From Phycisphaerae bacterium (lineage in GTDB: Bacteria; Planctomycetota; Phycisphaerae; Phycisphaerales; SM1A02), in the NCBI GenBank assembly GCA_002709295.1, contig PAQL01000015.1, positions 1 to 64,000 of the forward strand: a stretch of 64,000 bases of DNA, given 5' to 3'. Below, one piece after another: positions 1 to 64,000 of the stretch. Within the stretch, counting starts at the first letter, position 1; the number at the start of each line of letters is the position of its first letter. The notes under the pieces were generated by a model. It worked only from the letters and a program-made list of their open reading frames with translations. It did not search any database and was not told the DNA's origin. Both the position numbers and the translations under genes were made by a program.

Positions 1-1439
1 TCGGTCTGGCTGTCGGTCTGGCTTTCGGGCTGGTCGGGGGCTGCGGCGATGCCGGAAGGGACGGGGCGGGAGCATCGGAGGGGAACGAGGTCGCGTCGAC
101 GGCCGCCCTGCCACCCGGGGTGGATGCGGCGTCGCTGGATCCCGCGGTCCTCGAGTTCGTGCTCACGAGGTTGCAGGCGACCGAGCGTTCACCCGACTCC
201 GCCGTGGCCTGGAGCGAACTCGCCGATGCATGGCTGGCTCATGCCCGGTACGACCTCGCCGTCGATCCAGCGACCCGCGCGGTCGAACTGGATCCGGAGT
301 CCGCGCGGCGGAGACTGCTCCTGGCGGTCGCCCTCGAGGGCGCGGGAGAGAATCTTGCCGCGGGTGACGTCGCCATGGCCGCGGTGGAGCTCGATCCGAG
401 CAACCCCCAGCTGGCCTGGAGAGCCTCCCGTTTCGCGATCGATGCCGGAGACATCGAGGAGGCCCGACGTCTGGCGACTCTCGCGACGACCCTCGATCCG
501 GATGATGTCCGGGGTCGACAGGCCCTGGCGATGGTCGAGCTCGCCGATGGTGACGCCGACGCGGCGATCGCGGCGATCGGCCCCGTGGTGGATGCGAATC
601 GCGAGGACAAGGCCAGTCGATTCCTCCTCGGCCGGGCCCTGCAGCTCGCGGGGCGCGAGTCCGACGCATCGAGACAACTGATGATCGCGGGTGAGTCGAG
701 ACCGGTCTTCGTCGATCCATGGACCCAGGAGGTCCGGGAGCTCCGGGTCGATCGGAAGCAGCGGATCCAGGATGTGATCGATCTCGCCGGCGATGGACGT
801 CTGCAGCAGGCGCTTGCGCTTTCCGACGAGCTCGAGGCGCGATACGGCGCCGATCGGGAGATCCTCTTCTCCCGGGTCGTCGCTCACACCCTCGCCGGCC
901 GACGCGAGGACGTCGTGGCCGCGGCCGACGTGGTCATCGCCATGGAGCCGGACTGGGCGCCGCCGCGTCTTCGTGCGGGACTGGCCTCTCTCGCGCTGGC
1001 GATGTCGGTCTCGCCCATGGACTCGGCGGGGATCGAGAGGGCCCGCATGGAGGGCGAACGCTGTGTGAACCTGGCTCCGGGGGATCCGCAGTCCCACGAG
1101 CTGCTGGGCAGGGCGCTGGCCGCCGAGGGCCGTTGGAGCGACGCACTCGCGGTGTTCCGTCGATGCCTCGAGATGTCCCCGTCGGTGGCGAGATATCACA
1201 TCGCGGTCGGAGACTGCCTGGTCGAGACCGGATCCCAGCTCGAGGCGATCAATCTGATGCGACGCATGAACACGGTCTTCGGCCGCTCGGTCGATGCGAC
1301 CCTGGTCGAGGCGAGGGCGCTGGCCGCGGCCGGCAGGCCGGTGGAGGCGAGTCGTCTTCTCCGGGATTGCCGCGCCGCCATTCCGAATCACCCCGGCATC
1401 ACCCGGACCGAGCAGGCGATCAAGGAGGCGGGAGGGTGA
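1..1439 (+). CDS. TPR-repeat lipoprotein, first copy (5' end outside window)
   Basis: The frame is open from base 3 to the TGA at 1437-1439, so the start codon lies upstream; at least 478 residues are visible. The first residues are the end of a lipoprotein signal with lipobox LVGGC (Cys codon 42-44). A solenoid of TPR-like helix pairs follows, Ala/Leu-rich with recurring 'LDP' turns. It should be an exported, lipid-anchored protein-binding scaffold. The stop overlaps the next gene's GTG by 4 bases, so the two are probably translationally coupled. The pair is repeated at 3260-6393: both TPR proteins share the layout and a DPW motif near residue 240. Partner and role are unknown. Confidence 0.85.
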   Translation, partial: GLAVGLAFGLVGGCGDAGRDGAGASEGNEVASTAALPPGVDAASLDPAVLEFVLTRLQATERSPDSAVAWSELADAWLAHARYDLAVDPATRAVELDPESARRRLLLAVALEGAGENLAAGDVAMAAVELDPSNPQLAWRASRFAIDAGDIEEARRLATLATTLDPDDVRGRQALAMVELADGDADAAIAAIGPVVDANREDKASRFLLGRALQLAGRESDASRQLMIAGESRPVFVDPWTQEVRELRVDRKQRIQDVIDLAGDGRLQQALALSDELEARYGADREILFSRVVAHTLAGRREDVVAAADVVIAMEPDWAPPRLRAGLASLALAMSVSPMDSAGIERARMEGERCVNLAPGDPQSHELLGRALAAEGRWSDALAVFRRCLEMSPSVARYHIAVGDCLVETGSQLEAINLMRRMNTVFGRSVDATLVEARALAAAGRPVEASRLLRDCRAAIPNHPGITRTEQAIKEAGG

Positions 1440-3181
1440 GGCTGGAGGCGGAATCATCTCCGGCTGCTCCCGCCCGGCTGATCCTCCGGATCGCGATCGT
1501 CGTCGCCCTGTCCGCCACGTGCGGTTGCGATGACGGAGGCTCCGGCCCCTCGTCGCAGGCCGGCGATCCGACCCCTTCGTCCACCACCGATCCGAGGGAT
1601 TCGGCTGAAGCACCTCGACCCGACGGTTGGTTCGTCGATGCGGGCGGGTCCTCGGGGGTCGACTTCGTGCTTCGCACGAGACTCGACGATCGTCCGATGC
1701 TTCCCGAGATCGTGGCCGGTGGCGGCGCCGCCGCGGACTTCGATGGTGACGGCCGGCTGGATCTCTACCTCGTCCAGGGCACGGGGGAGGGCGGCAACCG
1801 CGTCTACCGGAATCTGGGGGACTTCCGTTTCGAGGATTCGACCGACGCCGGCGAAGCGTCCGACTCCGGCCGCTTCGGCATGGGTGCCGCCACCGGAGAC
1901 TTCGACGGGGACGGCGATCCCGACCTCTACGTGTCGAACCTCGGACGCGACACGCTTCTTCGCAACGACGGCGGATTCCGCTTCGTCGACGTGACCGATG
2001 CCGCGGGCCTGGGTGACGAGGGACTGTCCGCCAGCGCGACGTTCTTCGACGCCGACGGGGACGGCGATCTCGATCTCTTCGTCACCCGCTACGTGGACTG
2101 GAGCGCCGAGGGGGAACTCGACTGCCGTCAGCCCTCGGGGAAGCCCGACTACTGCGCTCCCAGCCAGTACGACCGGCCGACCTCGGATCTGCTCTATCGC
2201 AACGACGGCGACGGCACCTTCACCGACATCTCGATCGAGAGCGGGATCGCGGGGTCGATGGGCACCGGACTGGGGGTCTCGTTTCTCGACGCCGATGCCG
2301 ACGGCCGCATGGATCTCTTCGTGGCCAACGACGGGATGCCCGACCACCTCTGGCTCAATCGGGGGGATCTGCGCTTCGAGGAGGTCGCGGTTCGAACCGG
2401 ATGCGACCGCGACATCAGCGGGGCGGCGAAGGCCGGCATGGGCGTCGCGATCGAGGACGTCGATGACGACGGCGACTGGGACATGCTGGTCTGCAACCTG
2501 GGCGGGGAGACCGACTCACTCCACATCAACGAGGGCGGTCGCTTCGTCGACGGCACCACGCGGGCCGGTCTGGGGGCGGCCACCCGTCGGTTCACCCGGT
2601 TCGGCCTCGGCCTGATCGACTTCGATCGGGACGGATGGCTCGATCTCTTCGCCGCCAACGGAAGGGTGGGCGTGGGCAATCGCATCAACGATCCCTCCGA
2701 TCCCTACGCCGAACCGGATCTGCTGCTGCGTGGCGATCGGAAGGGGCGATACCGCCAGGTCGAGGAACCGGGAGTCGATCTGGAGATCCCCCGGACCAGC
2801 CGAGGCGCCGTCTTCGCGGACTTCGACGACGATGGCGGCGTCGACATCGTGGTGATCGACCGGGAGGCGCGAGCCAGGCTGTTGCGGAACGAGGTCCCCG
2901 ACGCCGGCAACTGGCTGATCCTGGACGTTCGTGACGCCGGAGGATCTCCGGCGATCGGAGCGACGGTCGCCGTGGAACTCGATGGCCGCACGATTCGACG
3001 CATGGTCCGGACCGACGGCAGCTACCTCACGGCCCGGGATCCGAGGGTCCACGTCGGCATCGGTGATCTCCAGAGGGTCCCCCGCGTGGTGGTCCGCTGG
3101 CCGGACGGCGCAGAGAGGGTTCTCGAGGACGAGCGGGGGGGTCGCATTCTCCGCCTTGATCACCCGGAATCGACCTCCTAG
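1436..3181 (+). CDS. FG-GAP/VCBS repeat lipoprotein with C-terminal ASPIC/UnbV domain, first copy
   Basis: A 581-residue protein. The GTG start at 1436 overlaps the previous TGA (GTGA) and gives a lipoprotein signal ending in SATCGC; the frame is open further upstream, but that part is antisense-like filler over the TPR gene. Residues about 60-470 hold repeated Ca-binding loops of the type DFDGDGxxDLY, the signature of FG-GAP/VCBS beta-propellers. The C-terminal 90 residues match the ASPIC/UnbV domain of CRTAC1-like proteins (WLxLDVRD, RMVRTDGSYL, VHVGIGD, VVRWPDG). It is probably a lipid-anchored calcium-stabilised propeller at the outer face of the cell, working with the TPR lipoprotein encoded just before it. 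Ligand unknown. Confidence 0.88.
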   Translation: MRLEAESSPAAPARLILRIAIVVALSATCGCDDGGSGPSSQAGDPTPSSTTDPRDSAEAPRPDGWFVDAGGSSGVDFVLRTRLDDRPMLPEIVAGGGAAADFDGDGRLDLYLVQGTGEGGNRVYRNLGDFRFEDSTDAGEASDSGRFGMGAATGDFDGDGDPDLYVSNLGRDTLLRNDGGFRFVDVTDAAGLGDEGLSASATFFDADGDGDLDLFVTRYVDWSAEGELDCRQPSGKPDYCAPSQYDRPTSDLLYRNDGDGTFTDISIESGIAGSMGTGLGVSFLDADADGRMDLFVANDGMPDHLWLNRGDLRFEEVAVRTGCDRDISGAAKAGMGVAIEDVDDDGDWDMLVCNLGGETDSLHINEGGRFVDGTTRAGLGAATRRFTRFGLGLIDFDRDGWLDLFAANGRVGVGNRINDPSDPYAEPDLLLRGDRKGRYRQVEEPGVDLEIPRTSRGAVFADFDDDGGVDIVVIDREARARLLRNEVPDAGNWLILDVRDAGGSPAIGATVAVELDGRTIRRMVRTDGSYLTARDPRVHVGIGDLQRVPRVVVRWPDGAERVLEDERGGRILRLDHPESTS

Positions 3182-3259
3182 GAGAGCTTTCCAGGCTCTT
3201 CCGGTGACGTCCGTTCGAAGTCTCTGCAGGAATGCCGGCCCCGATCCGATGAGGTGTTC

Positions 3260-4732
3260 ATGGAATCGCGTCCTTCCGACAACTCATTCGCCGTCCACGG
3301 GATCCCGATCGTCGGATCCGCGTTCCGAGGGGGTCCGGCCCTGATCCTCGCGATCCTGCTGATCTCGATGACCGCGGGCTGTGGCGAGGGTCGGACCGCC
3401 CCACGGCTTCCGTCGGAGGTGGGGGTCGATCCCTTCGTGCACGACACGATCACCCGGACCGCGGATGCGGTCGAGAAGGCCCCCCGAAATCCTCGGGCCT
3501 GGGCCCAGCTCGGCGAGCTCTACTACGCGCATGACTACCTTGAATCCGCCCTCGAGTGCTTCGATGTGGCGGTGGAACTCGGTCCCGAGGACCCGCGCAT
3601 CAGGTACCTTCGGGCGGTGATCCGCAAGCGGCTGGGTGACGATACCGGTGCTTTCGAGGACATCGAGGAGACGATCCGGCTCGATGACTCGACGCCGCAC
3701 GTCCGATGGCGGGCCGCTCTCTGGTATCGCGACGGTGGGAACTTCGAGCGGGCGGAACGCCTGGCGACCGATGCGATGCAGCTTTCCGGCGGGGATCGGA
3801 ACTCCCGACGCACGCTCGCCCTGATCGAACTGGAGGCCGGCCGAGCACGACAGGCGATCCGGCTTCTGCGCCCGATCGTGAAGGCGCGTCCGGATGACCG
3901 GCAGACCCGCACCACGCTGGTCAGGGCGTTGCGACTCTCCGGCGATCTGCCGGCCGCCGAGCGTGAGGCGGTCCTCGCCGGTGATGTCAGGCCCGACTAC
4001 TTCGATCCATGGCTGGATGCAGCGGTCACTCGCCGCACCGATCTTCCCTTCTGGATCCGCCGGGCCCAGAGAATCGCGAACCAGGGTGATCCGGAGACGG
4101 CCAGGACGATTCAGGACTCGGTGCTGAGAAAGTGGTATCCCGAAGCCAGGGAGGTCGACTTCACCGAGGGTGTGATCCTCGTCAGCGAGGGACGTCACGA
4201 CGAGGCCGCGGTGCACTTCGAGGCGCTCGTCGAGGAGCATCCCGACTGGTCCCAGGCGATGAATCGGGCCGCGGCCGCGATGCTGGTCGATTCCGGGACC
4301 GACCCCGACCCGGAGGTCGACCGGCGGGCCCGGAGCCTGCTGGAACGATCCACGGTGATCGAACCCGGGAACCACGTCGCAAGGGTGCTGCTCGTGGACA
4401 TTCTCGTGCGTTCTGATGAGCTCGACGCGGCCCAGCCCCTGATGGAGGAGATCGTGGCCGCGCAGGGTTGGATGCTGGAGCATCGTCTGAAGCTGGCTCG
4501 GATCCAGTTCGAGCGAGGCGATCAGGAGGAGTCCCTGGCGACCCTCGACGATGCGATCGTGATCTTCGGTCCGGTGCCGCCCATCGATCTGGCTCGAGCC
4601 TCGATCCTGATCGACCTCGGGCGGTTGGACGAGGCCGCCACCGCGATCGGTCGTGCCCGGTCGAGACCGAACGTGCCGCAGCAGCAGATCCGGCGACTCG
4701 AGGATCGACTCCGGGAGGCGTCCGCTCCATGA
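3260..4732 (+). CDS. TPR-repeat lipoprotein, second copy
   Basis: A 490-residue protein. The ATG at 3260 follows GAGG by 5 bases; an in-frame GTG at 3254 is an alternative. The N-terminus is positively charged, then hydrophobic, ending in lipobox MTAGC near residue 40. The rest is TPR solenoid (for example LGELYYAHDYLESALECF), with a P-x-YFDPW segment in the middle matching FVDPW in the first copy. It sits 78 bases after the first UnbV gene and overlaps the second UnbV gene by 4 bases, so it repeats the two-gene cassette. Probably an exported scaffold acting with its UnbV partner. The two copies have clearly diverged, so the duplication is not recent. Confidence 0.87.
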   Translation: MESRPSDNSFAVHGIPIVGSAFRGGPALILAILLISMTAGCGEGRTAPRLPSEVGVDPFVHDTITRTADAVEKAPRNPRAWAQLGELYYAHDYLESALECFDVAVELGPEDPRIRYLRAVIRKRLGDDTGAFEDIEETIRLDDSTPHVRWRAALWYRDGGNFERAERLATDAMQLSGGDRNSRRTLALIELEAGRARQAIRLLRPIVKARPDDRQTRTTLVRALRLSGDLPAAEREAVLAGDVRPDYFDPWLDAAVTRRTDLPFWIRRAQRIANQGDPETARTIQDSVLRKWYPEAREVDFTEGVILVSEGRHDEAAVHFEALVEEHPDWSQAMNRAAAAMLVDSGTDPDPEVDRRARSLLERSTVIEPGNHVARVLLVDILVRSDELDAAQPLMEEIVAAQGWMLEHRLKLARIQFERGDQEESLATLDDAIVIFGPVPPIDLARASILIDLGRLDEAATAIGRARSRPNVPQQQIRRLEDRLREASAP

Positions 4733-6393
4733 TCACCATGAGCTGTTCGCGGTCCATCCTGCGCAGGGGAGTGCTCACGGCCGTCCTCGCGGCGTCCGGC
4801 TGCGGTCCGGTCGAGGAGGAGTCGACCTCGACCGACTGGTTCGGTGAGGAGGCGCTGCGGCGGGGGATCGACTTCACGCTCGTGACGGACATGGACGAGG
4901 AGCCCTGGGCTCCCGAGATCATCGTGGGTGGAGGCGGGGCGATCGACTTCGACGACGACGGCCTTCTCGACCTCTATCTCCTCCAGTCGAGCGGAGACGG
5001 CGGCAACCGTCTGTTCAGGAATCGAGGGGACGAGGGTTTCGAGGATGTCACGGCATCCGCGGGTGTGGGCCACGAGGGGTACGGATCGGGAATGGCCACC
5101 GGTGACTACGACGGAGACGGCGACGTCGACATGCTCGTGACCAACCTTGGTCCCGACGTCCTCTATCGCAACGAGGGGGACGGCACCTTCACCGACGTGA
5201 CCGAGGAGGTCGGGCTCGGGGACGATGGTTGGGGCTCCAGCGCCGTGTTCTTCGACATGGACGCGGATGGAGACCTGGATCTCTTCGTCACCCGCTATCT
5301 GGACTGGAGTCCGGAACGGGAGAAGCGATGCCCGAATCCGAGGGGGCTTCCCGAATACTGCCACCCGGAGAGCTTCGAGGCTCCCACCACCGACCTGCTG
5401 TACCGAAACGACGGCCCGGACGGCTTCCTGGACGTGTCGGAGGAGAGCGGCATCGATCGGGTCCGGGGCAACGGACTGGGAGTCGTGGCCACGGACTTCG
5501 ACGCCGACGGCCGTGTCGACCTCTTCGTCGCCAACGACAAGAATCCCGACCGGCTCTGGCGCAACCTCGGCGACGGACGGTTCGAGGAGTCCGGTCTGCG
5601 GATGGGGTGCGATCGTGATCTCACCGGAATCGCGAAGGCGGGGATGGGCGTCGCGGTCGAGGACATCGACGACGACGGCGACTTCGACCTGATCGTCTGC
5701 AACGTCAACGGCGAGACCGATTCCTTCTATCTCAACGAAGGGGGGCGCTTCGTCGATTCGACCAATCGATCCGGCCTCGGGTCCCCGACCCGGCGCTACA
5801 CCCGCTTCGGGCTGGGCTTCATCGATTTCGACAACGACACCAGACTCGACTACTTCGCCGCCAACGGGGCGGTCTCCGCGAACCTCGATGCGGCCGAGGG
5901 CTCGGATCCCTACGCCGAGCACAACCTCGCGATGCGGGGGCTGGCCGACCGCGTGGGGTTCGTCGAGAGCGAGTCTCCGGGAGGCATCACCGGACTGCCC
6001 CGGATGACCAGCCGGGGAGCCGTCTTCGGGGACTTCGACAACGACGGCGGCATCGATGTCGGAGTGATCAACCGTGACGCCCGCTTCCATCTGCTTCGCA
6101 ACGTGGTCCCGGATCGGGGCGGCTGGCTGCTGGCGGATGTCCGTGATGATGCGGGGGCGCCGGCCCTCGGGGCGGTGGTGCGGTTCGAACTCGGGGACCG
6201 GGTGCTCACGAGGGTCGTCAGGACCGACGGGAGCTACATGACCGCGGGTGATCCCCGGGTGCATGTCGGGCTTGGTGATTCGAGGCTGGTGCCCGCCATC
6301 GAGGTCTCATGGCCCGACGGCAGGAGCCGGAGGATGGAGTCGATTCCGGTCGATCGGGTGATCCGGATCGATCCCCCGGCCGCGGGATCCTGA
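4729..6393 (+). CDS. FG-GAP/VCBS repeat lipoprotein with C-terminal ASPIC/UnbV domain, second copy
   Basis: A 554-residue paralogue of the protein at 1436-3181. The ATG at 4729 overlaps the previous TGA (ATGA); another ATG at 4738 is possible. The signal ends in lipobox LAASGC at about residue 25. Propeller repeats with DFDxDGxxDLY and DxDxDGDxDLF calcium loops fill residues 50-440, and the ASPIC/UnbV block closes the protein (VRTDGSYMTAGDPRVHVGLG, VSWPDG). Both paralogues keep a pair of conserved cysteines in a C-x6-10-YC segment in mid-protein, which could form a disulphide after export. It ends 10 bases before a convergent gene with no obvious terminator between them. Confidence 0.88.
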   Translation: MITMSCSRSILRRGVLTAVLAASGCGPVEEESTSTDWFGEEALRRGIDFTLVTDMDEEPWAPEIIVGGGGAIDFDDDGLLDLYLLQSSGDGGNRLFRNRGDEGFEDVTASAGVGHEGYGSGMATGDYDGDGDVDMLVTNLGPDVLYRNEGDGTFTDVTEEVGLGDDGWGSSAVFFDMDADGDLDLFVTRYLDWSPEREKRCPNPRGLPEYCHPESFEAPTTDLLYRNDGPDGFLDVSEESGIDRVRGNGLGVVATDFDADGRVDLFVANDKNPDRLWRNLGDGRFEESGLRMGCDRDLTGIAKAGMGVAVEDIDDDGDFDLIVCNVNGETDSFYLNEGGRFVDSTNRSGLGSPTRRYTRFGLGFIDFDNDTRLDYFAANGAVSANLDAAEGSDPYAEHNLAMRGLADRVGFVESESPGGITGLPRMTSRGAVFGDFDNDGGIDVGVINRDARFHLLRNVVPDRGGWLLADVRDDAGAPALGAVVRFELGDRVLTRVVRTDGSYMTAGDPRVHVGLGDSRLVPAIEVSWPDGRSRRMESIPVDRVIRIDPPAAGS

Positions 6394-6403
6394 TTCGGTT
6401 CCG

Positions 6404-6805
6404 TCAGGCGGCCTCGCGACGCGAGATCTCGGCCTCGACCGTCATGGCCACCCGGTTCGAACGGCAGGGGCGCTCGATCAGCCTGGCTTCCGGAAGCTCC
6501 CGGCGGAGTCTGCTCAGGTCGCCGCCCCGTGCGATCAGCAGGATGACGGAGGAGTCCGAAGAGGAGCCGACGGCGTTCACCAGCGCGATCGGATCCCGAT
6601 GTCGATTGACGCTCTCCACGATGTCTCGTGCCGGGTCGTCGTCCCCGGTCACCACGAAGACCGCGGCTTCGGGGAACGACTGAAGGCATCGATGCCCGCG
6701 GGCCGCCAGTCGCCGGACCACGAGGATGAGCATCGACGGGTCGTCGTCGACGAGAAACACCGCAGGGTGGGATTCGATGGATCGTCGATGGTCGCCCGGA
6801 TTCAT
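6404..6805 (-). CDS. Receiver-like protein with degenerate phosphorylation site
   Basis: A 133-residue stand-alone protein. The N-terminus, FLVDDDPSMLILVVRRL, is typical of a response-regulator receiver (beta-1, acidic cluster at 20-22, helix 1). The rest keeps the alternating hydrophobic pattern. However, the position expected for the phosphorylated Asp reads N (about residue 77, ALVNAV), the conserved Ser/Thr of beta-4 is Ile/Ala (LLIARGG), and the conserved Lys of beta-5 is Arg (IERP). This suggests a pseudo-receiver that acts by binding rather than by phosphorylation. No histidine kinase or output domain is encoded nearby. AAGG lies 8 bases before the ATG. The alignment past helix 1 was made by eye and is the uncertain part. 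Confidence 0.6.
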   Translation of the reverse strand: MNPGDHRRSIESHPAVFLVDDDPSMLILVVRRLAARGHRCLQSFPEAAVFVVTGDDDPARDIVESVNRHRDPIALVNAVGSSSDSSVILLIARGGDLSRLRRELPEARLIERPCRSNRVAMTVEAEISRREAA

Positions 6806-6942
6806 GTCGTGCCTTTTCGCCCGTCGGACGGGCCTGGATTCTCGAAGAGGGTCCTCACCTCGTTCGGCATCGACTCCTACGAGGCCACGGATCAGTCGTT
6901 CGGCACATGGGGGGTGAATCAGGGTGTTTGCCCCATCCCCGA

Positions 6943-8172
6943 TCAGGGCTGGAGCGAGGAGGAGGACGATCTCCGCATCCGACCGGGGCGTTCCGCGGGG
7001 CGGTCTCGCTCCGATTCCCCTTCCCGTCGTCGCTCGGTCGAGGGCCGGTCACCGGGGCGTCGGGGCATGTCGAGTTCCTCGTAGCCCTCACGGGAGAAGG
7101 CGGCGTCGGGGATCGCGTTCGTGGACTCGAGGGCGAGTTCGAGGTTCACCGTCTCCTCGGAGCCGTGCCCTCCCAGGCCGGAGAGGCGAAGGAAGACGAT
7201 CCGCTCGCTTTCGGGGTCCGCCCAGATGTCGATGGTCTGGGGAAGGCCGTGCCGACGGGATTCGCCGTTGATGCTCCGGGCCTTGCCCGGGTCGGCGGCT
7301 CGATTCGCACCCGCGCCTCGCGCTCTGGACTTCCGGATCGCCTCGTATCGAACCAGAGGGGAATCATCGACCTGCGAATCCACGATCTCCGGGGCGGAGA
7401 CCTCGTAGCTCCGATCGAGCTGGATGATCAGTTCAGACAGATCGAGCATCGCGAACTCGAACACCTGCATCGAGCGCCGCATCCGGTTCTCGCCCGGCGG
7501 GGTCGCGGACGATCTCGATCGGGACGGGTCGTCGGGACGGTTGTCCCAGGCTTTCTCTCCATCGAAGCCTCGGGCATACATCCTGCCCTGTCGGGTCGGG
7601 ACCAGCAGCGACCAGAGTTCACCCCTCGTGAGCAGGGTGGCGCCGTCGAGTCTCGAGAACATGGGGCCCGTGCCTCGCCGTCCCTGATTCTCCGGGGCCT
7701 TCTTCCACGCGAACGCCCGGGGGCCCGGATGTCGTTTCGCGGAGACTCTTCGTTCACCGGATGCCGGTCTTGCAACCGGGCCGTCGGGATCCGGGACGAC
7801 GGTGATGGCATAGGTGAGGTCCTCCACACCCATCCGCTCGATCGCTCTCTCCAGAAGCGTCGCTTCCGCCGGTTGCGGACGCGACACGAGCAGCATGAGG
7901 GACAGGAGGGTTCCGAAGAGCACGGCGGCGGCGACCGCGCGGCCGATGGAGATCAGCCGGAATCGTCCTGCTCCCTCGTCTTGGGACTCCGTCCCGCGGG
8001 GCTCCCGCGAGGTGGTGGCGACCTCGTCCATCACTCGAGCGACCCGGGCGTTCACAGTGTTCGTGGTGTCCTGCGCTCTTCCGCGGAGGATCGCATCGAG
8101 CAGTCGGTCGTCGGCCATGTCGGCCGCATGGCGGTCGGCAGGGTGATCCGAGGATTCATGGTGGTCGGTCAT
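6943..8172 (-). CDS. Membrane-anchored putative anti-sigma factor with large extracytoplasmic domain
   Basis: A 409-residue protein. The ATG at 8172 lies 14 bases after the stop of the sigma-factor gene. The N-terminal ~95 residues are polar and charged (cytoplasmic). A single membrane span follows at about 100-118 (AVAAAVLFGTLLSLMLLV), then about 290 extracytoplasmic residues, the last 35 of them Arg/Ser/Glu-rich. Gene order and topology fit an anti-sigma factor for the sigma factor upstream. I do not see a zinc-binding anti-sigma motif (HxxxCxxC), so the cytoplasmic part would hold the sigma factor another way. The outer domain has the feel of RseB/LolA-type sensor domains, but this is a guess. 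Confidence 0.62.
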   Translation of the reverse strand: MTDHHESSDHPADRHAADMADDRLLDAILRGRAQDTTNTVNARVARVMDEVATTSREPRGTESQDEGAGRFRLISIGRAVAAAVLFGTLLSLMLLVSRPQPAEATLLERAIERMGVEDLTYAITVVPDPDGPVARPASGERRVSAKRHPGPRAFAWKKAPENQGRRGTGPMFSRLDGATLLTRGELWSLLVPTRQGRMYARGFDGEKAWDNRPDDPSRSRSSATPPGENRMRRSMQVFEFAMLDLSELIIQLDRSYEVSAPEIVDSQVDDSPLVRYEAIRKSRARGAGANRAADPGKARSINGESRRHGLPQTIDIWADPESERIVFLRLSGLGGHGSEETVNLELALESTNAIPDAAFSREGYEELDMPRRPGDRPSTERRREGESERDRPAERPGRMRRSSSSSLQP

Positions 8173-8186
8173 GGTGATCCGAGGCT

Positions 8187-8762
8187 TCAGGAGGACGGTG
8201 TGGGAAGGGGGGCGAGCACCCCCTTGTGCTGGAGACACCGGGCCAGAGCCGCCCGGATCCGCTGGAGTCGCTTCTTGACGGTCTCCCGGTTGAGATCGGT
8301 TCGTCCGGCGATCCGCTCGGTGCTCATCTCCTCCCGGTAGTGGAGGTCGATGAGGGTTCTGGAGGGTTCGGGCAGGGCGCCCAGGCAGTCGTCGAGGGCC
8401 TCGAGCTTCTCCGGCCAGGTGTCACCGGAACGCTCGCTGATCTCGTCGAGTCTCGCATCCAGATGGGCGATGACCTCCTCCTCGCAATGAAGGGGGAGCC
8501 GACTGTTCCGTCGGTAGTGCACGAGGATGTGGTTTCGGGCGATCCCCCTCAGCCAGGGGCCGAAGAGGCGGGTCTGATCGAATCGGTCCAGAATCCGCCA
8601 GGCGGTGACCATGGTCTCCTGGTGGATGTCCTCGATGGCCCCGGAATCCTTCACCTGGGCCCGAATGAAGGCCAGAAGCATCGGGGAATGTTCCCGGACG
8701 AGGATCTCGAATGCGGTGCGATCGTTCTCGATGGCGGGGCTCCTGGAGCGGTCCTTGAACAC
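8187..8762 (-). CDS. RNA polymerase sigma-70 family factor (ECF type)
   Basis: A 191-residue protein. Region 2 spans about residues 15-80 ([41 protein letters not shown]); region 4 spans about 125-180 ([18 protein letters not shown], then the HTH with [13 protein letters not shown]). Regions 1 and 3 are absent, as in ECF factors. The GTG at 8762 is the most upstream start that does not run into the divergent hslV promoter. Its product probably directs transcription of a stress or envelope regulon and is held by the anti-sigma protein encoded 14 bases downstream. The length and motifs resemble the sigma family expanded in Planctomycetes and Verrucomicrobia. Confidence 0.85.
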
Positions 8763-8819
8763 CCCTTGTCGGGATTTCCGGGTTCGGGGACACGTGGTTC
8801 GTCGGATCCAACGAACCGG

Positions 8820-8825
8820 TACCCT
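8820..8825 (+). promoter_or_regulatory. -10 box (TACCCT) of hslV, leaderless type
   Basis: TACCCT ends 6 bases before the second of two adjacent ATGs (8832). Transcription would then start at that codon, favouring 8832 over 8829 as the hslV start. No clear -35 box. Confidence 0.5.
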
Positions 8826-8831
8826 TCGATG

Positions 8832-9407
8832 ATGCCTCAGAACACCCTGGAATCGATCCACGCGACCACCATCGTCTGCGTCCGGGACGAGGCCTCCGTG
8901 GCCATCGCCGGCGACGGGCAGGTGACCCTGGGGGCGGTGGTTGCCAAGTCGTCCGCCTGCAAGATCCGAAGACTCGATGATGTCGGGCACGACCGGGCCG
9001 GAGTCCTGGTCGGATTCGCCGGCGGAGCCTCCGATGCATTCGCGCTGCTCGAGCGTTTCGAATCGAAGTTGAAGGCCACGCCCACCCAGCTGCTCAAGGC
9101 GACCGCCGAGCTTGCAAGGGACTGGCGGACGGACCGGGCGCTTCGACGGCTCGAGGCGATGATGATCGTCGCCGATCTGGAGTCGATGCTGATCGTCAGC
9201 GGGCAGGGGGATCTGATCGAACCCGACGACGGGATCGCCGCGATCGGTTCCGGAGGCCACTACGCCCTCGCAGCGGCTCGGGCTCTGAAGCGACGAAGCG
9301 ATCTCCCGGCCTCGGAGGTCGCGACCGAGTCGATGCAGGTGGCCGGAGAGATCTGCATCTACACCAACACCACCATCTCGCTGGAGACGCTCACTCGTCA
9401 GGGGTGA
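8832..9407 (+). CDS. hslV: HslV, peptidase subunit of the HslUV protease
   Basis: A 191-residue Ntn-hydrolase. The mature N-terminal threonine lies in [10 protein letters not shown] (Thr12), so an 11-residue propeptide must be removed; the same HATTI layout is known from the Bacillus HslV/CodW. Further family motifs are [57 protein letters not shown] and AGEICIYTN. With HslU it forms a two-ring ATP-dependent cytoplasmic protease. No hslU lies beside it, unlike the usual hslVU operon. ATG 8829 is a 1-codon-longer alternative; the promoter position favours 8832. Its 3' end overlaps the convergent ferredoxin-like gene by 17 bases. Confidence 0.95.
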
Positions 9408-9696
9408 GCGGGGGGTCCCGGTCGGGGGCGGTCTCCGGAGTCCGCTCGCCGGTCCTTCGATACCGGGTCCGCAGGGTCGCATACTCCGCGGGAGACACCG
9501 GAAGGTCCATGGGCTCGCCGTCCACGTGCTGCTGGTGGAGCTTCTTCAGAAAAGGGACGCACCACTGGCATCCGGTGCCCGCTCCCAGGCAGTCCGCCAT
9601 GCGGCTGGCGACCGGCGGGTCCTCGCGGGTCACGAAGTTGCGAAGCTTCCTGAGGCTCACCCGGAAGCAGAGGCAGACATGATCGTCGGGTTCCAT
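9391..9696 (-). CDS. BFD-like [2Fe-2S] domain protein
   Basis: A 101-residue protein. A CxC pair near the N-terminus (HVCLCFRVS) and GAGTGCQWC about 33 residues later give the C-x-C...C-x2-C cluster of the BFD-like [2Fe-2S] domain known from bacterioferritin-associated ferredoxin and from NirB/NifU proteins. It is probably a small cytoplasmic electron carrier or iron-release protein. The C-terminal 35 residues are polar and proline-rich. ATG 9696 was chosen because upstream in-frame codons run into the neighbouring gene. Its last 17 bases overlap the end of hslV tail to tail. No bacterioferritin gene is visible nearby. Confidence 0.75.
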
Positions 9697-9727
9697 GACT
9701 GTGGTCTCGGAGTCCGCCTTCGAACGT

Positions 9728-10555
9728 TCATTCGCCGCCCGACGGGGACCCCGGCTGCTTCGCATCCGCGGGTTTCGCCTCGGGGTCGTGGTCGCCGATG
9801 GACTTGAAGTCGACCTTCCATCTCATCTCCACGCCGGGTGCGATGAACCGGGGGTTGTCGAACGGTCCGACCTCGATCCGCCGAGGGTTCCAGGAGATCA
9901 TGGGTTCGAAGACCCCGGTGAAGAGGAAGACCGGCGTCTCGCCCTCGGCGCGAAGTCCGGATCGACGGATGTTCTCGATGATCCGTGGAGTGACCTGGAT
10001 CTTGAAGGGATCGCCGCAGGCGACCTTCTCCTTCGGATTCCAGGGGGTGAGCTCGATGCCCGCCGCGGTGGGGCCCATGCGTTCCATTCCGGTGACCAGC
10101 ACCGGCCACTCGACGCGTTGCTTCAGCTTCCGGTTCGTCGCCGCGATCCACTTCTGCAGCCCGCGAAGAGCCCGGTTCCGACTCGCCTGGTCCGCCGCAT
10201 CCAGAGGCGACTCGATCTCTCCCGAGACGATCGCCTCGGCATGAACGGCACGGATCCGCTCGACCACGCCATCGGGACTGGCCTCGGGGATCTCGACCGT
10301 CTCGGCAGCGGGGGCGACCGCTCCGCCGGAGGAGGACTCGAGCTCCGCGATCCGCTTTTCGAGGCGTTCGATCTTTCGCATCGCCGCTTCCAGCGTCGCC
10401 TCCAGATCCGCGTTCCGTCCCTTGAGTCGTTCGTTCTCCCGGGCGAGGTCCGCCTCCCGGTTCTGGGCTTCCGCCGTCGTGACGAGGCCGGCAGGCACCG
10501 CCACCAGGAGGCAGATCGCCAGCACGAGGTGTCGAAGGTTCGAATCGTGGGTCAT
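9728..10555 (-). CDS. Secreted coiled-coil protein of unknown function
   Basis: A 275-residue protein with a cleavable signal peptide (hydrophobic core LVLAICLLVAVPAGLV, probable cleavage after TAEA). Residues about 35-75 are a heptad-like coiled coil (ENERLKGRNADLEATLEAAM). The remainder is a mixed domain with no motif I recognise; it contains an NP..KVACGDPF segment and ends in a polar tail. AGGAG lies 9 bases before the ATG at 10555, a clear ribosome site. It is divergent from the large operon at 10780, sharing a 224-base regulatory region, and its 3' end is 31 bases upstream of the ferredoxin-like gene, with which it may be co-transcribed. Confidence 0.7.
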   Translation of the reverse strand: MTHDSNLRHLVLAICLLVAVPAGLVTTAEAQNREADLARENERLKGRNADLEATLEAAMRKIERLEKRIAELESSSGGAVAPAAETVEIPEASPDGVVERIRAVHAEAIVSGEIESPLDAADQASRNRALRGLQKWIAATNRKLKQRVEWPVLVTGMERMGPTAAGIELTPWNPKEKVACGDPFKIQVTPRIIENIRRSGLRAEGETPVFLFTGVFEPMISWNPRRIEVGPFDNPRFIAPGVEMRWKVDFKSIGDHDPEAKPADAKQPGSPSGGE

Positions 10556-10716
10556 GTCGTGTTCTCCTGCGTGCGGGTGTCCCGCACCTTCACTGGATCG
10601 GTCGCTCGAGGGCCCCGACTTCAGAGTGCCCCCCCCGGAAGGCGTCCGGGGTGGTCCTGTGAAGGGTATGAGCCCCGGTTTCGAGGGAATGCGGAAATCC
10701 GGACGATCGGTATCGG

Positions 10717-10722
10717 TACTAT
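10717..10722 (+). promoter_or_regulatory. Possible -10 box (TACTAT) of the importer/MoxR operon
   Basis: TACTAT sits directly before the two 17-base direct repeats and would give a leader of about 50 bases. No good -35 box at 17 bases. The upstream GGAAAT...TCGGTA could instead be read as an ECF-type promoter. Confidence 0.3.
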
Positions 10723-10756
10723 TGTTCACAGTCCGAGGATGTTCACAGACCGAGGA
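10723..10756 (+). repeat. Two adjacent 17-base direct repeats upstream of the importer/MoxR operon
   Basis: TGTTCACAGTCCGAGGA (10723-10739) is followed without a gap by the same 17 bases with one change (T to A at the tenth base, 10740-10756). The pair lies 23 bases before the operon's ATG and before its Shine-Dalgarno site (GGAGG, 10770-10774), where a regulator or a translational repressor could bind. Confidence 0.75.
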
Positions 10757-10779
10757 CAGGCTCGATCGCGGAGGACCTC

Positions 10780-12639
10780 ATGCAGGAACTGGACACGCTC
10801 GTACGAATGGCCGCCCGGCGACTCGCCTTCACTCGATTTCTCGAGTGTCTGGTGCTGGTCGGCGTGTTCGGACTCGGAGCCCTTCTCGTCTGGACGGTCC
10901 TCTCCCGGGTGCTGCCGGTGCTGGCGACTCCATGGTGGATCCCCGCCGCGGTGGTCGGCGGTCTGATCCTGGTCGTCTCCATCCTGATCGGCTGGAGATC
11001 GGGTCGTGACCGGGTATCGGTGGCGGTGGCGGTCGATGATCGTCTCGGTCTCGATGACCGTCTTTCCACGGCCTTGCAGCTGGCCGATCGCGATGATCCG
11101 TTCGCGGTGGCCGCCGTGGCCGATGCGAAGCGGATCGCCTCCGATCCCTCGATCCGCGCCCGGGTCCGCGAGGCGTTCCAGCCCGACGCTCCCCACGGGT
11201 GGTGGGTGGCTTCGGTGTTGATCGTCGCCCTCGCAGGTGTCTGGACCATCGTGCCGCAGATCGACTACCTCGCCGCCTCGCAGAGGGACGAGGGCGGCGC
11301 CACCGCCGCGGCCCGCATGGAGACGAGGTCGCAGGTCGAGGAGATCATCGCCTCGGTCGAACAGGATGGTGACGGAGAGCTGGCCCCCGAGATCCAGGAG
11401 GCGCTCTCCGAGCTCGCCGATTCCGAGTTCGCCGCCGATCCCGACCAGCCCGAGATGACTCCCGAGGAGGTCCGCCGCGAGGCGCTTCGTCGGGTCGGAA
11501 GCATGGAACAGAAGATGCAGGAGCTTCTCGACGGCGAGGAGGCACGGCTCGACGAGACCCTGCGTGATTCACTCTCGGATCTGAACCCGGGCGAACTCGA
11601 GGATGCCGATGCCAGGCAGCTGGCCGAGGCCCTCGAGGCGGGGGACTTCAAGGAGGCCCTGGAGGCCTTCGACAAGCTCGCGGACAAGATCGACTCCGAC
11701 GGCATGACCGAGGATGAGAAGGCGCAGCTTCAGAAGGAGCTCGACGCCCTCGCGGAGGAACTGGACCGGCTCGCGGAGGATTCCGCGGCGCTCGAGGACG
11801 CCCTGCGTCAGGCCGGCCTGGACGGAGATCTCGCAAAGGACCCGGAGGCGTTGAAGAAGGCCATGGAGAACGCCACGATGAGCGAAAGCCGTCGCCAGGC
11901 GATCGAGGAGATGATCAAGTCCCGCTCCTCGGCATCCGATGCCCTCCAGAACCTCGCCGAGTCCATGCAGCAGATGGCTCAGCAGTGCGAGAACGGTCAG
12001 CAGCAGGGGCAGCAGGGCCAGCAGAGTCAGCAGGGCCAGCAGCAGGGGCAGGAGACCCTCAGCGAACTCGAACGGGCGCAGCAGATGCTCCAGCAGGCCC
12101 GGGCCGCTCAGGGGCAGTGCCAGAACGCCTGTGACAAGATGGGCTCCGGACTGTCCAAGTGGGCGGCGGGGCTTCCACAGGACGGCCAGGGTCAGGGCCA
12201 GGGTCAGGGCCAGGGTCAGAACGGCGCCGGCGGCTTCGGCAACCGTGGCCAGGGTGGCGGAGGGGATGCACCCATCGCACCAACGCCCAGCGGCACCGTC
12301 GATCAGCGCGAGAAGGTCGAGAATCGGGGCGGTGACATCATCGCTCGCGAGATGATCGAGGGCGAGGTGGTCGTGGGCGAGTCCAAGGCCGCCCTGAAGC
12401 GGATCGCGGATCGCATCGCCAAGGGCGAGGAGGAGGGGATCGGCGAGGATCCGGTGCCGCCGCATCTTCGCGATGTCCATCGTCACTACTTCGGCGAGGT
12501 TGAGAAGCGCATTCGAGCGGTCACCGCGGAGAAGGAGACCGCCGGCAAGGCGGACGCCGCACCCGCGAAGGGATCCGAAAAGGGCTCCGGGTCCGGTGAG
12601 GACCCGGGCACGTCGAGCGAGCCGGCCTCGGGCGAATGA
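10780..12639 (+). CDS. Membrane protein with long coiled coil and Gln/Gly repeats
   Basis: A 619-residue protein with a strong Shine-Dalgarno site (GGAGG, 5 bases before the ATG). Two membrane spans at about 22-43 and 53-70 are followed by a charged loop, a third span near 143-162, and a long acidic helical region (180-400) rich in Glu, Ala and Leu. Residues 405-430 are Gln-rich (QQQGQQGQQSQQGQQQGQ) and 465-475 a GQGQ run. The C-terminal part has a compact segment (DPVPPHLRDVHRHYFGEVEK) and a Gly/Ser/Glu tail. Proteins of this build occur beside MoxR/VWA genes in planctomycetes; function unknown. As first gene of the operon and 4 bases overlapped with the next, it may organise the complex. 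Confidence 0.75.
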   Translation: MQELDTLVRMAARRLAFTRFLECLVLVGVFGLGALLVWTVLSRVLPVLATPWWIPAAVVGGLILVVSILIGWRSGRDRVSVAVAVDDRLGLDDRLSTALQLADRDDPFAVAAVADAKRIASDPSIRARVREAFQPDAPHGWWVASVLIVALAGVWTIVPQIDYLAASQRDEGGATAAARMETRSQVEEIIASVEQDGDGELAPEIQEALSELADSEFAADPDQPEMTPEEVRREALRRVGSMEQKMQELLDGEEARLDETLRDSLSDLNPGELEDADARQLAEALEAGDFKEALEAFDKLADKIDSDGMTEDEKAQLQKELDALAEELDRLAEDSAALEDALRQAGLDGDLAKDPEALKKAMENATMSESRRQAIEEMIKSRSSASDALQNLAESMQQMAQQCENGQQQGQQGQQSQQGQQQGQETLSELERAQQMLQQARAAQGQCQNACDKMGSGLSKWAAGLPQDGQGQGQGQGQGQNGAGGFGNRGQGGGGDAPIAPTPSGTVDQREKVENRGGDIIAREMIEGEVVVGESKAALKRIADRIAKGEEEGIGEDPVPPHLRDVHRHYFGEVEKRIRAVTAEKETAGKADAAPAKGSEKGSGSGEDPGTSSEPASGE

Positions 12640-13706
12640 CACGAGCGATCGGGAAGATCCTGGCCGCGTACCTGCTGGTCACCCTCGGCCTCGGTTGCGG
12701 CGAGGATCCGGATCGACCGGAGGTGGTCGCCTACGTCTCGGCCGACCGCGCGATCGCGATCCCCGTTCTCGAGGCGTTCACCCGTGAGACGGGCATCAGG
12801 GTCCGTCCGCTCTTCGACACCGAGGCCACCAAGACCACCGGTCTGGCGAATCGAATCCGCCGGGAACGGGATCGTCCCCGGGCCGACGTCTTCTGGAGTT
12901 CGGAACCCTTCGCGGTCGAGCAGCTGGCCTCGGAGGGCCTTCTGGCCCCGGCCGTGCATCCGCTGCTGGAATCACATCCCCGGGAGTGGCGACGTCCCGA
13001 TGATCGATGGTTCGCCTTCGCGGGTCGGGCCAGGGTGATCGCATTCGATCCCGAGCGGATCCCGGTCGAGGATCTGCCCGGTTTCTGGTCCGACCTTGTC
13101 GATCCCCGCTGGAACGGAAGGATCGCGATGGCGGATCCCCGCTTCGGCACCACCCGCGGGCACATCGGTGCGATCGAGGTGCTGGGCGAGCTCGGACCCT
13201 CGAAGCTCTCCTTCGAGGACTGGATCGAGGGCCTCGGTCGCAACCGGGTGCGTCTCATGCCGGGTGGCAACGCGGCCACCGTCGATGCGGTCGTGCGCGG
13301 AGAGGTCCTGCTGGGGCTCACCGATTCCGATGATGTCCGGGCGGTGCGTCGCCGCGGCGTCGAGATCGGCGCGATCGCCCCCCGGCATCTTGCCGAGGGT
13401 GTGCCCGACGGCGGCACGATGCTGGTCCCCAATGCCGCCGGCGTGGTCGAGGGTTCCGAACATCCGGATCTCGCGGCGAGACTGGTCGCATTCCTCGCCT
13501 CCGCCGAGGTCGAGCGCATGCTCCACGATTCGCCCAGCGGGAACCTTCCGATCGCGCACCCGACGATCCTCGACGACGAGCCTGAAGCAGCGGACTCGAT
13601 CCGCGCTCCGGACCCCCTGGTGGTGTCGATCCCCGACGTCGCCGGGGGCATGGACCGGGCCGTCGATTCGGCGATGGACCGGTTTCTCGATCGGGGCGAG
13701 CCGTGA
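12636..13706 (+). CDS. Iron(III)-type ABC transporter solute-binding lipoprotein
   Basis: A 356-residue protein with lipobox LGLGC near residue 21. The body matches family 1 extracellular solute-binding proteins of the FbpA/FutA type: an opening beta strand (VVAYVSADRAIAIPVLEAF), KTTGLANRIRRE, ADVFWSSEPF, then DPRWNGRIAMADPRFG and a C-terminal helical lobe. These proteins bind ferric iron or, in related members, other anions and phosphonates; the ligand cannot be read here. The ATG overlaps the previous stop (ATGA) and its stop overlaps the permease-NHL gene, so binding protein and permease are one unit. No ATPase gene is present in the window. Confidence 0.85.
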   Translation: MTRAIGKILAAYLLVTLGLGCGEDPDRPEVVAYVSADRAIAIPVLEAFTRETGIRVRPLFDTEATKTTGLANRIRRERDRPRADVFWSSEPFAVEQLASEGLLAPAVHPLLESHPREWRRPDDRWFAFAGRARVIAFDPERIPVEDLPGFWSDLVDPRWNGRIAMADPRFGTTRGHIGAIEVLGELGPSKLSFEDWIEGLGRNRVRLMPGGNAATVDAVVRGEVLLGLTDSDDVRAVRRRGVEIGAIAPRHLAEGVPDGGTMLVPNAAGVVEGSEHPDLAARLVAFLASAEVERMLHDSPSGNLPIAHPTILDDEPEAADSIRAPDPLVVSIPDVAGGMDRAVDSAMDRFLDRGEP

Positions 13707-16204
13707 TCGGGGTTCCGGGGTGGCGGGTCTGGAGATCGATCGCCTGGTTGGCGTTGATCGCGATGCTGCTTCCGGTGCTCGCGGGCATCGCGGCCGCGGT
13801 CCCGGACTCGGAGGCCGTCGATCCCGAGACGCTCGGGTTCCGAGGCGGGGAGGTCCTCCTCGCCACGATCGCATGGTCGACGGGGCTCGCGGCGGTCGCG
13901 GTGGTGCTGGCGCTGTTTCCCGCCTCCCGGATTCGTCGCTGGGCCCGGGACGGTCGAGGTCTGATCCTCGCGGCGTGGTTGATTCCGATCTTCCTGCCGC
14001 CGGCGCTCCTCTTCGATGCCTGGTGGATCCAGGCGGGCCCCGACTCCTGGATCGGACGGGCCGCCGGCGAGTCCGATCGGGTGCCGTTGCTGCGGAGGGG
14101 CGTGCTGGCGATCGGACTGCTCGGCACCGGCGTGCCCCTGGCCACCTGGATCATGGCCGCGCTGCGAAACCCGGCCGCGGATTCCGATCGGATGCTGATG
14201 CTCCAGGATCGACCCGGCATCGGGGTGGCGGGCAGGAACGCATGGCGTCGACATCGCTGGATGCTGCTGATCACCTGGGCGGCCACCGCCGGCATCATCG
14301 CCGGTCTCACCGTGCCCTTCGACCTCGCCCAGGTCCGGACCTGGGGATTCGAACTGCGCACCCTCGACACCCGTGGCGCCACGCCCGGAACGCTCCTCCG
14401 CGTGGGTGGTCCGGGTCTCCTGGTTGCGCTGGCGGCCTCCCTGGCGATCATTCGCATCGGAGCCTTCGGTCACCGGGAGGGACGCGGGCCTTCGCGACCG
14501 CCGATCACGATTCGAACCAAAGGCGATCGTCTGCGGGGACTCTGTTCGCTGGTGATGTGGATCCTGCTGGTGGGGGGACCGCTGACGATGCTGGTCACCC
14601 GTTCCCTTGATCAGGATCTGAGCACCACCCGCGCCCTGCACGGCGAAGCCGCGCTGGGGACCCTGATCCTGGCCGCGGGGGGGGGCGTTCTCGGCGCCGT
14701 CACCGCACTGGGGTTCACGATCTGGAGGGCGGGCACTCGAGGAACGCGAGAGGCGAGGGGTTGGATCTGGGTGGTCCCCCTGCTGGGCATGGTCGCCTTC
14801 ATGCCCGCCACCTTGATCGCGGTCGGTGTCGAATCCGCCTGGAATCGGCCGGGGGTGGAGCGGTTGATCGACGGACCACTGCCGACCATTCTGGCCGTCG
14901 CGGCTCGTACCGCCATCGTCCCCGCCATCATCGGCGCGGTCCTCGGCGGTTCGATCGGCGACCTGCCGCGTCTGGACGCTCCTCGAGGACTGCGAGACGG
15001 CTGGCGGGCGGCCCGTCCCGGGTTCAACGCCGCTCTGGCGGCGGGATTCCTGGTTGGAGGTACGCTGGCCGCCGGGGAGATTCCGGTGACGGCAAGGGTC
15101 CGTCCTCCGGGCTTTCCGACCCTGACCGGGACCCTGCTCGACGCGATGCACTACCAGTACGCCGACTCCGTCCTGCCGGTGATCGTCCTGCTCGTGATCG
15201 CGGCGGGCATCGCCGCGGTGCTCGCGGTGCGACTCACGGGGGTCCTGCGCAGCTCCGTTCCCGCCGTTCTGGGCATGGCATCCCTGCTGGTGCTGCCCTT
15301 CGGGTGTGATGCGGGTGAGGAGTCCTCGGAGCGCAACCCGGTCGAGCACCGGATCGCCTTCGGAAGGCCTGGCAACATCGAGGGCCGTTTCGACTATCCA
15401 CGCGCGATCGCCCTCGATGAATCGCGCGGTCGGGTCTACGTGGTGGACAAGAGCGCGAGGGTGCAGCGGTTCTCGCTGGACGGCGAACTCGAGACGTGGT
15501 GGCGGATGCCGGCCTACGAGAACGGGAAGCCGACGGGGATCGCCGTCGACGAGGACGGCCGGGTCATGGTGGCCGACACTCATGAACAGCGCATCGCGAT
15601 CTTCTCGCCCGAGGGCGAGCTGCTCGAGACCCATGGACGTCTGGGGACCGAACCGGGGGAGTTCATCTATCCGACCGATGTGGTCCGCGGCCCGGACGAC
15701 ACCTGGTTCGTCTCGGAGTACGGGGGCAACGACCGGATCCAGATCTTCGACTCGGACTGGAATCCGATCGGGGTGATCGGTTCGTTCGGCGAGGCGGTGT
15801 TCGAGACCGAGGGGGAGCTCCTGCTCGCACGACCCCAGTCGATCTTCTGGGATGCCGGACGGGAGGAGCTCTACATCGCCGATGCGGTGAATCATCGCAT
15901 CGTGGTCACCGATGCCACGGGCAGGCGTCTCCGGATCCTCGGAGGCCCGGGGATCGATCCCGGACGTCTGAGCTATCCCTACGACCTCGCACTCGAACCC
16001 GACGGAACCCTGCTGGTCGTGGAGTTCGGGAACAACCGGATACAGCGACTCGACGCCTTCGACGGTCGTCCCCTCGGGGTGTGGGGAGGAACGGGAGTCG
16101 AGCCCGGACGACTGCGATATCCCTGGGGTCTCGATGCCGGAGACCGCACCATGGTGGTCCTGGACAGCGGCAACAGCCGGGTGCTGGTCGGAGACCGTCC
16201 GTGA
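13703..16204 (+). CDS. ABC transporter permease fused to a six-repeat NHL propeller
   Basis: An 833-residue continuous frame. Residues 1-505 carry about 12 membrane spans. The segment LAAGEIPVTARVRPPGFPTL, followed by a last span, matches the end of iron(III)-type (FbpB) permeases. A positively charged turn follows (RLTGVLRSS, 510-518), then a hydrophobic stretch ending in VLPFGC (Cys535), which looks exactly like a lipoprotein signal. Residues 560-833 contain six NHL repeats (for example NKPTGIAVDEDGR-type, YPYDLALEPDG, NNRIQRLDAF), a full propeller. The topology puts the propeller outside the cytoplasmic membrane. Either it is one fusion protein or an internal GTG start (15227) also yields a separate NHL lipoprotein. 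The fused arrangement is unusual. Confidence 0.82.
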   Translation: MIGVPGWRVWRSIAWLALIAMLLPVLAGIAAAVPDSEAVDPETLGFRGGEVLLATIAWSTGLAAVAVVLALFPASRIRRWARDGRGLILAAWLIPIFLPPALLFDAWWIQAGPDSWIGRAAGESDRVPLLRRGVLAIGLLGTGVPLATWIMAALRNPAADSDRMLMLQDRPGIGVAGRNAWRRHRWMLLITWAATAGIIAGLTVPFDLAQVRTWGFELRTLDTRGATPGTLLRVGGPGLLVALAASLAIIRIGAFGHREGRGPSRPPITIRTKGDRLRGLCSLVMWILLVGGPLTMLVTRSLDQDLSTTRALHGEAALGTLILAAGGGVLGAVTALGFTIWRAGTRGTREARGWIWVVPLLGMVAFMPATLIAVGVESAWNRPGVERLIDGPLPTILAVAARTAIVPAIIGAVLGGSIGDLPRLDAPRGLRDGWRAARPGFNAALAAGFLVGGTLAAGEIPVTARVRPPGFPTLTGTLLDAMHYQYADSVLPVIVLLVIAAGIAAVLAVRLTGVLRSSVPAVLGMASLLVLPFGCDAGEESSERNPVEHRIAFGRPGNIEGRFDYPRAIALDESRGRVYVVDKSARVQRFSLDGELETWWRMPAYENGKPTGIAVDEDGRVMVADTHEQRIAIFSPEGELLETHGRLGTEPGEFIYPTDVVRGPDDTWFVSEYGGNDRIQIFDSDWNPIGVIGSFGEAVFETEGELLLARPQSIFWDAGREELYIADAVNHRIVVTDATGRRLRILGGPGIDPGRLSYPYDLALEPDGTLLVVEFGNNRIQRLDAFDGRPLGVWGGTGVEPGRLRYPWGLDAGDRTMVVLDSGNSRVLVGDRP

Positions 16205-16297
16205 CCGCCCGGACTTCATGCCTCCGGTGGCACGCCATTCCGGTTCTCGACGGGCACCACGCGGGTAGGCTTCCCATGCCGATGGAGGTGGCGACGA

Positions 16298-19277
16298 ATG
16301 GCTGCTGAGCTTCCCATCACGTTCGAGCACCCGCTTCTCCTGCTGGTGGCTCTCCTGATCGTGCCGATGATCCTGCTCGCCAGGATCGGGGCCGCGGGTC
16401 AGGGGCGTGGGAAGCTCGTCGCATCACTGGTCGTTCGTTCCCTTCTGCTTGGGTTGCTGGCGGTGGCCCTCGCCCGGCCCTCGGTGGTCGACCGAGGCGA
16501 GTCGCTGACCCTGATGGTCGTGGCGGACATGAGCCAGTCGATCCCGCAGTCGCTTCAGAGGGACAGTGGGGAGTTCCTCGCCCGGGTGGAGGAGGCCAAG
16601 AGGAACGAGGAGGACCGGATCGGCGTGGTCACGGTCGCCGAGGCCTCCGAGATCCGGCAGACTCCGGATCAGAACGCGAGGATCCAGCTCGACCATGCCG
16701 GAGACCCCGCGGCCACGAATCTCTCCGCGGCGGTGCGGACCGCGATCTCGCTCCTGCCCACCGACACCGCGAACCGGATCCTCCTGGTCTCGGACGGAAA
16801 CGAGACCGAGGCCAGCGTGCTGGAGGCGATCGAACTGGCGACCGCCAACGACATCCCGGTCGATGTCCTCCCGATCGAGTACGAGTACGAGCGTGAAGTC
16901 GTCTTCGAGGGACTCAAGGCCCCCAGCCGAGCGAGGCTCGGGCAGTCGATCGACCTTCGTGCGTTCATCGACTCCAGCACGGAGACCGAGGGCACGCTCC
17001 GGCTCCGACGCAACGGTCGGGTCGTGGATCTGGACCCCGACGGCCCGGGCGACGGCATCACCCTCAGGCTTCAGGCCGGATCCAATCCGATCTCGATCCC
17101 CGCGACCCTCGACATGGGCGGCGCCCAGAGATTCACCGCGGTCTTCGAACCCTCCGATTCCGAGGCCGACTCGCTCGAGGAGAACAACATCTTCGAGGCG
17201 GTCACCTTCGTCTCCAGCGACGGTCGGGTGCTGGTGGTCTCCGACGACCCCACCGAGGTCGAGGGACTGGTCAGGGCCCTGGTCTCGGGAGGACTTGAGG
17301 TGGTGGTCGAGGACACCACGGCCCTCGCCGGTGGTTCCGCCTATCTGAACGGGTTCGATGCCGCGATCCTCTCCAACGTCGCCCGCTGGGAGCTCGACAT
17401 CGAGGCGGATCGGGGCTTGAGGTCCTACGTGCACGATCTCGGTGGTGGACTGATCATGCTCGGTGGGGACCGGTCCTTCGGGGCCGGCGGCTGGATCGAT
17501 TCCGAGACCGCCAAGGCGCTTCCGGTCAGACTCGATCCGCCCCAGGAACGCCAGCTGACCCGGGGGGCCCTCGCCCTCATCATGCACTCCTGCGAGATGC
17601 CCCAGGGCAACTACTGGGGACAGCGCACCGCGATCTCCGCGATCGAGGCTCTGAGCAGTCTCGACTACGTGGGGATCATCACCTTCAACTTCGCCGCCCA
17701 GGGGCCCAACATCAATGGTGCCGGCTGGGCGTTCCCCATGCAGCTCGCCGGCGACAAGACCGCCGCGATCGCGGCGGCCAAGTCGATGACCATCGGGGAC
17801 ATGCCGTCCTTCGCGCCGTCGATGCAGGTCGCCCTCCAGGGATTGATGGGGGTCAATGCCGGCCAGCGGCACGTCATCGTCATCTCGGACGGAGACCCGT
17901 CGGTCCCGTCCCAGCAGCTGCTGGACCAGTTCGTCGCGGGCGGCGTCACGATCACCACCATCATGGTGGGGGGGCACGGGACCCAGGTCGATCGCAACAA
18001 CATGCAGGGCGTCGCCGAATACACGGGCGGCACCTTCTACAACGTGACCAACCCGAAGGCGCTTCCGAAGATCTTCATCAAGGAGGCGACGCTGGTCTCC
18101 CGCTCCCTCATCCAGGAGGGCGACTACCAGCCACGGGTGATCCCCTCCCTCGACGGACCCACCCGAGGAGTCACCGCGGCGCCGTCGATCGGGGGCTTCG
18201 TCCTCACCGTCCCTCGTGACGGTCTCGCCAAGGTTCCGATCGACATTCCCGTCGAGGACGGTGACGACCCGCTGCTGGCGGCCTGGAATCACGGACTGGG
18301 CAAGGCGGTCGCCTTCACCAGCGACGTCGGCGCCCGCTGGGCCGGCGACTGGACCTCGTGGTCGGGATTCCAGCCGTTCTGGGAGCAGGTGGTCCGGTGG
18401 TCGATGCGGCCCGCTTCGCCTTCCAACCTCTCCATCCGGACCTCGATCGACGATGAGGGGCGAGCGGTGGTCGAGGTCGAGGCGCTCGCCGCCGACGGCA
18501 GCTTCGCCGACTTCCTGCCCGGTGAGGCCAGGGTGCTGGCTCCCGACGGGACCGCGGCACCGGTGCCGCTCCAGCAGGTGGGACCGGGTCGATACCGCAC
18601 CGAGTTCGCCGTGGATCAGCAGGGCGCCTATCTCGTGAACGCGGTCTTCCCCGGAGACGAGGAGGGGGAGGCCGCCAGCGTGCAGGCGGCGATCGCGGTG
18701 CCGTACCGCAAGGAGTTCGCAACCACCCGCGACAACCGGGTGCTCCTCGAGATGATCGCCGAACGCACCGGGGGTCGGATTCTCGACGCCCGGGACGACC
18801 TCGAACTGATCGATCCGTTCGATCGGACCGGTCTCGAGATGCCGATGTCCCCGACCCGGATCTGGGACATCGTGGTGGTCATCGCGGCCGGTCTCTTCGT
18901 GATGGACGTCGCGGTCCGCAGGATCAGCTTCGAGCGACGACGTCGCCGCGAGCGCAGGGAGAAGGCCGGAGGCTCGACGGTCGAGGCCTGGAAGACGGCC
19001 CGTCGTCGCGCCTCCCGCAGCACCGACTCCGGGGACGAGGAGAACGTCGCCTCGACGAAGGTCGAGGTCGACGAGGACGCCACCCCGTCCTTCTCGGTCG
19101 GGGACGATCTCCAGTCGACCCGGGAGGATGATGCCGAAGCCGCGGGCCGTCGCGCCTCGCGTCGCGAGACGTCCTCCGGGGAGCAGCGACAGCAGGAGTC
19201 CGACGATGCCGAGGACATGACCAGTCGTCTTCTCCGGGCGAAGAAGCGGGCCTCCGGAGGCGGAAGGGACGATCGCG

Positions 19278-19285
<8 letters not shown>
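16298..19285 (+). CDS. Large von Willebrand A membrane protein with glutamine-amidotransferase-like region
   Basis: A 995-residue protein. Two N-terminal membrane spans (about 10-28 and 44-60) resemble the BatA opening. A first VWA domain with metal site DMSQS begins near residue 78. Residues about 310-410 have the fold pattern of class-I glutamine-amidotransferase-like domains (RVLVVSDDPTEVEGLVRAL, GGGLIMLGGDRSFGAGGW), and a second VWA-like segment follows (HVIVISDGDPSVPSQQLL). A late span near 850 is followed by a 120-residue cytoplasmic tail of Arg/Glu/Ser. GGAGG lies 9 bases before the ATG. It is probably a chaperone-type partner of the MoxR ATPase encoded next (8-base overlap). Substrate unknown. 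Confidence 0.85.
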
Positions 19286-20350
<1,065 letters not shown>

Positions 20351-20354
<4 letters not shown>

Positions 20355-21310
20355 CCCGCTTCCCCGATGGACCTCCGCCCCGTTCGGAGCGGCCCACGTC
20401 GGTCGATCAGCTGATCGACTCCCGGCTCATGGCCAGACTCGACCACCTCGACGTGGTCAGTCGCAAGATCTTCAGCGGTCGGGTCCAGGGGGAGCGAAGA
20501 AGCAAGCGCCGGGGACAGAGCGTCGAGTTCGCCGACTTCCGGCCCTACGTGGCCGGAGACGATCTCCGGTTCGTCGACTGGAACATCTACGGTCGACTCG
20601 ATCGCCTCTTCCTGAAGATCTTCCTCGAGGAGGAGGATCTCTCCCTTCACGTGGTGCTCGACGCCTCGGCGAGCATGAACTGGGGCGACCCCTCCAAGTT
20701 CGAGTTCGCCCGTCGACTGGCCATGGCCCTCGGCTACATCGGCCTGACCAACCAGAACCGGGTGTCGATGTCCGCCTTCGGGGGGATCGATCGGGACGGG
20801 AACCCCGCCGGTCTGCAGAGGCTCTCGAATCTTCGCGGTCGACGCCGGACCCACGAGGTCGGGAAGTGGCTGATCGATCTCGAGCCCGGAGGAGGGGATG
20901 AGTTCGAGAACGCGATGAAGACCATCGCTCTCTCTCGACAGGGACGCGGGGTGATGGTCGTGATCAGCGACTTCCTGCACAAGGGTGGTTTCGAGACCGG
21001 TCTCCGCTACATCGCGGGTCGGGGTTACGACGTGTTCGCCATGCAGCTGCTGTCCCCGCAGGAGATCGATCCGCTCGCCCACGGCATGAGCGGTGATCTC
21101 CGACTGGTCGATCTCGAGGACGACGACCAGGCCGAGGTGACGGTGAATGCCGCGGTCCTACGGGGATACAAGGACCGGCTCGACACATGGTGCGGGCGGC
21201 TGCGGGATTTCTGCATCCGGCGGAGCATCATGCACATGATCGTGGACACCGGAATGGATCTCGACACCCTCATGCTCGACTACCTGCGTCGAAGAGGGCT
21301 GCTGCGTTGA
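20351..21310 (+). CDS. DUF58 domain protein (MoxR/Bat operon)
   Basis: A 319-residue protein. The family core is clear: GRVQGERRSKRRGQSVEFAD near residue 43, FRPYVAGDDLRFVDWNIYGR, then a VWA-like fold opening VVLDASASMNWG (D-x-S-x-S metal site, about 102-106) and VMVVISDFL. DUF58 proteins are conserved partners of MoxR ATPases; their exact role is not established. No membrane span is predicted by eye, so it is probably cytoplasmic. The ATG overlaps the moxR stop by 4 bases and its TGA overlaps the TTG start of the next gene. Confidence 0.93.
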
Positions 21311-23310
21311 GCTGGCTCACTCCTCTCTTCGGCGGGATCGTCCTCGCGGTGGTGGTGCCGTCGCTGGTCGCCCTGTACTTCCTGCGTCTTCGACGCACCG
21401 AGCGGGCGATACCCAGCACCATGCTGTGGAAGAGGTCGGTCGAGGATGTCCGGGCCAATGCGCCGTTCCAGCGACTCCGGATGAACCTGCTGCTTCTCCT
21501 GCAGATCCTGCTGCTCGTCCTGCTGGGCATCGCCCTGATGCAGCCGCGGCTTGATTCCGGCGACCTTCGCGACGGTCGCACCGTCCTCCTGATCGACCGT
21601 TCCGCGTCGATGAACGTTCCGGATGCCGACGAGTCGGGTCGCACCCGGCTCGAGCTCGCCAAGGAGGCGGCCATCGAACGGATCGAGGCTCTTCATTCCG
21701 GGGGGCTCTTCGGAAGCGGGGCGGAGATCATGGTCATCGGATTCTCCGACGATCCGGCGATCCGCACCCCCTTCACGGATTCGCAGCAGGCCGCGATCGA
21801 CGCGGTCGAAGGCATCGAACCGACCGATGGTCGGAGTCTGATCGGCCCTGCGCTGGAGCTGGCCCGGGCCTACACCACCGTGGTGGATCCGGACGCCCAG
21901 TCCGGTCCCGGCGAGACGCCCGCGGCGCTGGAGCTCTGGTCCGACGGGCGGGTGGCCGACCTTCCCGACCAGGTGCTCAAGGTGGGCGAGACCCTCGAGT
22001 ACCACCAGATCGGGAATCCGGACACCGCCAACGTGGGGATCGCCTCCCTCGCCGCGGAACGTCCCTACGACCAGCCGGGTCGGATCCAGGTGTTCGTCGC
22101 GGTCGAGAATCCCGACCCGGCCGCCACCGCGGTCGATCTCCAGCTGGCGGTCGACGGCGTGGTGAGATCCATCACCCCGAAGCCGGTCGAGGTTCCCGCC
22201 GCTCGCGAGGAACCGGGCATCGGACTGATCCCCGGGCGTCGGCAGATCAGTTTCACCCCGATCGAACAATCCAGCGGGGCCGTGATCGAGGTCTCGATCC
22301 TCGGCGAGGACGGCCTGGCCTCGGACAACGTCGCGGCCCTGGTGGTGCCTCCGTCGAAACGACTTCGCGTGGCCCTGGTGGGTGACCGGCGGCCGGTGCT
22401 CCGGTCCCTGCTCGAGGGCATGCCGCTGGAGTCGCTGCAGATCTTCACGCCGTCCATGTTCCAGCAGATGGTCCAGGATCGGGAGCTCGAGGACTGGGAC
22501 GTGGTGATCCTGGCCGATGCCGATCTCGATGTGGACACGCTCCCCCCCGGGCGGTACCTGTCCTTCGGCTCGGCGCCCCCGATGGAGAGTCTCGATCCCT
22601 TCGGTGAACCCGCGACCGGAGTGCTGGTCCGCAGGACCAGGGACGGTCATCCCGTGATGAGGATGGTCAATCTGGACGACCTCTACGTCGGATCCCTCGA
22701 GAAGCTCGTGCTCGGGACCGGAGTCTCGGTGATCGTGGAATCCGGGGACGGCCCGATGGTGATGGAGGTCGATCGCGGTCCGGTTCGGATGATCCACGTC
22801 GCCTTCGATCCGCTGGACTCGAACTGGCCGTATCTGCGATCTTTCGTGAACTTCACCGCCAACGCCATCGAGTATCTGGGGACCAGCGGGGATGCCCTGA
22901 CCATGCGTTCCGGGCAGCCCGGAGGACCGTTGACGGTCAGGCTGCCCGGTGGGGCGACCGACGCCCGGGTGACCCCGCCCGATGGTGAATCGACGCCCCT
23001 CACCATCGACTCCTCCGGCGACGTCTCCTGGGGACCGGCACGACACACCGGACTGCACGAGTTCTCATGGGTGATGCCCGGTGATTCCGAGCGTCGGACG
23101 AGGCTGATCGCCGTGAATCAGTTCGATCGTGATGAACGGCTCGTGGCCTCGGCGGAGTCGGTCGCGATCGGCACCGAACGGCTTCAGGGCCGGGTGGTGC
23201 GGGCATCGGGAACCCGCTGGCAGGATCTCTGGCCATGGATGCTGGCGGCCGCACTCGCCCTCTCCGTCGTGGAGTGGGTGCTCTGGCAGAGACAGGTCGG
23301 TGCGGGCTGA
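21307..23310 (+). CDS. BatA-like VWA membrane protein
   Basis: A 667-residue protein. TTG at 21307 overlaps the previous stop (TTGA) and gives the expected BatA opening, SWLTPLFGGIVLAVVVPSLV, then RLRRTERAIPSTMLW and a second span (LLLLLQILLLVLLGIALM). The VWA domain opens with LLIDRSASMNVPDADES (metal site D-x-S-x-S), and the last 25 residues form another span (WPWMLAAALALSVVEW). The protein thus has two N-terminal helices, a long extracytoplasmic part and a C-terminal anchor. It is the last gene of the 12.5-kb operon and ends 9 bases before the convergent TPR-YggX gene with no terminator hairpin seen. Confidence 0.85.
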   Translation: MSWLTPLFGGIVLAVVVPSLVALYFLRLRRTERAIPSTMLWKRSVEDVRANAPFQRLRMNLLLLLQILLLVLLGIALMQPRLDSGDLRDGRTVLLIDRSASMNVPDADESGRTRLELAKEAAIERIEALHSGGLFGSGAEIMVIGFSDDPAIRTPFTDSQQAAIDAVEGIEPTDGRSLIGPALELARAYTTVVDPDAQSGPGETPAALELWSDGRVADLPDQVLKVGETLEYHQIGNPDTANVGIASLAAERPYDQPGRIQVFVAVENPDPAATAVDLQLAVDGVVRSITPKPVEVPAAREEPGIGLIPGRRQISFTPIEQSSGAVIEVSILGEDGLASDNVAALVVPPSKRLRVALVGDRRPVLRSLLEGMPLESLQIFTPSMFQQMVQDRELEDWDVVILADADLDVDTLPPGRYLSFGSAPPMESLDPFGEPATGVLVRRTRDGHPVMRMVNLDDLYVGSLEKLVLGTGVSVIVESGDGPMVMEVDRGPVRMIHVAFDPLDSNWPYLRSFVNFTANAIEYLGTSGDALTMRSGQPGGPLTVRLPGGATDARVTPPDGESTPLTIDSSGDVSWGPARHTGLHEFSWVMPGDSERRTRLIAVNQFDRDERLVASAESVAIGTERLQGRVVRASGTRWQDLWPWMLAAALALSVVEWVLWQRQVGAG

Positions 23311-23319
23311 GTTCCGGAC

Positions 23320-23985
23320 TCAGCCGCTCTGGAGCGTGCCGAGGAGTTCGTCGTCGATGCCCAGGAACTCCCGCATGTGGCGGTCGTAGGTCTCCTGATC
23401 CTCGTCACGACTGAAATCAAGACGCAGCTCGTTGATGACCTTGGTCCCCTGGCCGATCCAGTCGTTCCAGGTCTCAGAGGAGATGTTGTCATGGATCCAT
23501 CCACCCACCGGCCCCTTGAAGGGGGGGGCGTCGAGCTGGTGTCCCGCCCGACCCGTCCGACTGCAGATGAAGGATCCCGAGGCCGCCAGTTCCGCGGCCT
23601 TCGCATCCTCCTCCTCCGAGAGGGTCGGTGCCTCCCGTCCGATCGACTCGAGTCGATCGGTGATGGCATTGCGAACCAGCAGGTCGCCCCGGGTGGCTGC
23701 GATCTTCCATCCGGACTCCAGCACCACCACGGCACGGTCCTCCAGCCCGGCATCGAGCATCGCTTCGCCAGCGAGCTGGTAGGCCTTGCTCATCTCGGGG
23801 TTGAGTTCCATCACCCGTTCGAAGCTTCCGGCGGCTTCAGCGGCCCGGCCGGCCTGGAGATAGGCGTTCCCCAGGGAGAAATGAGCCATCTCATTCTCGG
23901 GGTCCGCACTGGTCATGTTCTCGAACTGGGCGATCCTCTGCTCGATGCGGGGATCCCGTTCGCCGTTGCTCGGGGCGTCGCTCAT
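23320..23985 (-). CDS. TPR protein fused to a YggX-type Fe(II)-trafficking domain
   Basis: A 221-residue protein. Residues about 34-100 form two or three TPR units (AHFSLGNAYLQAGRAAEAAG). Residues 138-211 match YggX: an early cysteine (FICSRTGRAG, Cys141), PPFKGPVGGWIHDNISSETW, GTKVINELRLDFSRDED and HMREFLGI. YggX proteins are usually about 90 residues and alone; they protect iron-sulphur proteins from oxidative damage. Here the domain carries its own protein-interaction module, which may direct it to a client. No signal peptide, so cytoplasmic. Its promoter is of the leaderless type (23992-23997). Confidence 0.82.
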   Translation of the reverse strand: MSDAPSNGERDPRIEQRIAQFENMTSADPENEMAHFSLGNAYLQAGRAAEAAGSFERVMELNPEMSKAYQLAGEAMLDAGLEDRAVVVLESGWKIAATRGDLLVRNAITDRLESIGREAPTLSEEEDAKAAELAASGSFICSRTGRAGHQLDAPPFKGPVGGWIHDNISSETWNDWIGQGTKVINELRLDFSRDEDQETYDRHMREFLGIDDELLGTLQSG

Positions 23986-23991
23986 TCCGGA

Positions 23992-23997
23992 ATGTTA
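23992..23997 (-). promoter_or_regulatory. -10 box (TAACAT) of the TPR-YggX gene, leaderless type
   Basis: TAACAT on the minus strand ends 6 bases before the ATG at 23985, so transcription should begin at the start codon. Confidence 0.5.
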
Positions 23998-24037
23998 TCA
24001 GCATGGCGGCATGGGCCGTCGTCCGCCCGGGGTCCGC

Positions 24038-24586
24038 TCAGGAACGTCTTCGGTCCCGATCCAGATGTGGGTTGAACACCGGGGTCAACTCCCGCAGGAT
24101 CGGCAGGAAAGGGGTGTTGGAGGGCAGCTGCTCCATGATCGCGACCAGCATCGGCATCGAATCGGCCAGGGCGGTCGAGCGTGCCGCCTCGAGGACGTGG
24201 CCGACCCGGAGATCCCCGAGCTGGAGCGTGCCGTGGATCGTCGCAGTGTGTTCGGCCCACGCCTTGAGCGGAGCTCTGACCCTGGACGAGTGTTCGGGCA
24301 GGAGGGTGAAGTATCGGGACCAGTCACCCATCCAGTCGCCGACCGGGGTCGACGGCGGTGCGGTCAGAAGGGACTGGAGGGCCAGGGTCGGATTCTCGAA
24401 GGTCAGGGCCCGATGGACATCGACCCGGCGGACCCTCAGGAATCGTCCGGCGCGGACTCCGGGCAGGTTGCCCTTCCCGCGCAAACGCTCGAGAGTCCGA
24501 CGAGAGACCTCGAAGGCTTTCGCCGCCTCATCCAGGGTGAGCCATGACTCGTCACTGAAATCCTTCGAACCGGAATCGCTGGTCAC
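24038..24586 (-). CDS. Excisionase/MerR-like helix-turn-helix protein
   Basis: A 182-residue protein. Residues 14-60 read as a small DNA-binding HTH of the excisionase type (LTLDEAAKAFEVSRRTLERL, then GKGNLPGVRAGRFLRVRRVD). The remaining 120 residues are mostly helical (PLKAWAEHTATIHGTLQLGD) with no motif I recognise. The GTG at 24586 is the only start that keeps the HTH. It stands between the TPR-YggX gene and the HTH-TPR/peptide pair, separated from the latter by a terminator (24695-24728). No phage or integrase gene is nearby, so it is more likely a chromosomal regulator than a true excisionase. Confidence 0.65.
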   Translation of the reverse strand: MTSDSGSKDFSDESWLTLDEAAKAFEVSRRTLERLRGKGNLPGVRAGRFLRVRRVDVHRALTFENPTLALQSLLTAPPSTPVGDWMGDWSRYFTLLPEHSSRVRAPLKAWAEHTATIHGTLQLGDLRVGHVLEAARSTALADSMPMLVAIMEQLPSNTPFLPILRELTPVFNPHLDRDRRRS

Positions 24587-24694
24587 ACCGGTAGATGCGT
24601 GATGATTCCGATGGGGCGCATGGAAATGACGAATGCGATGCCGATTCGATGGTCTCGGCCTCGCTTCTGGCGGAAACAGGCGGAGGAAACGGCC

Positions 24695-24728
24695 GATCGG
24701 CGGTCCCGGACGAACCGGGCCGCCGATC
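24695..24728 (-). terminator. Terminator-like hairpin after the HTH-TPR/peptide operon
   Basis: A 14-base-pair stem with one bulged base and a 5-base loop (arms 24695-24709 and 24715-24728), 30 bases past the stop of the small secreted peptide gene. On the minus strand it is followed by CCGTTTCC. It bounds the two-gene unit. Confidence 0.55.
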
Positions 24729-24757
24729 GAGCTGATGAATGAACGCCCGTTCGCTGT

Positions 24758-25081
24758 TCAGCGACGGGGGAGATGGTGCCGAGGCATGGTTCGAATCGGA
24801 AGAATCAGATCGAGCCGGATCGGTCCTCTCCAGTGGAGGATGGCGTCCCGGCGGGCGCGTTCGACGAGGACCCGGCGGTTCGCCTGCTGGCGGGTGACCG
24901 GTCCTTCATTGTCGATGTCTGAAAACGCGACGTGAGGGTGGATCGGTTTTCGATCACCCTTGTCTCCCGAGGCGGCGGTCCCGAAAGGCGTTGCGACGGC
25001 CACGACGAGAACGAGTCCGGGCAGGAGCCGGCGATGCCACCTGCGGCGGGTCTTGTGATGTTGCATGTGTGTGTGGTTCAT
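24758..25081 (-). CDS. Small secreted basic peptide encoded behind the HTH-TPR regulator
   Basis: A 107-residue protein. A strongly basic start (KTRRRWHRR) is followed by a hydrophobic core (LLPGLVLVVAVATPFG) and a probable cleavage site around residues 36-40 (TAASG). About 68 residues remain, ending in a basic/hydrophobic tail (LDLILPIRTMPRHHLPRR). The ribosome site is strong (GGAGG, 5 bases before the ATG), stronger than for most genes here. It lies 21 bases after the stop of the HTH-TPR regulator and 30 bases before a terminator, so the two genes form one unit. A signalling propeptide or a secreted effector are both possible; there is no family match I can name. Confidence 0.6.
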   Translation of the reverse strand: MNHTHMQHHKTRRRWHRRLLPGLVLVVAVATPFGTAASGDKGDRKPIHPHVAFSDIDNEGPVTRQQANRRVLVERARRDAILHWRGPIRLDLILPIRTMPRHHLPRR

Positions 25082-25102
25082 GGTTTCCTCCAGGGTCCCG
25101 GT

Positions 25103-26353
25103 TCAGGACGCCGCCTCGAAGACACGTCCAGCCTCGAGGATGCTCCAGCCGATCCGGCGGAAACCGGGGAACCGGCCCATGGTGCCGGTGATCGTACGGA
25201 TCTCCTCCTCGTCGAGCACCCAGTCCTGCTCGGTTCCGACCATGTCGGCGATCCGCTGCCGGCGGAAATGCTCGAGGGTGAAGGCCCGCTCACGAAGGCC
25301 CCAGTTGCCGATCCGCTCGGCGATCTCCATGGCCTTGTTGGTCAGCACGGCCATGTTGCGATGCAGGTCGTTGTCATGGAAGTGCCGGAGGGCGATGTTG
25401 CATCCGAAGATCGACCACCAGCCACGGGCCTCGAGGAGGTCGATGGACGGACAGGTGTCCAGATCCACGACCTGATCGAGTTCGTGGAGGACCTCCTCCA
25501 GCGCGTCGGACGGTCGTTTCTCGCCGCTGGCCGCACCGACCTCGATCAGGCCGCCGGTGCAGATCCGGGCGAGGGCCAGATCCGTGGGGCGTCCCCGGTC
25601 CCGGTGGAGATCCAGGTACAACGAGACGGCACGTCGCAGATGCTCGGTGGCGTCGGTGAGGTGTCGAGGTCCGTCGGTGTCGGTCAGATCGATGAGACGT
25701 CTGGAGGCATGGCCGAAGGCGTAGTGGCCGATCGCGAGGTTCTCGCGGAGAACCGGATCGTCGCCGCATTCTCCGGTCAGTCGATCGATCAGATCACGGG
25801 CGACCGACTTCGCCTCGACGAGGTGCCAGAGGGAGTAGTGGGCGTTGGCGAGTCGGCCTTGAAGCGTGGTCCGAACGTCCAGATCGGGACAGTTCATGGA
25901 GAGTCCCTCCTGGGCGCTCTCCAGAGCGCGGGCGTATCGCCCGCGACGATCCCACACCGATCCTTCGCGCAGACACGCGATCGCGTGTTCACGTGGTCTG
26001 GTCGCGACCCCTCGCATCCGGCGGGCCAGCATCAGGGATTCATCGAATCGCCCGGCATGTCTTGCCTCGATCGAGGCGATGCTGAGGGATTCGAAGGTGG
26101 TCTTCTCCTCCCTCGGGCAGCGAAGCTCCTCCGGATCCCAGACGCACTCGGCGACGTCCCCGATGTTCCAATCGAGGGCGTCGGCCAGTCCGACGATCAG
26201 ATCGAGCTTGGGATTCCCGCTTTCGGGAATGAGTTTGGAGGGATCGCGGCCGAGGACGCGGGAAAGCTCCGTCCGCGACCAGCCGCGATACACCCTGGCG
26301 AGGTCGACGAACCGGTGCAGTCGACGTCGTTGTTCGAGTCTCTCATCTGTCAT
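25103..26353 (-). CDS. HTH-TPR transcriptional regulator, RRNPP-like architecture
   Basis: A 416-residue protein. Residues about 8-62 form a Cro/XRE-type HTH (LARVYRGWSRTELSRVLGRD, then PKLDLIVGLADALDW). The remaining 350 residues are a helical TPR-like solenoid (for example ARALESAQEGLSMNCPD, LRENLAIGHYAFGHASRRL). This HTH-plus-TPR build is that of RRNPP regulators (PlcR, PrgX, NprR), which bind re-imported signal peptides. AAAGGA lies 10 bases before the ATG at 26353; an ATG at 26362 is also possible. A small secreted protein is encoded 21 bases downstream, which fits the RRNPP gene layout. The peptide link is inference; it may instead be a plain TPR regulator. Confidence 0.72.
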   Translation of the reverse strand: MTDERLEQRRRLHRFVDLARVYRGWSRTELSRVLGRDPSKLIPESGNPKLDLIVGLADALDWNIGDVAECVWDPEELRCPREEKTTFESLSIASIEARHAGRFDESLMLARRMRGVATRPREHAIACLREGSVWDRRGRYARALESAQEGLSMNCPDLDVRTTLQGRLANAHYSLWHLVEAKSVARDLIDRLTGECGDDPVLRENLAIGHYAFGHASRRLIDLTDTDGPRHLTDATEHLRRAVSLYLDLHRDRGRPTDLALARICTGGLIEVGAASGEKRPSDALEEVLHELDQVVDLDTCPSIDLLEARGWWSIFGCNIALRHFHDNDLHRNMAVLTNKAMEIAERIGNWGLRERAFTLEHFRRQRIADMVGTEQDWVLDEEEIRTITGTMGRFPGFRRIGWSILEAGRVFEAAS

Positions 26354-26791
26354 GTCTTTCATTTCCTTTCCGCGCGTGGACAGCGCGAGCCGAGGTGGCC
26401 TTTCCCGGAGGGCCATGTCTTCACGTGTGGTCGCGCCCACCAACACGATCAGGATCGAGCGACACCACCGATGGGTGTCCACAGGCTGAATCTCGGGGCG
26501 AACGCCGCTTTTCGGCAAACAGGAGATTTTCTCGAAATCAACGCCCTGTCGGTCCCCGGAGGGGGGAAACGGCGTCCATCGCCCGTCCGAGGCCGCGATC
26601 GCCGGAGCGACCGGGATTGGGATCCGGGGACGGGGGATTCAGGGATGAACGGTTCCGACCAGGGTTCCGCGAACCCTTGATGATCGGAAGGCTCCCATGA
26701 CCCCTTCGAATCGATCATCCCCTTTCGGGCCCCCGCGGCTCAAGGGGAATCCCGCCGATTCCGTCGGATCGTGGCGTGGTAGATTCCGGTG
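26354..26791. promoter_or_regulatory. 438-base divergent intergenic region with inverted repeats
   Basis: No gene seen. It separates the HTH-TPR regulator (minus) from pyrD (plus). It holds an AT-rich inverted repeat, GATTT-5-AAATC (26525-26539); a 7-base perfect hairpin, AGGGTTC-CGC-GAACCCT (26661-26677); and GGAATC-5-GATTCC (26746-26762), just upstream of the pyrD -10 box. These are plausible operator sites, perhaps for autoregulation by the HTH-TPR protein. Confidence 0.45.
26780..26785 (+). promoter_or_regulatory. -10 box (TAGATT) of pyrD, leaderless type
   Basis: TAGATT ends 6 bases before the GTG at 26792. The inverted repeat at 26746-26762 overlaps the -35 region. Confidence 0.5.
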
Positions 26792-27724
26792 GTGAGCGTG
26801 CTGGCGACGAATCTCTGCGGGATTCCCATCCGCAATCCGATCGTGGCGGCCGCCGGCACGGCCGGCTATGGCCCGGAGATCGCGGAGGTGGTCCCGGCGA
26901 CCCGTTTCGGTGCGATCACCACGAAATCCATCACGCCCGAGGGACGCGACGGCAATCCACCCTGGCGGGTCACCGATCTGCCCGCCGGCATGCTCAATGC
27001 GATCGGTCTTGCGAACCTCGGACTCGACCGATTCATGGCGGAGGTGGTGCCTGAACTCGGCGACCTCGACACCGTGATGATCGGCTCGATCGCGGGTCAT
27101 CGCGTCGAGGACTACCACGAGGTCGCCGCAGCCTTCGCTGACGATGCCGCCTCGGTCCTTCGCATCGTCGAGCTCAACGTCTCCTGTCCCAACACCGACA
27201 CCGGCCGTCAGTTCGGGGACGATGCCGGCCTGCTCCACGAACTCGTGTCCTCGACGGTCCCGGCGCTCCAGGGCAGGCCGGTGCTGGTCAAGCTGTCTCC
27301 CGGTTCGGCGGATCCGCTCGGCCTCGCTCGGGTGGCGCTGGATGCGGGAGCCACGGGGCTCACCCTCTGCAACACCATGCCGGCGATGGCGATCGATCCG
27401 GAGACCCGCCGGAGTCGGATCGGAAGGATGTCCGGCGGGCTCTCGGGACCGGCGGTTCATCCGATGGTGGTCAGGATCATCCACGATGTGCGGACGGGGC
27501 TGCAGGAGAGTCACCCCGGAACCCCGATCATCGGGCTGGGAGGAGTCTCCTCCTGGTCGGATGCCGCGGAGATGCTTCTGGTCGGCGCCGATGCGGTCGG
27601 CGTGGGGACCGGTCTCTTCATCGATCCCCGCACGCCGGCGAAGCTCGTTCGCGGTCTCGAGAAGTGGGTGCGGCGTCAGAAGGTCGATTCGATCGGCGAC
27701 CTGGTGGGAGCGTTCGAGTCGTGA
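26792..27724 (+). CDS. pyrD: Dihydroorotate dehydrogenase, class 1B
   Basis: A 310-residue FMN TIM-barrel enzyme oxidising dihydroorotate to orotate in pyrimidine synthesis. The catalytic base is a cysteine in ELNVSCPNTDTG, the mark of class 1; with the GSIAGH, VLVKLSPG, GGLSGPAVHP and IIGLGGV segments it fits class 1B, which usually works with an iron-sulphur PyrK subunit and NAD. No pyrK is seen in the window. GTG 26792 is favoured by the promoter position; GTG 26789 would add one residue. Its stop overlaps the GTG of the metallopeptidase gene. Confidence 0.93.
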   Translation: MSVLATNLCGIPIRNPIVAAAGTAGYGPEIAEVVPATRFGAITTKSITPEGRDGNPPWRVTDLPAGMLNAIGLANLGLDRFMAEVVPELGDLDTVMIGSIAGHRVEDYHEVAAAFADDAASVLRIVELNVSCPNTDTGRQFGDDAGLLHELVSSTVPALQGRPVLVKLSPGSADPLGLARVALDAGATGLTLCNTMPAMAIDPETRRSRIGRMSGGLSGPAVHPMVVRIIHDVRTGLQESHPGTPIIGLGGVSSWSDAAEMLLVGADAVGVGTGLFIDPRTPAKLVRGLEKWVRRQKVDSIGDLVGAFES

Positions 27725-28173
27725 GCCCCCTGGATCGAGAACGGTTCGACCTGCTGCTCGACGACGTCGTGGCCACCCTGCCCCCGGGGGTGACCGAGCT
27801 CTTCGAGGAGAAGCCGCTGGTGGTCGAGGATCGCCCGAGTCCGGAGATGATGCGCGAACTCGGCATTCCCGAGGTCCACCGGGACGAGATCTGCGGACTT
27901 CATTCCGGTCCGATGGGGCCGCAACTGATCCTCGACGCCTCGGGGGACGGTGATCCCGCCGCGGAGATCGGCGTGATCCACGTCTTCCGGGAAGGGATCG
28001 TCGCGTGCGCCGGGGGCTGGACGCCATGGCGTGAACGCGACGAGGACGGCACGGAGTTCGAGGGGGGCGGGGTGGACGTGATCAGCGAGGAGATCCGCAT
28101 CACGATCCTGCACGAGGTGGGGCATCACTTCGGGCTGGACGAGGAGGATCTCGAGGCGCTCGGATACGACTGA
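27721..28173 (+). CDS. Small zinc metallopeptidase family protein
   Basis: A 150-residue protein with the MMP-like zincin motif HEVGHHFGLDEEDLEALGY near the C-terminus; His, Glu, His and the downstream His/Asp are the expected catalytic and metal ligands. The N-terminal part includes PSPEMMRELG and an LHSGP segment typical of this small family of bacterial proteins, whose substrates are not known. No signal peptide. GTG 27721 overlaps the pyrD stop (GTGA). It ends 20 bases from the convergent zinc-ribbon gene. Confidence 0.82.
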   Translation: MSPLDRERFDLLLDDVVATLPPGVTELFEEKPLVVEDRPSPEMMRELGIPEVHRDEICGLHSGPMGPQLILDASGDGDPAAEIGVIHVFREGIVACAGGWTPWRERDEDGTEFEGGGVDVISEEIRITILHEVGHHFGLDEEDLEALGYD

Positions 28174-28193
28174 CCGACCGACGCGGCGTTCGA

Positions 28194-28937
28194 TCAGCTC
28201 TCGGCGGTGGCGGTCTCGAGATAGAGGATCCGCATGCAGTTCGGGCACTGCTGGACGGTCTTGTTGTCGTCCGCGTGCAGGTCGACCACCAGGTAGTAGG
28301 GGATCTGGACGTGGCACGCACCGCAGGAATACTCGCGGTGTCGCTTGCTGACCTCGATCACCGGGGCGAGGGTCTCTCCCTCGGTCTGGTCTGCGACCTC
28401 GTCGAAGAGCTTCAGGATGCGTTCGGGCACCTTCGCTGCCGCGATCTCGCGTTCACCCTCGAGTTCACCCACGCGGTCGGCGACCGCCTGCTGGCAGCTC
28501 TCGCACTCCTCGCGGGCGACCTCGACGAGGCGGGTGCGTTCCTTGAGCTGGGCCTCGGTCTCCGCGACCTCCGCGGTCACCGCCTCCTGACGCTCCATCT
28601 CCGAGAGCTGGCTCGTCTCGACCTCGTCGCGCAGCTCCTGCAGCGACTTCATCTCGGCGAGGATCGCCTGGTACTGCTTGTCGGTGGTGGAGGAGTTGAG
28701 TTCGGATCGAAGCTTCTCGATCCTCTGCTCGAAGTCCGCGGACTCTCCCTCCAGATTGGCGATGTGGGCCTGGGACTGTCGTTGTCGGGCGACGGTCTCG
28801 TCGTGTCCGGCCTGGACCTCGCCGAGCTTCCTCTCGCGGATCTCGAGGAGTTCCTTCGCCGAGTCGACCCGGGTGCGAAGTCCTCGCAGCTGGCTGTCGA
28901 CTCGATACAGACCGATGAGATCGTCAGTGAGGCTCAT
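28194..28937 (-). CDS. Coiled-coil protein with C-terminal zinc ribbon
   Basis: A 247-residue protein. Residues 10-180 are an almost unbroken antiparallel-type coiled coil (for example SELNSSTTDKQYQAILAEMK). The C-terminus carries a four-cysteine ribbon, CGACH...CPNC, with the intervening segment VQIPYYLVVDL. This is the C4-type zinc-ribbon family of the Chlamydia CT398 type, whose structure is known but whose function is not firmly established; interaction with secretion or with RNA/DNA machinery has been suggested. ATG 28937 has a leaderless-type promoter. It is downstream of cdsA on the same strand but should be able to be transcribed alone. Confidence 0.85.
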   Translation of the reverse strand: MSLTDDLIGLYRVDSQLRGLRTRVDSAKELLEIRERKLGEVQAGHDETVARQRQSQAHIANLEGESADFEQRIEKLRSELNSSTTDKQYQAILAEMKSLQELRDEVETSQLSEMERQEAVTAEVAETEAQLKERTRLVEVAREECESCQQAVADRVGELEGEREIAAAKVPERILKLFDEVADQTEGETLAPVIEVSKRHREYSCGACHVQIPYYLVVDLHADDNKTVQQCPNCMRILYLETATAES

Positions 28938-28944
28938 TCCCGTG

Positions 28945-28950
28945 ATGGTA
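28945..28950 (-). promoter_or_regulatory. -10 box (TACCAT) of the zinc-ribbon gene, leaderless type
   Basis: TACCAT on the minus strand ends 7 bases before the ATG at 28937. Confidence 0.5.
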
Positions 28951-28977
28951 GCAGCCCCGGGTGGGTTCGCGGCCCGT

Positions 28978-29820
28978 TCAGGCCCCGAAAACGACGATCA
29001 GCCATGCGACCGGGCCCGCCAGCAGCGGCGAGTCGAGCACATCGAGCATCCCGCCCATCCCCGGCAGCATGGTGCCGCTGTCCTTGGCGCCGGCGGATCG
29101 CTTCAGAAGGCTCTCCAGGAGATCGCCGATCGCTCCCATCGCGGACAGCAGGACCCCGCCGATGATGCCCGCTTCGAGTCCGAAGGAGCCGGTGGCCAGC
29201 GACAGCCCCGCTCCCGCGGCCCCGCCCCAGACCAGGGCCCCGATCCCGCCCTCGATGGTCTTCCCCGGACTCAGCCACGGGATGAGCTTGTGCCGCCCGA
29301 TGGCCATGCCCGTGAAGTAGGCACCGATGTCACCGATCTTGACCACCATCACCAGGCCGGCGGCGACGATCCCCCCGGCCTGCCCGGCGACGAGGATCCA
29401 GGCCGCAAGGCCGAGACCCAGCCAGATCCCTGCGGTGACCATTCCCGCGACCGCCGTGAAGCCACCATCGACGCGTCGCGATCGGGCCACGTCGATCCCG
29501 GCGATCAGAACCGCGACGAATGGCCCCAGCAGCACGATGCCCGTCGTCGTCGATGCATCACCGAGGCAGGCCGCTCCGATCGTGAAGAGAAGGACCGACT
29601 CGGCTGCGAGGACGGTCGCGGTGGTGCCGGCCCGGACTCCGGTGTCGCGAAGCAGACGGGCGGCCTCGATCCCGCCGAGTGGAATCACCACCAGCGCGGC
29701 GAGCGCGGTGAACGCGATGCCGGCGGTGCCGGTGGTTCGAGTGAGATACTCGTCCAGAGCCACGACGCCGACGAGGCCGAGGATGAGAAGCGGACCGGTG
29801 ACGAGTCTGCGGCGAAGCAT
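28978..29820 (-). CDS. cdsA: Phosphatidate cytidylyltransferase
   Basis: A 280-residue integral membrane enzyme making CDP-diacylglycerol from CTP and phosphatidate for phospholipid synthesis. About seven to eight hydrophobic spans are visible. The family signature is present near the C-terminus (SLLKRSAGAKDSGTMLPGMG, then GMLDVLDS), but the usual His of HGG is Met (GMGG) and the usual DR is DV. The catalytic Lys/Asp part (KRSAGAKD) is intact. GGAG lies 7 bases before the ATG. It follows the rhodanese gene by 52 bases and is probably part of the recX operon. Confidence 0.88.
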   Translation of the reverse strand: MLRRRLVTGPLLILGLVGVVALDEYLTRTTGTAGIAFTALAALVVIPLGGIEAARLLRDTGVRAGTTATVLAAESVLLFTIGAACLGDASTTTGIVLLGPFVAVLIAGIDVARSRRVDGGFTAVAGMVTAGIWLGLGLAAWILVAGQAGGIVAAGLVMVVKIGDIGAYFTGMAIGRHKLIPWLSPGKTIEGGIGALVWGGAAGAGLSLATGSFGLEAGIIGGVLLSAMGAIGDLLESLLKRSAGAKDSGTMLPGMGGMLDVLDSPLLAGPVAWLIVVFGA

Positions 29821-29872
29821 GAGGACTCCGAGACGCGGCGGGGCGGACCCGTCGCGGGTTCAGTCGCGGGAA

Positions 29873-30208
29873 TCAGTACCGAGGAACCCCGGCGTCGATC
29901 TCCTGGCTCCAGCGGTCGATGCCGCCGGCCATGGACCGGGGTTCGTCGAAGCCCGCCTCCCGAAGGAAGGCGACGACCTGGAGGCTTCGCACGCCATGGT
30001 GACACATCACCACGATGTCGCGATCCGCATGCGCCTCGAGATCGGGGAGTCGGGCGGAGATCTCGCCCATGGGGATGTTCAGCGTGCCGTCGATGCTGGC
30101 GGTGGCGATCTCGGATGGTTCGCGACAGTCGATGATCAGGGGCGGATCCTCCCCCGACAGCGCGGCGGCGATCTCATCGACCTCGACCTCCCATGGATGG
30201 CGACTCAC
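29873..30208 (-). CDS. Single-domain rhodanese-like sulfurtransferase
   Basis: A 111-residue protein covering one rhodanese domain: IIDCREPSE near the start, GTLNIPMGEI, and the active-site loop CHHGVRS with the catalytic cysteine at about 69, then SMAGGIDRWS. Such proteins carry persulphide sulphur in the cytoplasm. Its ATG overlaps the stop of the lipoprotein gene upstream by 4 bases, placing it in the TPR-recX-lipoprotein operon. Confidence 0.9.
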   Translation of the reverse strand: MSRHPWEVEVDEIAAALSGEDPPLIIDCREPSEIATASIDGTLNIPMGEISARLPDLEAHADRDIVVMCHHGVRSLQVVAFLREAGFDEPRSMAGGIDRWSQEIDAGVPRY

Positions 30209-30783
30209 GATGATCCCTCCGGTTCGACGGTCGGAACGCCGGGCAGCAGCACCCAGTCGCCCTCGGGTCCCGCAGACTCCGTCCAGGGCGGCATGAGAAT
30301 CAGGCGGACCGGAGACACCACGAGGTCGAGGGCGGCGGCGAAGGGTGCGAGCACGGCTCCGGTCACGACCTCGCTGCAGTCGGTCTCGATGACGAGGGCG
30401 CTTTCGCTGGTGGGGAAGTCCCTCGGAGAGACCCTCCGGCCACCGGTGGTGACCCCGTCGGTGGGCAGGGCCCGGCCCACGTAGGTCGGCTGGTGGATCG
30501 TCGAGGCCATGGGGATCTCGATCCGGACCGGTCTCCAGTCGGCGCGACTCCAGGCATCGGGATCGTCCGCGGCGGGGAGGGACGGTTGCGTGGAGCCGTT
30601 CCAGGTCCCGGCGTCGCTCGAAGCCGAGAGAGCCGGCAGTGGCGCGGTGTCGAGCAGGTCCCCGCTCTGTTCGATGCAGCCGGTCGAACCGACGAAGAGC
30701 AGGCCGAGGCCGAGGGCCGTGATCGATCCGCGGGGGATCCTTCGATTCGAAGTGGACCGGTTCGAACGGTCATGATCGGTCAT
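30205..30783 (-). CDS. Lipoprotein of unknown function
   Basis: A 192-residue protein with signal GLGLLFVGSTGC (lipobox Cys near residue 36). The mature part includes a Pro/Ser-rich stretch, then a segment PTYVGRALPTDGVTTGGRRV and a hydrophobic region (GAVLAPFAAALDLVVSPVRL) that could be an amphipathic or membrane-dipping helix. No family recognised. It overlaps recX upstream and the rhodanese gene downstream by 4 bases each. Confidence 0.7.
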   Translation of the reverse strand: MTDHDRSNRSTSNRRIPRGSITALGLGLLFVGSTGCIEQSGDLLDTAPLPALSASSDAGTWNGSTQPSLPAADDPDAWSRADWRPVRIEIPMASTIHQPTYVGRALPTDGVTTGGRRVSPRDFPTSESALVIETDCSEVVTGAVLAPFAAALDLVVSPVRLILMPPWTESAGPEGDWVLLPGVPTVEPEGSS

Positions 30784-31316
30784 GGGGCGGTCTCCGGGTC
30801 GGAGGAGTCGCAGTCGGAATCCTCGAGGCCATAGTGTCGCAGGGCGGCACGAATCGTGTCAGGTTCGAAGCCGCGGCGGCCGAGACGGGCGGCCAGACGT
30901 TCCGGCGACGGGGTTCGAGTCCCCGATCCGATGGCCTTGCCGAGGGTCCTGATCGCGGCGTCCAGTTCGGGATCACCATCGGGGTCACCCTGCCGATCCT
31001 CGTCGGGATGGGTGCGCAGGCCCTCCTCGACGGCGGCGGAGTCCGCTCCTCGGGCCTTCAACCGGGCCCGACACTCGGCCTCGCTCCGGCCTTCGCCCCG
31101 CCACCGGCGGACACAGTGCACGGCGAGGCGACGATCGTCCAGCAGGCCTCCGGATCTCAGCGAACCGAGGGCCTCCTCGATCTCGGTGTCGGAGAAGCCG
31201 GCCTCGGCGAGCCGGTTCACCAGTTCGGCTGCGAAGTGATCCCGGCGTGAGAGCAGTTCGAGACCGTGTCCGGTCGCCGTGTTCCGGCGTCCGGGCCTGG
31301 ACGACATCGCGGTCAT
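30780..31316 (-). CDS. recX: RecX family regulator of RecA
   Basis: A 178-residue protein. The core SGGLLDDRRLAVHCVRRWRG followed by SEAECRARLKARGAD matches the first RecX repeat, and LAARLGRRGFEPDTIRAAL the last. RecX binds RecA filaments and limits recombination. No recA gene is in the window. A 25-residue acidic linker (HPDEDRQGDPDGDPE) separates the repeats. The ATG overlaps the stop of the upstream TPR gene by 4 bases. Confidence 0.82.
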   Translation of the reverse strand: MTAMSSRPGRRNTATGHGLELLSRRDHFAAELVNRLAEAGFSDTEIEEALGSLRSGGLLDDRRLAVHCVRRWRGEGRSEAECRARLKARGADSAAVEEGLRTHPDEDRQGDPDGDPELDAAIRTLGKAIGSGTRTPSPERLAARLGRRGFEPDTIRAALRHYGLEDSDCDSSDPETAP

Positions 31317-31633
31317 CCCTGAAGTTCGTCCAGCAGTCCGTCGAGCTCGCTGCGGGCGTGGGCGTCACCGCTGCGATCGGCGGCGACGATCCCGTCCCGG
31401 ACCGCGGCGATCGCCTCCGGCATTCGATCCAGTGCCTCCAGCGATCTGGCGAGGTGGTAGTGGATGTAGCCGTCGTCGGGGTCGGCCTCCGCGGCCTTGC
31501 GGTACCAGGAGATCGCCTCCTCGTGATCGCCGCGTCCGGCGTGTTCCTGGGCGATCCCGTACAGGCAGAAGGCGTCGTCGGGATCCTTCTCGAGGAGGGA
31601 CATCAGGCTGGCGAGTCGGTCTGGCGGGGTCAT
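31313..31633 (-). CDS. Small TPR protein
   Basis: A 106-residue protein of two and a half tetratricopeptide repeats (CLYGIAQEHAGRGDHEEAIS, IHYHLARSLEALDRMPEAIA). There is no signal peptide, so it is probably a cytoplasmic adaptor. It is the first gene of the minus-strand chain TPR, recX, lipoprotein, rhodanese, cdsA, and overlaps recX by 4 bases. The start ATG 31633 leaves 66 bases to the divergent lipoprotein promoter; longer upstream frames only shadow that gene. Confidence 0.75.
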   Translation of the reverse strand: MTPPDRLASLMSLLEKDPDDAFCLYGIAQEHAGRGDHEEAISWYRKAAEADPDDGYIHYHLARSLEALDRMPEAIAAVRDGIVAADRSGDAHARSELDGLLDELQG

Positions 31634-31699
31634 GGACGCATTCTCCGCGAGCATGCCCCGGACGGCAACTCCTCCCGCGCCCCGGACGGTCGGATGGCA

Positions 31700-31705
31700 T
31701 ACCCT
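31700..31705 (+). promoter_or_regulatory. -10 box (TACCCT) of the lipoprotein gene at 31712, leaderless type
   Basis: TACCCT ends 6 bases before ATG 31712; it supports that start over the ATG at 31694. Confidence 0.5.
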
Positions 31706-31711
31706 CGACTC

Positions 31712-33295
31712 ATGCGGAACTCCCATCGATCCCGGTCGCATCTCCTCACCGTCCTGTCCGGCCTTCTGGTCGTGATGACGGGGTGCCAGCCGAGCTACGC
31801 CCCGAAGCGGACCATCGACCTGCGTCCCAGGATCCTCGAGGTCGTGAATCAGCACGGCGGCAACCGCCGGGTGATGGTCCACCTGGACGAGCACTGGTAC
31901 CAGTCCTTCGGTCCCGAGATCGAAGTGATCGATTCCGAGGACGGACTTCGCATCACCACCCTCGAACCCGGCCCGTGGGGAACCGTCCCGCCCGTCTCCG
32001 ATCTGATGATCTCCCCCGATGGCGATCTGCTCGCGGTGCATGCCTTCGACCGGGTGGCCCGCTACGACCTCGAGAATCCACGGAGGCCGGTGCTCGTCCG
32101 GGAGTACGACGCCGAGTCGCTCGGTGTCCTCCCGCTCTTCCTCTCCGAGGAGGGCGGCCGGGTCTGGGTCTCGGGACGGGGGGGTGCGACTCCTCTGGGT
32201 TCGGACGGCGTCGTGGTGCTCGACGACCTCGGCGACGACATCTCGATCGGACGCGTGGTCGGAGGCGAGGAGGGCATCGTGGCGACGGTCGGTCGTCGGA
32301 TCCTCGGCGTCGAGGACGGCCGGTACTTCGGAGCGGCCAGCGAGCTTCGACCGATTCCGACCGCGATCGCCGAGAAGGTCGGTCTGCCCGGTGGTCTCGT
32401 CTTCATCCTGAGGGGTTCGGAGGCCTCGACGGTCGGCATCATGGGGCCCGATCTCCGGGAACGGGATCGTCAGGTGTACCGGGCCAACGTGCAGTCGGCC
32501 CGGGTCCTCGGCGACCGGCTCTGGGCGGTCATGCCCACCGAGATCGTGACCTGGCCCCTCGAGGAGGGCGGGCGGCTCGGATCGCCCCAGTTCATTCCGA
32601 TCAAGGGAGCCCGCGACATCGGCATGGTCGCACCCAACTACTACGCGGTGTGCGGCACCTTCGGGCGGGCGATCTACCGCTTCAAGGCCGATTCGACCGG
32701 AGATGCCGACGAGTTCATCGCGGTGGAACGCACGCCCGGACTGATGGTCGCGGCCGCGACCGACGGTCGAAGGGTGCTCGCGGGAAGCGACGAGGGCAAC
32801 TGGATCTACCGCATCGGTGGCAAGGTCGAGCTCACGGATCGACCGCTTCGCAACGACACGCCTCCGAAGAGAAAGGTCACCACGACGTGGGGTGAGGCGA
32901 CCGTCGAGGAGGATGGACGGGTGTTGCGCATCGATGCGCTCCAGGTCGAGCCCTTCGAGTGGCGCTGCCCGTGGAACGGTCGGATCATGACCCTGGAGGC
33001 CGCCGATGACCGGGTCTTCGTCGGTCACGATTTCGGCGTGGAGTGCTTCGGGTTCCGGAATGAACGGGTCGACAGGGTCGGAGGCATCGTCCTCGAGGGA
33101 CCGGTCGCCTGGCTCTTCCGTCCCCGGGTGGGCGACGAGGTCGCCTTCGTGAGCATCTTCGGAGGACTGGGAACCGTCGAGGTGGTCCCGGATCCCGATG
33201 CGGACCAGAGCCTGGTCCGTCGGGTGAGACCCGAAGAGGCGGCCGAGGCGCAGAAGGAGATGCGGGAGGGACGGAGGCCCGCGGGCGGACGCTGA
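31712..33295 (+). CDS. Lipoprotein with beta-propeller-like body, unknown function
   Basis: A 527-residue protein with a basic start and lipobox VVMTGC at about residue 25. The mature part is beta-rich with repeated 'SPDGDLLAVHAFDRVARYDL'-like strands, suggesting a WD/PQQ-like propeller; no exact family recognised. The tail (EAAEAQKEMREGRRPAGG) is polar and helical. It is transcribed alone and converges on the nth gene 13 bases away. The promoter position fixes the start at 31712. Confidence 0.75.
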   Translation: MRNSHRSRSHLLTVLSGLLVVMTGCQPSYAPKRTIDLRPRILEVVNQHGGNRRVMVHLDEHWYQSFGPEIEVIDSEDGLRITTLEPGPWGTVPPVSDLMISPDGDLLAVHAFDRVARYDLENPRRPVLVREYDAESLGVLPLFLSEEGGRVWVSGRGGATPLGSDGVVVLDDLGDDISIGRVVGGEEGIVATVGRRILGVEDGRYFGAASELRPIPTAIAEKVGLPGGLVFILRGSEASTVGIMGPDLRERDRQVYRANVQSARVLGDRLWAVMPTEIVTWPLEEGGRLGSPQFIPIKGARDIGMVAPNYYAVCGTFGRAIYRFKADSTGDADEFIAVERTPGLMVAAATDGRRVLAGSDEGNWIYRIGGKVELTDRPLRNDTPPKRKVTTTWGEATVEEDGRVLRIDALQVEPFEWRCPWNGRIMTLEAADDRVFVGHDFGVECFGFRNERVDRVGGIVLEGPVAWLFRPRVGDEVAFVSIFGGLGTVEVVPDPDADQSLVRRVRPEEAAEAQKEMREGRRPAGGR

Positions 33296-33308
33296 AGGGC
33301 CGGTGAAG

Positions 33309-34019
33309 TCAGTCCGCGGCGGCGTTCGAACAGAATCGTCCGCAGAGCCGGTCCTCGTGACACAGGGCGCCGCGCGCCCTGCAGGACCGACGTCCGTGAA
33401 AGATGAACAGATGACTCAGCAGGCACCATGACGGTCTCGGAAAGAGCGCCATCAGGTGCCTCTCGATCCGCTTGGGATCCTCCTCGTCGGGATCGACCAG
33501 ACCGAACCGTCTCGAGAGCCGACCGACGTGGGTGTCGACCACCACGCCGAGGTTGATCGCGAACGCATTCCCGAGCACCACGTTGGCGGTCTTGCGGGCC
33601 ACTCCAGGCAGGGCCAGCAGCGCGTCCATGTCGGCGGGGACCGACCCGCCGTGTTCCTCGGCGACGATGGTCATCGCCCCGTGGACCGATCTGGCCTTGT
33701 TCCTCCAGAAGTTCAGGGTCCGAAGATGGGGTTCGATCTCCGCCGGTCCGACGTTCGCGTAGTCCTGCGGGGTCGGAAACGCCTCGAAGAGGCCCGGTGT
33801 GGCCTTGTTCACCCCGACGTCGGTGGCCTGGGCGGAGAGGATCGTCGCCACGAGCAGCTCGTGCGGAGACCGGGCGTCGAGTTCACATCGGGCGTCGGGA
33901 TATCTGCGGCGGAGGGCGGCGAGCAGATCGGCGGCGCGTCGTCGATCCGCTTCGGATCGTTCGGGAAGGTCGAACTCCTTCTTGCTTCGCGGGCCGCCGA
34001 CGGGAGGAGGATCCATCAT
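33309..34019 (-). CDS. nth: Endonuclease III with unusual cysteine spacing
   Basis: A 236-residue DNA glycosylase/AP-lyase removing oxidised pyrimidines. The helix-hairpin-helix LPGVARKTANVVL contains the catalytic Lys (about 143); the catalytic Asp is in VVDTHVGRLSRRFGL (about 162). LLVATILSAQATDVGVNKAT is also typical. The [4Fe-4S] cysteines read C213-x6-C220-x5-C226-x3-C230, whereas the family standard is C-x6-C-x2-C-x5-C. Either the cluster is bound differently or it is lost. ATG 34019 overlaps the stop of the membrane protein upstream; the next codon is also ATG. Confidence 0.9.
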   Translation of the reverse strand: MMDPPPVGGPRSKKEFDLPERSEADRRRAADLLAALRRRYPDARCELDARSPHELLVATILSAQATDVGVNKATPGLFEAFPTPQDYANVGPAEIEPHLRTLNFWRNKARSVHGAMTIVAEEHGGSVPADMDALLALPGVARKTANVVLGNAFAINLGVVVDTHVGRLSRRFGLVDPDEEDPKRIERHLMALFPRPSWCLLSHLFIFHGRRSCRARGALCHEDRLCGRFCSNAAAD

Positions 34020-34585
34020 GGATTCGGAGCCTTCACGCCGTGGCGCCGGGCACTGGAGATCGCGCCGGCGACCACGGCACCGAGCAGCATCGCCATCTGG
34101 ACGTTCAACAGGGTCGCGGCATCCTCGTGAAGCGGATCGAAGGCGGACCACGCGGTCTCCGCGGCCTCGCGGTCGTTGACCAGCACCGCCTCCCGCCAGC
34201 GTTCGAGCTCGATCGAGAGCTCCGGAGCCACTCCCCAGAGATAGAAGGACTGGGCCACCATGGCGATCACCGCGAGGGTCACCGCGATCCGGCCCGTCAC
34301 CCCGGGACCGCAGGGGCGGAAACCGCTCATCGGGAACGACAGAAGGCAGGCCACGGAGGCGAAGAAGCAGATCCGGTCGCTGACCAGGAAGATCGGATTG
34401 GTGACGTATCCCGCCACGAAGCGGGCGGCGCCCTCCGGGTCGTCCGCGAAGTACGCGTCGATGCCCGGCATGGTCGCCCCGATCTCCGGAAGGACGGTGA
34501 AGGCGGAGATCGCCGCACCCCCCGACGTCGCGATCGCGGCGAACCAGACGACGATGGAGACCCACCAAAGGATCGAGGCAGTCAT
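34016..34585 (-). CDS. Four-span membrane protein of unknown function
   Basis: A 189-residue protein with about four hydrophobic helices (WWVSIVVWFAAIATSGGAAI, FFASVACLLSF, IAVTLAVIAMVAQSFYLW, LNVQMAMLLGAVVAGAI). Its build resembles DUF4149-type membrane proteins but I cannot confirm this. It lies between moaE (2 bases after its stop) and nth (4-base overlap). A TTG at 34591, overlapping the moaE stop, is an alternative start. Confidence 0.65.
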   Translation of the reverse strand: MTASILWWVSIVVWFAAIATSGGAAISAFTVLPEIGATMPGIDAYFADDPEGAARFVAGYVTNPIFLVSDRICFFASVACLLSFPMSGFRPCGPGVTGRIAVTLAVIAMVAQSFYLWGVAPELSIELERWREAVLVNDREAAETAWSAFDPLHEDAATLLNVQMAMLLGAVVAGAISSARRHGVKAPNP

Positions 34586-34587
34586 CC

Positions 34588-35067
34588 TCAACGATCGACT
34601 CCTTCAAGGACTTCGGGCAGGGGGGTCGCGGCCTCCGACCAGGTCGAACCGTCGACCCAGCATTCCTGCTTCCAGATCGGTATCTCGGACTTCAGGCGGT
34701 CGATCGTCTCACGGCAGGCGGCGAACGCCGCATCCCGGTGATCGGCGACCGCGGTGATTCGAACGCTCGCCCGGCCCACCGGGACCTCGCCGATCGCGTG
34801 CTGCACCTCGAGTCGGTGCAGTCCGTGAGCTCGGGCGATTCCGGTCGCGAGGGCTTCGAGTCGTCGCGTGGTGAGCGGTTCCGCGGCCTCGTAGCGAAGC
34901 GCGATCAGCTCCCCCTTCTCGGGATGGCGGTCGGGGCGGGTGATCCCCTCGAAGGTGCAGGCCCCGCCGCCGTGATCCGGCGTCGATCCGACGTCGAGAG
35001 GGGGCGGGAGGATCCGGACCTTCACGAAGGGATCGCCGTCGGTCGGAGAGGGATGGGGAATCGTCAT
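34588..35067 (-). CDS. moaE: Molybdopterin synthase catalytic subunit
   Basis: A 159-residue protein. It keeps the MoaE hallmarks: GGGACTFEGITRPDRHPEKG, LRYEAAEPLTTRRLEAL, the HAIGEVPVGRASVRITA block and KSEIPIWKQE with the conserved lysine. With the sulphur carrier MoaD it converts cyclic pyranopterin to molybdopterin. No moaD is next to it. First gene of the unit moaE, membrane protein, nth, with a leaderless-type promoter at 35074-35079. Confidence 0.92.
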   Translation of the reverse strand: MTIPHPSPTDGDPFVKVRILPPPLDVGSTPDHGGGACTFEGITRPDRHPEKGELIALRYEAAEPLTTRRLEALATGIARAHGLHRLEVQHAIGEVPVGRASVRITAVADHRDAAFAACRETIDRLKSEIPIWKQECWVDGSTWSEAATPLPEVLEGVDR

Positions 35068-35073
35068 GCGTGG

Positions 35074-35079
35074 ATGGTA
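35074..35079 (-). promoter_or_regulatory. -10 box (TACCAT) of moaE, leaderless type
   Basis: TACCAT on the minus strand ends 6 bases before the ATG at 35067. The divergent isomerase gene has its own box at 35127. Confidence 0.5.
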
Positions 35080-35126
35080 CGGCCGGGACCCCCGCGACAT
35101 CTCCGACCCGGAATCGAGGGGTGCCG

Positions 35127-35132
35127 TACATT
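35127..35132 (+). promoter_or_regulatory. -10 box (TACATT) of the isomerase-like gene, leaderless type
   Basis: TACATT ends 7 bases before the ATG at 35140. Confidence 0.45.
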
Positions 35133-35139
35133 CCCCTTC

Positions 35140-35964
35140 ATGTCCGGATTCCAGGATCCTCGCCCACCCGCCGCCGCGACCCTCGGCTCGTTGGCGGCCG
35201 ACCCCCGTGCCGGTCTGATGCTGGCCGGGCGTCTCGGCCTCCGCGGCGTGCAGCTCTCGAGCGGGCAGCCCGGGACCCGGCCACGAGATCTCGATCGTTC
35301 CGGCCGACGCGACCTGCTGGCCACGGCCCGTCGACACGAACTCGAGATCTCCGGCATCGATGTCTGGATCCCCCTGGAGGCGATGCTCGACCCGTCCACC
35401 GCCGATCAGTCGGCGGGCGAACTGCTGGCTGCGATCGATCTGGCCGGTGATCTGGGAGGCGTGGCGGTGTCGCTTCGGCTTCCCGCCACCGACGAAGACG
35501 AGATCACCACCACGCTGGCGGCGCACGCGGCTCGGCTGGGGGTTCCGCTGGTGGATCACGCGGTGCCGCCTCGGGGGCGGGGTGCCACTCGGACCGATCG
35601 GACCATCACCCCCACGGGACTGCTGGTTCCCGGGGAGATCGATCCCGCGGAAGCCGATTCGAAGGTGGCGGCATCGGGTTCGGTCATCGAAGGGGTCGGC
35701 ATCGGCATCGATCCTCCGGCCTGGCTGGTCGCGGGACTCGACGTCCTCGAGGGAGCCGCCGCCGGGGTGCAGTCGATCCGGCTGGCGGACCTGACTCCGG
35801 ATGGGATGCGGATTCCTCCCGGTGAACCCGATGGTCGGATCGATCCGACCACCCTCATCGCGGTGGCACGCACCGGCGGCTGGGAAGGCCTGCCGATCAT
35901 CGATGCCCGGCGGTGGAACGATCCGCCGGCGGGGATTCAAGCCACGCTCGCACGAATCGGGTGA
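35140..35964 (+). CDS. Sugar phosphate isomerase/epimerase-like TIM-barrel protein
   Basis: A 274-residue protein. The periodic strand-helix pattern (GLRGVQLSSG, LEISGIDVWIP, LGGVAVSLRLP, VEGVGIGIDP-like, SIRLADLTPDG, GLPIIDARRW) and the start, DPRAGLMLAGRLGLRGVQL, fit the xylose-isomerase-like/AP-endonuclease-2 superfamily. The metal-binding His and Glu residues usual in active members are not evident at the expected strands, so activity is uncertain. It stands alone between moaE and the molybdopterin adenylyltransferase gene, both on the other strand. Confidence 0.6.
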   Translation: MSGFQDPRPPAAATLGSLAADPRAGLMLAGRLGLRGVQLSSGQPGTRPRDLDRSGRRDLLATARRHELEISGIDVWIPLEAMLDPSTADQSAGELLAAIDLAGDLGGVAVSLRLPATDEDEITTTLAAHAARLGVPLVDHAVPPRGRGATRTDRTITPTGLLVPGEIDPAEADSKVAASGSVIEGVGIGIDPPAWLVAGLDVLEGAAAGVQSIRLADLTPDGMRIPPGEPDGRIDPTTLIAVARTGGWEGLPIIDARRWNDPPAGIQATLARIG

Positions 35965-35974
35965 GCTCGTCGAA

Positions 35975-36544
35975 TCAGCTGGAGCCGTTCTCGAGGTCCT
36001 CGAGCCCGCGGCGAACCTCCCATGCCGCATGGGGCAGGATCGGAACCAGCACTCCGGTCATGACCGATTCGACGGCCTGCACCGATCCCGGCATGGTGAA
36101 CACCAGCATCGGTCCACCTTCCCGCAGGGGACGTTCGACGACCCCGCCGATCGCGCGGCCGAGGATGGCGGACGGTCCCACCTGTTCCACCCCGAGGGAA
36201 CGAACCAGCTCGCCGTAGCCCGGCATCTCGACTCGAAGCCTTCGGGCGACCACCTCGATGGTTCCGTCGCGGGGTGCGATGCCGGTCCCCCCGGTGAGGA
36301 GGATCGCCCTGATCTCCGGTTCCGCGAGGCAGGCCTGAAGGAGCCCGTCGATCGCCTCCGGATCGTCGGGGACGATCGATCGCCGGGCGATCCGGTGTCC
36401 GGCCTCGACCGCCAGCCGCTCCAGAAGATCGCCCCCCCGGTCGGTCTCCGGGGTCCGGGTGTCGCTGACCGTGATCACCGCGACCGGCAGCCGGCCCGCT
36501 TCCGGGTCTTGATGGGAGATCGACTCGTGTTCCTCGACGCTCAT
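35975..36544 (-). CDS. mogA: Molybdopterin adenylyltransferase (MogA/MoaB family)
   Basis: A 189-residue protein. PVAVITVSDTRTPETDRGGD, ILLTGGTGIAPRDGTIEV and MPGSVQAVESVM are the family's MPT-binding and adenylation segments. It activates molybdopterin with AMP before molybdenum insertion. ATG 36544 was chosen as it starts just before the domain; earlier ATGs (36571, 36574) would overlap the acpS start. A TACCTT box lies 10 bases before the start on this strand. MoaE is 870 bases away, so two Moco genes flank the isomerase-like gene. Confidence 0.87.
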   Translation of the reverse strand: MSVEEHESISHQDPEAGRLPVAVITVSDTRTPETDRGGDLLERLAVEAGHRIARRSIVPDDPEAIDGLLQACLAEPEIRAILLTGGTGIAPRDGTIEVVARRLRVEMPGYGELVRSLGVEQVGPSAILGRAIGGVVERPLREGGPMLVFTMPGSVQAVESVMTGVLVPILPHAAWEVRRGLEDLENGSS

Positions 36545-36558
36545 CGGGTCATGGAAGG

Positions 36559-36564
36559 TAGCGT
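36559..36564 (+). promoter_or_regulatory. -10 box (TAGCGT) of acpS, leaderless type
   Basis: TAGCGT ends 8 bases before the acpS ATG at 36573. It overlaps the divergent mogA promoter region. Confidence 0.4.
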
Positions 36565-36572
36565 GGAGCATC

Positions 36573-36965
36573 ATGAGCGTCATCGGCCATGGAGTGGATC
36601 TCGTCGAGATCGAGCGAATCGAGCGGATGCTCGAGGATCACGGGGATCGTTTTCTCGAGCGGTGCTTCGTGGAATCCGAGATCGCCTGGGCCGATCAGGG
36701 GCCGGCGGTGAGGAGTGAACGGATCGCGGCCCGGTTCGCGGCCAAGGAGGCCGTGCTCAAGGCGCTGGGCACGGGCCTTCGCGACGGGATCGACTGGAAG
36801 GACATCACGGTCACCAGGAACGATCTCGGCGCCCCCGGGGTCCGGCTGACCGGCCGGGCCGCGGAGATCGCCGCCGAATCGGGGATCACGGACTGGCGGT
36901 TGTCGCTCTCCCATGCGGGAGGACTCGCGATGGCGAGCGTGCTCGCCCTCGGTGGGCCGTCCTGA
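36573..36965 (+). CDS. acpS: Holo-acyl carrier protein synthase
   Basis: A 130-residue protein. GHGVDLVEIERI carries the metal-binding Asp and RFAAKEAVLKALGTGL the conserved Glu; SLSHAGGLAMASVLA closes the domain. It transfers phosphopantetheine from CoA to acyl carrier protein for lipid synthesis. Length is normal for the family. Its first bases are divergent from mogA. Confidence 0.94.
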   Translation: MSVIGHGVDLVEIERIERMLEDHGDRFLERCFVESEIAWADQGPAVRSERIAARFAAKEAVLKALGTGLRDGIDWKDITVTRNDLGAPGVRLTGRAAEIAAESGITDWRLSLSHAGGLAMASVLALGGPS

Positions 36966-37009
36966 TCCGATCGGAGCGGGGGTCGATCTTCCATCATCAA
37001 CAAGCCGGA

Positions 37010-37015
37010 TAGGAT
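37010..37015 (+). promoter_or_regulatory. -10 box (TAGGAT) of the SPOR-like membrane protein gene, leaderless type
   Basis: TAGGAT ends 6 bases before the ATG at 37022. Confidence 0.5.
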
Positions 37016-37021
37016 GCCTGC

Positions 37022-37825
37022 ATGCCACGACGATCGGGTCCGACGCTCTACGAAGTCATGTCCCAGTCATCGCCTCCGACGAGGCCGACGACGCCGGGGC
37101 GTCTTCAGCGAGGCGAGGTCGATCGCCCGACCAACTCCCGGCTGCTGACGCCCGGATCGGTGGTGAGGATTCCCGTCGGCTTCGTGTGGATCGGCATCAT
37201 CGCGGTGGTGGGTCTGCTCGCCCTCGCCTTCTGGATGGGGTCCGAGCGGGGGTATGAGCGAGGAAGGATCGTCGGCGATCAGGTGAGTCGGTCGATGGAG
37301 GAGGTCAATCGGACCGGTGGACTCCGTCGCGAACCGGGTTCCGGGCAGGGGGCCGTCGCGCCGGTGACCCCGGTGGAGCCACGACCTGTGGATCGAGCCC
37401 CGGTCGGGTCCCGGTCCGCGGAGACCTCGTCCGGGTCGCCCGCCGTACCCCGCCGCAGCGGCCCGCCCATGCCCGAGGGGGCCGATTCCCTGGATCGCTC
37501 CATCGACGTGGGGGTCGAGCGGAGGCGGAAGGGATGGACCTATAAGGTCGTCCTCTACACCAGGCTCGAGTTCGCCAGGGAGGTCGCGAAGAGCATCCGA
37601 GAGCAGGGGGCCGACCTTGGAGTTGACGCCATGGTCGAGCGGAGCCAGAATGGTCGGTTCGGAACTGTGATTCTGCTTCCGGGCTCCCCCGAGCCGTTCA
37701 CCGAGCAGCAGATGATCGAATGGGATCGCCGGATCGAAGAGCTCGCAGAGCGAGTCGCCGACGAACCCGTGTGGGGTGGGGAACGCCCCTTCCCCGGGCA
37801 CTATGCCGAACCGTTCGGCCGGTGA
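37022..37825 (+). CDS. Single-span membrane protein with SPOR-like C-terminal domain
   Basis: A 267-residue protein. A polar N-terminus (MPRRSGPTLYEVM) leads to one membrane span (about 55-75, FVWIGIIAVVGLLALAFWMG). A Pro/Ser/Arg-rich linker follows (85-155), then a compact domain at about 170-225 (GWTYKVVLYTRLEFAREVAK, GADLGVDAMVE, NGRFGTVILLPG). The strand-helix-strand pattern resembles SPOR peptidoglycan-binding domains, but the match is by eye. An opening LYEV sequence with a C-terminal fold outside the membrane would suit an envelope protein. It precedes the small basic protein gene by 51 bases. Confidence 0.65.
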   Translation: MPRRSGPTLYEVMSQSSPPTRPTTPGRLQRGEVDRPTNSRLLTPGSVVRIPVGFVWIGIIAVVGLLALAFWMGSERGYERGRIVGDQVSRSMEEVNRTGGLRREPGSGQGAVAPVTPVEPRPVDRAPVGSRSAETSSGSPAVPRRSGPPMPEGADSLDRSIDVGVERRRKGWTYKVVLYTRLEFAREVAKSIREQGADLGVDAMVERSQNGRFGTVILLPGSPEPFTEQQMIEWDRRIEELAERVADEPVWGGERPFPGHYAEPFGR

Positions 37826-37876
37826 CCCGTCGTTGGAACCATGATCGGCCCGCATGACGGGCCAGCGAGTGATCTC

Positions 37877-38098
37877 ATGAGCCTTCACAGCAGCCTCAAG
37901 ACCAAGTCCGGCGCCCTCAACCAGCATCGCAACGTGCTGACTCGAGCGGAGCGCATCGCGAAGCTCCAGGACAAGGAGGAGTTCGTGGTCGGCGATTCCT
38001 CGCCCCTCGGCATCCCCAAGGTTCGGAGCATCAAGGTCACGGCCGGCAAGAAGAAGCCCACCAAGGCCGAGAACGCCGAGGCGAAGGCCGACGAGTAG
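37877..38098 (+). CDS. Small basic protein, PVC-superphylum family
   Basis: A 73-residue protein. MSLHSSLKTKSGALNQHRNV, LTRAERIAKL, and SPLGIPKVRSIKV match the small basic protein family known only from Planctomycetes, Verrucomicrobia and Chlamydiae (TIGR04137). It is probably tied to ribosome or RNA function by its charge, but no function is established. The Lys-rich tail (AGKKKPTKAENAEAKADE) is longer than the core. A strong hairpin terminator follows at 38159. It is the best single marker of the host group in this window. Confidence 0.9.
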   Translation: MSLHSSLKTKSGALNQHRNVLTRAERIAKLQDKEEFVVGDSSPLGIPKVRSIKVTAGKKKPTKAENAEAKADE

Positions 38099-38158
38099 TC
38101 CCGCATTCCGCCCGGGTCCGCGGTCTGCCGGGCCCACTCCACCAGCATCGACCATTCC

Positions 38159-38182
38159 GGCCCCGCGGTCTTCCGCGGGGCC
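38159..38182 (+). terminator. Hairpin terminator after the small basic protein gene
   Basis: A perfect 10-base-pair stem, GGCCCCGCGG-TCTT-CCGCGGGGCC, followed by GTTCCTTCC; 60 bases past the stop codon. Confidence 0.6.
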
Positions 38183-38243
38183 GTTCCTTCCGAGGAACCG
38201 TGCGTTCCTGTTCCGGTGAAGATCTCCGGGGGAGAACCAGATC

Positions 38244-39413
38244 GTGACGATGAGCCAGGCGAACCTCGAACATCTTCTGAGTCGAAGGGTGCTCGACATG
38301 GACGCCTCAGGCATCCGTCGGGCGTTCGAACTGGGAGCGAGGCTGGAGAATCCGATCAATCTCTCGATCGGGCAGCCGCACTATCCCGTCCCCCAGGTGA
38401 TGAAGGACGCGGCCATCAAGGCGATCCGCGACGATTGCAACGGCTATTCGCTGTCGGGTGGGATCGATGCCCTGCACGAGGTCGTGCGAGGGCATCTCAA
38501 GCATGATCTGGGCTGGTCGACGGAGGATCCGGAGATCGGCGTCATCGTGACCAGCGGGACCAGTGGAGCCCTGCTGCTTTCGGCCATGGCGCTGGTGGAT
38601 CCCGGTGACGAGATCATCATTCCCGATCCGTGGTTCGTGATCTATCCGCAGCTGGGACCGCTGACCGGCGCTCGGATCGTCACCTGCGACACCTATCCCG
38701 ACTTCCGCATGACCGCGGAGCGGATCGAGCCTCTGATCACCGATCGCACCAAGTTCATCCTGATCAACAGTCCCGGCAATCCCACCGGTGTGGTGCTCGA
38801 CGAGGGCGAGATGCGGGACGTGGCCGCACTCTGCCGGGACCGGGGGGTCCAGCTGGTCAGCGACGAGATCTACGACGAGTTCGTCTTCCCCGAGTCGGCT
38901 CGTCCCGACGGAAGCTGCCCTTCGCCGGGTCGTCACGACCAGGGCACCCTGGTCATCCGCGGGTTCGGAAAGACCTATGGCTGCACCGGGTGGCGACTCG
39001 GCTACGCGGCGGGACCCAACTGGCTCGTGGACCAGATGAGGAAGCTCCAGCAGTTCACCTTCGTCTGCGCTCCGACTCCCCTCCAGTGGGGGGTGGTGCC
39101 GGCGTTCGATCATGACAACAGTCACCAGATCGAGGCCTACGCCCGTCGACGCGACCGCGTGGTCGAGGTGCTCTCTCCGCACACCGACGTGGTCGTCCCG
39201 GGCGGCGCGTTCTATGCGTTCTTCGAGGTTCCGGCCTCGCTCGGCATCGACGCCTCGGCCTTCGTCGAGCGTGCGGTCGAACGTCGAGTGCTTCTGGTCG
39301 CGGGTGGAGTCTTCTCCTCCCGCGACACGCACGTCCGTCTCAGCTTCGCGGTCGGCGAGGAGATCCTCGAAGAGGGTCTTCAGGCGATCGCTGAGCTTCT
39401 CCAGGGACGTTGA
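38244..39413 (+). CDS. Class I/II PLP-dependent aminotransferase
   Basis: A 389-residue enzyme. The PLP-binding lysine is in RGFGKTYGCTGWRLGYAAG; NSPGNPTGVVLDE and SDEIYDEFVF are the other cofactor-binding stretches, and RLSFAV carries the substrate-carboxylate Arg. It is an aspartate/aromatic aminotransferase-like enzyme (fold type I, AAT subfamily); the substrate cannot be read. GGGGGA lies 10 bases before GTG 38244; an ATG at 38250 is also possible. It stands alone. Confidence 0.88.
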   Translation: MTMSQANLEHLLSRRVLDMDASGIRRAFELGARLENPINLSIGQPHYPVPQVMKDAAIKAIRDDCNGYSLSGGIDALHEVVRGHLKHDLGWSTEDPEIGVIVTSGTSGALLLSAMALVDPGDEIIIPDPWFVIYPQLGPLTGARIVTCDTYPDFRMTAERIEPLITDRTKFILINSPGNPTGVVLDEGEMRDVAALCRDRGVQLVSDEIYDEFVFPESARPDGSCPSPGRHDQGTLVIRGFGKTYGCTGWRLGYAAGPNWLVDQMRKLQQFTFVCAPTPLQWGVVPAFDHDNSHQIEAYARRRDRVVEVLSPHTDVVVPGGAFYAFFEVPASLGIDASAFVERAVERRVLLVAGGVFSSRDTHVRLSFAVGEEILEEGLQAIAELLQGR

Positions 39414-39451
39414 TCACGAATCCGAGGTCCGCCCGTGACGACTCGAGGCGG

Positions 39452-39468
39452 CGGAGGCTCAGCCTCCG
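39452..39468. terminator. Small hairpin at the aminotransferase/lipoprotein convergence
   Basis: CGGAGG-CTCAG-CCTCCG overlaps the stop codon of the small lipoprotein on the minus strand and could end transcription from either side. Confidence 0.35.
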
Positions 39469-39659
39469 GTCTTGTCCTGGATGCCGCTGCCTTCGCCGGG
39501 CATGGCGTTCGGATCGACCTTGGGCGTGTCGGAATCATGCTGACGGACGTGGCCGCTGACATCGGTGGTGTCGGAGCCTTCGCATCCGGCAAGGAACGCC
39601 GGGCCGAGCACGAGGGTGGCGGTGAACAGGATCGAGGGGCCGGTGATGACGCGTTTCAT
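39459..39659 (-). CDS. Small lipoprotein, twin copy B
   Basis: A 66-residue protein with signal ILFTATLVLGPAFLAGC (Cys26). The 40-residue mature part reads EGSDTTDVSGHVRQ, then HDSDTPKVDPNAMPGEG. It is nearly identical to copy A (39770-39970) over the mature stretch, while the signal peptides differ. AGGAG lies 6 bases before the ATG. Copy A has its own terminator between them, so the two can be expressed separately. No family recognised. Too small for an enzyme; perhaps a structural or sensing lipoprotein. Confidence 0.75.
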   Translation of the reverse strand: MKRVITGPSILFTATLVLGPAFLAGCEGSDTTDVSGHVRQHDSDTPKVDPNAMPGEGSGIQDKTGG

Positions 39660-39716
39660 GAGTCGCTCCTGAGGGAGTGCGATGTCGGGTGAACCGAACG
39701 GGGAGTCGAAGAAGAA

Positions 39717-39742
39717 GGCCCGGCCGGTCGCCCGGCCGGGCC
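39717..39742 (-). terminator. Terminator hairpin between the twin lipoproteins
   Basis: A perfect 11-base-pair stem with a 4-base loop (39717-39727 and 39732-39742), 27 bases past the copy A stop; on the minus strand it is followed by TTCTTCGACTCC. Confidence 0.65.
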
Positions 39743-39769
39743 GCGTTTCTTCGGGTTTCTCTGCGGGGA

Positions 39770-39970
39770 TCAGCCGCCGCCCTGGGCTTCGAGTCCGTCG
39801 CCCTGGCCCGGCATCGCGTTGGGATCGACCTTGGGGGTGTTGGAGTCGTGCTGGCGGATGTGGCCGCTCACGTCGGCGGTGTCGGAGCCTTCGCAACCGG
39901 CGAGGCCGCCGAAACCGAGGGTGAACGTCGCGGCGAGGCAGATGGAACTGCAGCTGATGAGGTGCTTCAT
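39770..39970 (-). CDS. Small lipoprotein, twin copy A
   Basis: A 66-residue paralogue of copy B. The signal (ICLAATFTLGFGGLAGC, Cys26) is followed by EGSDTADVSGHIRQ and HDSNTPKVDPNAMPGQG, then a short Gly-rich end. Between the copies almost every change is conservative (I/V, N/D, A/T), so the mature part is under selection. GGAAGG precedes the ATG by 9 bases. The 14-base tandem repeat at 40007-40076 lies just upstream and may govern it. Confidence 0.75.
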   Translation of the reverse strand: MKHLISCSSICLAATFTLGFGGLAGCEGSDTADVSGHIRQHDSNTPKVDPNAMPGQGDGLEAQGGG

Positions 39971-40006
39971 GGGTGGGTACCTTCCTTGCGGGGGGTGACG
40001 CCGTTC

Positions 40007-40076
40007 GACGTCGGATCCATGATGTCGGATCCCTGATGTCGGATCCCTGATGTCGGATCCCTGATGTCGGGCATGG
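40007..40076. repeat. 14-base tandem repeat upstream of the twin lipoproteins
   Basis: GATGTCGGATCCCT occurs three times in perfect register (40021-40062), flanked by one copy on the left with two changes (40007-40020) and a partly matching fifth (from 40063). It begins 36 bases before the copy A start codon on the minus strand. Such an array can be a regulator-binding array or a variable-number repeat. The period is not a multiple of three and no reading frame uses it. Confidence 0.85.
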
Positions 40077-40130
40077 CCGAGCGAACGCCGATCGGTCAGG
40101 TGACATGAGACTCGATCGGGTGCATGCTCG

Positions 40131-42089
40131 TCAAGGCGCCGCCCGGCCCCCGGGCCTTCCGAGTCGCAATCGGCCGTTCGAGGGGGCGAGGGACCTCCAC
40201 TGGGTGTGATACGTCCGGTCGTTGTCGGCGACCCGGACCTGCAGCGACGAGATGGACTCGAAAGCGGTGGGAAGGAGGATTCGGAAGCGATGGGAAGGGG
40301 GTTCCGTCGCATCCGCGGCGATGTGGCGGACGACGAGTCCGGCATGGGGGACCACGGTCGCCTCCGTCGTTCCCGGCTGCGACCGGAACTCGTGGAGGAG
40401 CGTGGCCGAGGAATCGATGGGATCCGAGAGCCCGGGCTCGAGCAGGAACGACACCGGGCCGTCGGTCGTCTGGAGATCGATCACCACCAGGTCCCCATGG
40501 GGGTTCCCCCGGGTGCTGATCGTCTCATCGGGGGGAAGGCCGTCGTCCACGAGAAGGTCGTCGAAGATGGTGAGTTCGAGGGCCAGTCGTCGTCGTCCGT
40601 CGATCGAATCGACCGTCGTCCGGAGTGATCCCAGCGGCTCTCGTTCCTCGTAGACGGAGTGCGTCCACGCGGCGATCGGCCATGCGGGCTCGCCGTCCGC
40701 CGGGTCCTCGTCGCTCCGATCGACCGCGACCCTTCGGGGGAGGACGATGGGCACTCGACGGCCCTGCGAATCCTCGTATTCCACCGTCACCCGAACCTCG
40801 GGCGGTGGCGGAGGACCGTCCGCCCCCCGGCTCGTGAACGTGAGCGGCACCTCGATCGATGCCCCGGGTTCGATCACGATGTTCCCGATCGGGGTGAGCG
40901 TGAAGGGCGAGTCGAGGTCCGTGGTCGACGGGTTCGCGATGTCGTGCGCGGTCCGGGCGATGAAGGCATGGCCGGGGACGAGCCAGGGTTCGGGCTCGGC
41001 CGCGGGGCGGACCGAAACCTCGATCGGGACGTCGATCGGATTCCGAAGTCGAAGGGTGACCTCGTCCTGCATGGGGCCGTGGCGAGGGTCCACGAGCGTC
41101 CCGGAGAGCGTCGCCACCCGACCGGACTTGAGGCGATACGCCCGATCCTGGTCCTTGCGGGTGACGAAGTCGTCCGGAAGGACGACCCCGCTCGGAAGGT
41201 GCCGGATGTGGATCTCGTCCCCTGGGCCCAGATCCATCAGGGTGAGATGGTTGAACTGGCCGGTCAGAGGATGCTGATCGATGGCGCCGCCGCAGACGCC
41301 GAGGAGGTGGTATTCAACGCCGTCGCGATCCTCGTCACGATGCAGGGCGTGGAAATGACCCGCGACGACCGCGTCCACGCCGTGTTCGGCGAGGATCGGT
41401 TGCACCCGTTCCTCCCAGCGAACCTTGCCGTATCGCCAGAGCGGTCGATGCATGAGGAGCACGATGGGTCGATCCCGGTCGGCCCGTCGAAGCACGCCTT
41501 CCAGCCAGGTCAGCTGTTCGTCCGAGATCTCGATCCGGCCCCCGTCGAGCGTCTCGTCGCTGAAGAGCACGACGACGAGGCCGTGTTCGAGTCGGACGGC
41601 GTAGTGGAGCGGCCCGAATCGTGATCGGTATCGATCGACGAACCGCGTGTCCGTCGAGTCGCGGTCCCCCGAGATCACGTCGTGGTTCCCGGCGGTCGGC
41701 CAGAAGTCCGCGTCCAGTCGGTTCACTTCGGCGAGGTAGTCGTCGACCTCGCCGTTCCACGTCTCGAGGTCCCGGGTGTACCCCTGGACCAGGTCGCCGA
41801 CGCAGAACACGGCATCCGGTCGGAGGAGATTCAGGTCGTCGATCGCGCGGGCGAGGTGGGGGAGTCCCCAGTCCTCGCCGGTGGTCCGGTCGGGGAGGAT
41901 GGCCACGATCGAGCGATCGAGCGTGTCGTCCGAGACGACCTGTCCGTCGATGGCCCGCCCCTCCGGATCGAGGGTGAATCGTCCCTGGCGAAGGACGTCC
42001 GTCGTGGGGTTCGAAGGCGGTGCCGCCGAGCAGGGGATCCCGGCCGGGATGCATCCGACCAGGAAGAGTCGACAAGGGATCTCGAGCAT
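40131..42089 (-). CDS. Secreted calcineurin-like metallophosphoesterase
   Basis: A 652-residue protein. The two-metal site is complete: DAVFCVGDLVQG, TAGNHD, LLMHRPLW and VVAGHFHALHRDE (residues about 90-250), so it should hydrolyse phosphoesters. The D-x-H motif expected before GD is weak, as the segment opens IVAILPDRTTG. Residues 300-650 are beta-rich, perhaps two Ig-like or sandwich domains, ending in an Arg-rich tail. The N-terminus (LFLVGCIPAGIPCSAAP) looks like a short signal. AGGAGG lies 6 bases before the ATG at 42089. It is a single gene. Confidence 0.8.
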   Translation of the reverse strand: MLEIPCRLFLVGCIPAGIPCSAAPPSNPTTDVLRQGRFTLDPEGRAIDGQVVSDDTLDRSIVAILPDRTTGEDWGLPHLARAIDDLNLLRPDAVFCVGDLVQGYTRDLETWNGEVDDYLAEVNRLDADFWPTAGNHDVISGDRDSTDTRFVDRYRSRFGPLHYAVRLEHGLVVVLFSDETLDGGRIEISDEQLTWLEGVLRRADRDRPIVLLMHRPLWRYGKVRWEERVQPILAEHGVDAVVAGHFHALHRDEDRDGVEYHLLGVCGGAIDQHPLTGQFNHLTLMDLGPGDEIHIRHLPSGVVLPDDFVTRKDQDRAYRLKSGRVATLSGTLVDPRHGPMQDEVTLRLRNPIDVPIEVSVRPAAEPEPWLVPGHAFIARTAHDIANPSTTDLDSPFTLTPIGNIVIEPGASIEVPLTFTSRGADGPPPPPEVRVTVEYEDSQGRRVPIVLPRRVAVDRSDEDPADGEPAWPIAAWTHSVYEEREPLGSLRTTVDSIDGRRRLALELTIFDDLLVDDGLPPDETISTRGNPHGDLVVIDLQTTDGPVSFLLEPGLSDPIDSSATLLHEFRSQPGTTEATVVPHAGLVVRHIAADATEPPSHRFRILLPTAFESISSLQVRVADNDRTYHTQWRSLAPSNGRLRLGRPGGRAAP

Positions 42090-42138
42090 GAGGGCCTCCT
42101 GCAGGCGGACGGCATTCTGACGAGTCCACCAAAACCGT

Positions 42139-42174
42139 CACCGCCGCGTGCGGCGAAGAGCCTACGCGGCGGTG
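42139..42174 (-). terminator. Terminator hairpin after the thioesterase operon
   Basis: An 11-base-pair stem (CACCGCCGCGT with ACGCGGCGGTG) around a 14-base loop, followed on the minus strand by ACGGTTTTGG; 126 bases past the last gene of the unit 44209 to 42301. Confidence 0.5.
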
Positions 42175-42300
42175 AGGAAGAGGAGAGATGAAGTGAGTGC
42201 GACATGCGTCGCCTCCCTGCTATTCGCAGGAATCCCCGGCGGTTCGCCATCCGTGCTTCATTTCCCGCGAGTAAGTCCTTATCGGACAGGCTCGGCCCGC

Positions 42301-43374
42301 TCAGGCGTCCGAGATCGGGGTCGCATCGCCGTGGACGAGTCCACGCAGCAGGGCCGCCCACCGCGGAGAGACCGATGAGACCAGCGATTCACGGCCTCGG
42401 GCCGTCGATCCCGGGGCGGGCGTTCCGGCGAAGGCGGAGGCGACGGCGGAACGCCAGGACTCCGGATCCCGGGCCTCGGCATTGGTGAGGATCCGATCGC
42501 CGATCGCCTCGTCCCGATCGTCCCGGGCGGGGTCCGCGGCGGCGACCACGAGTCCTCCACCGATGCGGGCCTGGCCTTCGATGCTGCGCACGACGCGATC
42601 GTGGTCTGGCACGATGATCACGTCGGCGCCGGCCAGAAGGCCGCGCATGCGGTCGGTGTGGTCGAAGCTGCTCATGCAGGCCGCGAGGGGGGAGTGTCGG
42701 ATGTGGCGCCAGATGGTCTCGTCACGTCGACGGGAACCAAGGTCGAGAGCCAGATGTTTCAGACCGTGCACGGGCCCGCCGGGACCCGCGAGTCCCTCGA
42801 TCATCGCGGTCCATCGCCGAAGATCCCCGACCGGTCCCAGCACGATGGCGAGTCCGCGCCGATCTCCGATGATTTCGGTTCTGGGCACCGCGACCGGAAG
42901 ATGCGTGGCGAAGTCCTCTCCATGACGCCGGACGGCGTGATGTCGGAGATTCGCGGTGGCGGCGATGATCGCATCGACCTTGCGGGGATCCGTTCCGTCG
43001 ATCTCCCGGAAGGATCTCGTCTCCGCCACCAGCGGCACGTCGAGCAGATCCGCCATCTGCTCCGCCAGCCAGAGGCAGCCGCGTCCACATCCCACGATCA
43101 CGTCCGGGGAGCCTCGGCCGACCTCGCCGAGCTGGTCGAGCACCGCGGATGCCATTCGTCGACGCAGCCAGAAGGGCACTTTCCGGGGAACGCTGATCGT
43201 GGGAATCGGAGCGGCGATCCTCGAGGTGCCGTCGATGGGCAGATCCCCGGCATCGACCGACTGCACGATCGCGGAGTGGATGCCCTCGCCCGCGAGGCCC
43301 ACCGCGAGCCGGGAGAAGGCGACCAGCTCCTCCTCGGTGCGCTCTCCGTCGAGAAGAATCGCGGCGCTGATCAT
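42301..43374 (-). CDS. Putative glycosyltransferase-like protein
   Basis: A 357-residue protein. The opening ISAAILLDGERTEEELVAFS and the segment DVIVGCGRGCLWLAEQMADL then PLVAETRSFREIDG look like the N-terminal Rossmann half of a GT-B glycosyltransferase. Later stretches (LLAGADVIIVPDHDRVVR, GGLVVAAADPA) fit the C-terminal half. I cannot identify a donor or acceptor, and the usual E-x7-E motif is not evident. Its ATG overlaps the thioesterase stop by 4 bases. Confidence 0.5.
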   Translation of the reverse strand: MISAAILLDGERTEEELVAFSRLAVGLAGEGIHSAIVQSVDAGDLPIDGTSRIAAPIPTISVPRKVPFWLRRRMASAVLDQLGEVGRGSPDVIVGCGRGCLWLAEQMADLLDVPLVAETRSFREIDGTDPRKVDAIIAATANLRHHAVRRHGEDFATHLPVAVPRTEIIGDRRGLAIVLGPVGDLRRWTAMIEGLAGPGGPVHGLKHLALDLGSRRRDETIWRHIRHSPLAACMSSFDHTDRMRGLLAGADVIIVPDHDRVVRSIEGQARIGGGLVVAAADPARDDRDEAIGDRILTNAEARDPESWRSAVASAFAGTPAPGSTARGRESLVSSVSPRWAALLRGLVHGDATPISDA

Positions 43375-43874
43375 GGGTTCGTCGCTCCCTTGACGTGCCC
43401 GGCGGGAAAGGCGGCACGCAGTTCGGGAGGGATTCGCGCTGGTCGACGGGTTTCGAGATTCACGAACGCCCACCTGGTGACCGCCGTGCAGATCGGCCTG
43501 GGTTCGGAGGCGTCGATGATCGCGGTGGCCCGGTGGACCGTGGTCCGGGTCCAGGAGTCGAGCCACGTCGCCGCGAGGAGACGATCTCCCTCGAAGGCTT
43601 CGCCCCGGTAGTCGATCTCGTGTCGGGCGACGAACCACATGCGGTTCTCGCCGAGCATCGAGGCCCGGGTGAATCCCGCGGCATCGGTGGCCATCTCGGC
43701 GAGCCGATCGATCCAGCGGACGTATTCCGCATTGTTGACGTGCGGGACTCCTCGGCTGATCCCGTCATCACCGACCTGCACCGAGGCATGGAAGGCATGC
43801 TCGGGGATCTCCATGCCGATCTCCTTGAACGAAGCCCCTGCGGCATCGATCGGTTGGAACGTCGTCTGGATCAT
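43371..43874 (-). CDS. 4HBT-type acyl-CoA thioesterase
   Basis: A 167-residue hotdog-fold protein. The segment ISRGVPHVNNAEYVRWIDRL is the YbgC/4-hydroxybenzoyl-CoA thioesterase motif; IDYRGEAFEGDRLLAATWL and AVTRWAFVNLETRRPARI follow. It should hydrolyse acyl-CoA or related thioesters in the cytoplasm. In this family a catalytic Asp precedes the HVNN turn; here the position is not clearly Asp. It overlaps the DUF971 gene upstream and the glycosyltransferase-like gene downstream by 4 bases each. Confidence 0.8.
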   Translation of the reverse strand: MIQTTFQPIDAAGASFKEIGMEIPEHAFHASVQVGDDGISRGVPHVNNAEYVRWIDRLAEMATDAAGFTRASMLGENRMWFVARHEIDYRGEAFEGDRLLAATWLDSWTRTTVHRATAIIDASEPRPICTAVTRWAFVNLETRRPARIPPELRAAFPAGHVKGATNP

Positions 43875-44209
43875 GGTCTTCGCTCTCCGGTGCCGTCGTC
43901 GGGCTCGATCTCGCGCAGGTAGGACCATGAGTAGATGCCGGAGGCGTGGCCGTCGCTGAACCGGATCCTGATGGCGTAGTTCCCGACCGGTTCGATCCCG
44001 GTGGCGGTGATCTCGGTGTCGCCGCCCGAGGAGGGCAGGACCGCGAGGGGGTTGGAGGCGAGCTCGTCCCGGAGCTCCCTGGCATCGGCGGAGGGGCTCA
44101 TCCGGCGGAGCCAGGGGATCGAGTAGTGGACCTGCCGACCATCGGGCCATTCCACATCCAGTCCGCGTCGGCGGTCGAGGTGGAGATGCCGGGGGGGGGA
44201 ATCGTCCAT
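43871..44209 (-). CDS. DUF971 domain protein
   Basis: A 112-residue protein with the DUF971 pattern (LDVEWPDGRQVHYSIPWLRR near the start, YAIRIRFSDGHASGIYSWSY, LREIEPDD). The domain is also the N-terminal part of gamma-butyrobetaine hydroxylases, where it binds zinc; stand-alone versions accompany iron-sulphur assembly genes in other bacteria. The zinc ligands seen in the hydroxylases are not obvious here. First gene of its unit; leaderless-type promoter at 44217. Confidence 0.8.
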   Translation of the reverse strand: MDDSPPRHLHLDRRRGLDVEWPDGRQVHYSIPWLRRMSPSADARELRDELASNPLAVLPSSGGDTEITATGIEPVGNYAIRIRFSDGHASGIYSWSYLREIEPDDGTGERRP

Positions 44210-44216
44210 GACGACG

Positions 44217-44222
44217 ATGCTA
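44217..44222 (-). promoter_or_regulatory. -10 box (TAGCAT) of the DUF971 gene, leaderless type
   Basis: TAGCAT on the minus strand ends 7 bases before the ATG at 44209. Confidence 0.45.
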
Positions 44223-44266
44223 ACCGGGACGGAGGTCGTGGCACGAGCCTCCGGGCCCGGTCTCCG

Positions 44267-44272
44267 TACACT
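44267..44272 (+). promoter_or_regulatory. -10 box (TACACT) of the pyrF operon, leaderless type
   Basis: TACACT ends 7 bases before the pyrF ATG at 44280. Confidence 0.45.
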
Positions 44273-44279
44273 GCCGGAC

Positions 44280-45146
44280 ATGGCACATGAAACGCATGGT
44301 GCAGGGGCGAGGCTCGCCGAACTGCTTGGAGGATCCGCGGCCCCGGTCTGCGTGGGGCTGGACCCGGTCCCCGACCGGATGCCTGCGGAGCTGGAGGGTC
44401 TGGATCCGATCGAGGCGATCGAGCGGTTCTCCCTCGGCATCCTCGAGGCGGTCCGGGGGCGGGTCCCCTGCGTGAAGATCCAGTCGGCCTGCTTCGAGCG
44501 GCATGGCCATCTCGGGGTCGCGGCCCTTGAGCGGGTGATTCGCAATTCGGTCGATGCGGGCTTCGAGACGATCCTCGATGCCAAGCGGGGCGACATCGGC
44601 ATCTCCGCCCGACACTACGCGGTGGCGGCGGCCTCGACCGGCGCGGGCTGGGTCACGCTCAACGGCTATCTGGGAGAGGACGGCATCCTGCCCTTTCTGG
44701 AGGAGGGACTCGGCGTGTTCGTCCTGGTCCGGACCTCGAATCCCTCGGGTGACGAGATCCAGTCGCCCGCCTGCGAGGGCGGCACGGTCGCATCGCTGGT
44801 CGGAGGCATGGTCGCGAGGCTGGGCGGCGAGCCGCCCGCGGGAGAGCTGGCGTCCGTCGGAGCGGTGGTCGGCGCAACCAAGCCGGAGTCCGCACGAACG
44901 CTGCGGGACGTGATGCCCCGGGCACCCTTCCTGCTTCCCGGCTACGGAGCCCAGGGAGGCGGGGCCGAAGGCGTTCGGGCGGCGCTCGATGCATCGGGCG
45001 GAGGCGTGCTGGTCCCCGCCAGCCGTTCGATCATCCGAGCCTGGGAGTCCGACGGGAATCACGCTTCCTGGACGGATTCGGTCGCGGCCGCCGCGGATCG
45101 ATTCGTCGAGGAGATCTCGACCATCGTCGGGGAGCCGATCGCCTGA
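44280..45146 (+). CDS. pyrF: Orotidine 5'-phosphate decarboxylase, long form
   Basis: A 288-residue enzyme making UMP from OMP. PVCVGLDPVPDRMP, CVKIQSACFE and ILDAKRGDIGISARHYA (catalytic Asp/Lys pair) are diagnostic; with TLNGYLGEDGILPF and LLPGYGAQGG it belongs to the longer type-2 form. The end of its stop codon and the next gene's ATG share one base. It heads the overlapping operon pyrF, solute-binding protein, pyk, cinA, folK. Confidence 0.93.
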   Translation: MAHETHGAGARLAELLGGSAAPVCVGLDPVPDRMPAELEGLDPIEAIERFSLGILEAVRGRVPCVKIQSACFERHGHLGVAALERVIRNSVDAGFETILDAKRGDIGISARHYAVAAASTGAGWVTLNGYLGEDGILPFLEEGLGVFVLVRTSNPSGDEIQSPACEGGTVASLVGGMVARLGGEPPAGELASVGAVVGATKPESARTLRDVMPRAPFLLPGYGAQGGGAEGVRAALDASGGGVLVPASRSIIRAWESDGNHASWTDSVAAAADRFVEEISTIVGEPIA

Positions 45147-46729
45147 TGCTGCGCTACCTTCCGATCGTCATGCTGGTCATTCTGCTGGCCGCTCCGTTTC
45201 TTCTGGAGCGGCCCGGCGAGGCCCCCGAACCCGGTGCCCGTCGACTGGTGATCACCACGCCGCACAACGAGCAGATCAGGGACGAATTCTCCCGCGCCTT
45301 CGAGGAGTGGCATCTCGCGAACTTCGACGAGGCCGTGTCCATCGACTGGAGCACGCCGGGCGGCACCAGTGAGATCCGCAAGCTGCTCAAGTCGGAATAC
45401 ACCGCGGCCCTCAAGGACGGCATCAGCCCGGGGGGCAACTCGGATCTGCTCTGGGGCGGCGGCACCTACGAGTTCACGCAGCTCTCGCGGCCGATCACCG
45501 TCACCCGTGACGGCGAGGAGCGGTCCACCCGGGTGCTGGAGGTCATGGATCTGGACGACTCGTATCTGAAGGGGATCTACGGCGACGGCCTGATCGCCGG
45601 GGATCGACTCTTCGACACCGATCTGCGGTGGTTCGGCACCGCGTTGTCCAGCTTCGGAATCGTCTACAACCGCGATCTCGTCTCCCAGCTCGGGATGAAC
45701 GAGCCGGGCACCTGGCAGGATCTCGCGGATCCTCGCTACCTGACCTGGCTGACGATGGTCGATCCGGGCATGAGCGGTTCGGTCACCACCGCCTTCGAGG
45801 CGATCCTCCAGCGTCGGGGGTGGATCGAGGGATGGCAGATCCTTCGTCGTCTGGCGGCCAACGCTCGAAGCTTCGCGGGCAGCAGCACCAAGGGCCCGCT
45901 CGACGTCGCGGCCGGCGAGGCGGCGGCGGCGATCTGCATCGACTTCTACGGGCGGTACGAGGCCCAGCGGACCCGGGACGCCGCGATCAGGGCCGGCCTC
46001 CAGGGGGCCGACGCCCGTGGGCGGATCGGATACGTCAGTCCTCCCGGGGAGACTGTGATCGATCCCGATCCCATCGCCCTCCTCACCGGCGCCCCCGATC
46101 CCGAGCTGGCCCGACGTTTCATCGAGTTCGTGCTCTCCGAGGACGGTCAGTCGCTCTGGCAGTTCAAGGTCGCCGAGAGCGGTCCGGGACCTCGACGGTT
46201 CGAACTTCGACGTCTTCCGATCCGGCGCAGCCTCTACCGGGATCACTTCGAGGAGTTCGTCGACAAGGTGGACCCCTGGACGATCGCCACGCCCGTGGCC
46301 TCTCCCAACCGAGCGATGCGTTCGTTCATCACCCCGATGTTCAGGGGGATCGCCCTGGACCAGCCGGAGCTGCTGCGGGAGGCATGGCGGGCGATCTTCG
46401 AGCATCCCGCGTATCCGAAGGATCAGGGGCCGCTGGTGACCGCGGACGATGTCACGGATCCCGGTCTCCGGGCGATGCTCGTGGCCTTCGACCGGCTGCC
46501 GGTGGTTCCGGGGCCGAAGGACGCGACCTACGATCTCGGCGACCCATCGCAGCTGGCGACCGTGAAGGCGGGCTGGCTTCGCGGCGGGTACGACGAGGAC
46601 GGCCTCTGGCCCGAGCCCGCGGACCCCGCCGAGATCCTTCGTCGGATCATCCGGCGTCAGGCCGCGGCCGACTACGAATCGATCATCGACGGATCGGCGG
46701 CGGCAGCGGCGGGGGGAGATGCTTCGTGA
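45146..46729 (+). CDS. ABC-type solute-binding protein, iron(III)-type, orphan
   Basis: A 527-residue protein. A short N-terminal hydrophobic helix (LPIVMLVILLAAPFLL) acts as signal or membrane anchor. The body follows family 1 solute-binding proteins: LVITTPHNEQIRDEFSRAFE, a TSEIRKLLKS stretch, SDLLWGGGTYEF, WFGTALSSFGIVYNRDL, TWQDLADPRYL and ARRFIEFVLSEDGQSLWQFK. About 170 further residues form a helical C-terminal extension not usual in the family. No permease or ATPase gene is next to it; instead it is embedded between pyrF and pyk. It may supply the permease of 13703 or serve as a sensor. Confidence 0.8.
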   Translation: MLRYLPIVMLVILLAAPFLLERPGEAPEPGARRLVITTPHNEQIRDEFSRAFEEWHLANFDEAVSIDWSTPGGTSEIRKLLKSEYTAALKDGISPGGNSDLLWGGGTYEFTQLSRPITVTRDGEERSTRVLEVMDLDDSYLKGIYGDGLIAGDRLFDTDLRWFGTALSSFGIVYNRDLVSQLGMNEPGTWQDLADPRYLTWLTMVDPGMSGSVTTAFEAILQRRGWIEGWQILRRLAANARSFAGSSTKGPLDVAAGEAAAAICIDFYGRYEAQRTRDAAIRAGLQGADARGRIGYVSPPGETVIDPDPIALLTGAPDPELARRFIEFVLSEDGQSLWQFKVAESGPGPRRFELRRLPIRRSLYRDHFEEFVDKVDPWTIATPVASPNRAMRSFITPMFRGIALDQPELLREAWRAIFEHPAYPKDQGPLVTADDVTDPGLRAMLVAFDRLPVVPGPKDATYDLGDPSQLATVKAGWLRGGYDEDGLWPEPADPAEILRRIIRRQAAADYESIIDGSAAAAAGGDAS

Positions 46730-48216
46730 CCGGGGACCAGGCGGCGCGAACCGCGGTGGTCGCGACGGTGGGTCCGGCCTGTGCCGACCGTGACGTCCTT
46801 CGACGGGTCGTGGAGGCCGGGGCCGGTGTGCTTCGTCTCAATCTGAGCCACGGCGATCTCGACGGCCATCTCCGCATGCTCGCTCTGGTGCGGGAGCTGG
46901 AGACGGAGCTCGGCATCCCGGTCGCGGTGATGGCCGACCTCCCGGGACCGAAGATCCGGGTCGACGCGGCGGATGTGGAGGCACTGGCCGAGGGCATCGA
47001 GCTCGACGTGGTCGAGCCGGGCGGTGTCTCCGGAGAATCATCTCCCACGATCACCATCGATGCGTCGAAGGTGCTGGACGCGGTGGAACCGGGGCATCGG
47101 ATCCTGCTCGACGACGGCAACATCCGTCTGCTCGCGATCCGGTGTGCCGACGAGGAGGGCGGGCGGCGGGTCCGATGTGCCGTGACCTCCGGCGGTGATC
47201 TGCGGGCCCGGGTGGGCGTCAACCTTCCGGACAGCGATCCCGATCTTCCCGCGGTCACCCCTCGCGACCTCGAGTTCGCGGTGGCGATGCGGGATGCCGG
47301 GGTGGATCTCGTCGCGGTGAGCTTCGTCCGTCATGGCGACGACCTGCGTCGTCTGCGTCGAGCCCTCGATGATTCCTCGGACGGAGGGCGCACGCCGGGA
47401 CTGGTGGCCAAGATCGAACGGCCGGCGGCGATCACCCACCTGGAGGACGTGGTCGAGGCCAGCGATGCGGTGCTGGTGGCTCGCGGGGATCTCGGCGTGG
47501 AGATGGACATCGCCGAGGTGCCGGTCATCCAGAAGACGGTGGTGGCCGCGGCGGTCCGGGCCGGACGACCGGTGATCGTGGCGACCCAGATGCTCCAGAG
47601 CATGATCAGCCAGCCCTCGCCGACCCGCGCCGAAGCGACCGATGCGGCCAATGCGGTCCTCGACGGGGCCGACGCCCTGATGCTCAGCGGCGAGACCGCG
47701 ATCGGACGGCATCCGGTGCTCGCCGTGGCCACCCTCCGGCGCATCGCCCGACGCACCGAGGCGTGGCGTGACGCCGGTCCGCACGATCACGGGCAGGGAT
47801 CCGACGGCGAGGTCAGCGGGGACCCATGGCTCCCGGCGATCGCCAGAGGAGCGCACCGGATCGCGGCCGAACTTCCGGTCACCGCGATGGTCGCCTGGTC
47901 GCAGACCGGCGCGACCGCGCTGATCCTGAGTCGTGGGGATCTCCGGGTGCCGCTGGTGGTTCTGACCGACGATGCCGCCGCGGCCCGGAGAATGCGCCTC
48001 CTGCAGGGCGTGGTTCCGGTTCCGGTGGATGCCGATCTCGAGCTCGGCGCCGATCGAGCGAGATTCCTCGATGCCGCCGGTCGATGTCTCGTCGAGCGGG
48101 GCATCGCGAAGGCCGGCGAGGAATGCGTGTTCGTCCACGGAAGTCGTCGCGAGATCGGCCGGCCCACCGATTCGGTGGGGGTGTTCTCCCTTCTGCAGGA
48201 TGGCGAAGAGTCATGA
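46726..48216 (+). CDS. pyk: Pyruvate kinase
   Basis: A 496-residue glycolytic enzyme converting phosphoenolpyruvate and ADP to pyruvate and ATP. The signature is clear: VATVGPACADRDVLRRVVEA, LRLNLSHG, DLPGPKIRV, LVAKIERPAAITHL with the catalytic Lys, ARGDLGVEMDIAEVPVIQK, and TQMLQSMI. The C-terminal domain (WSQTGATALILSRGDLRVPL) is present. GTG 46726 overlaps the previous stop (GTGA); longer upstream frames are only shadows of the solute-binding gene. Its stop overlaps cinA. Confidence 0.95.
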   Translation: MTGDQAARTAVVATVGPACADRDVLRRVVEAGAGVLRLNLSHGDLDGHLRMLALVRELETELGIPVAVMADLPGPKIRVDAADVEALAEGIELDVVEPGGVSGESSPTITIDASKVLDAVEPGHRILLDDGNIRLLAIRCADEEGGRRVRCAVTSGGDLRARVGVNLPDSDPDLPAVTPRDLEFAVAMRDAGVDLVAVSFVRHGDDLRRLRRALDDSSDGGRTPGLVAKIERPAAITHLEDVVEASDAVLVARGDLGVEMDIAEVPVIQKTVVAAAVRAGRPVIVATQMLQSMISQPSPTRAEATDAANAVLDGADALMLSGETAIGRHPVLAVATLRRIARRTEAWRDAGPHDHGQGSDGEVSGDPWLPAIARGAHRIAAELPVTAMVAWSQTGATALILSRGDLRVPLVVLTDDAAAARRMRLLQGVVPVPVDADLELGADRARFLDAAGRCLVERGIAKAGEECVFVHGSRREIGRPTDSVGVFSLLQDGEES

Positions 48217-49484
48217 CGGTCGCCGCCGCCACGATCTCCGTGGGTGACGAACTCCTGGCCGGAGAGTCGCTGGACACCCACGGGCGGACCATCGCCGAGG
48301 CCCTCGGTGACCGGGGGGTCCGGGTGGTCTCCCACGTGGTGGTCGGTGACGACGTCGTGGGGATCGAGCAGGCGATCCGGTCGGCCCTGCGGCGGGCGGG
48401 CCTGGTGCTGGTCACCGGCGGCCTCGGGCCCACCCTCGACGACGTGACCCGGGAGGGACTCGCGGCCGCGATCGAGCAGCCGTTGGTGGAGGACCCGGAC
48501 GGACTGGCGACCATCGAACGATGGTTCGCGGGTCGTTCGCGTCCCATGCCCGCGACCAATCGACGTCAGGCGCTTCGCCCGCGGGACGCGGTGCTGCTCG
48601 AGAACGCCAACGGCACGGCACCGGGCGTGCTCTGGAAGGGCTCGGAGGCCACCGTGGTCCTGCTGCCGGGGCCGCCCCGGGAGCTGGGACCGATGCTCGA
48701 CTCGGTCATGGACGGGGTTCTCGCCGATGCGCCGCCCCGCCCCCGGGTGGTGCTGCGGGCCCACGGTCTCGGCGAATCCGATGCCGCCTCGAGAATCGAG
48801 TCGCTCATGGAGCGGAACCGCGAGCTTCCGGTGGCGACCACGGTCTCCAACTCCATCGTCAGTGCCAGGATCCGCGGACGATCGAGCGATGACCGGGCGC
48901 TGGTGGACGCCATCGCGGCCGAAGTGGAGTCGGCCTGGGCGCCTTACTGCTTCGGACGGGATGCCGATTCGCTGCCCCACGTCGTCGGGCGGGAGCTCGC
49001 GGCACGGTCCCTCACCGTGGCCACCGCGGAGAGCTGCACCGGTGGTGGTCTGGGGGCCGCGATCACCGAGGTGCCCGGATCCAGCGAGTGGTATCCGGGT
49101 GGATTCGTGACCTACGCGAACGAACGAAAGGTGGCCGACCTCGGGGTGCCTCCGGAACTGCTGGCCTCCGAGGGCGCAGTCAGTGCGAGCGTGGTCGAGG
49201 CGATGGTCGCGGGCGTCCGCGGCTCGACCGGCGCCGATCTCGGGGTCGCGACCAGCGGGGTCGCGGGGCCGGGGGGAGGCACCGATGCCAGACCCGTCGG
49301 GACCGTGTGGATCGCGGTGGGTGACCGGGACGGGGTCGATCGGCGACGCTTCCGCTTTCCCGGCGGGCGGGACCTGGTCCGAAACCGGACGGTGCTGGCC
49401 GCCCTTCAGATGATCCGTCTGCGTCTCCTCGGCGAGTCGGCGACGCTGCTGTGGGAGTGGAGCGAGAGCGGGGACGGTTCATGA
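48213..49484 (+). CDS. cinA: CinA-family protein (nicotinamide-nucleotide amidase)
   Basis: A 423-residue protein with both CinA domains: an N-terminal MoCF-like domain (ISVGDELLAGESLDTHGR, VTGGLGPTLDDVTREGLAAA, LLPGPPREL) and a C-terminal amidase domain (VATAESCTGGGLGAAITEVP, GVATSGVAGPGGG). It hydrolyses nicotinamide mononucleotide, recycling NAD, and acts on ADP-ribose in some relatives. ATG 48213 overlaps the pyk stop and its stop overlaps folK. With pyk and folK it forms a coupled unit of unrelated functions. Confidence 0.93.
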   Translation: MTVAAATISVGDELLAGESLDTHGRTIAEALGDRGVRVVSHVVVGDDVVGIEQAIRSALRRAGLVLVTGGLGPTLDDVTREGLAAAIEQPLVEDPDGLATIERWFAGRSRPMPATNRRQALRPRDAVLLENANGTAPGVLWKGSEATVVLLPGPPRELGPMLDSVMDGVLADAPPRPRVVLRAHGLGESDAASRIESLMERNRELPVATTVSNSIVSARIRGRSSDDRALVDAIAAEVESAWAPYCFGRDADSLPHVVGRELAARSLTVATAESCTGGGLGAAITEVPGSSEWYPGGFVTYANERKVADLGVPPELLASEGAVSASVVEAMVAGVRGSTGADLGVATSGVAGPGGGTDARPVGTVWIAVGDRDGVDRRRFRFPGGRDLVRNRTVLAALQMIRLRLLGESATLLWEWSESGDGS

Positions 49485-49996
49485 GGTCGCGGGGCTTCGC
49501 GGTCGGGATCGGGGTCAACCTCGGGGACCGGACCGGGCAGTTCGACCTGGCGATCCGACTGCTCGCGGGAACCCCCGGCATCGAGGTGCTGGAGGCCGCC
49601 ACGCCGATCCGGACGAGTCCGGTGGTTTCCGAAGGGGAGAAGTCCAGGCACCCCTGGTATCTCAACTCGGTGGTGGTCGGTTCGACGACTCTCTCGCCTC
49701 GCGCCCTGATGGGACGACTGCTCGCGATCGAGACGGTGGTGGGGCGTCGTCGGCGCGGAGGCTGTGATCCGAGGACCCTCGATCTCGATCTGGTGATCAT
49801 GGAAGGGACCGTGATCGACGAGGTGGGCATCAGGATTCCCCATCCCAGGCTGGCCGGAAGGACATTCGTCCTCGAGCCGCTGGCCGAGGTGCTCGACCGG
49901 CTGGAATCCACCGGGGAAGACCGGGTTCTCGACATCGTCCGGGGGATCAGATCCTCCCTGCCGTCCGCGGTCAGGACCGCGGGGACGGGTTCCTGA
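49481..49996 (+). CDS. folK: HPPK, 6-hydroxymethyl-7,8-dihydropterin pyrophosphokinase
   Basis: A 171-residue enzyme of folate synthesis. VGIGVNLGDRTGQFDLAIRL near the start, the catalytic segment CDPRTLDLDLVIM and PHPRLAGRTFVLEPLAEV are diagnostic. It transfers pyrophosphate from ATP to hydroxymethyl-dihydropterin. ATG 49481 overlaps the cinA stop. It is the last gene of the operon started at pyrF; no other folate gene is visible nearby. Confidence 0.93.
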   Translation: MRSRGFAVGIGVNLGDRTGQFDLAIRLLAGTPGIEVLEAATPIRTSPVVSEGEKSRHPWYLNSVVVGSTTLSPRALMGRLLAIETVVGRRRRGGCDPRTLDLDLVIMEGTVIDEVGIRIPHPRLAGRTFVLEPLAEVLDRLESTGEDRVLDIVRGIRSSLPSAVRTAGTGS

Positions 49997-50017
49997 ACCC
50001 GGAGCGTGGTCGGGGGG

Positions 50018-50023
50018 TACCAT
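50018..50023 (+). promoter_or_regulatory. Possible -10 box (TACCAT) upstream of the first TlpA-like gene
   Basis: TACCAT lies 123 bases before the ATG at 50147, so this transcript would carry a leader, unlike the leaderless set. Confidence 0.35.
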
Positions 50024-50146
50024 CCCTCGTTCCGGCGGGCGATCGGATCGGACCTCCATGCGATCACGCCCGCATTCCACCGCGGCCGATGGGTGACACC
50101 TGCTCCTCGTCCCATGCCTTCTTTCCCACCAGCTGGAACCAGAACG

Positions 50147-51439
50147 ATGCGCAGTCTCACCACCGCCCTGATCACCGGAGCCGTTCTGACCGCGGCCCCG
50201 TTCGCCCTTGCCCAGGAAGCCGCTCCGAAGGCTCCGGTCGCCAAGGCGAACGTCTCGGACTTCACCGATGCGGACAAGTCCGAAGCCTCGGTCGAGAAGG
50301 GGTATGCCGCCCTCGCCCGCTCACGCAAGGCCTACCGCGACGCTTCAGCCCTCACCGAGTCGATCAGGATCGAGCTCACCTCGCCGATGGGCAAGGACAG
50401 CTTCGCCCTGAGTTCCGCCTACGACAAGAACGGCTTCATGATCTCCATGAAGGATCAGATGGACATCACCTCGGTGGGCAGGGAGCTCCAGCTGACCATC
50501 CCCGCCAGCACCGACAAGTACATGTCGATGACGGTCGCTGCCGATCAGTCGATGGAGTCGGCACTGGGCCAGATGACCGGCGGCGGCGGCATCCCCGATC
50601 CCGCCGTGGCCTTCCGGCTCGCGGGCAAGGAGGAGATGGACCCGAAGGAGATCCCCACGCTGCTGAGCATGGGTGCGGTCATGAACCCGTCGCTGATCGG
50701 CTTCCGGACTTCGGACGCCGGTGAGCAGGTCCTCCTTGCGTCGAGCGACGGTCAGGGCACCTCGATCATCTCGATCAACGGGAAGACGAGCCTGATCGAT
50801 CGGATCGACATCGAGACGACGCCTCCGGGGGCACCCGCGGGATTCAAGATGGACCTCGCCTTCATCATCGACGGCAAGGTCATGAAGGCCCTCCCGAGTC
50901 CGATCGCGCTCGACAACGACGGCAGGACCAGGGTGGACACGGTCGAGGAACTCTTCCCGCAGCCGGTCACGCTGAGTGCGGGGCAGGAGGCTCCGGCCTT
51001 CGATCTGGACAGTCTCGACGGCGGCAAGGTCTCGCTCGCCTCGCTTCGCGGCAACGTCGTGGTGCTCGACTTCTGGGCGACCTGGTGCGGCCCGTGCCGG
51101 GCCGGCATGCCGGCGATGAACGAGCTTGCCGAGTGGGCCGGTTCCTCGGGCAGCCCCATCAAGGTCTTCGCCATCAACATCGGCGAGTCCCGCGAGAAGG
51201 CCGAGGAGTACTGGAAGGGCCAGAAGTTCGGTTTCCCGTGCCTTCTCGACCCGAAGAACGAGTCCGCCATGGCCTATGGAGCCCAGTCGATCCCCCTGAC
51301 CGTGGTCATCGGTCCCGACGGGATGATCGCCGAGATCGAGGTCGGTCTCAGCTTCAACCCTCAGGATGACGCCTCCAAGGAAAAGCATCTGGAGGCGATG
51401 AAGGCCAAGCTCCAGAAGCTGGCCGCCGGCAAGGGCTGA
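50147..51439 (+). CDS. Secreted TlpA-like thioredoxin-domain protein, first copy
   Basis: A 430-residue protein. The signal peptide (TTALITGAVLTAAPFALAQ) is followed by about 260 residues of beta-rich structure with no recognised domain (residues 45-280, containing RKAYRDASALTESIRIEL). Residues 285-430 form a TlpA/ResA thioredoxin-fold domain with active site WATWCGPCRAGMPAMNELAE. It should work outside the cytoplasmic membrane as a disulphide reductase or thiol-handling enzyme. The next gene has the same layout. A strong terminator follows. Confidence 0.88.
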   Translation: MRSLTTALITGAVLTAAPFALAQEAAPKAPVAKANVSDFTDADKSEASVEKGYAALARSRKAYRDASALTESIRIELTSPMGKDSFALSSAYDKNGFMISMKDQMDITSVGRELQLTIPASTDKYMSMTVAADQSMESALGQMTGGGGIPDPAVAFRLAGKEEMDPKEIPTLLSMGAVMNPSLIGFRTSDAGEQVLLASSDGQGTSIISINGKTSLIDRIDIETTPPGAPAGFKMDLAFIIDGKVMKALPSPIALDNDGRTRVDTVEELFPQPVTLSAGQEAPAFDLDSLDGGKVSLASLRGNVVVLDFWATWCGPCRAGMPAMNELAEWAGSSGSPIKVFAINIGESREKAEEYWKGQKFGFPCLLDPKNESAMAYGAQSIPLTVVIGPDGMIAEIEVGLSFNPQDDASKEKHLEAMKAKLQKLAAGKG

Positions 51440-51470
51440 TCGCCTCCCTGCCACCTCCGTTCGCGACATC

Positions 51471-51499
51471 CACCCCCTCCGGACTCGTCCGGGGGGGTG
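51471..51499 (+). terminator. Hairpin terminator between the two TlpA-like genes
   Basis: CACCCCCTCCGGA and TCCGGGGGGGTG form a stem with a 4-base loop and one bulge (one G-T pair), 31 bases past the stop; TCTTCTTCCC follows. Confidence 0.65.
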
Positions 51500-51532
51500 T
51501 CTTCTTCCCGGTCCCGGCCGACCTCGAGGTCG

Positions 51533-51538
51533 TATGAT
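51533..51538 (+). promoter_or_regulatory. Possible -10 box (TATGAT) of the second TlpA-like gene
   Basis: TATGAT would give a leader of about 65 bases before ATG 51612. It is the closest match to TATAAT among the promoter boxes I list. Confidence 0.4.
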
Positions 51539-51611
51539 CAGGACACGGAGCTCCGGGACCTGGTCCGAAGTCGCCGTTCCATCGTCGCCACAGGCGGAGC
51601 CGAGCCTCCTC

Positions 51612-52937
51612 ATGCAGAACATCTTCTCGACGCCGAGCCCCCGAACCCTCGCCTTCTTGGTCGCCCTCCTGGGCGCGACGCTGCTTTCGCGTCCGGTGTC
51701 CGCCCAGATGAGGGACAGCGATCCCGAGGCGGCCGCGGCCTTCGCGAAGGTCATCGCCGAGATCCGCAAGGCGCCTCGTGCGGTGGAGGAGACCCTGGTG
51801 GTCACGACCCGGGAGGGGGAGCTCGAGGAATCCGCGCCGAAGGTGACCCTGCTCTGGACGAACGTCCCGGGGAAGGGGTTGAAGGCAGAGTTCGGTGGCT
51901 TCAGGATCCGGCTCGCCGACGGAAGAATGCAGGCCGTCCATGAATCCCGGGACGACCTCGCGGTCGATCTCGAGGATCGCGGATCACCCTACTACGCCCT
52001 GTTCACCCAGTTCGGAGACCTTCCCTGGCCCGGTCTTGCGATGTCGATCGGTGAGGCCGTCCCCGAGGACTGCGCGATGCAGCTCAACAGCCGGGCTCCG
52101 TGGCTGCAGCCCACCGGCGTCGTGGCCGCGGACCCCGGGGCGAATCGGAATCCGCGCATCGAGTTCTCGAGCGACATCGAGAAGATGTGGATCGAGGTCG
52201 ATTCGAAGACCGGCCTGCCCACCAGGGCGGAAGTCGTCATCCACGGCGGCCGCATGGTGCCCGAGGGCGTGGAGATCCTCTTCGACTATCAATGGACCTT
52301 CGAACCGGTCGATGATCCTGCTCGGGCCCTCGCCCTGCCCATCGAGGGAAGAGAACGCGTCGACGTGGTGGGGGCGCTGGAACGGCGAGCCGAGGTCGCA
52401 GCGGGAGAGCCCGGAGGCGACGGCGGTCTGGTCCCGGGGCGGAAGGCGCCCCTGTTCGACCTGCCTGATCTCGATGCCGGGCTTCCCGACGTCTCCCTCC
52501 AGGCCCTGCGAGGGCGGGTGGTGGTGCTGGACTTCTGGGCGACCTGGTGCGGTCCCTGCCGGGCGGCCCTGCCTCGGTTGGCGGCCCTGGGCCGCTGGGC
52601 CGACGAGAACGGGATGCCGGTGGAGGTGCTCGCGGTCAACACCAGCGAGCAGAGCCGCACGCTCGATCTGCGGCGGAAGCGCATCGCGACCTTCGTGGAG
52701 GAGCAGAAGCTCGACGCCGAGGGCATGGGGATGGTCCTTGATCTGGACGGGTCGGTGGCCGATGCCTATGCGGTTCGAGGCCTGCCCACGACCGTGGTCA
52801 TCGACGCTGCAGGCCGGGTGGTCACCGTGAAGACCGGTTTCGGGCCCGGATCCGAGGAGCGTCTGAAGCAGGATCTGCTGGATCTCTTCGAGGGAGGCGA
52901 TCGGGAACCGGCCGCCGAGGGAGACGGGCTGACCTGA
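51612..52937 (+). CDS. Secreted TlpA-like thioredoxin-domain protein, second copy
   Basis: A 441-residue protein with signal LAFLVALLGATLLSRPVSAQ and about 230 residues of lipoprotein-carrier-like beta structure before the C-terminal TlpA domain (active site WATWCGPCRAALPRLAALGR, then GLPTTVVIDAAGRVVTVK). Layout and length match the gene at 50147-51439, so the pair arose by duplication of the whole two-domain gene, with the N-terminal parts diverged most. GGAG lies about 11 bases before the ATG. The frame continues upstream to 51534, but the signal peptide fixes the start. Confidence 0.87.
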   Translation: MQNIFSTPSPRTLAFLVALLGATLLSRPVSAQMRDSDPEAAAAFAKVIAEIRKAPRAVEETLVVTTREGELEESAPKVTLLWTNVPGKGLKAEFGGFRIRLADGRMQAVHESRDDLAVDLEDRGSPYYALFTQFGDLPWPGLAMSIGEAVPEDCAMQLNSRAPWLQPTGVVAADPGANRNPRIEFSSDIEKMWIEVDSKTGLPTRAEVVIHGGRMVPEGVEILFDYQWTFEPVDDPARALALPIEGRERVDVVGALERRAEVAAGEPGGDGGLVPGRKAPLFDLPDLDAGLPDVSLQALRGRVVVLDFWATWCGPCRAALPRLAALGRWADENGMPVEVLAVNTSEQSRTLDLRRKRIATFVEEQKLDAEGMGMVLDLDGSVADAYAVRGLPTTVVIDAAGRVVTVKTGFGPGSEERLKQDLLDLFEGGDREPAAEGDGLT

Positions 52938-52943
52938 GGGCGG

Positions 52944-52949
52944 TACCAT
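52944..52949 (+). promoter_or_regulatory. -10 box (TACCAT) of the CheY-like gene, leaderless type
   Basis: TACCAT ends 6 bases before ATG 52956, only 6 bases after the stop of the TlpA-like gene, giving the receiver gene its own promoter. Confidence 0.5.
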
Positions 52950-52955
52950 CGGGGC

Positions 52956-53438
52956 ATGAGCGACACGCCCCCGGACATCGCCGAAGAGGCCCTGGACGTA
53001 GATGCCTCCCTCCCCGAGGCCCTGGTCCTCCTGGTGGACGACAACCAGCAGAATCTCGAACTGATCCTCGCCTACCTCGACGATCTGGGATGTCGGACCG
53101 TCACCGCGACCGACGGCATGGAGGCGATGCAGAAGGTCGAGCAGGACAAGCCCGATCTGGTCCTGCTGGATGTGATGATGCCTCGGATGTCTGGCTTCGA
53201 GGTCTGCCAGAAGATCAAGTCCGACCCCGCGACCCGCGACACCGCGGTGATCATGGTCACCGCCCTCAACGAGGTGCCGGACTACGAACGAGCGGTCGAG
53301 AGCGGCACCGACGACTTCCTGTCCAAGCCGGTCAACAAGATCGAGCTTCTGACGAGGGTCAAGAGCCTGCTTCGAGTGCGTCTTCTTCGCAAGCGACTGG
53401 ATGCCCTGATGTCGGGCCCCGACCAGCAGGGTGGCTGA
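52956..53438 (+). CDS. CheY-like single-domain response regulator
   Basis: A 160-residue protein. All receiver residues are present: acidic pair D28/D29 (LLVDDNQQNLELILAYL), phosphorylated D72 (PDLVLLDVMMPRMSGFEVC), T102 (IMVTALNEV) and K124 (DDFLSKPVNKIELLTRV). A 20-residue acidic N-terminus precedes the domain and a short basic helix follows. It is active-site intact, in contrast to the degenerate receiver at 6404-6805. No kinase is encoded nearby, so its partner is elsewhere. Confidence 0.93.
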   Translation: MSDTPPDIAEEALDVDASLPEALVLLVDDNQQNLELILAYLDDLGCRTVTATDGMEAMQKVEQDKPDLVLLDVMMPRMSGFEVCQKIKSDPATRDTAVIMVTALNEVPDYERAVESGTDDFLSKPVNKIELLTRVKSLLRVRLLRKRLDALMSGPDQQGG

Positions 53439-53499
53439 ACGCGGCCTCCGCCCCGTCCGCCCCGAAGCGAACATCGCTTCCGCATCCACCGATTGAGAA

Positions 53500-53533
53500 A
53501 CCGCCCCCGGCGACGGACGTCGCCGGGGGCGGT
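53500..53533. terminator. Strong bidirectional terminator hairpin
   Basis: A perfect 15-base-pair stem with loop GGAC (arms 53500-53514 and 53519-53533), placed between the receiver gene and the convergent small protein gene. Confidence 0.75.
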
Positions 53534-53563
53534 GTTGAACGTGGTTGCCGTCGTGAGACGGAT

Positions 53564-53764
53564 TCAGCCCGCGGTGCGAGCGATCATGGAGGGGGCGTCA
53601 CCGGGACGCATCCATCGGCTGGTGCCACCTCGAGGTTCGCTTCCGTGCAGAAGGTGATCGAGGTATCGCTGGAGGCTGTCGGAGTCGAACTGGTTCAGCC
53701 AGTCACGTCGGGCGGACCGGTTGTACTCGCGAATGGCCTTGATGAGGTGGTCCTTGGCGGGCAT
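53564..53764 (-). CDS. Small conserved-looking helical protein
   Basis: A 66-residue protein. MPAKDHLIKAIREYNRSARR then DWLNQFDSDSLQRYLDHLLH form two amphipathic helices; the tail is polar. GGGAG lies 8 bases before the ATG. The codon pattern is coding-like and the surrounding frames are not. No family named, though short proteins of this look are common in planctomycetes (from memory, unverified). Its transcript would carry the structured region upstream (53765-54000). Confidence 0.6.
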   Translation of the reverse strand: MPAKDHLIKAIREYNRSARRDWLNQFDSDSLQRYLDHLLHGSEPRGGTSRWMRPGDAPSMIARTAG

Positions 53765-54233
53765 GGCTGTGCTCCCTGGTTCGTCTCGAAGGAAAGAGGT
53801 CGGTCGGACCCGGGCTCGGGTGGATCGCGACCGGCGACGCGAGAGATTTCGGCCCGAGGGGTCGACCTTGGCTAACCGATAACTCCGGGATCCACGATGC
53901 GGAGCGGTGTTTATCGGCGTGCCCTCCGGGGGGCACTCTGGATGAAGGGGCGGTGTCGACGACGACCACCAGCGGTGGTGGTCGGTCGAGCGTGCGATTT
54001 TTTTCGATCCGCAGGTCCGCCTCCGGGGCTCGGACCCCGCTTTCGCGGGTCGCGAGCACGGCTCGGCCCTCGTCCTGATCCCGGCCGTGGACCGTCTGGA
54101 CTCGCTTCGGGGGCAGAAGCTGCGCGACGGCGGGTCCGGGCCCGGGCGATTCGAACGCGACCGCCTTGCTGCCGGTACCGGCCCGGATGGCGAGAACGCC
54201 GTCATCCTCCCTCGATGGGGAAGGGCTTCGGAT
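53765..54233. other. 469-base non-coding region with RNA-like structure
   Basis: No convincing gene. It separates the small protein gene from kdsD. At 53876-53917 two arms, CCGATAA plus CTCCG and CGGAG plus TTATCGG, make a 12-pair stem with a 6-base bulge. At 53960-53988 GACCACCA-GCGG-TGGTGGTC forms a further hairpin, with seven T at 53998-54004. Another hairpin lies near 54033 (GACCCCGC-TTTC-GCGGGTC). It could be the leader of the small protein gene (minus strand) or an unannotated RNA. Confidence 0.45.
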
Positions 54234-55259
54234 TCAGTCCCTCACGACCTTCATGGCGACCAGATCCTGGACATCGACGATGCCCAGCGGCCGTCCATCC
54301 CCGTCGACCACCGGAATCTCGTCGACCCGACGCTCCCGGACCAGACGGACGGCATCGCGGACGAGGTCGGTCTCGGAGAGATGCCTCGGGTTGCGGGTCA
54401 TGACTTCGGCGATCGGTCGCTCGAGACCTTGCGAGCCGGCGGTGTTGACCAGTCGTCGCAGATCGCCGTCGGTGAAGATCCCGCTGAGCAGGCCTTCGGG
54501 CCCGACCAGGAGAATCGCGCCGGTCCGACGATCGTCCCCGCTGGCGCCCAGGGCCTCCCGGACCGTGACGTCGTCTGCGACCACGGCCACGTTCTCGCCG
54601 ACGCGGAAACGAAGGGTCTCCACGATGGGGCGGAGTCCGGCTCCGAGCAGTCCGCCGGGGTGATGTCGATGAAAGGCGTCCGCATCGAAGTCCGCCCGCC
54701 TCGCGGCGGCGAGGGCGAGGGCGTCCCCGACCGCGATCATCGCGGTGGTGCTGGCGGTCGGGGCGAGATTGAGCGGGCAGGCCTCGGTGATGTCACCGAG
54801 CGAGAGGTGGGCGGTGCAGATCCGACCCAGCGAGCTGCCGCCATCACGACTGATCCCGATGCAGGGCACGCCGTCGGTCTTCAGGATCGATCCCAGGGCC
54901 ACCACCTCCTCGGTCTCCCCGCTGTACGAGAGCAGGAGGGCGACATCGTCCCGACGGATCCGGCCGAGATCGCCGTGGACGGCCTCCGCCGGGTGCAGGG
55001 CGTGGGATGGTCGTCCCAGACTCGAGAGGGTGGCCGAGATCTTGGCTCCCACGAGGCCGGACTTGCCCATGCCGGAGACGACGACGTGGCCACCGCATCC
55101 GGCGACCAGGGAGATCGCCCGAGTCCACTCCTCGGCGTCCTCCCCGAGTCGGGCGACCAGCCTTTCCAGGGTTTCGGACTCGGCCTCGAAGACGCTCCTC
55201 AGGAAGTCCACTTCCTCCGACTCGCTCGAGGTCCGGTTGATGGAGGGCTTGGCGGTCAT
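54234..55259 (-). CDS. kdsD: Arabinose-5-phosphate isomerase (KpsF/GutQ type)
   Basis: A 341-residue enzyme. The sugar isomerase (SIS) domain has VVVSGMGKSGLVGAKISATL, LHPAEAVHGDLGRI, LLLSYSGETEEVV and FHRHHPGGLLGAGLR; two CBS domains follow (VREALGASGDD..., RPIAEVMTRNPRHL, VVDGDGRPLGIVDVQDLV). It converts ribulose-5-phosphate to arabinose-5-phosphate, the first step to Kdo for lipopolysaccharide. This supports a lipopolysaccharide-type outer membrane. ATG 55259 has a leaderless-type box. Confidence 0.93.
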   Translation of the reverse strand: MTAKPSINRTSSESEEVDFLRSVFEAESETLERLVARLGEDAEEWTRAISLVAGCGGHVVVSGMGKSGLVGAKISATLSSLGRPSHALHPAEAVHGDLGRIRRDDVALLLSYSGETEEVVALGSILKTDGVPCIGISRDGGSSLGRICTAHLSLGDITEACPLNLAPTASTTAMIAVGDALALAAARRADFDADAFHRHHPGGLLGAGLRPIVETLRFRVGENVAVVADDVTVREALGASGDDRRTGAILLVGPEGLLSGIFTDGDLRRLVNTAGSQGLERPIAEVMTRNPRHLSETDLVRDAVRLVRERRVDEIPVVDGDGRPLGIVDVQDLVAMKVVRD

Positions 55260-55266
55260 GGGAGTA

Positions 55267-55272
55267 AGTGTA
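55267..55272 (-). promoter_or_regulatory. -10 box (TACACT) of kdsD, leaderless type
   Basis: TACACT on the minus strand ends 7 bases before the ATG at 55259. Confidence 0.45.
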
Positions 55273-55323
55273 CGTCCCGGAGGTCGGGGTCGGGAAGACC
55301 GGGCATCCCGGCGGTGCTGCTCG

Positions 55324-55329
55324 TACCAT
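55324..55329 (+). promoter_or_regulatory. -10 box (TACCAT) of scpA, leaderless type
   Basis: TACCAT ends 6 bases before ATG 55336. Confidence 0.5.
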
Positions 55330-55335
55330 GTGCAC

Positions 55336-56211
55336 ATGAGCTTCCAGGAGGAGTACACGGTTCGGCTGGGGACCTTCGAGGGGCCGCTCGACCTGCTGCT
55401 CTACCTCATCAGGCGGGCCGAGGTCGACATCCACGACATTCCGATCGTGGAGATCACCTCCCAGTACCTCGATGCCATCGAGGGGCTCCAGCACGAGGAA
55501 TCGCTGGACATCGACGCCGCGGCCGAGTTTCTCGTGATGGCGGCGACGCTCGTCGAACTGAAGTCCAGGACTCTGGCGCCCCGGCGGGAATCCGAGGATG
55601 GCGATTCTGACGGTGCTCCCGATCTCGAGGAGACCGATCCCCGGCAGGATCTGGTCCGGCAGCTGCTGGCCTATCAGAAGTACCGATCGGCGGCGGGGGA
55701 CCTCGACGATCGGCGCGCGGCCTTCGCGGCCCGTTGGCCGGTTCGTGTCCGGGTCGGTGAGGCCGAGGAGGAGGAGACGGAGGCGCCTTCGCTGGAACTC
55801 GAAGACGTGCATGCGGGCGATCTCTTCTCGGCCTTCGACCGCATCATGGCCGCGATCGACACCACCCGTCTCGGCGACCATGCCGTCGAATACGACGACA
55901 CGCCGATCGCCCTTCACCAGGAGGATCTGCTCGATCGCATCGAGCGCAGCACCGGTGGACGAATCGGTCTTCGAGAGGCCTTCGAGGGGCGTACCCGGGG
56001 GGCGATGATCGGTCTGTTCCTCGCCGTGCTCGAGCTGGCCCGTCAGCGCCGCATCGTCTTCCACCAGGTGGAGGCCGGCGAGATCGAACTGGAGTTGAAC
56101 CCCGACGGCGACGAGGCGGCGATCGCCGACGAGGCCGAGTCGTCCCGGGAGCCCGGGGCGGAGGACGACTCCGAGATGATCGACGGGCCCGTCGATCCCG
56201 AGGGCGACTAG
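55336..56211 (+). CDS. scpA: Segregation and condensation protein A
   Basis: A 291-residue kleisin. VRLGTFEGPLDLLLYLIRRA, IHDIPIVEITSQYLDAIE and AAEFLVMAATLVELKSRTLA match the ScpA N-terminus; AMIGLFLAVLELARQRRIVF the C-terminal winged helix that binds SMC. It bridges SMC in chromosome condensation. An acidic tail of 35 residues extends the protein. scpB, normally next to it, is absent; the downstream gene is the convergent recQ, overlapping by 4 bases. Confidence 0.92.
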   Translation: MSFQEEYTVRLGTFEGPLDLLLYLIRRAEVDIHDIPIVEITSQYLDAIEGLQHEESLDIDAAAEFLVMAATLVELKSRTLAPRRESEDGDSDGAPDLEETDPRQDLVRQLLAYQKYRSAAGDLDDRRAAFAARWPVRVRVGEAEEEETEAPSLELEDVHAGDLFSAFDRIMAAIDTTRLGDHAVEYDDTPIALHQEDLLDRIERSTGGRIGLREAFEGRTRGAMIGLFLAVLELARQRRIVFHQVEAGEIELELNPDGDEAAIADEAESSREPGAEDDSEMIDGPVDPEGD

Positions 56212-58145
56212 CCCTCGTCGAGTCGATCCCGTCCGCCCCCGTGATCCGACTCCCACGCATCCAGCACCTCGAGCAGCGCCGGTCCGAACTCGGCGAGCTT
56301 TCGTCGTCCGAATCCGCGGATGGAGGCCATCGTCTCGACGGTCGAGGGACGGACCCTCGCGAGATCCCGCAGGACCGCATCGGTCGCGATCACGTAGGCG
56401 GGTTTCGCCCGCTCGGCCGCGAGCTCGCGGCGTCGCGCCCGGAGGGCCTCGAAGAGCGGGCGTTCCACGCCCTCGAAGTCGGTGGCGTCCCGTCCGCTGC
56501 TCGACCGGCGTCTGGACTCGCGGACCGGGGCGGGTCGGACCAGTTCGACCTCGAGTTCGGACCGCAGGACCGCACGAGCGTCGGGGCCGGGCATCACCAC
56601 GGGGCGGTCCCCGGGGGTTCGGGCCAGCACGTCGAGGGCCACCAGCTGGCCGATCAGGTCCACGACCTGGGCTCTGGCGAACTCCTTGAGGATGCCGTGG
56701 GTCGAGAGTTCGTCGTGGCGAAGTTCCAGCACCCGCTGGCTTCGCGAACCGACGAGGACGTCGGCCACGTGACCGGCTCCGAATCGCTGGTCGAGATTGG
56801 CCAGTCGTGCGACGCAGGACACGATCTTCCTCGCGATGGTTCCGGGATCCTCGAGGAGATCGACCTCCCCGAGGCAGACGTCGCACGCTCCGCAGCCGGA
56901 TGCGTCCTCGCTCTCCACCCACTCATGGCCGAAGTACTCGACCAGGGCGCGATGCCGGCATCTCGTCGAACGGCACCATGCCGTGGTCTCCTGCAGGAGA
57001 TCCAGCTGGGCGGCGGCGTTTCGCATGACGACGTCCTCGTCGCCGCCCTGGATGATCGCCTCCTCGGCGCTGCGTTCGACGAGACCCTGCCAGCGAACGA
57101 CGTCGGAGGCGGCGTGAAGCAGGACGCACTCCGCGGCGAGTCCGTCTCGTCCGGCCCGGCCGGCCTCCTGCTGATAGTGCTCGAGGGACTTGGGCATGGT
57201 TGCATGCACCACGCAGCGGACGTCGCTGCGATCGATCCCCATGCCGAAGGCGACCGTGGCGACCACCACCGGGAGTCGGTCGGCCTGAAAGGCCTCGTGG
57301 ACCGAGGACCGCTCCTCGCCGGTCATCCCTGCGTGGTAGTGCGCGGCGTCGAATCCCCGGCTCCGCAGGGCGGAGGCGATGCGTTCGGTCTCCGCGCGAG
57401 TCTGGGCGTAGACGATGCAGGCGTCCCCCTCGTGACGTCGGAGGACCTCGACGATCTGGGCGGTCGCGTCGCTGCGGGGAAGAACCCGGAACACGAGGTT
57501 GGGTCGGTCGATGGAGCCCACCACCCGGACGGGATCGTCGAGTCGGAGCTGGGTGACGATGTCCTCCCTGACCCTCGGCGTCGCGGTCGCGGTGCAGGCG
57601 AGGATCGGAATCTCCGGCATCTGCTCGCGGATGTCGGCGAGTCTTCGGTAGTCGGGGCGGAAGTCGTGTCCCCACTGGCTGATGCAGTGGGCCTCGTCGA
57701 TCGCGATCAGGCAGGGCTCGGCATCCCCGAGGATCGAACGCAGGGATCCCAGGGCGAGTCGCTCCGGGGCCAGATAGAGCAGGGAGAGTCCGCCTCCGAC
57801 GAAGTCCCGCACGGTCTCTCGCCGTTCCTCGTCGCTCAGCAGGCCGTGGAGGGCCGCGGCCCGGATGCCGCTGGCTCGAAGGCCGTCGACCTGGTCCTTC
57901 ATCAGGCTGACCAGTGGGCTCAGGACCACCACCGGTCGGTCCCGGACGAGGGCGGGGAGCTGGTAGCACACCGACTTGCCCCCGCCGGTGGGCAGCACCA
58001 GCAGGGTGTCCCGACCCCCGAGGACGGCGGAGACCGCCTCCTGCTGGAGAGGGCGAAGGTCCTCGTGTCCCCAGTACTCGGTGAAGAGCGACCGGGCCCG
58101 GGTGAGCGAGGCATCGGAATCGATGTCGGTCGAGGCCGGTTTCAC
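56208..58145 (-). CDS. recQ: RecQ-family ATP-dependent DNA helicase
   Basis: A 645-residue helicase. Motif I LVLPTGGGKSVCYQLPAL, motif II IAIDEAHCISQWGHDFRPD, motif VI QQEAGRAGRDG, and the RecQ zinc-binding cysteines (CRSTRC, GCGACDVC) are all present. A C-terminal HRDC domain follows (LFEALRARRRELAAERAKPA, RGFGRRKLAEFG). It is full length. GTG 58145 overlaps the dacB stop by 4 bases; longer frames upstream shadow dacB. Its stop overlaps the end of scpA. Confidence 0.94.
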   Translation of the reverse strand: MKPASTDIDSDASLTRARSLFTEYWGHEDLRPLQQEAVSAVLGGRDTLLVLPTGGGKSVCYQLPALVRDRPVVVLSPLVSLMKDQVDGLRASGIRAAALHGLLSDEERRETVRDFVGGGLSLLYLAPERLALGSLRSILGDAEPCLIAIDEAHCISQWGHDFRPDYRRLADIREQMPEIPILACTATATPRVREDIVTQLRLDDPVRVVGSIDRPNLVFRVLPRSDATAQIVEVLRRHEGDACIVYAQTRAETERIASALRSRGFDAAHYHAGMTGEERSSVHEAFQADRLPVVVATVAFGMGIDRSDVRCVVHATMPKSLEHYQQEAGRAGRDGLAAECVLLHAASDVVRWQGLVERSAEEAIIQGGDEDVVMRNAAAQLDLLQETTAWCRSTRCRHRALVEYFGHEWVESEDASGCGACDVCLGEVDLLEDPGTIARKIVSCVARLANLDQRFGAGHVADVLVGSRSQRVLELRHDELSTHGILKEFARAQVVDLIGQLVALDVLARTPGDRPVVMPGPDARAVLRSELEVELVRPAPVRESRRRSSSGRDATDFEGVERPLFEALRARRRELAAERAKPAYVIATDAVLRDLARVRPSTVETMASIRGFGRRKLAEFGPALLEVLDAWESDHGGGRDRLDEG

Positions 58146-59800
58146 GTCGACTTGCCGTGGTTGGCGATCTCCCGCGCGATGCGTTCCTGCAGGGTCATCG
58201 CGCTGCGAACCTTGCCGGCCACGCCGTTGCAGAGGACGCTGAAGCTCCAGCGGCGTCCGTCGGGTCCCGTGACGTAGCCGCTCAGGGCGCTCACGCCGGA
58301 GATGTAGCCGCTCTTGGCCTCCGCCCGGTATCCCCCGGGGAACCCCTTGAAACGTTTCCCCAGGGTTCCATCCCCCGGCACGCCCCCTTCGGAGAGACTT
58401 TCCACGAAGAGTTCCCCGAACTCGGGATCCGCCTGCATGGAGTCGAGCCATGCGGTCACGAACGACGCGTTCAGTCGGTTGCCGTGGGAGAGGCCCGAGC
58501 CGTCGTCGATCTTCACGTCGACGAGCAGTTCGTCGGCGCCGGCACCGAGGCGTTCCCGCGCGATCTCCTCGATCGTCTCGTCCGCATCCTCCCACTTCGC
58601 GGTGCCGCCGTTCCGGGCGTGGATGGTCCGCTTCAGCAGCGATTCGGCGTAGAGATTCTGGCTCTCCTCGTTGCAGTGTTCGACGAGGCGATCGATCGGA
58701 GACTTGATCCGCGGTCCGATGGTGATCGCCGATTCCGGCGAGCGGGCGGTTCCCCGGACGACCTCGACGACCTCCACGCCGCGACGTCGGACGCGATCGG
58801 CGAGCAGATTCCCCAGCGCCATCGGAGGGTCGTGCATGGTCAGTTCGAGCGCCGGGTTGGTGGGGCGGTAGGTGCCCGCGACCGCTCCTCTGAAGGTGAA
58901 GTCGTTGGCTTCCGGTGATCGCTGGATCCACGCGGTGGAGTCCTTGCCCTTGCCGGCTCTGGTGGACTTGTTGTTCGAGCGTGAGAGCAGGGCCTCGGAC
59001 CTTGGTCGCATGTCGCTCCAGTCGGGACGCCCGCCTCCCGAAGGGTCCGGCCTGAAATGCCAGGTGTTGCGATGGAAGTTGATCCCCCCGACCTCGGCCG
59101 CGAATCCACGAAGTCGATCATCCGGGTTCCATCCGTCGTGCCAGCCCCGTGACTCGAAGATCGAATCGTCCACCAGGAGTCGGATGCCGCCGCCTCCCTC
59201 TTCCGCATGGTGCCCGGCGATCGCGTCCGCCCAGAACTCCAGAAGCCGCTCCTCGTCGAGCGAGCGTTCCTCGCCGTCGCGATCCCGGTAGCGAAGCACG
59301 TCGAAGAAGTGCGGATCACCGAGGGCGGGGTCGCCGTCGCCGATCAGGACGTAGGCGTCCCCGTCGAAGACCACGCGGGTCTGGAACTGGAAATCCGCGC
59401 CGAGCTCGTGCAGGGCGGCCCCGGTGGAGATCACCTTCATGTTGCTCGCGGGTTTGAACGGACGTCTGGAGTCGATGGAGACGATCTCCCGACCCGGTCC
59501 GTCCCCGTCGTCGCAGGCCCGGACACTGACCGAGACCTTGTCCGCACCGAGTCCGGCTCCTCGGACCAGGCGCAGGATCTTGCGGGCCAGATCCGCCTCC
59601 GCTGCGGGCGGGGCGTTGGGAGTCGAACGGTCCGGCTGGGGGGTGGCCGTGGTCGTGGTCACCGCCAGAGGGGGGGGTGTCGGAGTCGCGGGGCGGAGGG
59701 TGATCGCCAGTCCCACGAGGGACAGGGTGCCGACACCGATTCCCACGGGCAGCAGGCGGCCCGATCGATGGGGCATGCGATGCTTGGGGTGCTTGATCAC
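58142..59800 (-). CDS. dacB: D-alanyl-D-alanine carboxypeptidase, PBP4 type
   Basis: A 552-residue exported protein. The penicillin-binding motifs are in order: SxxK in KPASNMKVISTGAAL (Ser119), SxN in EESQNLYAESLLK, and KSG in AEAKSGYISGVSALSG. One hydrophobic N-terminal segment (LPVGIGVGTLSLVGLAITL) and a Pro/Thr-rich linker anchor it outside the membrane. It trims or cross-links peptidoglycan, supporting a peptidoglycan wall. GGAGG lies 9 bases before GTG 59800, the reason for this start; ATG 59776 is an alternative. Confidence 0.92.
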   Translation of the reverse strand: MIKHPKHRMPHRSGRLLPVGIGVGTLSLVGLAITLRPATPTPPPLAVTTTTATPQPDRSTPNAPPAAEADLARKILRLVRGAGLGADKVSVSVRACDDGDGPGREIVSIDSRRPFKPASNMKVISTGAALHELGADFQFQTRVVFDGDAYVLIGDGDPALGDPHFFDVLRYRDRDGEERSLDEERLLEFWADAIAGHHAEEGGGGIRLLVDDSIFESRGWHDGWNPDDRLRGFAAEVGGINFHRNTWHFRPDPSGGGRPDWSDMRPRSEALLSRSNNKSTRAGKGKDSTAWIQRSPEANDFTFRGAVAGTYRPTNPALELTMHDPPMALGNLLADRVRRRGVEVVEVVRGTARSPESAITIGPRIKSPIDRLVEHCNEESQNLYAESLLKRTIHARNGGTAKWEDADETIEEIARERLGAGADELLVDVKIDDGSGLSHGNRLNASFVTAWLDSMQADPEFGELFVESLSEGGVPGDGTLGKRFKGFPGGYRAEAKSGYISGVSALSGYVTGPDGRRWSFSVLCNGVAGKVRSAMTLQERIAREIANHGKST

Positions 59801-59879
59801 TCCAGGGAACCTCCGCGTCCGTGCGTCGAGCCTCCGTCGTCCCGGGGAGTCTAGCCACCGGCGAGTCCTCCAGGGGACG

Positions 59880-59885
59880 TACCAT
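59880..59885 (+). promoter_or_regulatory. -10 box (TACCAT) of the HTH-membrane protein gene, leaderless type
   Basis: TACCAT ends 8 bases before ATG 59894. Confidence 0.45.
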
Positions 59886-59893
59886 GCTCCGAC

Positions 59894-60397
59894 ATGGCCC
59901 ATGTCCCTCGAACCGCCCGACCGGCTCGGGCCCGACGCATCGCCCGGCTGCTGCATGCCCTGGGTGAACCCGCCGCGGAGGCGGAGCGTCACGGGCGGCG
60001 TCTGGCCTCGGAGGTCGCCGATGGCCCCCGGGGGGAGCGGCTGGTCATCCTCGACCATCGTGAACGGGTGGATGGCGGCGGCGACCGAGGCCGGGAGGCG
60101 TGGGTGCTGCGGATCGTCCTCGGGTGGTCGGATCGGGATGCGGCCCGGGCGATGGACTGCTCTCGAAGCGCTCTGGAAGGGCACTTGAGAACCCTTGGAA
60201 CCCGTTTCGACGACCAGGATGTCCAGGCCCTTCGGCACGGCATGGCCGCGATCGATGCCGAACACGGGGGCCGTGCCTCGGGATTCGGCCCGGGCGGATG
60301 GCGACTGGGACCGCCGTGGCGCTGGCTGATCCTGATGGTGACCATCGTGCTGGCGCTCGATGTCCTGATCCGCATTCTTCAGGCGGGTCGTTCCTAG
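59894..60397 (+). CDS. Sigma-region-4-like HTH protein with C-terminal membrane anchor
   Basis: A 167-residue protein. Residues about 65-105 (REAWVLRIVLGWSDRDAARA, then CSRSALEGHLRTLG) match the region-4 helix-turn-helix of ECF sigma factors. No region 2 is present. The C-terminus is one membrane span (WRWLILMVTIVLALDVLIRI). A DNA-binding domain tethered to the membrane suggests a regulator that senses an envelope state. The next gene, 20 bases downstream, encodes another single-span membrane protein and may be its partner. Family not identified. Confidence 0.6.
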   Translation: MAHVPRTARPARARRIARLLHALGEPAAEAERHGRRLASEVADGPRGERLVILDHRERVDGGGDRGREAWVLRIVLGWSDRDAARAMDCSRSALEGHLRTLGTRFDDQDVQALRHGMAAIDAEHGGRASGFGPGGWRLGPPWRWLILMVTIVLALDVLIRILQAGRS

Positions 60398-60417
60398 AAC
60401 CGGAGCAGATTCGAGTC

Positions 60418-61041
60418 ATGCCTCAGTCACCACCACCGGCATCCCGGGCCCGGAACACCGGCAGCATCCATGGATGGGTGTTGTTCACGCTGGTCGCCGG
60501 CGTGGTGGCGTTGCTCGTGGTGATCTTCGTCCGAAACCTGCCTGATCCACCCCGCTACGACGCCCTTACCATCGATCCCGGATCGGAGATGCCGGTCCGC
60601 AGACCGTTCGGGATCCGACTCGAGATCGGGGAGGGGGCATCGGCGATCACCCGCTCCTGGCGGGCCTCCGAACTGGAGGTCGTGGGGAGGCCTCTGCTTC
60701 CGGAGGTCCTCGATCGAGGCCTCGAGACCGGCGACTCCTGGCGTCTGGTGGCGGGACTGAACGTGGAGCTCTCCGAGACGATGATCGTCGGCCTGTTGAT
60801 CGAGATCAGGGATGTGGAATACGTGATTCGATCCGGTTCCTCGGAGATCGCCTCCGGACGGGTCGAGGCTTCCGAGCTTCGTCGCATCGATGATTTTCTC
60901 GTTCCGGCCGGGAGCCGGGTCCTGGAGTTCGATCTGGTGCCGATCGGTCCCGATCCGATCTTCCGTGGATCCTGGATCGATGAGGCGGACCGCCAGCGGC
61001 CTCTGGCCGAACTGGCCGGGGGCGTGGAGACCGCCCCCTGA
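60418..61041 (+). CDS. Single-span membrane protein of unknown function
   Basis: A 207-residue protein. One span near the N-terminus (WVLFTLVAGVVALLVVIFV, about residues 20-38), then 165 residues of beta-rich extracytoplasmic structure without cysteine pairs or known motifs (RRPFGIRLEIGEG, ETGDSWRLVAGLNVELSE). It follows the tethered HTH gene by 20 bases, so the two probably form an operon. A long terminator hairpin separates it from tsf. Confidence 0.65.
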   Translation: MPQSPPPASRARNTGSIHGWVLFTLVAGVVALLVVIFVRNLPDPPRYDALTIDPGSEMPVRRPFGIRLEIGEGASAITRSWRASELEVVGRPLLPEVLDRGLETGDSWRLVAGLNVELSETMIVGLLIEIRDVEYVIRSGSSEIASGRVEASELRRIDDFLVPAGSRVLEFDLVPIGPDPIFRGSWIDEADRQRPLAELAGGVETAP

Positions 61042-61072
61042 CCGCTTCCCCCGCGCGATGAACCCATGAAGA

Positions 61073-61107
61073 ACCGGAGCCCGACTGCGACGCAGTCGGG
61101 CTCCGGT
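61073..61107. terminator. Bidirectional terminator between the membrane-protein unit and tsf
   Basis: A perfect 16-base-pair stem with loop GAC (arms 61073-61088 and 61092-61107), serving the plus-strand gene ending at 61041 and, from the other side, tsf ending at 61153. Confidence 0.75.
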
Positions 61108-61152
61108 GGTTCGGTATGGTCGGTCGATCGCCGGGGCCGTGGCTTCCGGTGA

Positions 61153-61959
61153 TCAGTCGCCGCCGACCTGGTATCGCACGAACGCCTTGAGGGTCGTGCC
61201 CTCGGGAAGCAGTTCGCGGATCTGCCTGGTCTCGTCCCGGACGAACTTCTGGCCGAGGAGGGTGACCTCCTCGTGGAACTTCCGGATCTTGCCCTGGGCG
61301 ATCTTCTCGGCGATCTCGGCGGGCTTGCCGCTGTTCTCGGCCTCGGCCTTGGCCTCGGCCATCTTCAGCGAGACGAGCTCCTCGGGGAGGCCGGTCTCGT
61401 CGACCGCCATCGGGGTCGGCATGTGGGCCGCCACGTGCTGGCAGATGCCGGTGGCCACGTCCTCGGGCAGTTCACCCTCGAACTGGAGGAGCACGCCGAG
61501 CTTCGAGTCGTGGTGGATGTACTTCCCGAATCCCCCGCCGCTCATCTTGCATCCCCGGGCCATCGAGATGTTCTCGCCGGTGGTGATGCGGACGTCGTCG
61601 AGTTCCTTGGTCTGGGCGTCGCTCAGCGCGATGTCCCCGTCGGGACCGCCCAGGCTCGTGGTGACGATGGCGTCCGCCATCTCACGGAAGGAGTCGTTGC
61701 GGGCGGTGAAGTCGGTCTCCGCCCGCATCTCGAGAATGGCGCCCTTGTCGCCGTCGATGGCGATGGCGATGCAGCCTTCGCCGGCGGCTCGGTCGGCTCG
61801 GGTATCCATCTTGCCCTTGAGCTTCTCGCGGAGGGCTTCTTCAGCGGCCGCGGCATCGCCGCCGGCCTCGATGAGGGCCTTCTTGCAGTCCATCATGCCG
61901 AGGCCGGTCTTCTGGCGGAGGGCCATCACGTCCTTGGCGTTGACGTCGGTGGTGGACAT
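61153..61959 (-). CDS. tsf: Elongation factor Ts
   Basis: A 268-residue factor that recharges EF-Tu with GTP. The N-terminal ALRQKTGLGMMDCKKALIEA is the hallmark, followed by ETDFTARNDSFREMADAIV and EEALREKLKGK. A C-terminal segment (GKIRKFHEEVTLLGQKFVRD) contacts EF-Tu. It lies 41 bases after the rpsB stop in the usual rpsB-tsf order. AGGAA lies 11 bases before the ATG. Confidence 0.95.
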   Translation of the reverse strand: MSTTDVNAKDVMALRQKTGLGMMDCKKALIEAGGDAAAAEEALREKLKGKMDTRADRAAGEGCIAIAIDGDKGAILEMRAETDFTARNDSFREMADAIVTTSLGGPDGDIALSDAQTKELDDVRITTGENISMARGCKMSGGGFGKYIHHDSKLGVLLQFEGELPEDVATGICQHVAAHMPTPMAVDETGLPEELVSLKMAEAKAEAENSGKPAEIAEKIAQGKIRKFHEEVTLLGQKFVRDETRQIRELLPEGTTLKAFVRYQVGGD

Positions 61960-62000
61960 CTTCGTTTCCGTTCCTGCTGGTTCGAGGTGAGGGGAAAAAG

Positions 62001-62873
62001 TCAGGTACCCGAGGCTTCGGTGGAGACGCCGGTGTCCGCAGGGGCGGGCGTTTCGGCCTCGGCGGGTGCTTCGGCGGCCGGAGCCTCGGTGGCCGGGTCG
62101 CTGGCCCGGAACTGGCTGCGGCTGGAACGGCGTCGCGGAGCGGGGTTGTCGCCGTCCGAATCGCCTTCGCGTTCCGCGGCCGCGGCGAGGGCGGCCTTCT
62201 CCCGGCCCTCTCCGGCGGCGTTGCAGAGCTCGCGGACGACCACGTCGATGGATCGCATCGAGTCGTCGTTGCCGGGGATCGGGATGTCGGCGAGGTTGGG
62301 GTCGCCGTCGGTGTCGATCAGGCAGATGGTCGGGATGCCCAGGTTGCGGGCCTCGTTGAGGGCGTTCTTCTCGCGGTTCACGTCCACGACGACCATCGCA
62401 CCCGGCAGCTTCGACATGTTGCGGATGCCGTTGAGGTTGCGGTGGATCTTCCGCTGCTCGCGGAGGAGCTGCGACTCCATCTTCTTGGAGTAGGACTTGA
62501 TCTCGCCGGAGTCGATGAGCTGGTCGAGCTGCTCGAGTCTCTTGAGGCGTTCGCGGATGGTTCGGAAGTTGGTGAGGGTGCCGCCCAGCCACCGCTCGGT
62601 GACGTAGGGCTGGTTCGATTCGGCGCAGTGCGTCTCGATCGCGTTCTGTGCCTGTCGCTTGGTGCCCACGAACACGACGTCCCGGCCTTCGCTGGTCACC
62701 TTCTGGACGAGCTTGCGGGCGAGGAGGAGGCCCTTGATGGTCTCCTTGATGTCGATGATGTGGATCTGGTTCCTGGTCGCGAAGATGTACGGACGCATCT
62801 TCGGGTTCCAGTTGCTTCGACGCTGGCCGAAGTGGATGCCCGCTTCGATGAGTTCCTTGACGAGGGATGCCAT
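62001..62873 (-). CDS. rpsB: Ribosomal protein S2
   Basis: A 290-residue 30S subunit protein. [72 protein letters not shown] and [14 protein letters not shown] are diagnostic. The last 60 residues are an Ala/Pro/Glu-rich tail ([16 protein letters not shown]) beyond the normal S2 end, probably disordered. GGAAAGG precedes the ATG. A long leader (see 62874-63166) suggests translational autoregulation, as known for S2 in other bacteria. Confidence 0.96.
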
Positions 62874-63315
62874 GGCGATGAGACCTTTCCGCCCGACGAT
62901 GCGACGTGGGGCTGCGACGGTCCGGGTGAGCGGACGGCCGCGGAGAATGCAGCGACACCCACGAAGGCTTCCGGTGGCGGGTCTTCCGAAGGGGAGGACC
63001 GGGCGATCGTGCGAGGGCGCTTGACCGGGACGAGGAGAGGGATCCGAAACGACATTCGGAACCCGGGGTGCGACCGGGATGCCGGGCGCAGTCATTCCAG
63101 GGGGCCGCCACGACTCCCTGGCCGGCTCGTCGGGAGGAAAACGATCCAAACGAGGACGAATCGAACAGGATACCCGTCTCCCGCTCCGGAGGCAATGATC
63201 GGATCCGCTGCTCGACCCCGGACCCTCGTACCATGTCCGGGCCCCGAGCCGCCCCTTGGCGGTGTCTCCGCCCCGGCTCGAAACGGCTTCCTTGGCCCCT
63301 GATGGACGGATTTCA
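62874..63315. promoter_or_regulatory. 442-base divergent region: rpsB leader and promoters
   Basis: No gene seen. From the rpsB promoter (63167-63195) a leader of about 285 bases runs to the rpsB start. On the plus side TACCAT at 63229-63234 could start the phosphohexomutase transcript; CGAGCCG and CGGCTCG (63245-63280) form a hairpin in that leader. Confidence 0.45.
63167..63195 (-). promoter_or_regulatory. rpsB-tsf promoter with both -35 and -10 boxes
   Basis: On the minus strand TTGCCT (63190-63195), a 17-base spacer and TATCCT (63167-63172). It is the only promoter in the window that I find with a good -35 box at the right spacing. Confidence 0.6.
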
Positions 63316-64000
63316 GTGATTGGGAAGGTCTTCAAGGCGTACGACGTTCGGGCCATCCACCCCCGGCCCCTCAGCGAGAAGGTGGCCTGGCAGGTGGGCC
63401 ACGGGGCCGCGACCCATCTGATGAACGAGGCACGAAAGGCCGGCCGGCTCGATCCGATGGGTCGTGCGGTCGTGGTCGGCCGGGACATGCGGACCAGCTC
63501 CCCGTCCCTCTCCGCGAGCCTGATCGACGGACTTCGCGACGCTGGGGCGACGGTCATCGACATCGGGCTCGTGGACACTCCGGCCGTCTCCTTCGCCATC
63601 AATCGATACGACACCGCCGGGGGCATCCAGGTCACCGCCAGTCACAATCCGGCGGCCTACAACGGCTTCAAGATCTCGGGCATCGATGCCCGGCCGGTCG
63701 GAACCGGAACCGGACTCGAGGAGGTCAAGCGACTTTCGGCGATGGCCGATCGTCAGAGGACCCCGTCCCGGGACACCCCGGTCGAGCATCGCGACCCCTG
63801 GCCGGAGTACCGGGACTTCCTGCTGGACCGGCTCGACGAGCGGATCCGCAGCGGCTCCCGGCGTCTTCGGATCGCCGTCGACGCCTCCAACGGAATGGCG
63901 GGTGCGATGATTCCGGCGGTCTTCGGCGATGTCCCCGGTCTCGACCTGGTAAGCATCAACTTCGACATGCCGGGCACCTTCGTCCACGATCCGAATCCCC
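63316..64000 (+). CDS. Phosphomannomutase/phosphoglucomutase (3' end outside window)
   Basis: 228 residues are visible from GTG 63316; the frame is open at the window end. [40 protein letters not shown] and the phospho-serine loop [18 protein letters not shown] show the alpha-D-phosphohexomutase family, which interconverts hexose-1- and hexose-6-phosphates for surface sugars. The sugar-specific loop lies beyond the window, so mannose and glucose cannot be separated. No Shine-Dalgarno site is seen before the GTG; an ATG-less start fits, since no ATG lies close before the domain. Confidence 0.9.

Follow-up and report, generated by a model that had tools for sequence, protein, structure and literature searches.

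The stretch of DNA analysed here (64,000 nucleotides of a Phycisphaerae contig; hereafter the window) carries, between substrate-binding protein (SBP) and MoxR-type genes, one gene in which an ABC-type permease runs on into an NHL propeller lipoprotein, and the question that it raises is whether the two halves work as one chain or as two, and in what kind of transporter. The gene (13703-16204, forward strand) is a single open frame of 833 aa with a GTG start and no internal stop, the TG of its start codon being shared with the TGA stop of the SBP gene immediately upstream (Table 1). An earlier note, made from the sequence alone, had proposed a permease and an NHL lipoprotein in one frame, and the frame is indeed open throughout. 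The reading preferred here, to which we give a probability of roughly two in three, is that this is an ancient fused gene, found class-wide, whose product would work as a polyprotein split by Lgt and Lsp, that it arose from loss of an ABC ATPase gene, and that the importer has come off the canonical ABC ATPase; the argument is built on sequence comparison.

Table 1 Features of the fused gene and of its operon in the window.
Feature	Position	Strand	Basis or remark
619-aa membrane/coiled-coil protein	10780..12639	+	First conserved gene of the operon; homologues in the same place in most related loci
Substrate-binding lipoprotein, SBP_bac_6 type	12636..13706	+	Pfam PF13343, 1.7e-19; own lipobox LGLGC
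Permease half, residues 1-508, 12 transmembrane helices, FbpB-like	13703..15226	+	Profile, AlphaFold2 model, Foldseek
Asp169, first EAA-type coupling loop (LQDRPG)	14207..14209	+	Acidic in 88/92 fused vs 1/15 ATPase-adjacent relatives
Asp425, second EAA-type coupling loop (RLDAP)	14975..14977	+	Acidic in 86/97 fused vs 1/15 ATPase-adjacent relatives
In-frame GTG, proposed internal start	15227..15229	+	Without Shine-Dalgarno-like sequence; family-wide, such starts are not enriched at the joint
Internal lipoprotein signal	15230..15307	+	n-region 510-518, core and lipobox 519-535, Cys535 codon 15305-15307
Short flexible linker, Asp at +2 after Cys	15308..15352	+	Low pLDDT at 514-543; length varies across the family
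Six-bladed NHL beta-propeller, residues 551-831, and stop	15353..16204	+	Pfam, AlphaFold2 model, Foldseek
VWA/GATase1-like protein, next conserved operon gene	16298..19285	+	Pfam; gene order in related loci
MoxR-type AAA+ ATPase	19278..20354	+	PF07726, 2e-62
DUF58 protein	20351..21310	+	Pfam; gene order in related loci
BatA/VWA membrane protein	21187..23310	+	Pfam; start probably later

The permease half matched no Pfam family, BPD_transp_1 included. A family profile made from 15 homologues matches the Thermus thermophilus iron permease FbpB (9j4r_A; E value 1.9e-11, profile positions 30-497), and an AlphaFold2 model built on the same 15-homologue alignment has 12 long helices (6+6) in this half and a six-bladed propeller in the other, the joint between them being modelled at low confidence. 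Foldseek comparison of the model with the PDB returned the FbpB chain 9j4r_A (TM-score by target, 0.72), with NHL propellers also among the matches, and the NHL half matches Pfam NHL at 1.8e-22. Profile match and model bear out the iron-type 12-span permease proposed in the earlier note, as the Pfam match and the six blades do its six NHL repeats; its placement of the propeller outside the membrane was probably right as well, if the permease is N-in/C-in like FbpB. Among the features of a type I ABC importer, the two-half 12-helix permease fold is thus present, and a cognate SBP is encoded alongside the permease except at three loci (L051, L054 and L113). Homology of the SBP to SBP_bac_6 proteins suggests that the substrate is probably a metal or an oxyanion.

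Full-length fusions were found in about 30 of the 60 relatives searched, both in the window's own family and in other families of its order. Querying with the alignment gave 80 loci, mostly in MAGs of Phycisphaerales, Phycisphaerae, Planctomycetota or Sedimentisphaerales, and 98 distinct fused proteins, nearly all from MAGs, remained once duplicates had been removed. Close relatives that all carry two separate genes were what the earlier note had named as a refuting result; the relatives are overwhelmingly fused. An assembly or sequencing error that conceals a stop or frameshift at the joint, conceivable for a window taken from a 43-contig assembly (95% completeness), is refuted by the recurrence of this fusion across many MAGs, in 98 distinct sequences, and its probability is negligible. 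To judge from these sequences the fusion is ancient and class-wide in Phycisphaerae, and not a recent stop loss.

Four loci of the same group carry the halves as separate genes. The permease gene of L114 stops at a TGA and the NHL start follows a few codons on in the same frame, with this single TGA between the genes; in L040 the permease stop overlaps the NHL start (ATGA), in L169 the two genes are adjacent and in L039 they lie about 4 kb apart. In a permease tree from which the EAA columns were left out (a rapid search that gave long branches), the fused permeases and these four split ones form one clade (SH-aLRT 100). L169, L040 and L039 nest within the fused clade and so have the look of genes that came apart again later, precisely at the joint; L114 branches deepest within the ATPase-less clade. 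On the simplest reading of the tree the genes would have fused once and then split at the joint at least three times, L114 representing either the pre-fusion state or a fourth fission.

Nearly all loci share one arrangement, namely 10780-type membrane protein, SBP, permease::NHL, VWA/GATase1-like, MoxR, DUF58 and BatA, the SBP gene preceding the permease in the great majority of them; in family f4 (L051 and L054) and in L113 the fused gene is found by itself in other surroundings, with the SBP not nearby. The product of the first gene (10780..12639) matched no Pfam family above cut-off, and the true start of this gene may be further downstream. A sequence-pattern search detected no ABC ATPase signature in about 100 ATPase-less loci, the same pattern recovering ATPases in outgroup loci as a control, and on the window's 175-kb contig PF00005 gave no strong match and a single weak, partial one.

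Four outgroup operons of Planctomycetota in which ATPase and NHL genes occur together were read (L177, L185, L190 and L193), and in each the order is SBP, permease, ABC ATPase, NHL lipoprotein, with VWA, MoxR, DUF58 and BatA following in three of the four. In these outgroups the ATPase gene sits exactly at the fusion joint, so that its loss would have brought both neighbours together. A split pair on a short contig (L201) groups with the ATPase-bearing set, yet has no ATPase between its halves. The fused gene may accordingly be pictured as arising where an ABC ATPase gene between permease and NHL lipoprotein genes was lost and its neighbours joined; the permease, the lipoprotein SBP and the VWA-MoxR-DUF58-BatA set would have outlived the ATPase, and both coupling loops would have been rebuilt around a paired L-D-G. 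Loss of a stop codon, which the earlier note took as the origin of the gene, is plausible as the final step of fusion, judging from the single in-frame TGA of L114, but is incomplete as an account, since the ATPase gene between the halves had to go first.

The joint had been described as a complete lipoprotein signal, and this description holds across the family. In the window it consists of a basic n-region (RLTGVLRSS) and a hydrophobic core with lipobox (VPAVLGMASLLVLPFGC) ending at Cys535. The Cys is kept in 98/98 distinct fused homologues, in all of them preceded by G, A or S, the n-region is basic in nearly all, and in a 15-row alignment the lipobox Cys is the only invariant column between positions 483 and 554 (in L089, L115, L125 and L024 the lipobox was assigned by reading the sequence). 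Genuine SBP lipoproteins of the same operons served as the control for lipobox quality. The strict lipobox pattern [LV][ASTVI][GAS]C (PMC8048626) fits 32% of the internal lipoboxes and 29% of the SBP N-terminal lipoboxes of the same loci, and [GAS]C fits 100% and 96%, respectively; because these scores equal those of the control, the internal lipobox matches genuine ones in quality. In the fused form the signal is internal and not at the N-terminus of the gene product, where the NHL protein carries it in the split forms (L114, L040, L039 and L169) and in the outgroups. Lsp substrates are normally N-terminal. The genome encodes both LspA and Lgt.

If the polyprotein reading is correct, the chain would insert as a 12-helix FbpB-type permease with, by analogy with FbpB (N-in/C-in), a cytoplasmic C-terminus, whereupon the built-in lipoprotein signal would start a second translocation that takes the NHL propeller to the periplasm. 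Lgt would then lipidate Cys535 and Lsp would cut between residues 534 and 535, yielding equal (1:1) amounts of permease and of a lipoprotein propeller at the inner membrane. The Asp at +2 would predict retention of the propeller lipoprotein at the inner membrane under the E. coli rule, which may not hold in planctomycetes.

The main rival is an uncleaved fusion, in which the signal would serve as one more membrane anchor, the 13th, with or without lipidation, and tether the propeller to the outer face of the permease. The precedent is OpuA of Lactococcus lactis, where an anchoring segment and a short linker join the SBD and the TMD (PMC11065425) and where, as here, the permease C-terminus is followed by a hydrophobic segment, a short linker and an outside domain; the domain fused here differs in being an NHL propeller and not an SBP fold, the SBP being a separate gene. 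A tether would agree with the retention of one frame in nearly all of the clade and with the length of the uncharged run before the Cys (median, 17 residues), in some members long enough to span the membrane. A mere anchor needs no Cys, yet here the Cys with its preceding [GAS] is universal, and the linker and anchor of OpuA are not conserved even within an order (PMC11065425), unlike the lipobox segment of the fused family; the split relatives, moreover, are taken as showing that the propeller works without the permease. A tethered form is on this balance unlikely. The earlier suggestion that the propeller sits on the permease itself presumes that there is no cleavage, and while its outside location stands, the universally kept Cys favours Lgt/Lsp processing.

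Two products could also be made by internal initiation at a GTG or ATG near the joint, the fused chain then being read-through or a minor product, and the earlier note had pointed to the GTG at 15227 as a start that might release a separate lipoprotein. This GTG exists, 26 residues ahead of Cys535, and no Shine-Dalgarno (SD)-like sequence was found at it. In 87/97 fused genes an in-frame start is present with basic residues ahead of the core, and the split relatives start near there. However, within the 27-codon window scanned before the hydrophobic core, 9% of fused genes have a start combined with an SD, the same as the 9% background within the permease, compared with 31-67% where the SBP, VWA, MoxR and DUF58 genes truly start (four of the five operon genes; BatA was left out of the scoring, its start being uncertain), and 10/97 fused genes have no usable start codon near the joint. 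A stop codon, which would be free to appear under internal initiation, is nearly always absent. SD use is modest in these genomes, so that the scan only speaks against internal initiation; taken with the other points it makes two products by this route very unlikely, and release of a lipoprotein from GTG 15227 itself is poorly supported. Some fused genes do retain in-frame start codons near the joint.

Returning to the polyprotein reading, its last element, departure from the canonical ATPase, is indicated by the coupling loops. ATPase-adjacent relatives keep E-A-A...G...L-P in both halves, whereas the fused permeases have loops of the E-L-L..L-D-G type instead, again in both halves. The gain of an acidic residue before the Gly (Table 1) gives Fisher p values of 4e-13 for loop 1 and 3e-10 for loop 2, which overstate the case in that the counts are of sequences and not of independent events; the change nonetheless spans the whole clade and both halves. 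The 15 comparison sequences include iron importers outside this operon. Both Ala positions of the EAA motif are lost in the fused set, and the loop 1 Pro is kept in 15/92 fused sequences vs 11/15 ATPase-adjacent ones. L114 already has both Asp and retains some of the old EAA motif, and the loops of Sedimentisphaerales are intermediate. These sequences suggest that the importer has probably given up the canonical use of a canonical ABC ATPase. Because both the EAA motif and the ATPase were looked for and neither was found, the gene is not classed as an ABC transporter in the full sense, although it may still work as an importer.

An ordinary ABC transporter would remain if the permease borrowed an ATPase from another part of the genome, one candidate being the orphan ABC ATPase G000:C7:30532-31572, the best match in the same genome to an outgroup operon ATPase (43% identity over full length). 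Near this orphan a homemade permease profile found no BPD permease in 17 genomes, and the EAA-type loops still retain a Gly; many Phycisphaerae genomes that lack the fused gene, however, have the orphan too, a close ortholog was not found in G014, G010, G038, G022 or G025, all of which have the operon, and both loops have lost E-A-A and gained Asp, leaving a borrowed ATPase on the improbable side. As a relocated partner this ATPase was rejected, its presence not tracking that of the operon; it could serve several permeases, and nothing ties it to the fused one. More specifically, and only tentatively, the ATPase may have been lost for good, with the permease, SBP and propeller of an Lsp-cut polyprotein using the MoxR/VWA machinery, or else a secondary (ion-coupled or facilitated) mechanism via the symmetric Asp pair. 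The loci can be lined up as an evolutionary series, from split genes with an ATPase, through split genes without one, to the fused gene without one; along it an ABC importer parts with its motor gene while its coupling loops change in step, and the role of an ABC permease without its ATPase becomes directly testable.

A known system close to the proposed processing is FbcH of Bradyrhizobium, a cytochrome b/c1 polyprotein cut by signal peptidase, in which a polytopic membrane protein likewise runs on in frame into a second protein that has a signal peptide of its own. In FbcH the enzyme is signal peptidase I, the second protein a cytochrome and cleavage has been shown; here the site is a lipobox (signal peptidase II), the second protein a propeller and cleavage is predicted. 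Bacterial polyproteins cut by signal peptidases are to our knowledge rare, and a limited literature search found no described polyprotein with an internal lipobox. The parts are each known, and what is new is how they are combined: an ABC-type permease shares one chain with a lipoprotein, the lipobox is internal and conserved, and the importer operon lacks an ATPase. The gene is a polyprotein candidate conserved across a class, with split forms that mark where its parts separate.

The locus resembles T. thermophilus FbpBC (PDB 9j4r) with its FbpA-like SBP in the 12-helix two-half fold and the neighbouring SBP_bac_6-type SBP, and differs in having no ABC ATPase in the operon, rebuilt EAA loops and an added C-terminal lipoprotein signal and propeller. 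MoxR, DUF58 and BatA/VWA genes lie side by side as in bat/MoxR-VWA operons (PMC5700661), but are here preceded by, and joined in a conserved operon with, SBP and permease genes. MoxR, vWA and beta-propeller also occur in one locus in the MoxR-vWA-beta-propeller ternary systems (PMC7159879), where the propeller is fused to the vWA protein and not, as here, to a permease; the MoxR of this operon matches the ordinary AAA_3 family best.

At L201 (G348:C229), the permease and NHL genes are separate and lie side by side; no ATPase gene was found between them, and one may lie just outside, because the contig is merely 4 kb. The L201 permease retains a canonical EAA motif (ATPase-coupling loop) and groups with the ATPase-bearing relatives. 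At L039 (G025:C61) an insertion of ~4 kb holds the permease and NHL genes apart. In L125 the permease half is split into overlapping frames, probably as a result of a sequencing frameshift, and the joint is unbroken. The fused gene is solitary, apart from the SBP/VWA/MoxR operon, at L051, L054 (family f4) and L113, the last in a MAG labelled Vicinamibacteraceae, whose contig is probably a mis-binned planctomycete sequence.

The window's own genome (G000) carries an orphan MalK/FbpC-like ABC ATPase, kept throughout Phycisphaerae, for which no permease neighbour was detected in 17 genomes. Oligopeptide-type ABC transporter genes occur twice, with identical scores, on separate contigs, reflecting either true duplication or assembly redundancy.

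Elsewhere in the window, judging by their translations, a TPR gene and the FG-GAP-repeat gene that comes after it make up a pair present twice in tandem, apparently through duplication. The C-terminal part of another ORF resembles, by eye, protease subunit HslV; it is overlapped by a sigma-factor-like ORF on the opposite strand.

Locations of additional features in G000 and the window.
Feature	Location	Equivalent
Orphan ABC ATPase	G000:C7:30532-31572	L189:8982-10094
Oligopeptide-type transporter, copy 1	G000:C8:123626-130674	
Oligopeptide-type transporter, copy 2	G000:C38:21037-28085	
TPR/FG-GAP-repeat pairs	window 120-6393	
HslV-like ORF	window 8226-9407	
Sigma-factor-like ORF	window 8187-9482
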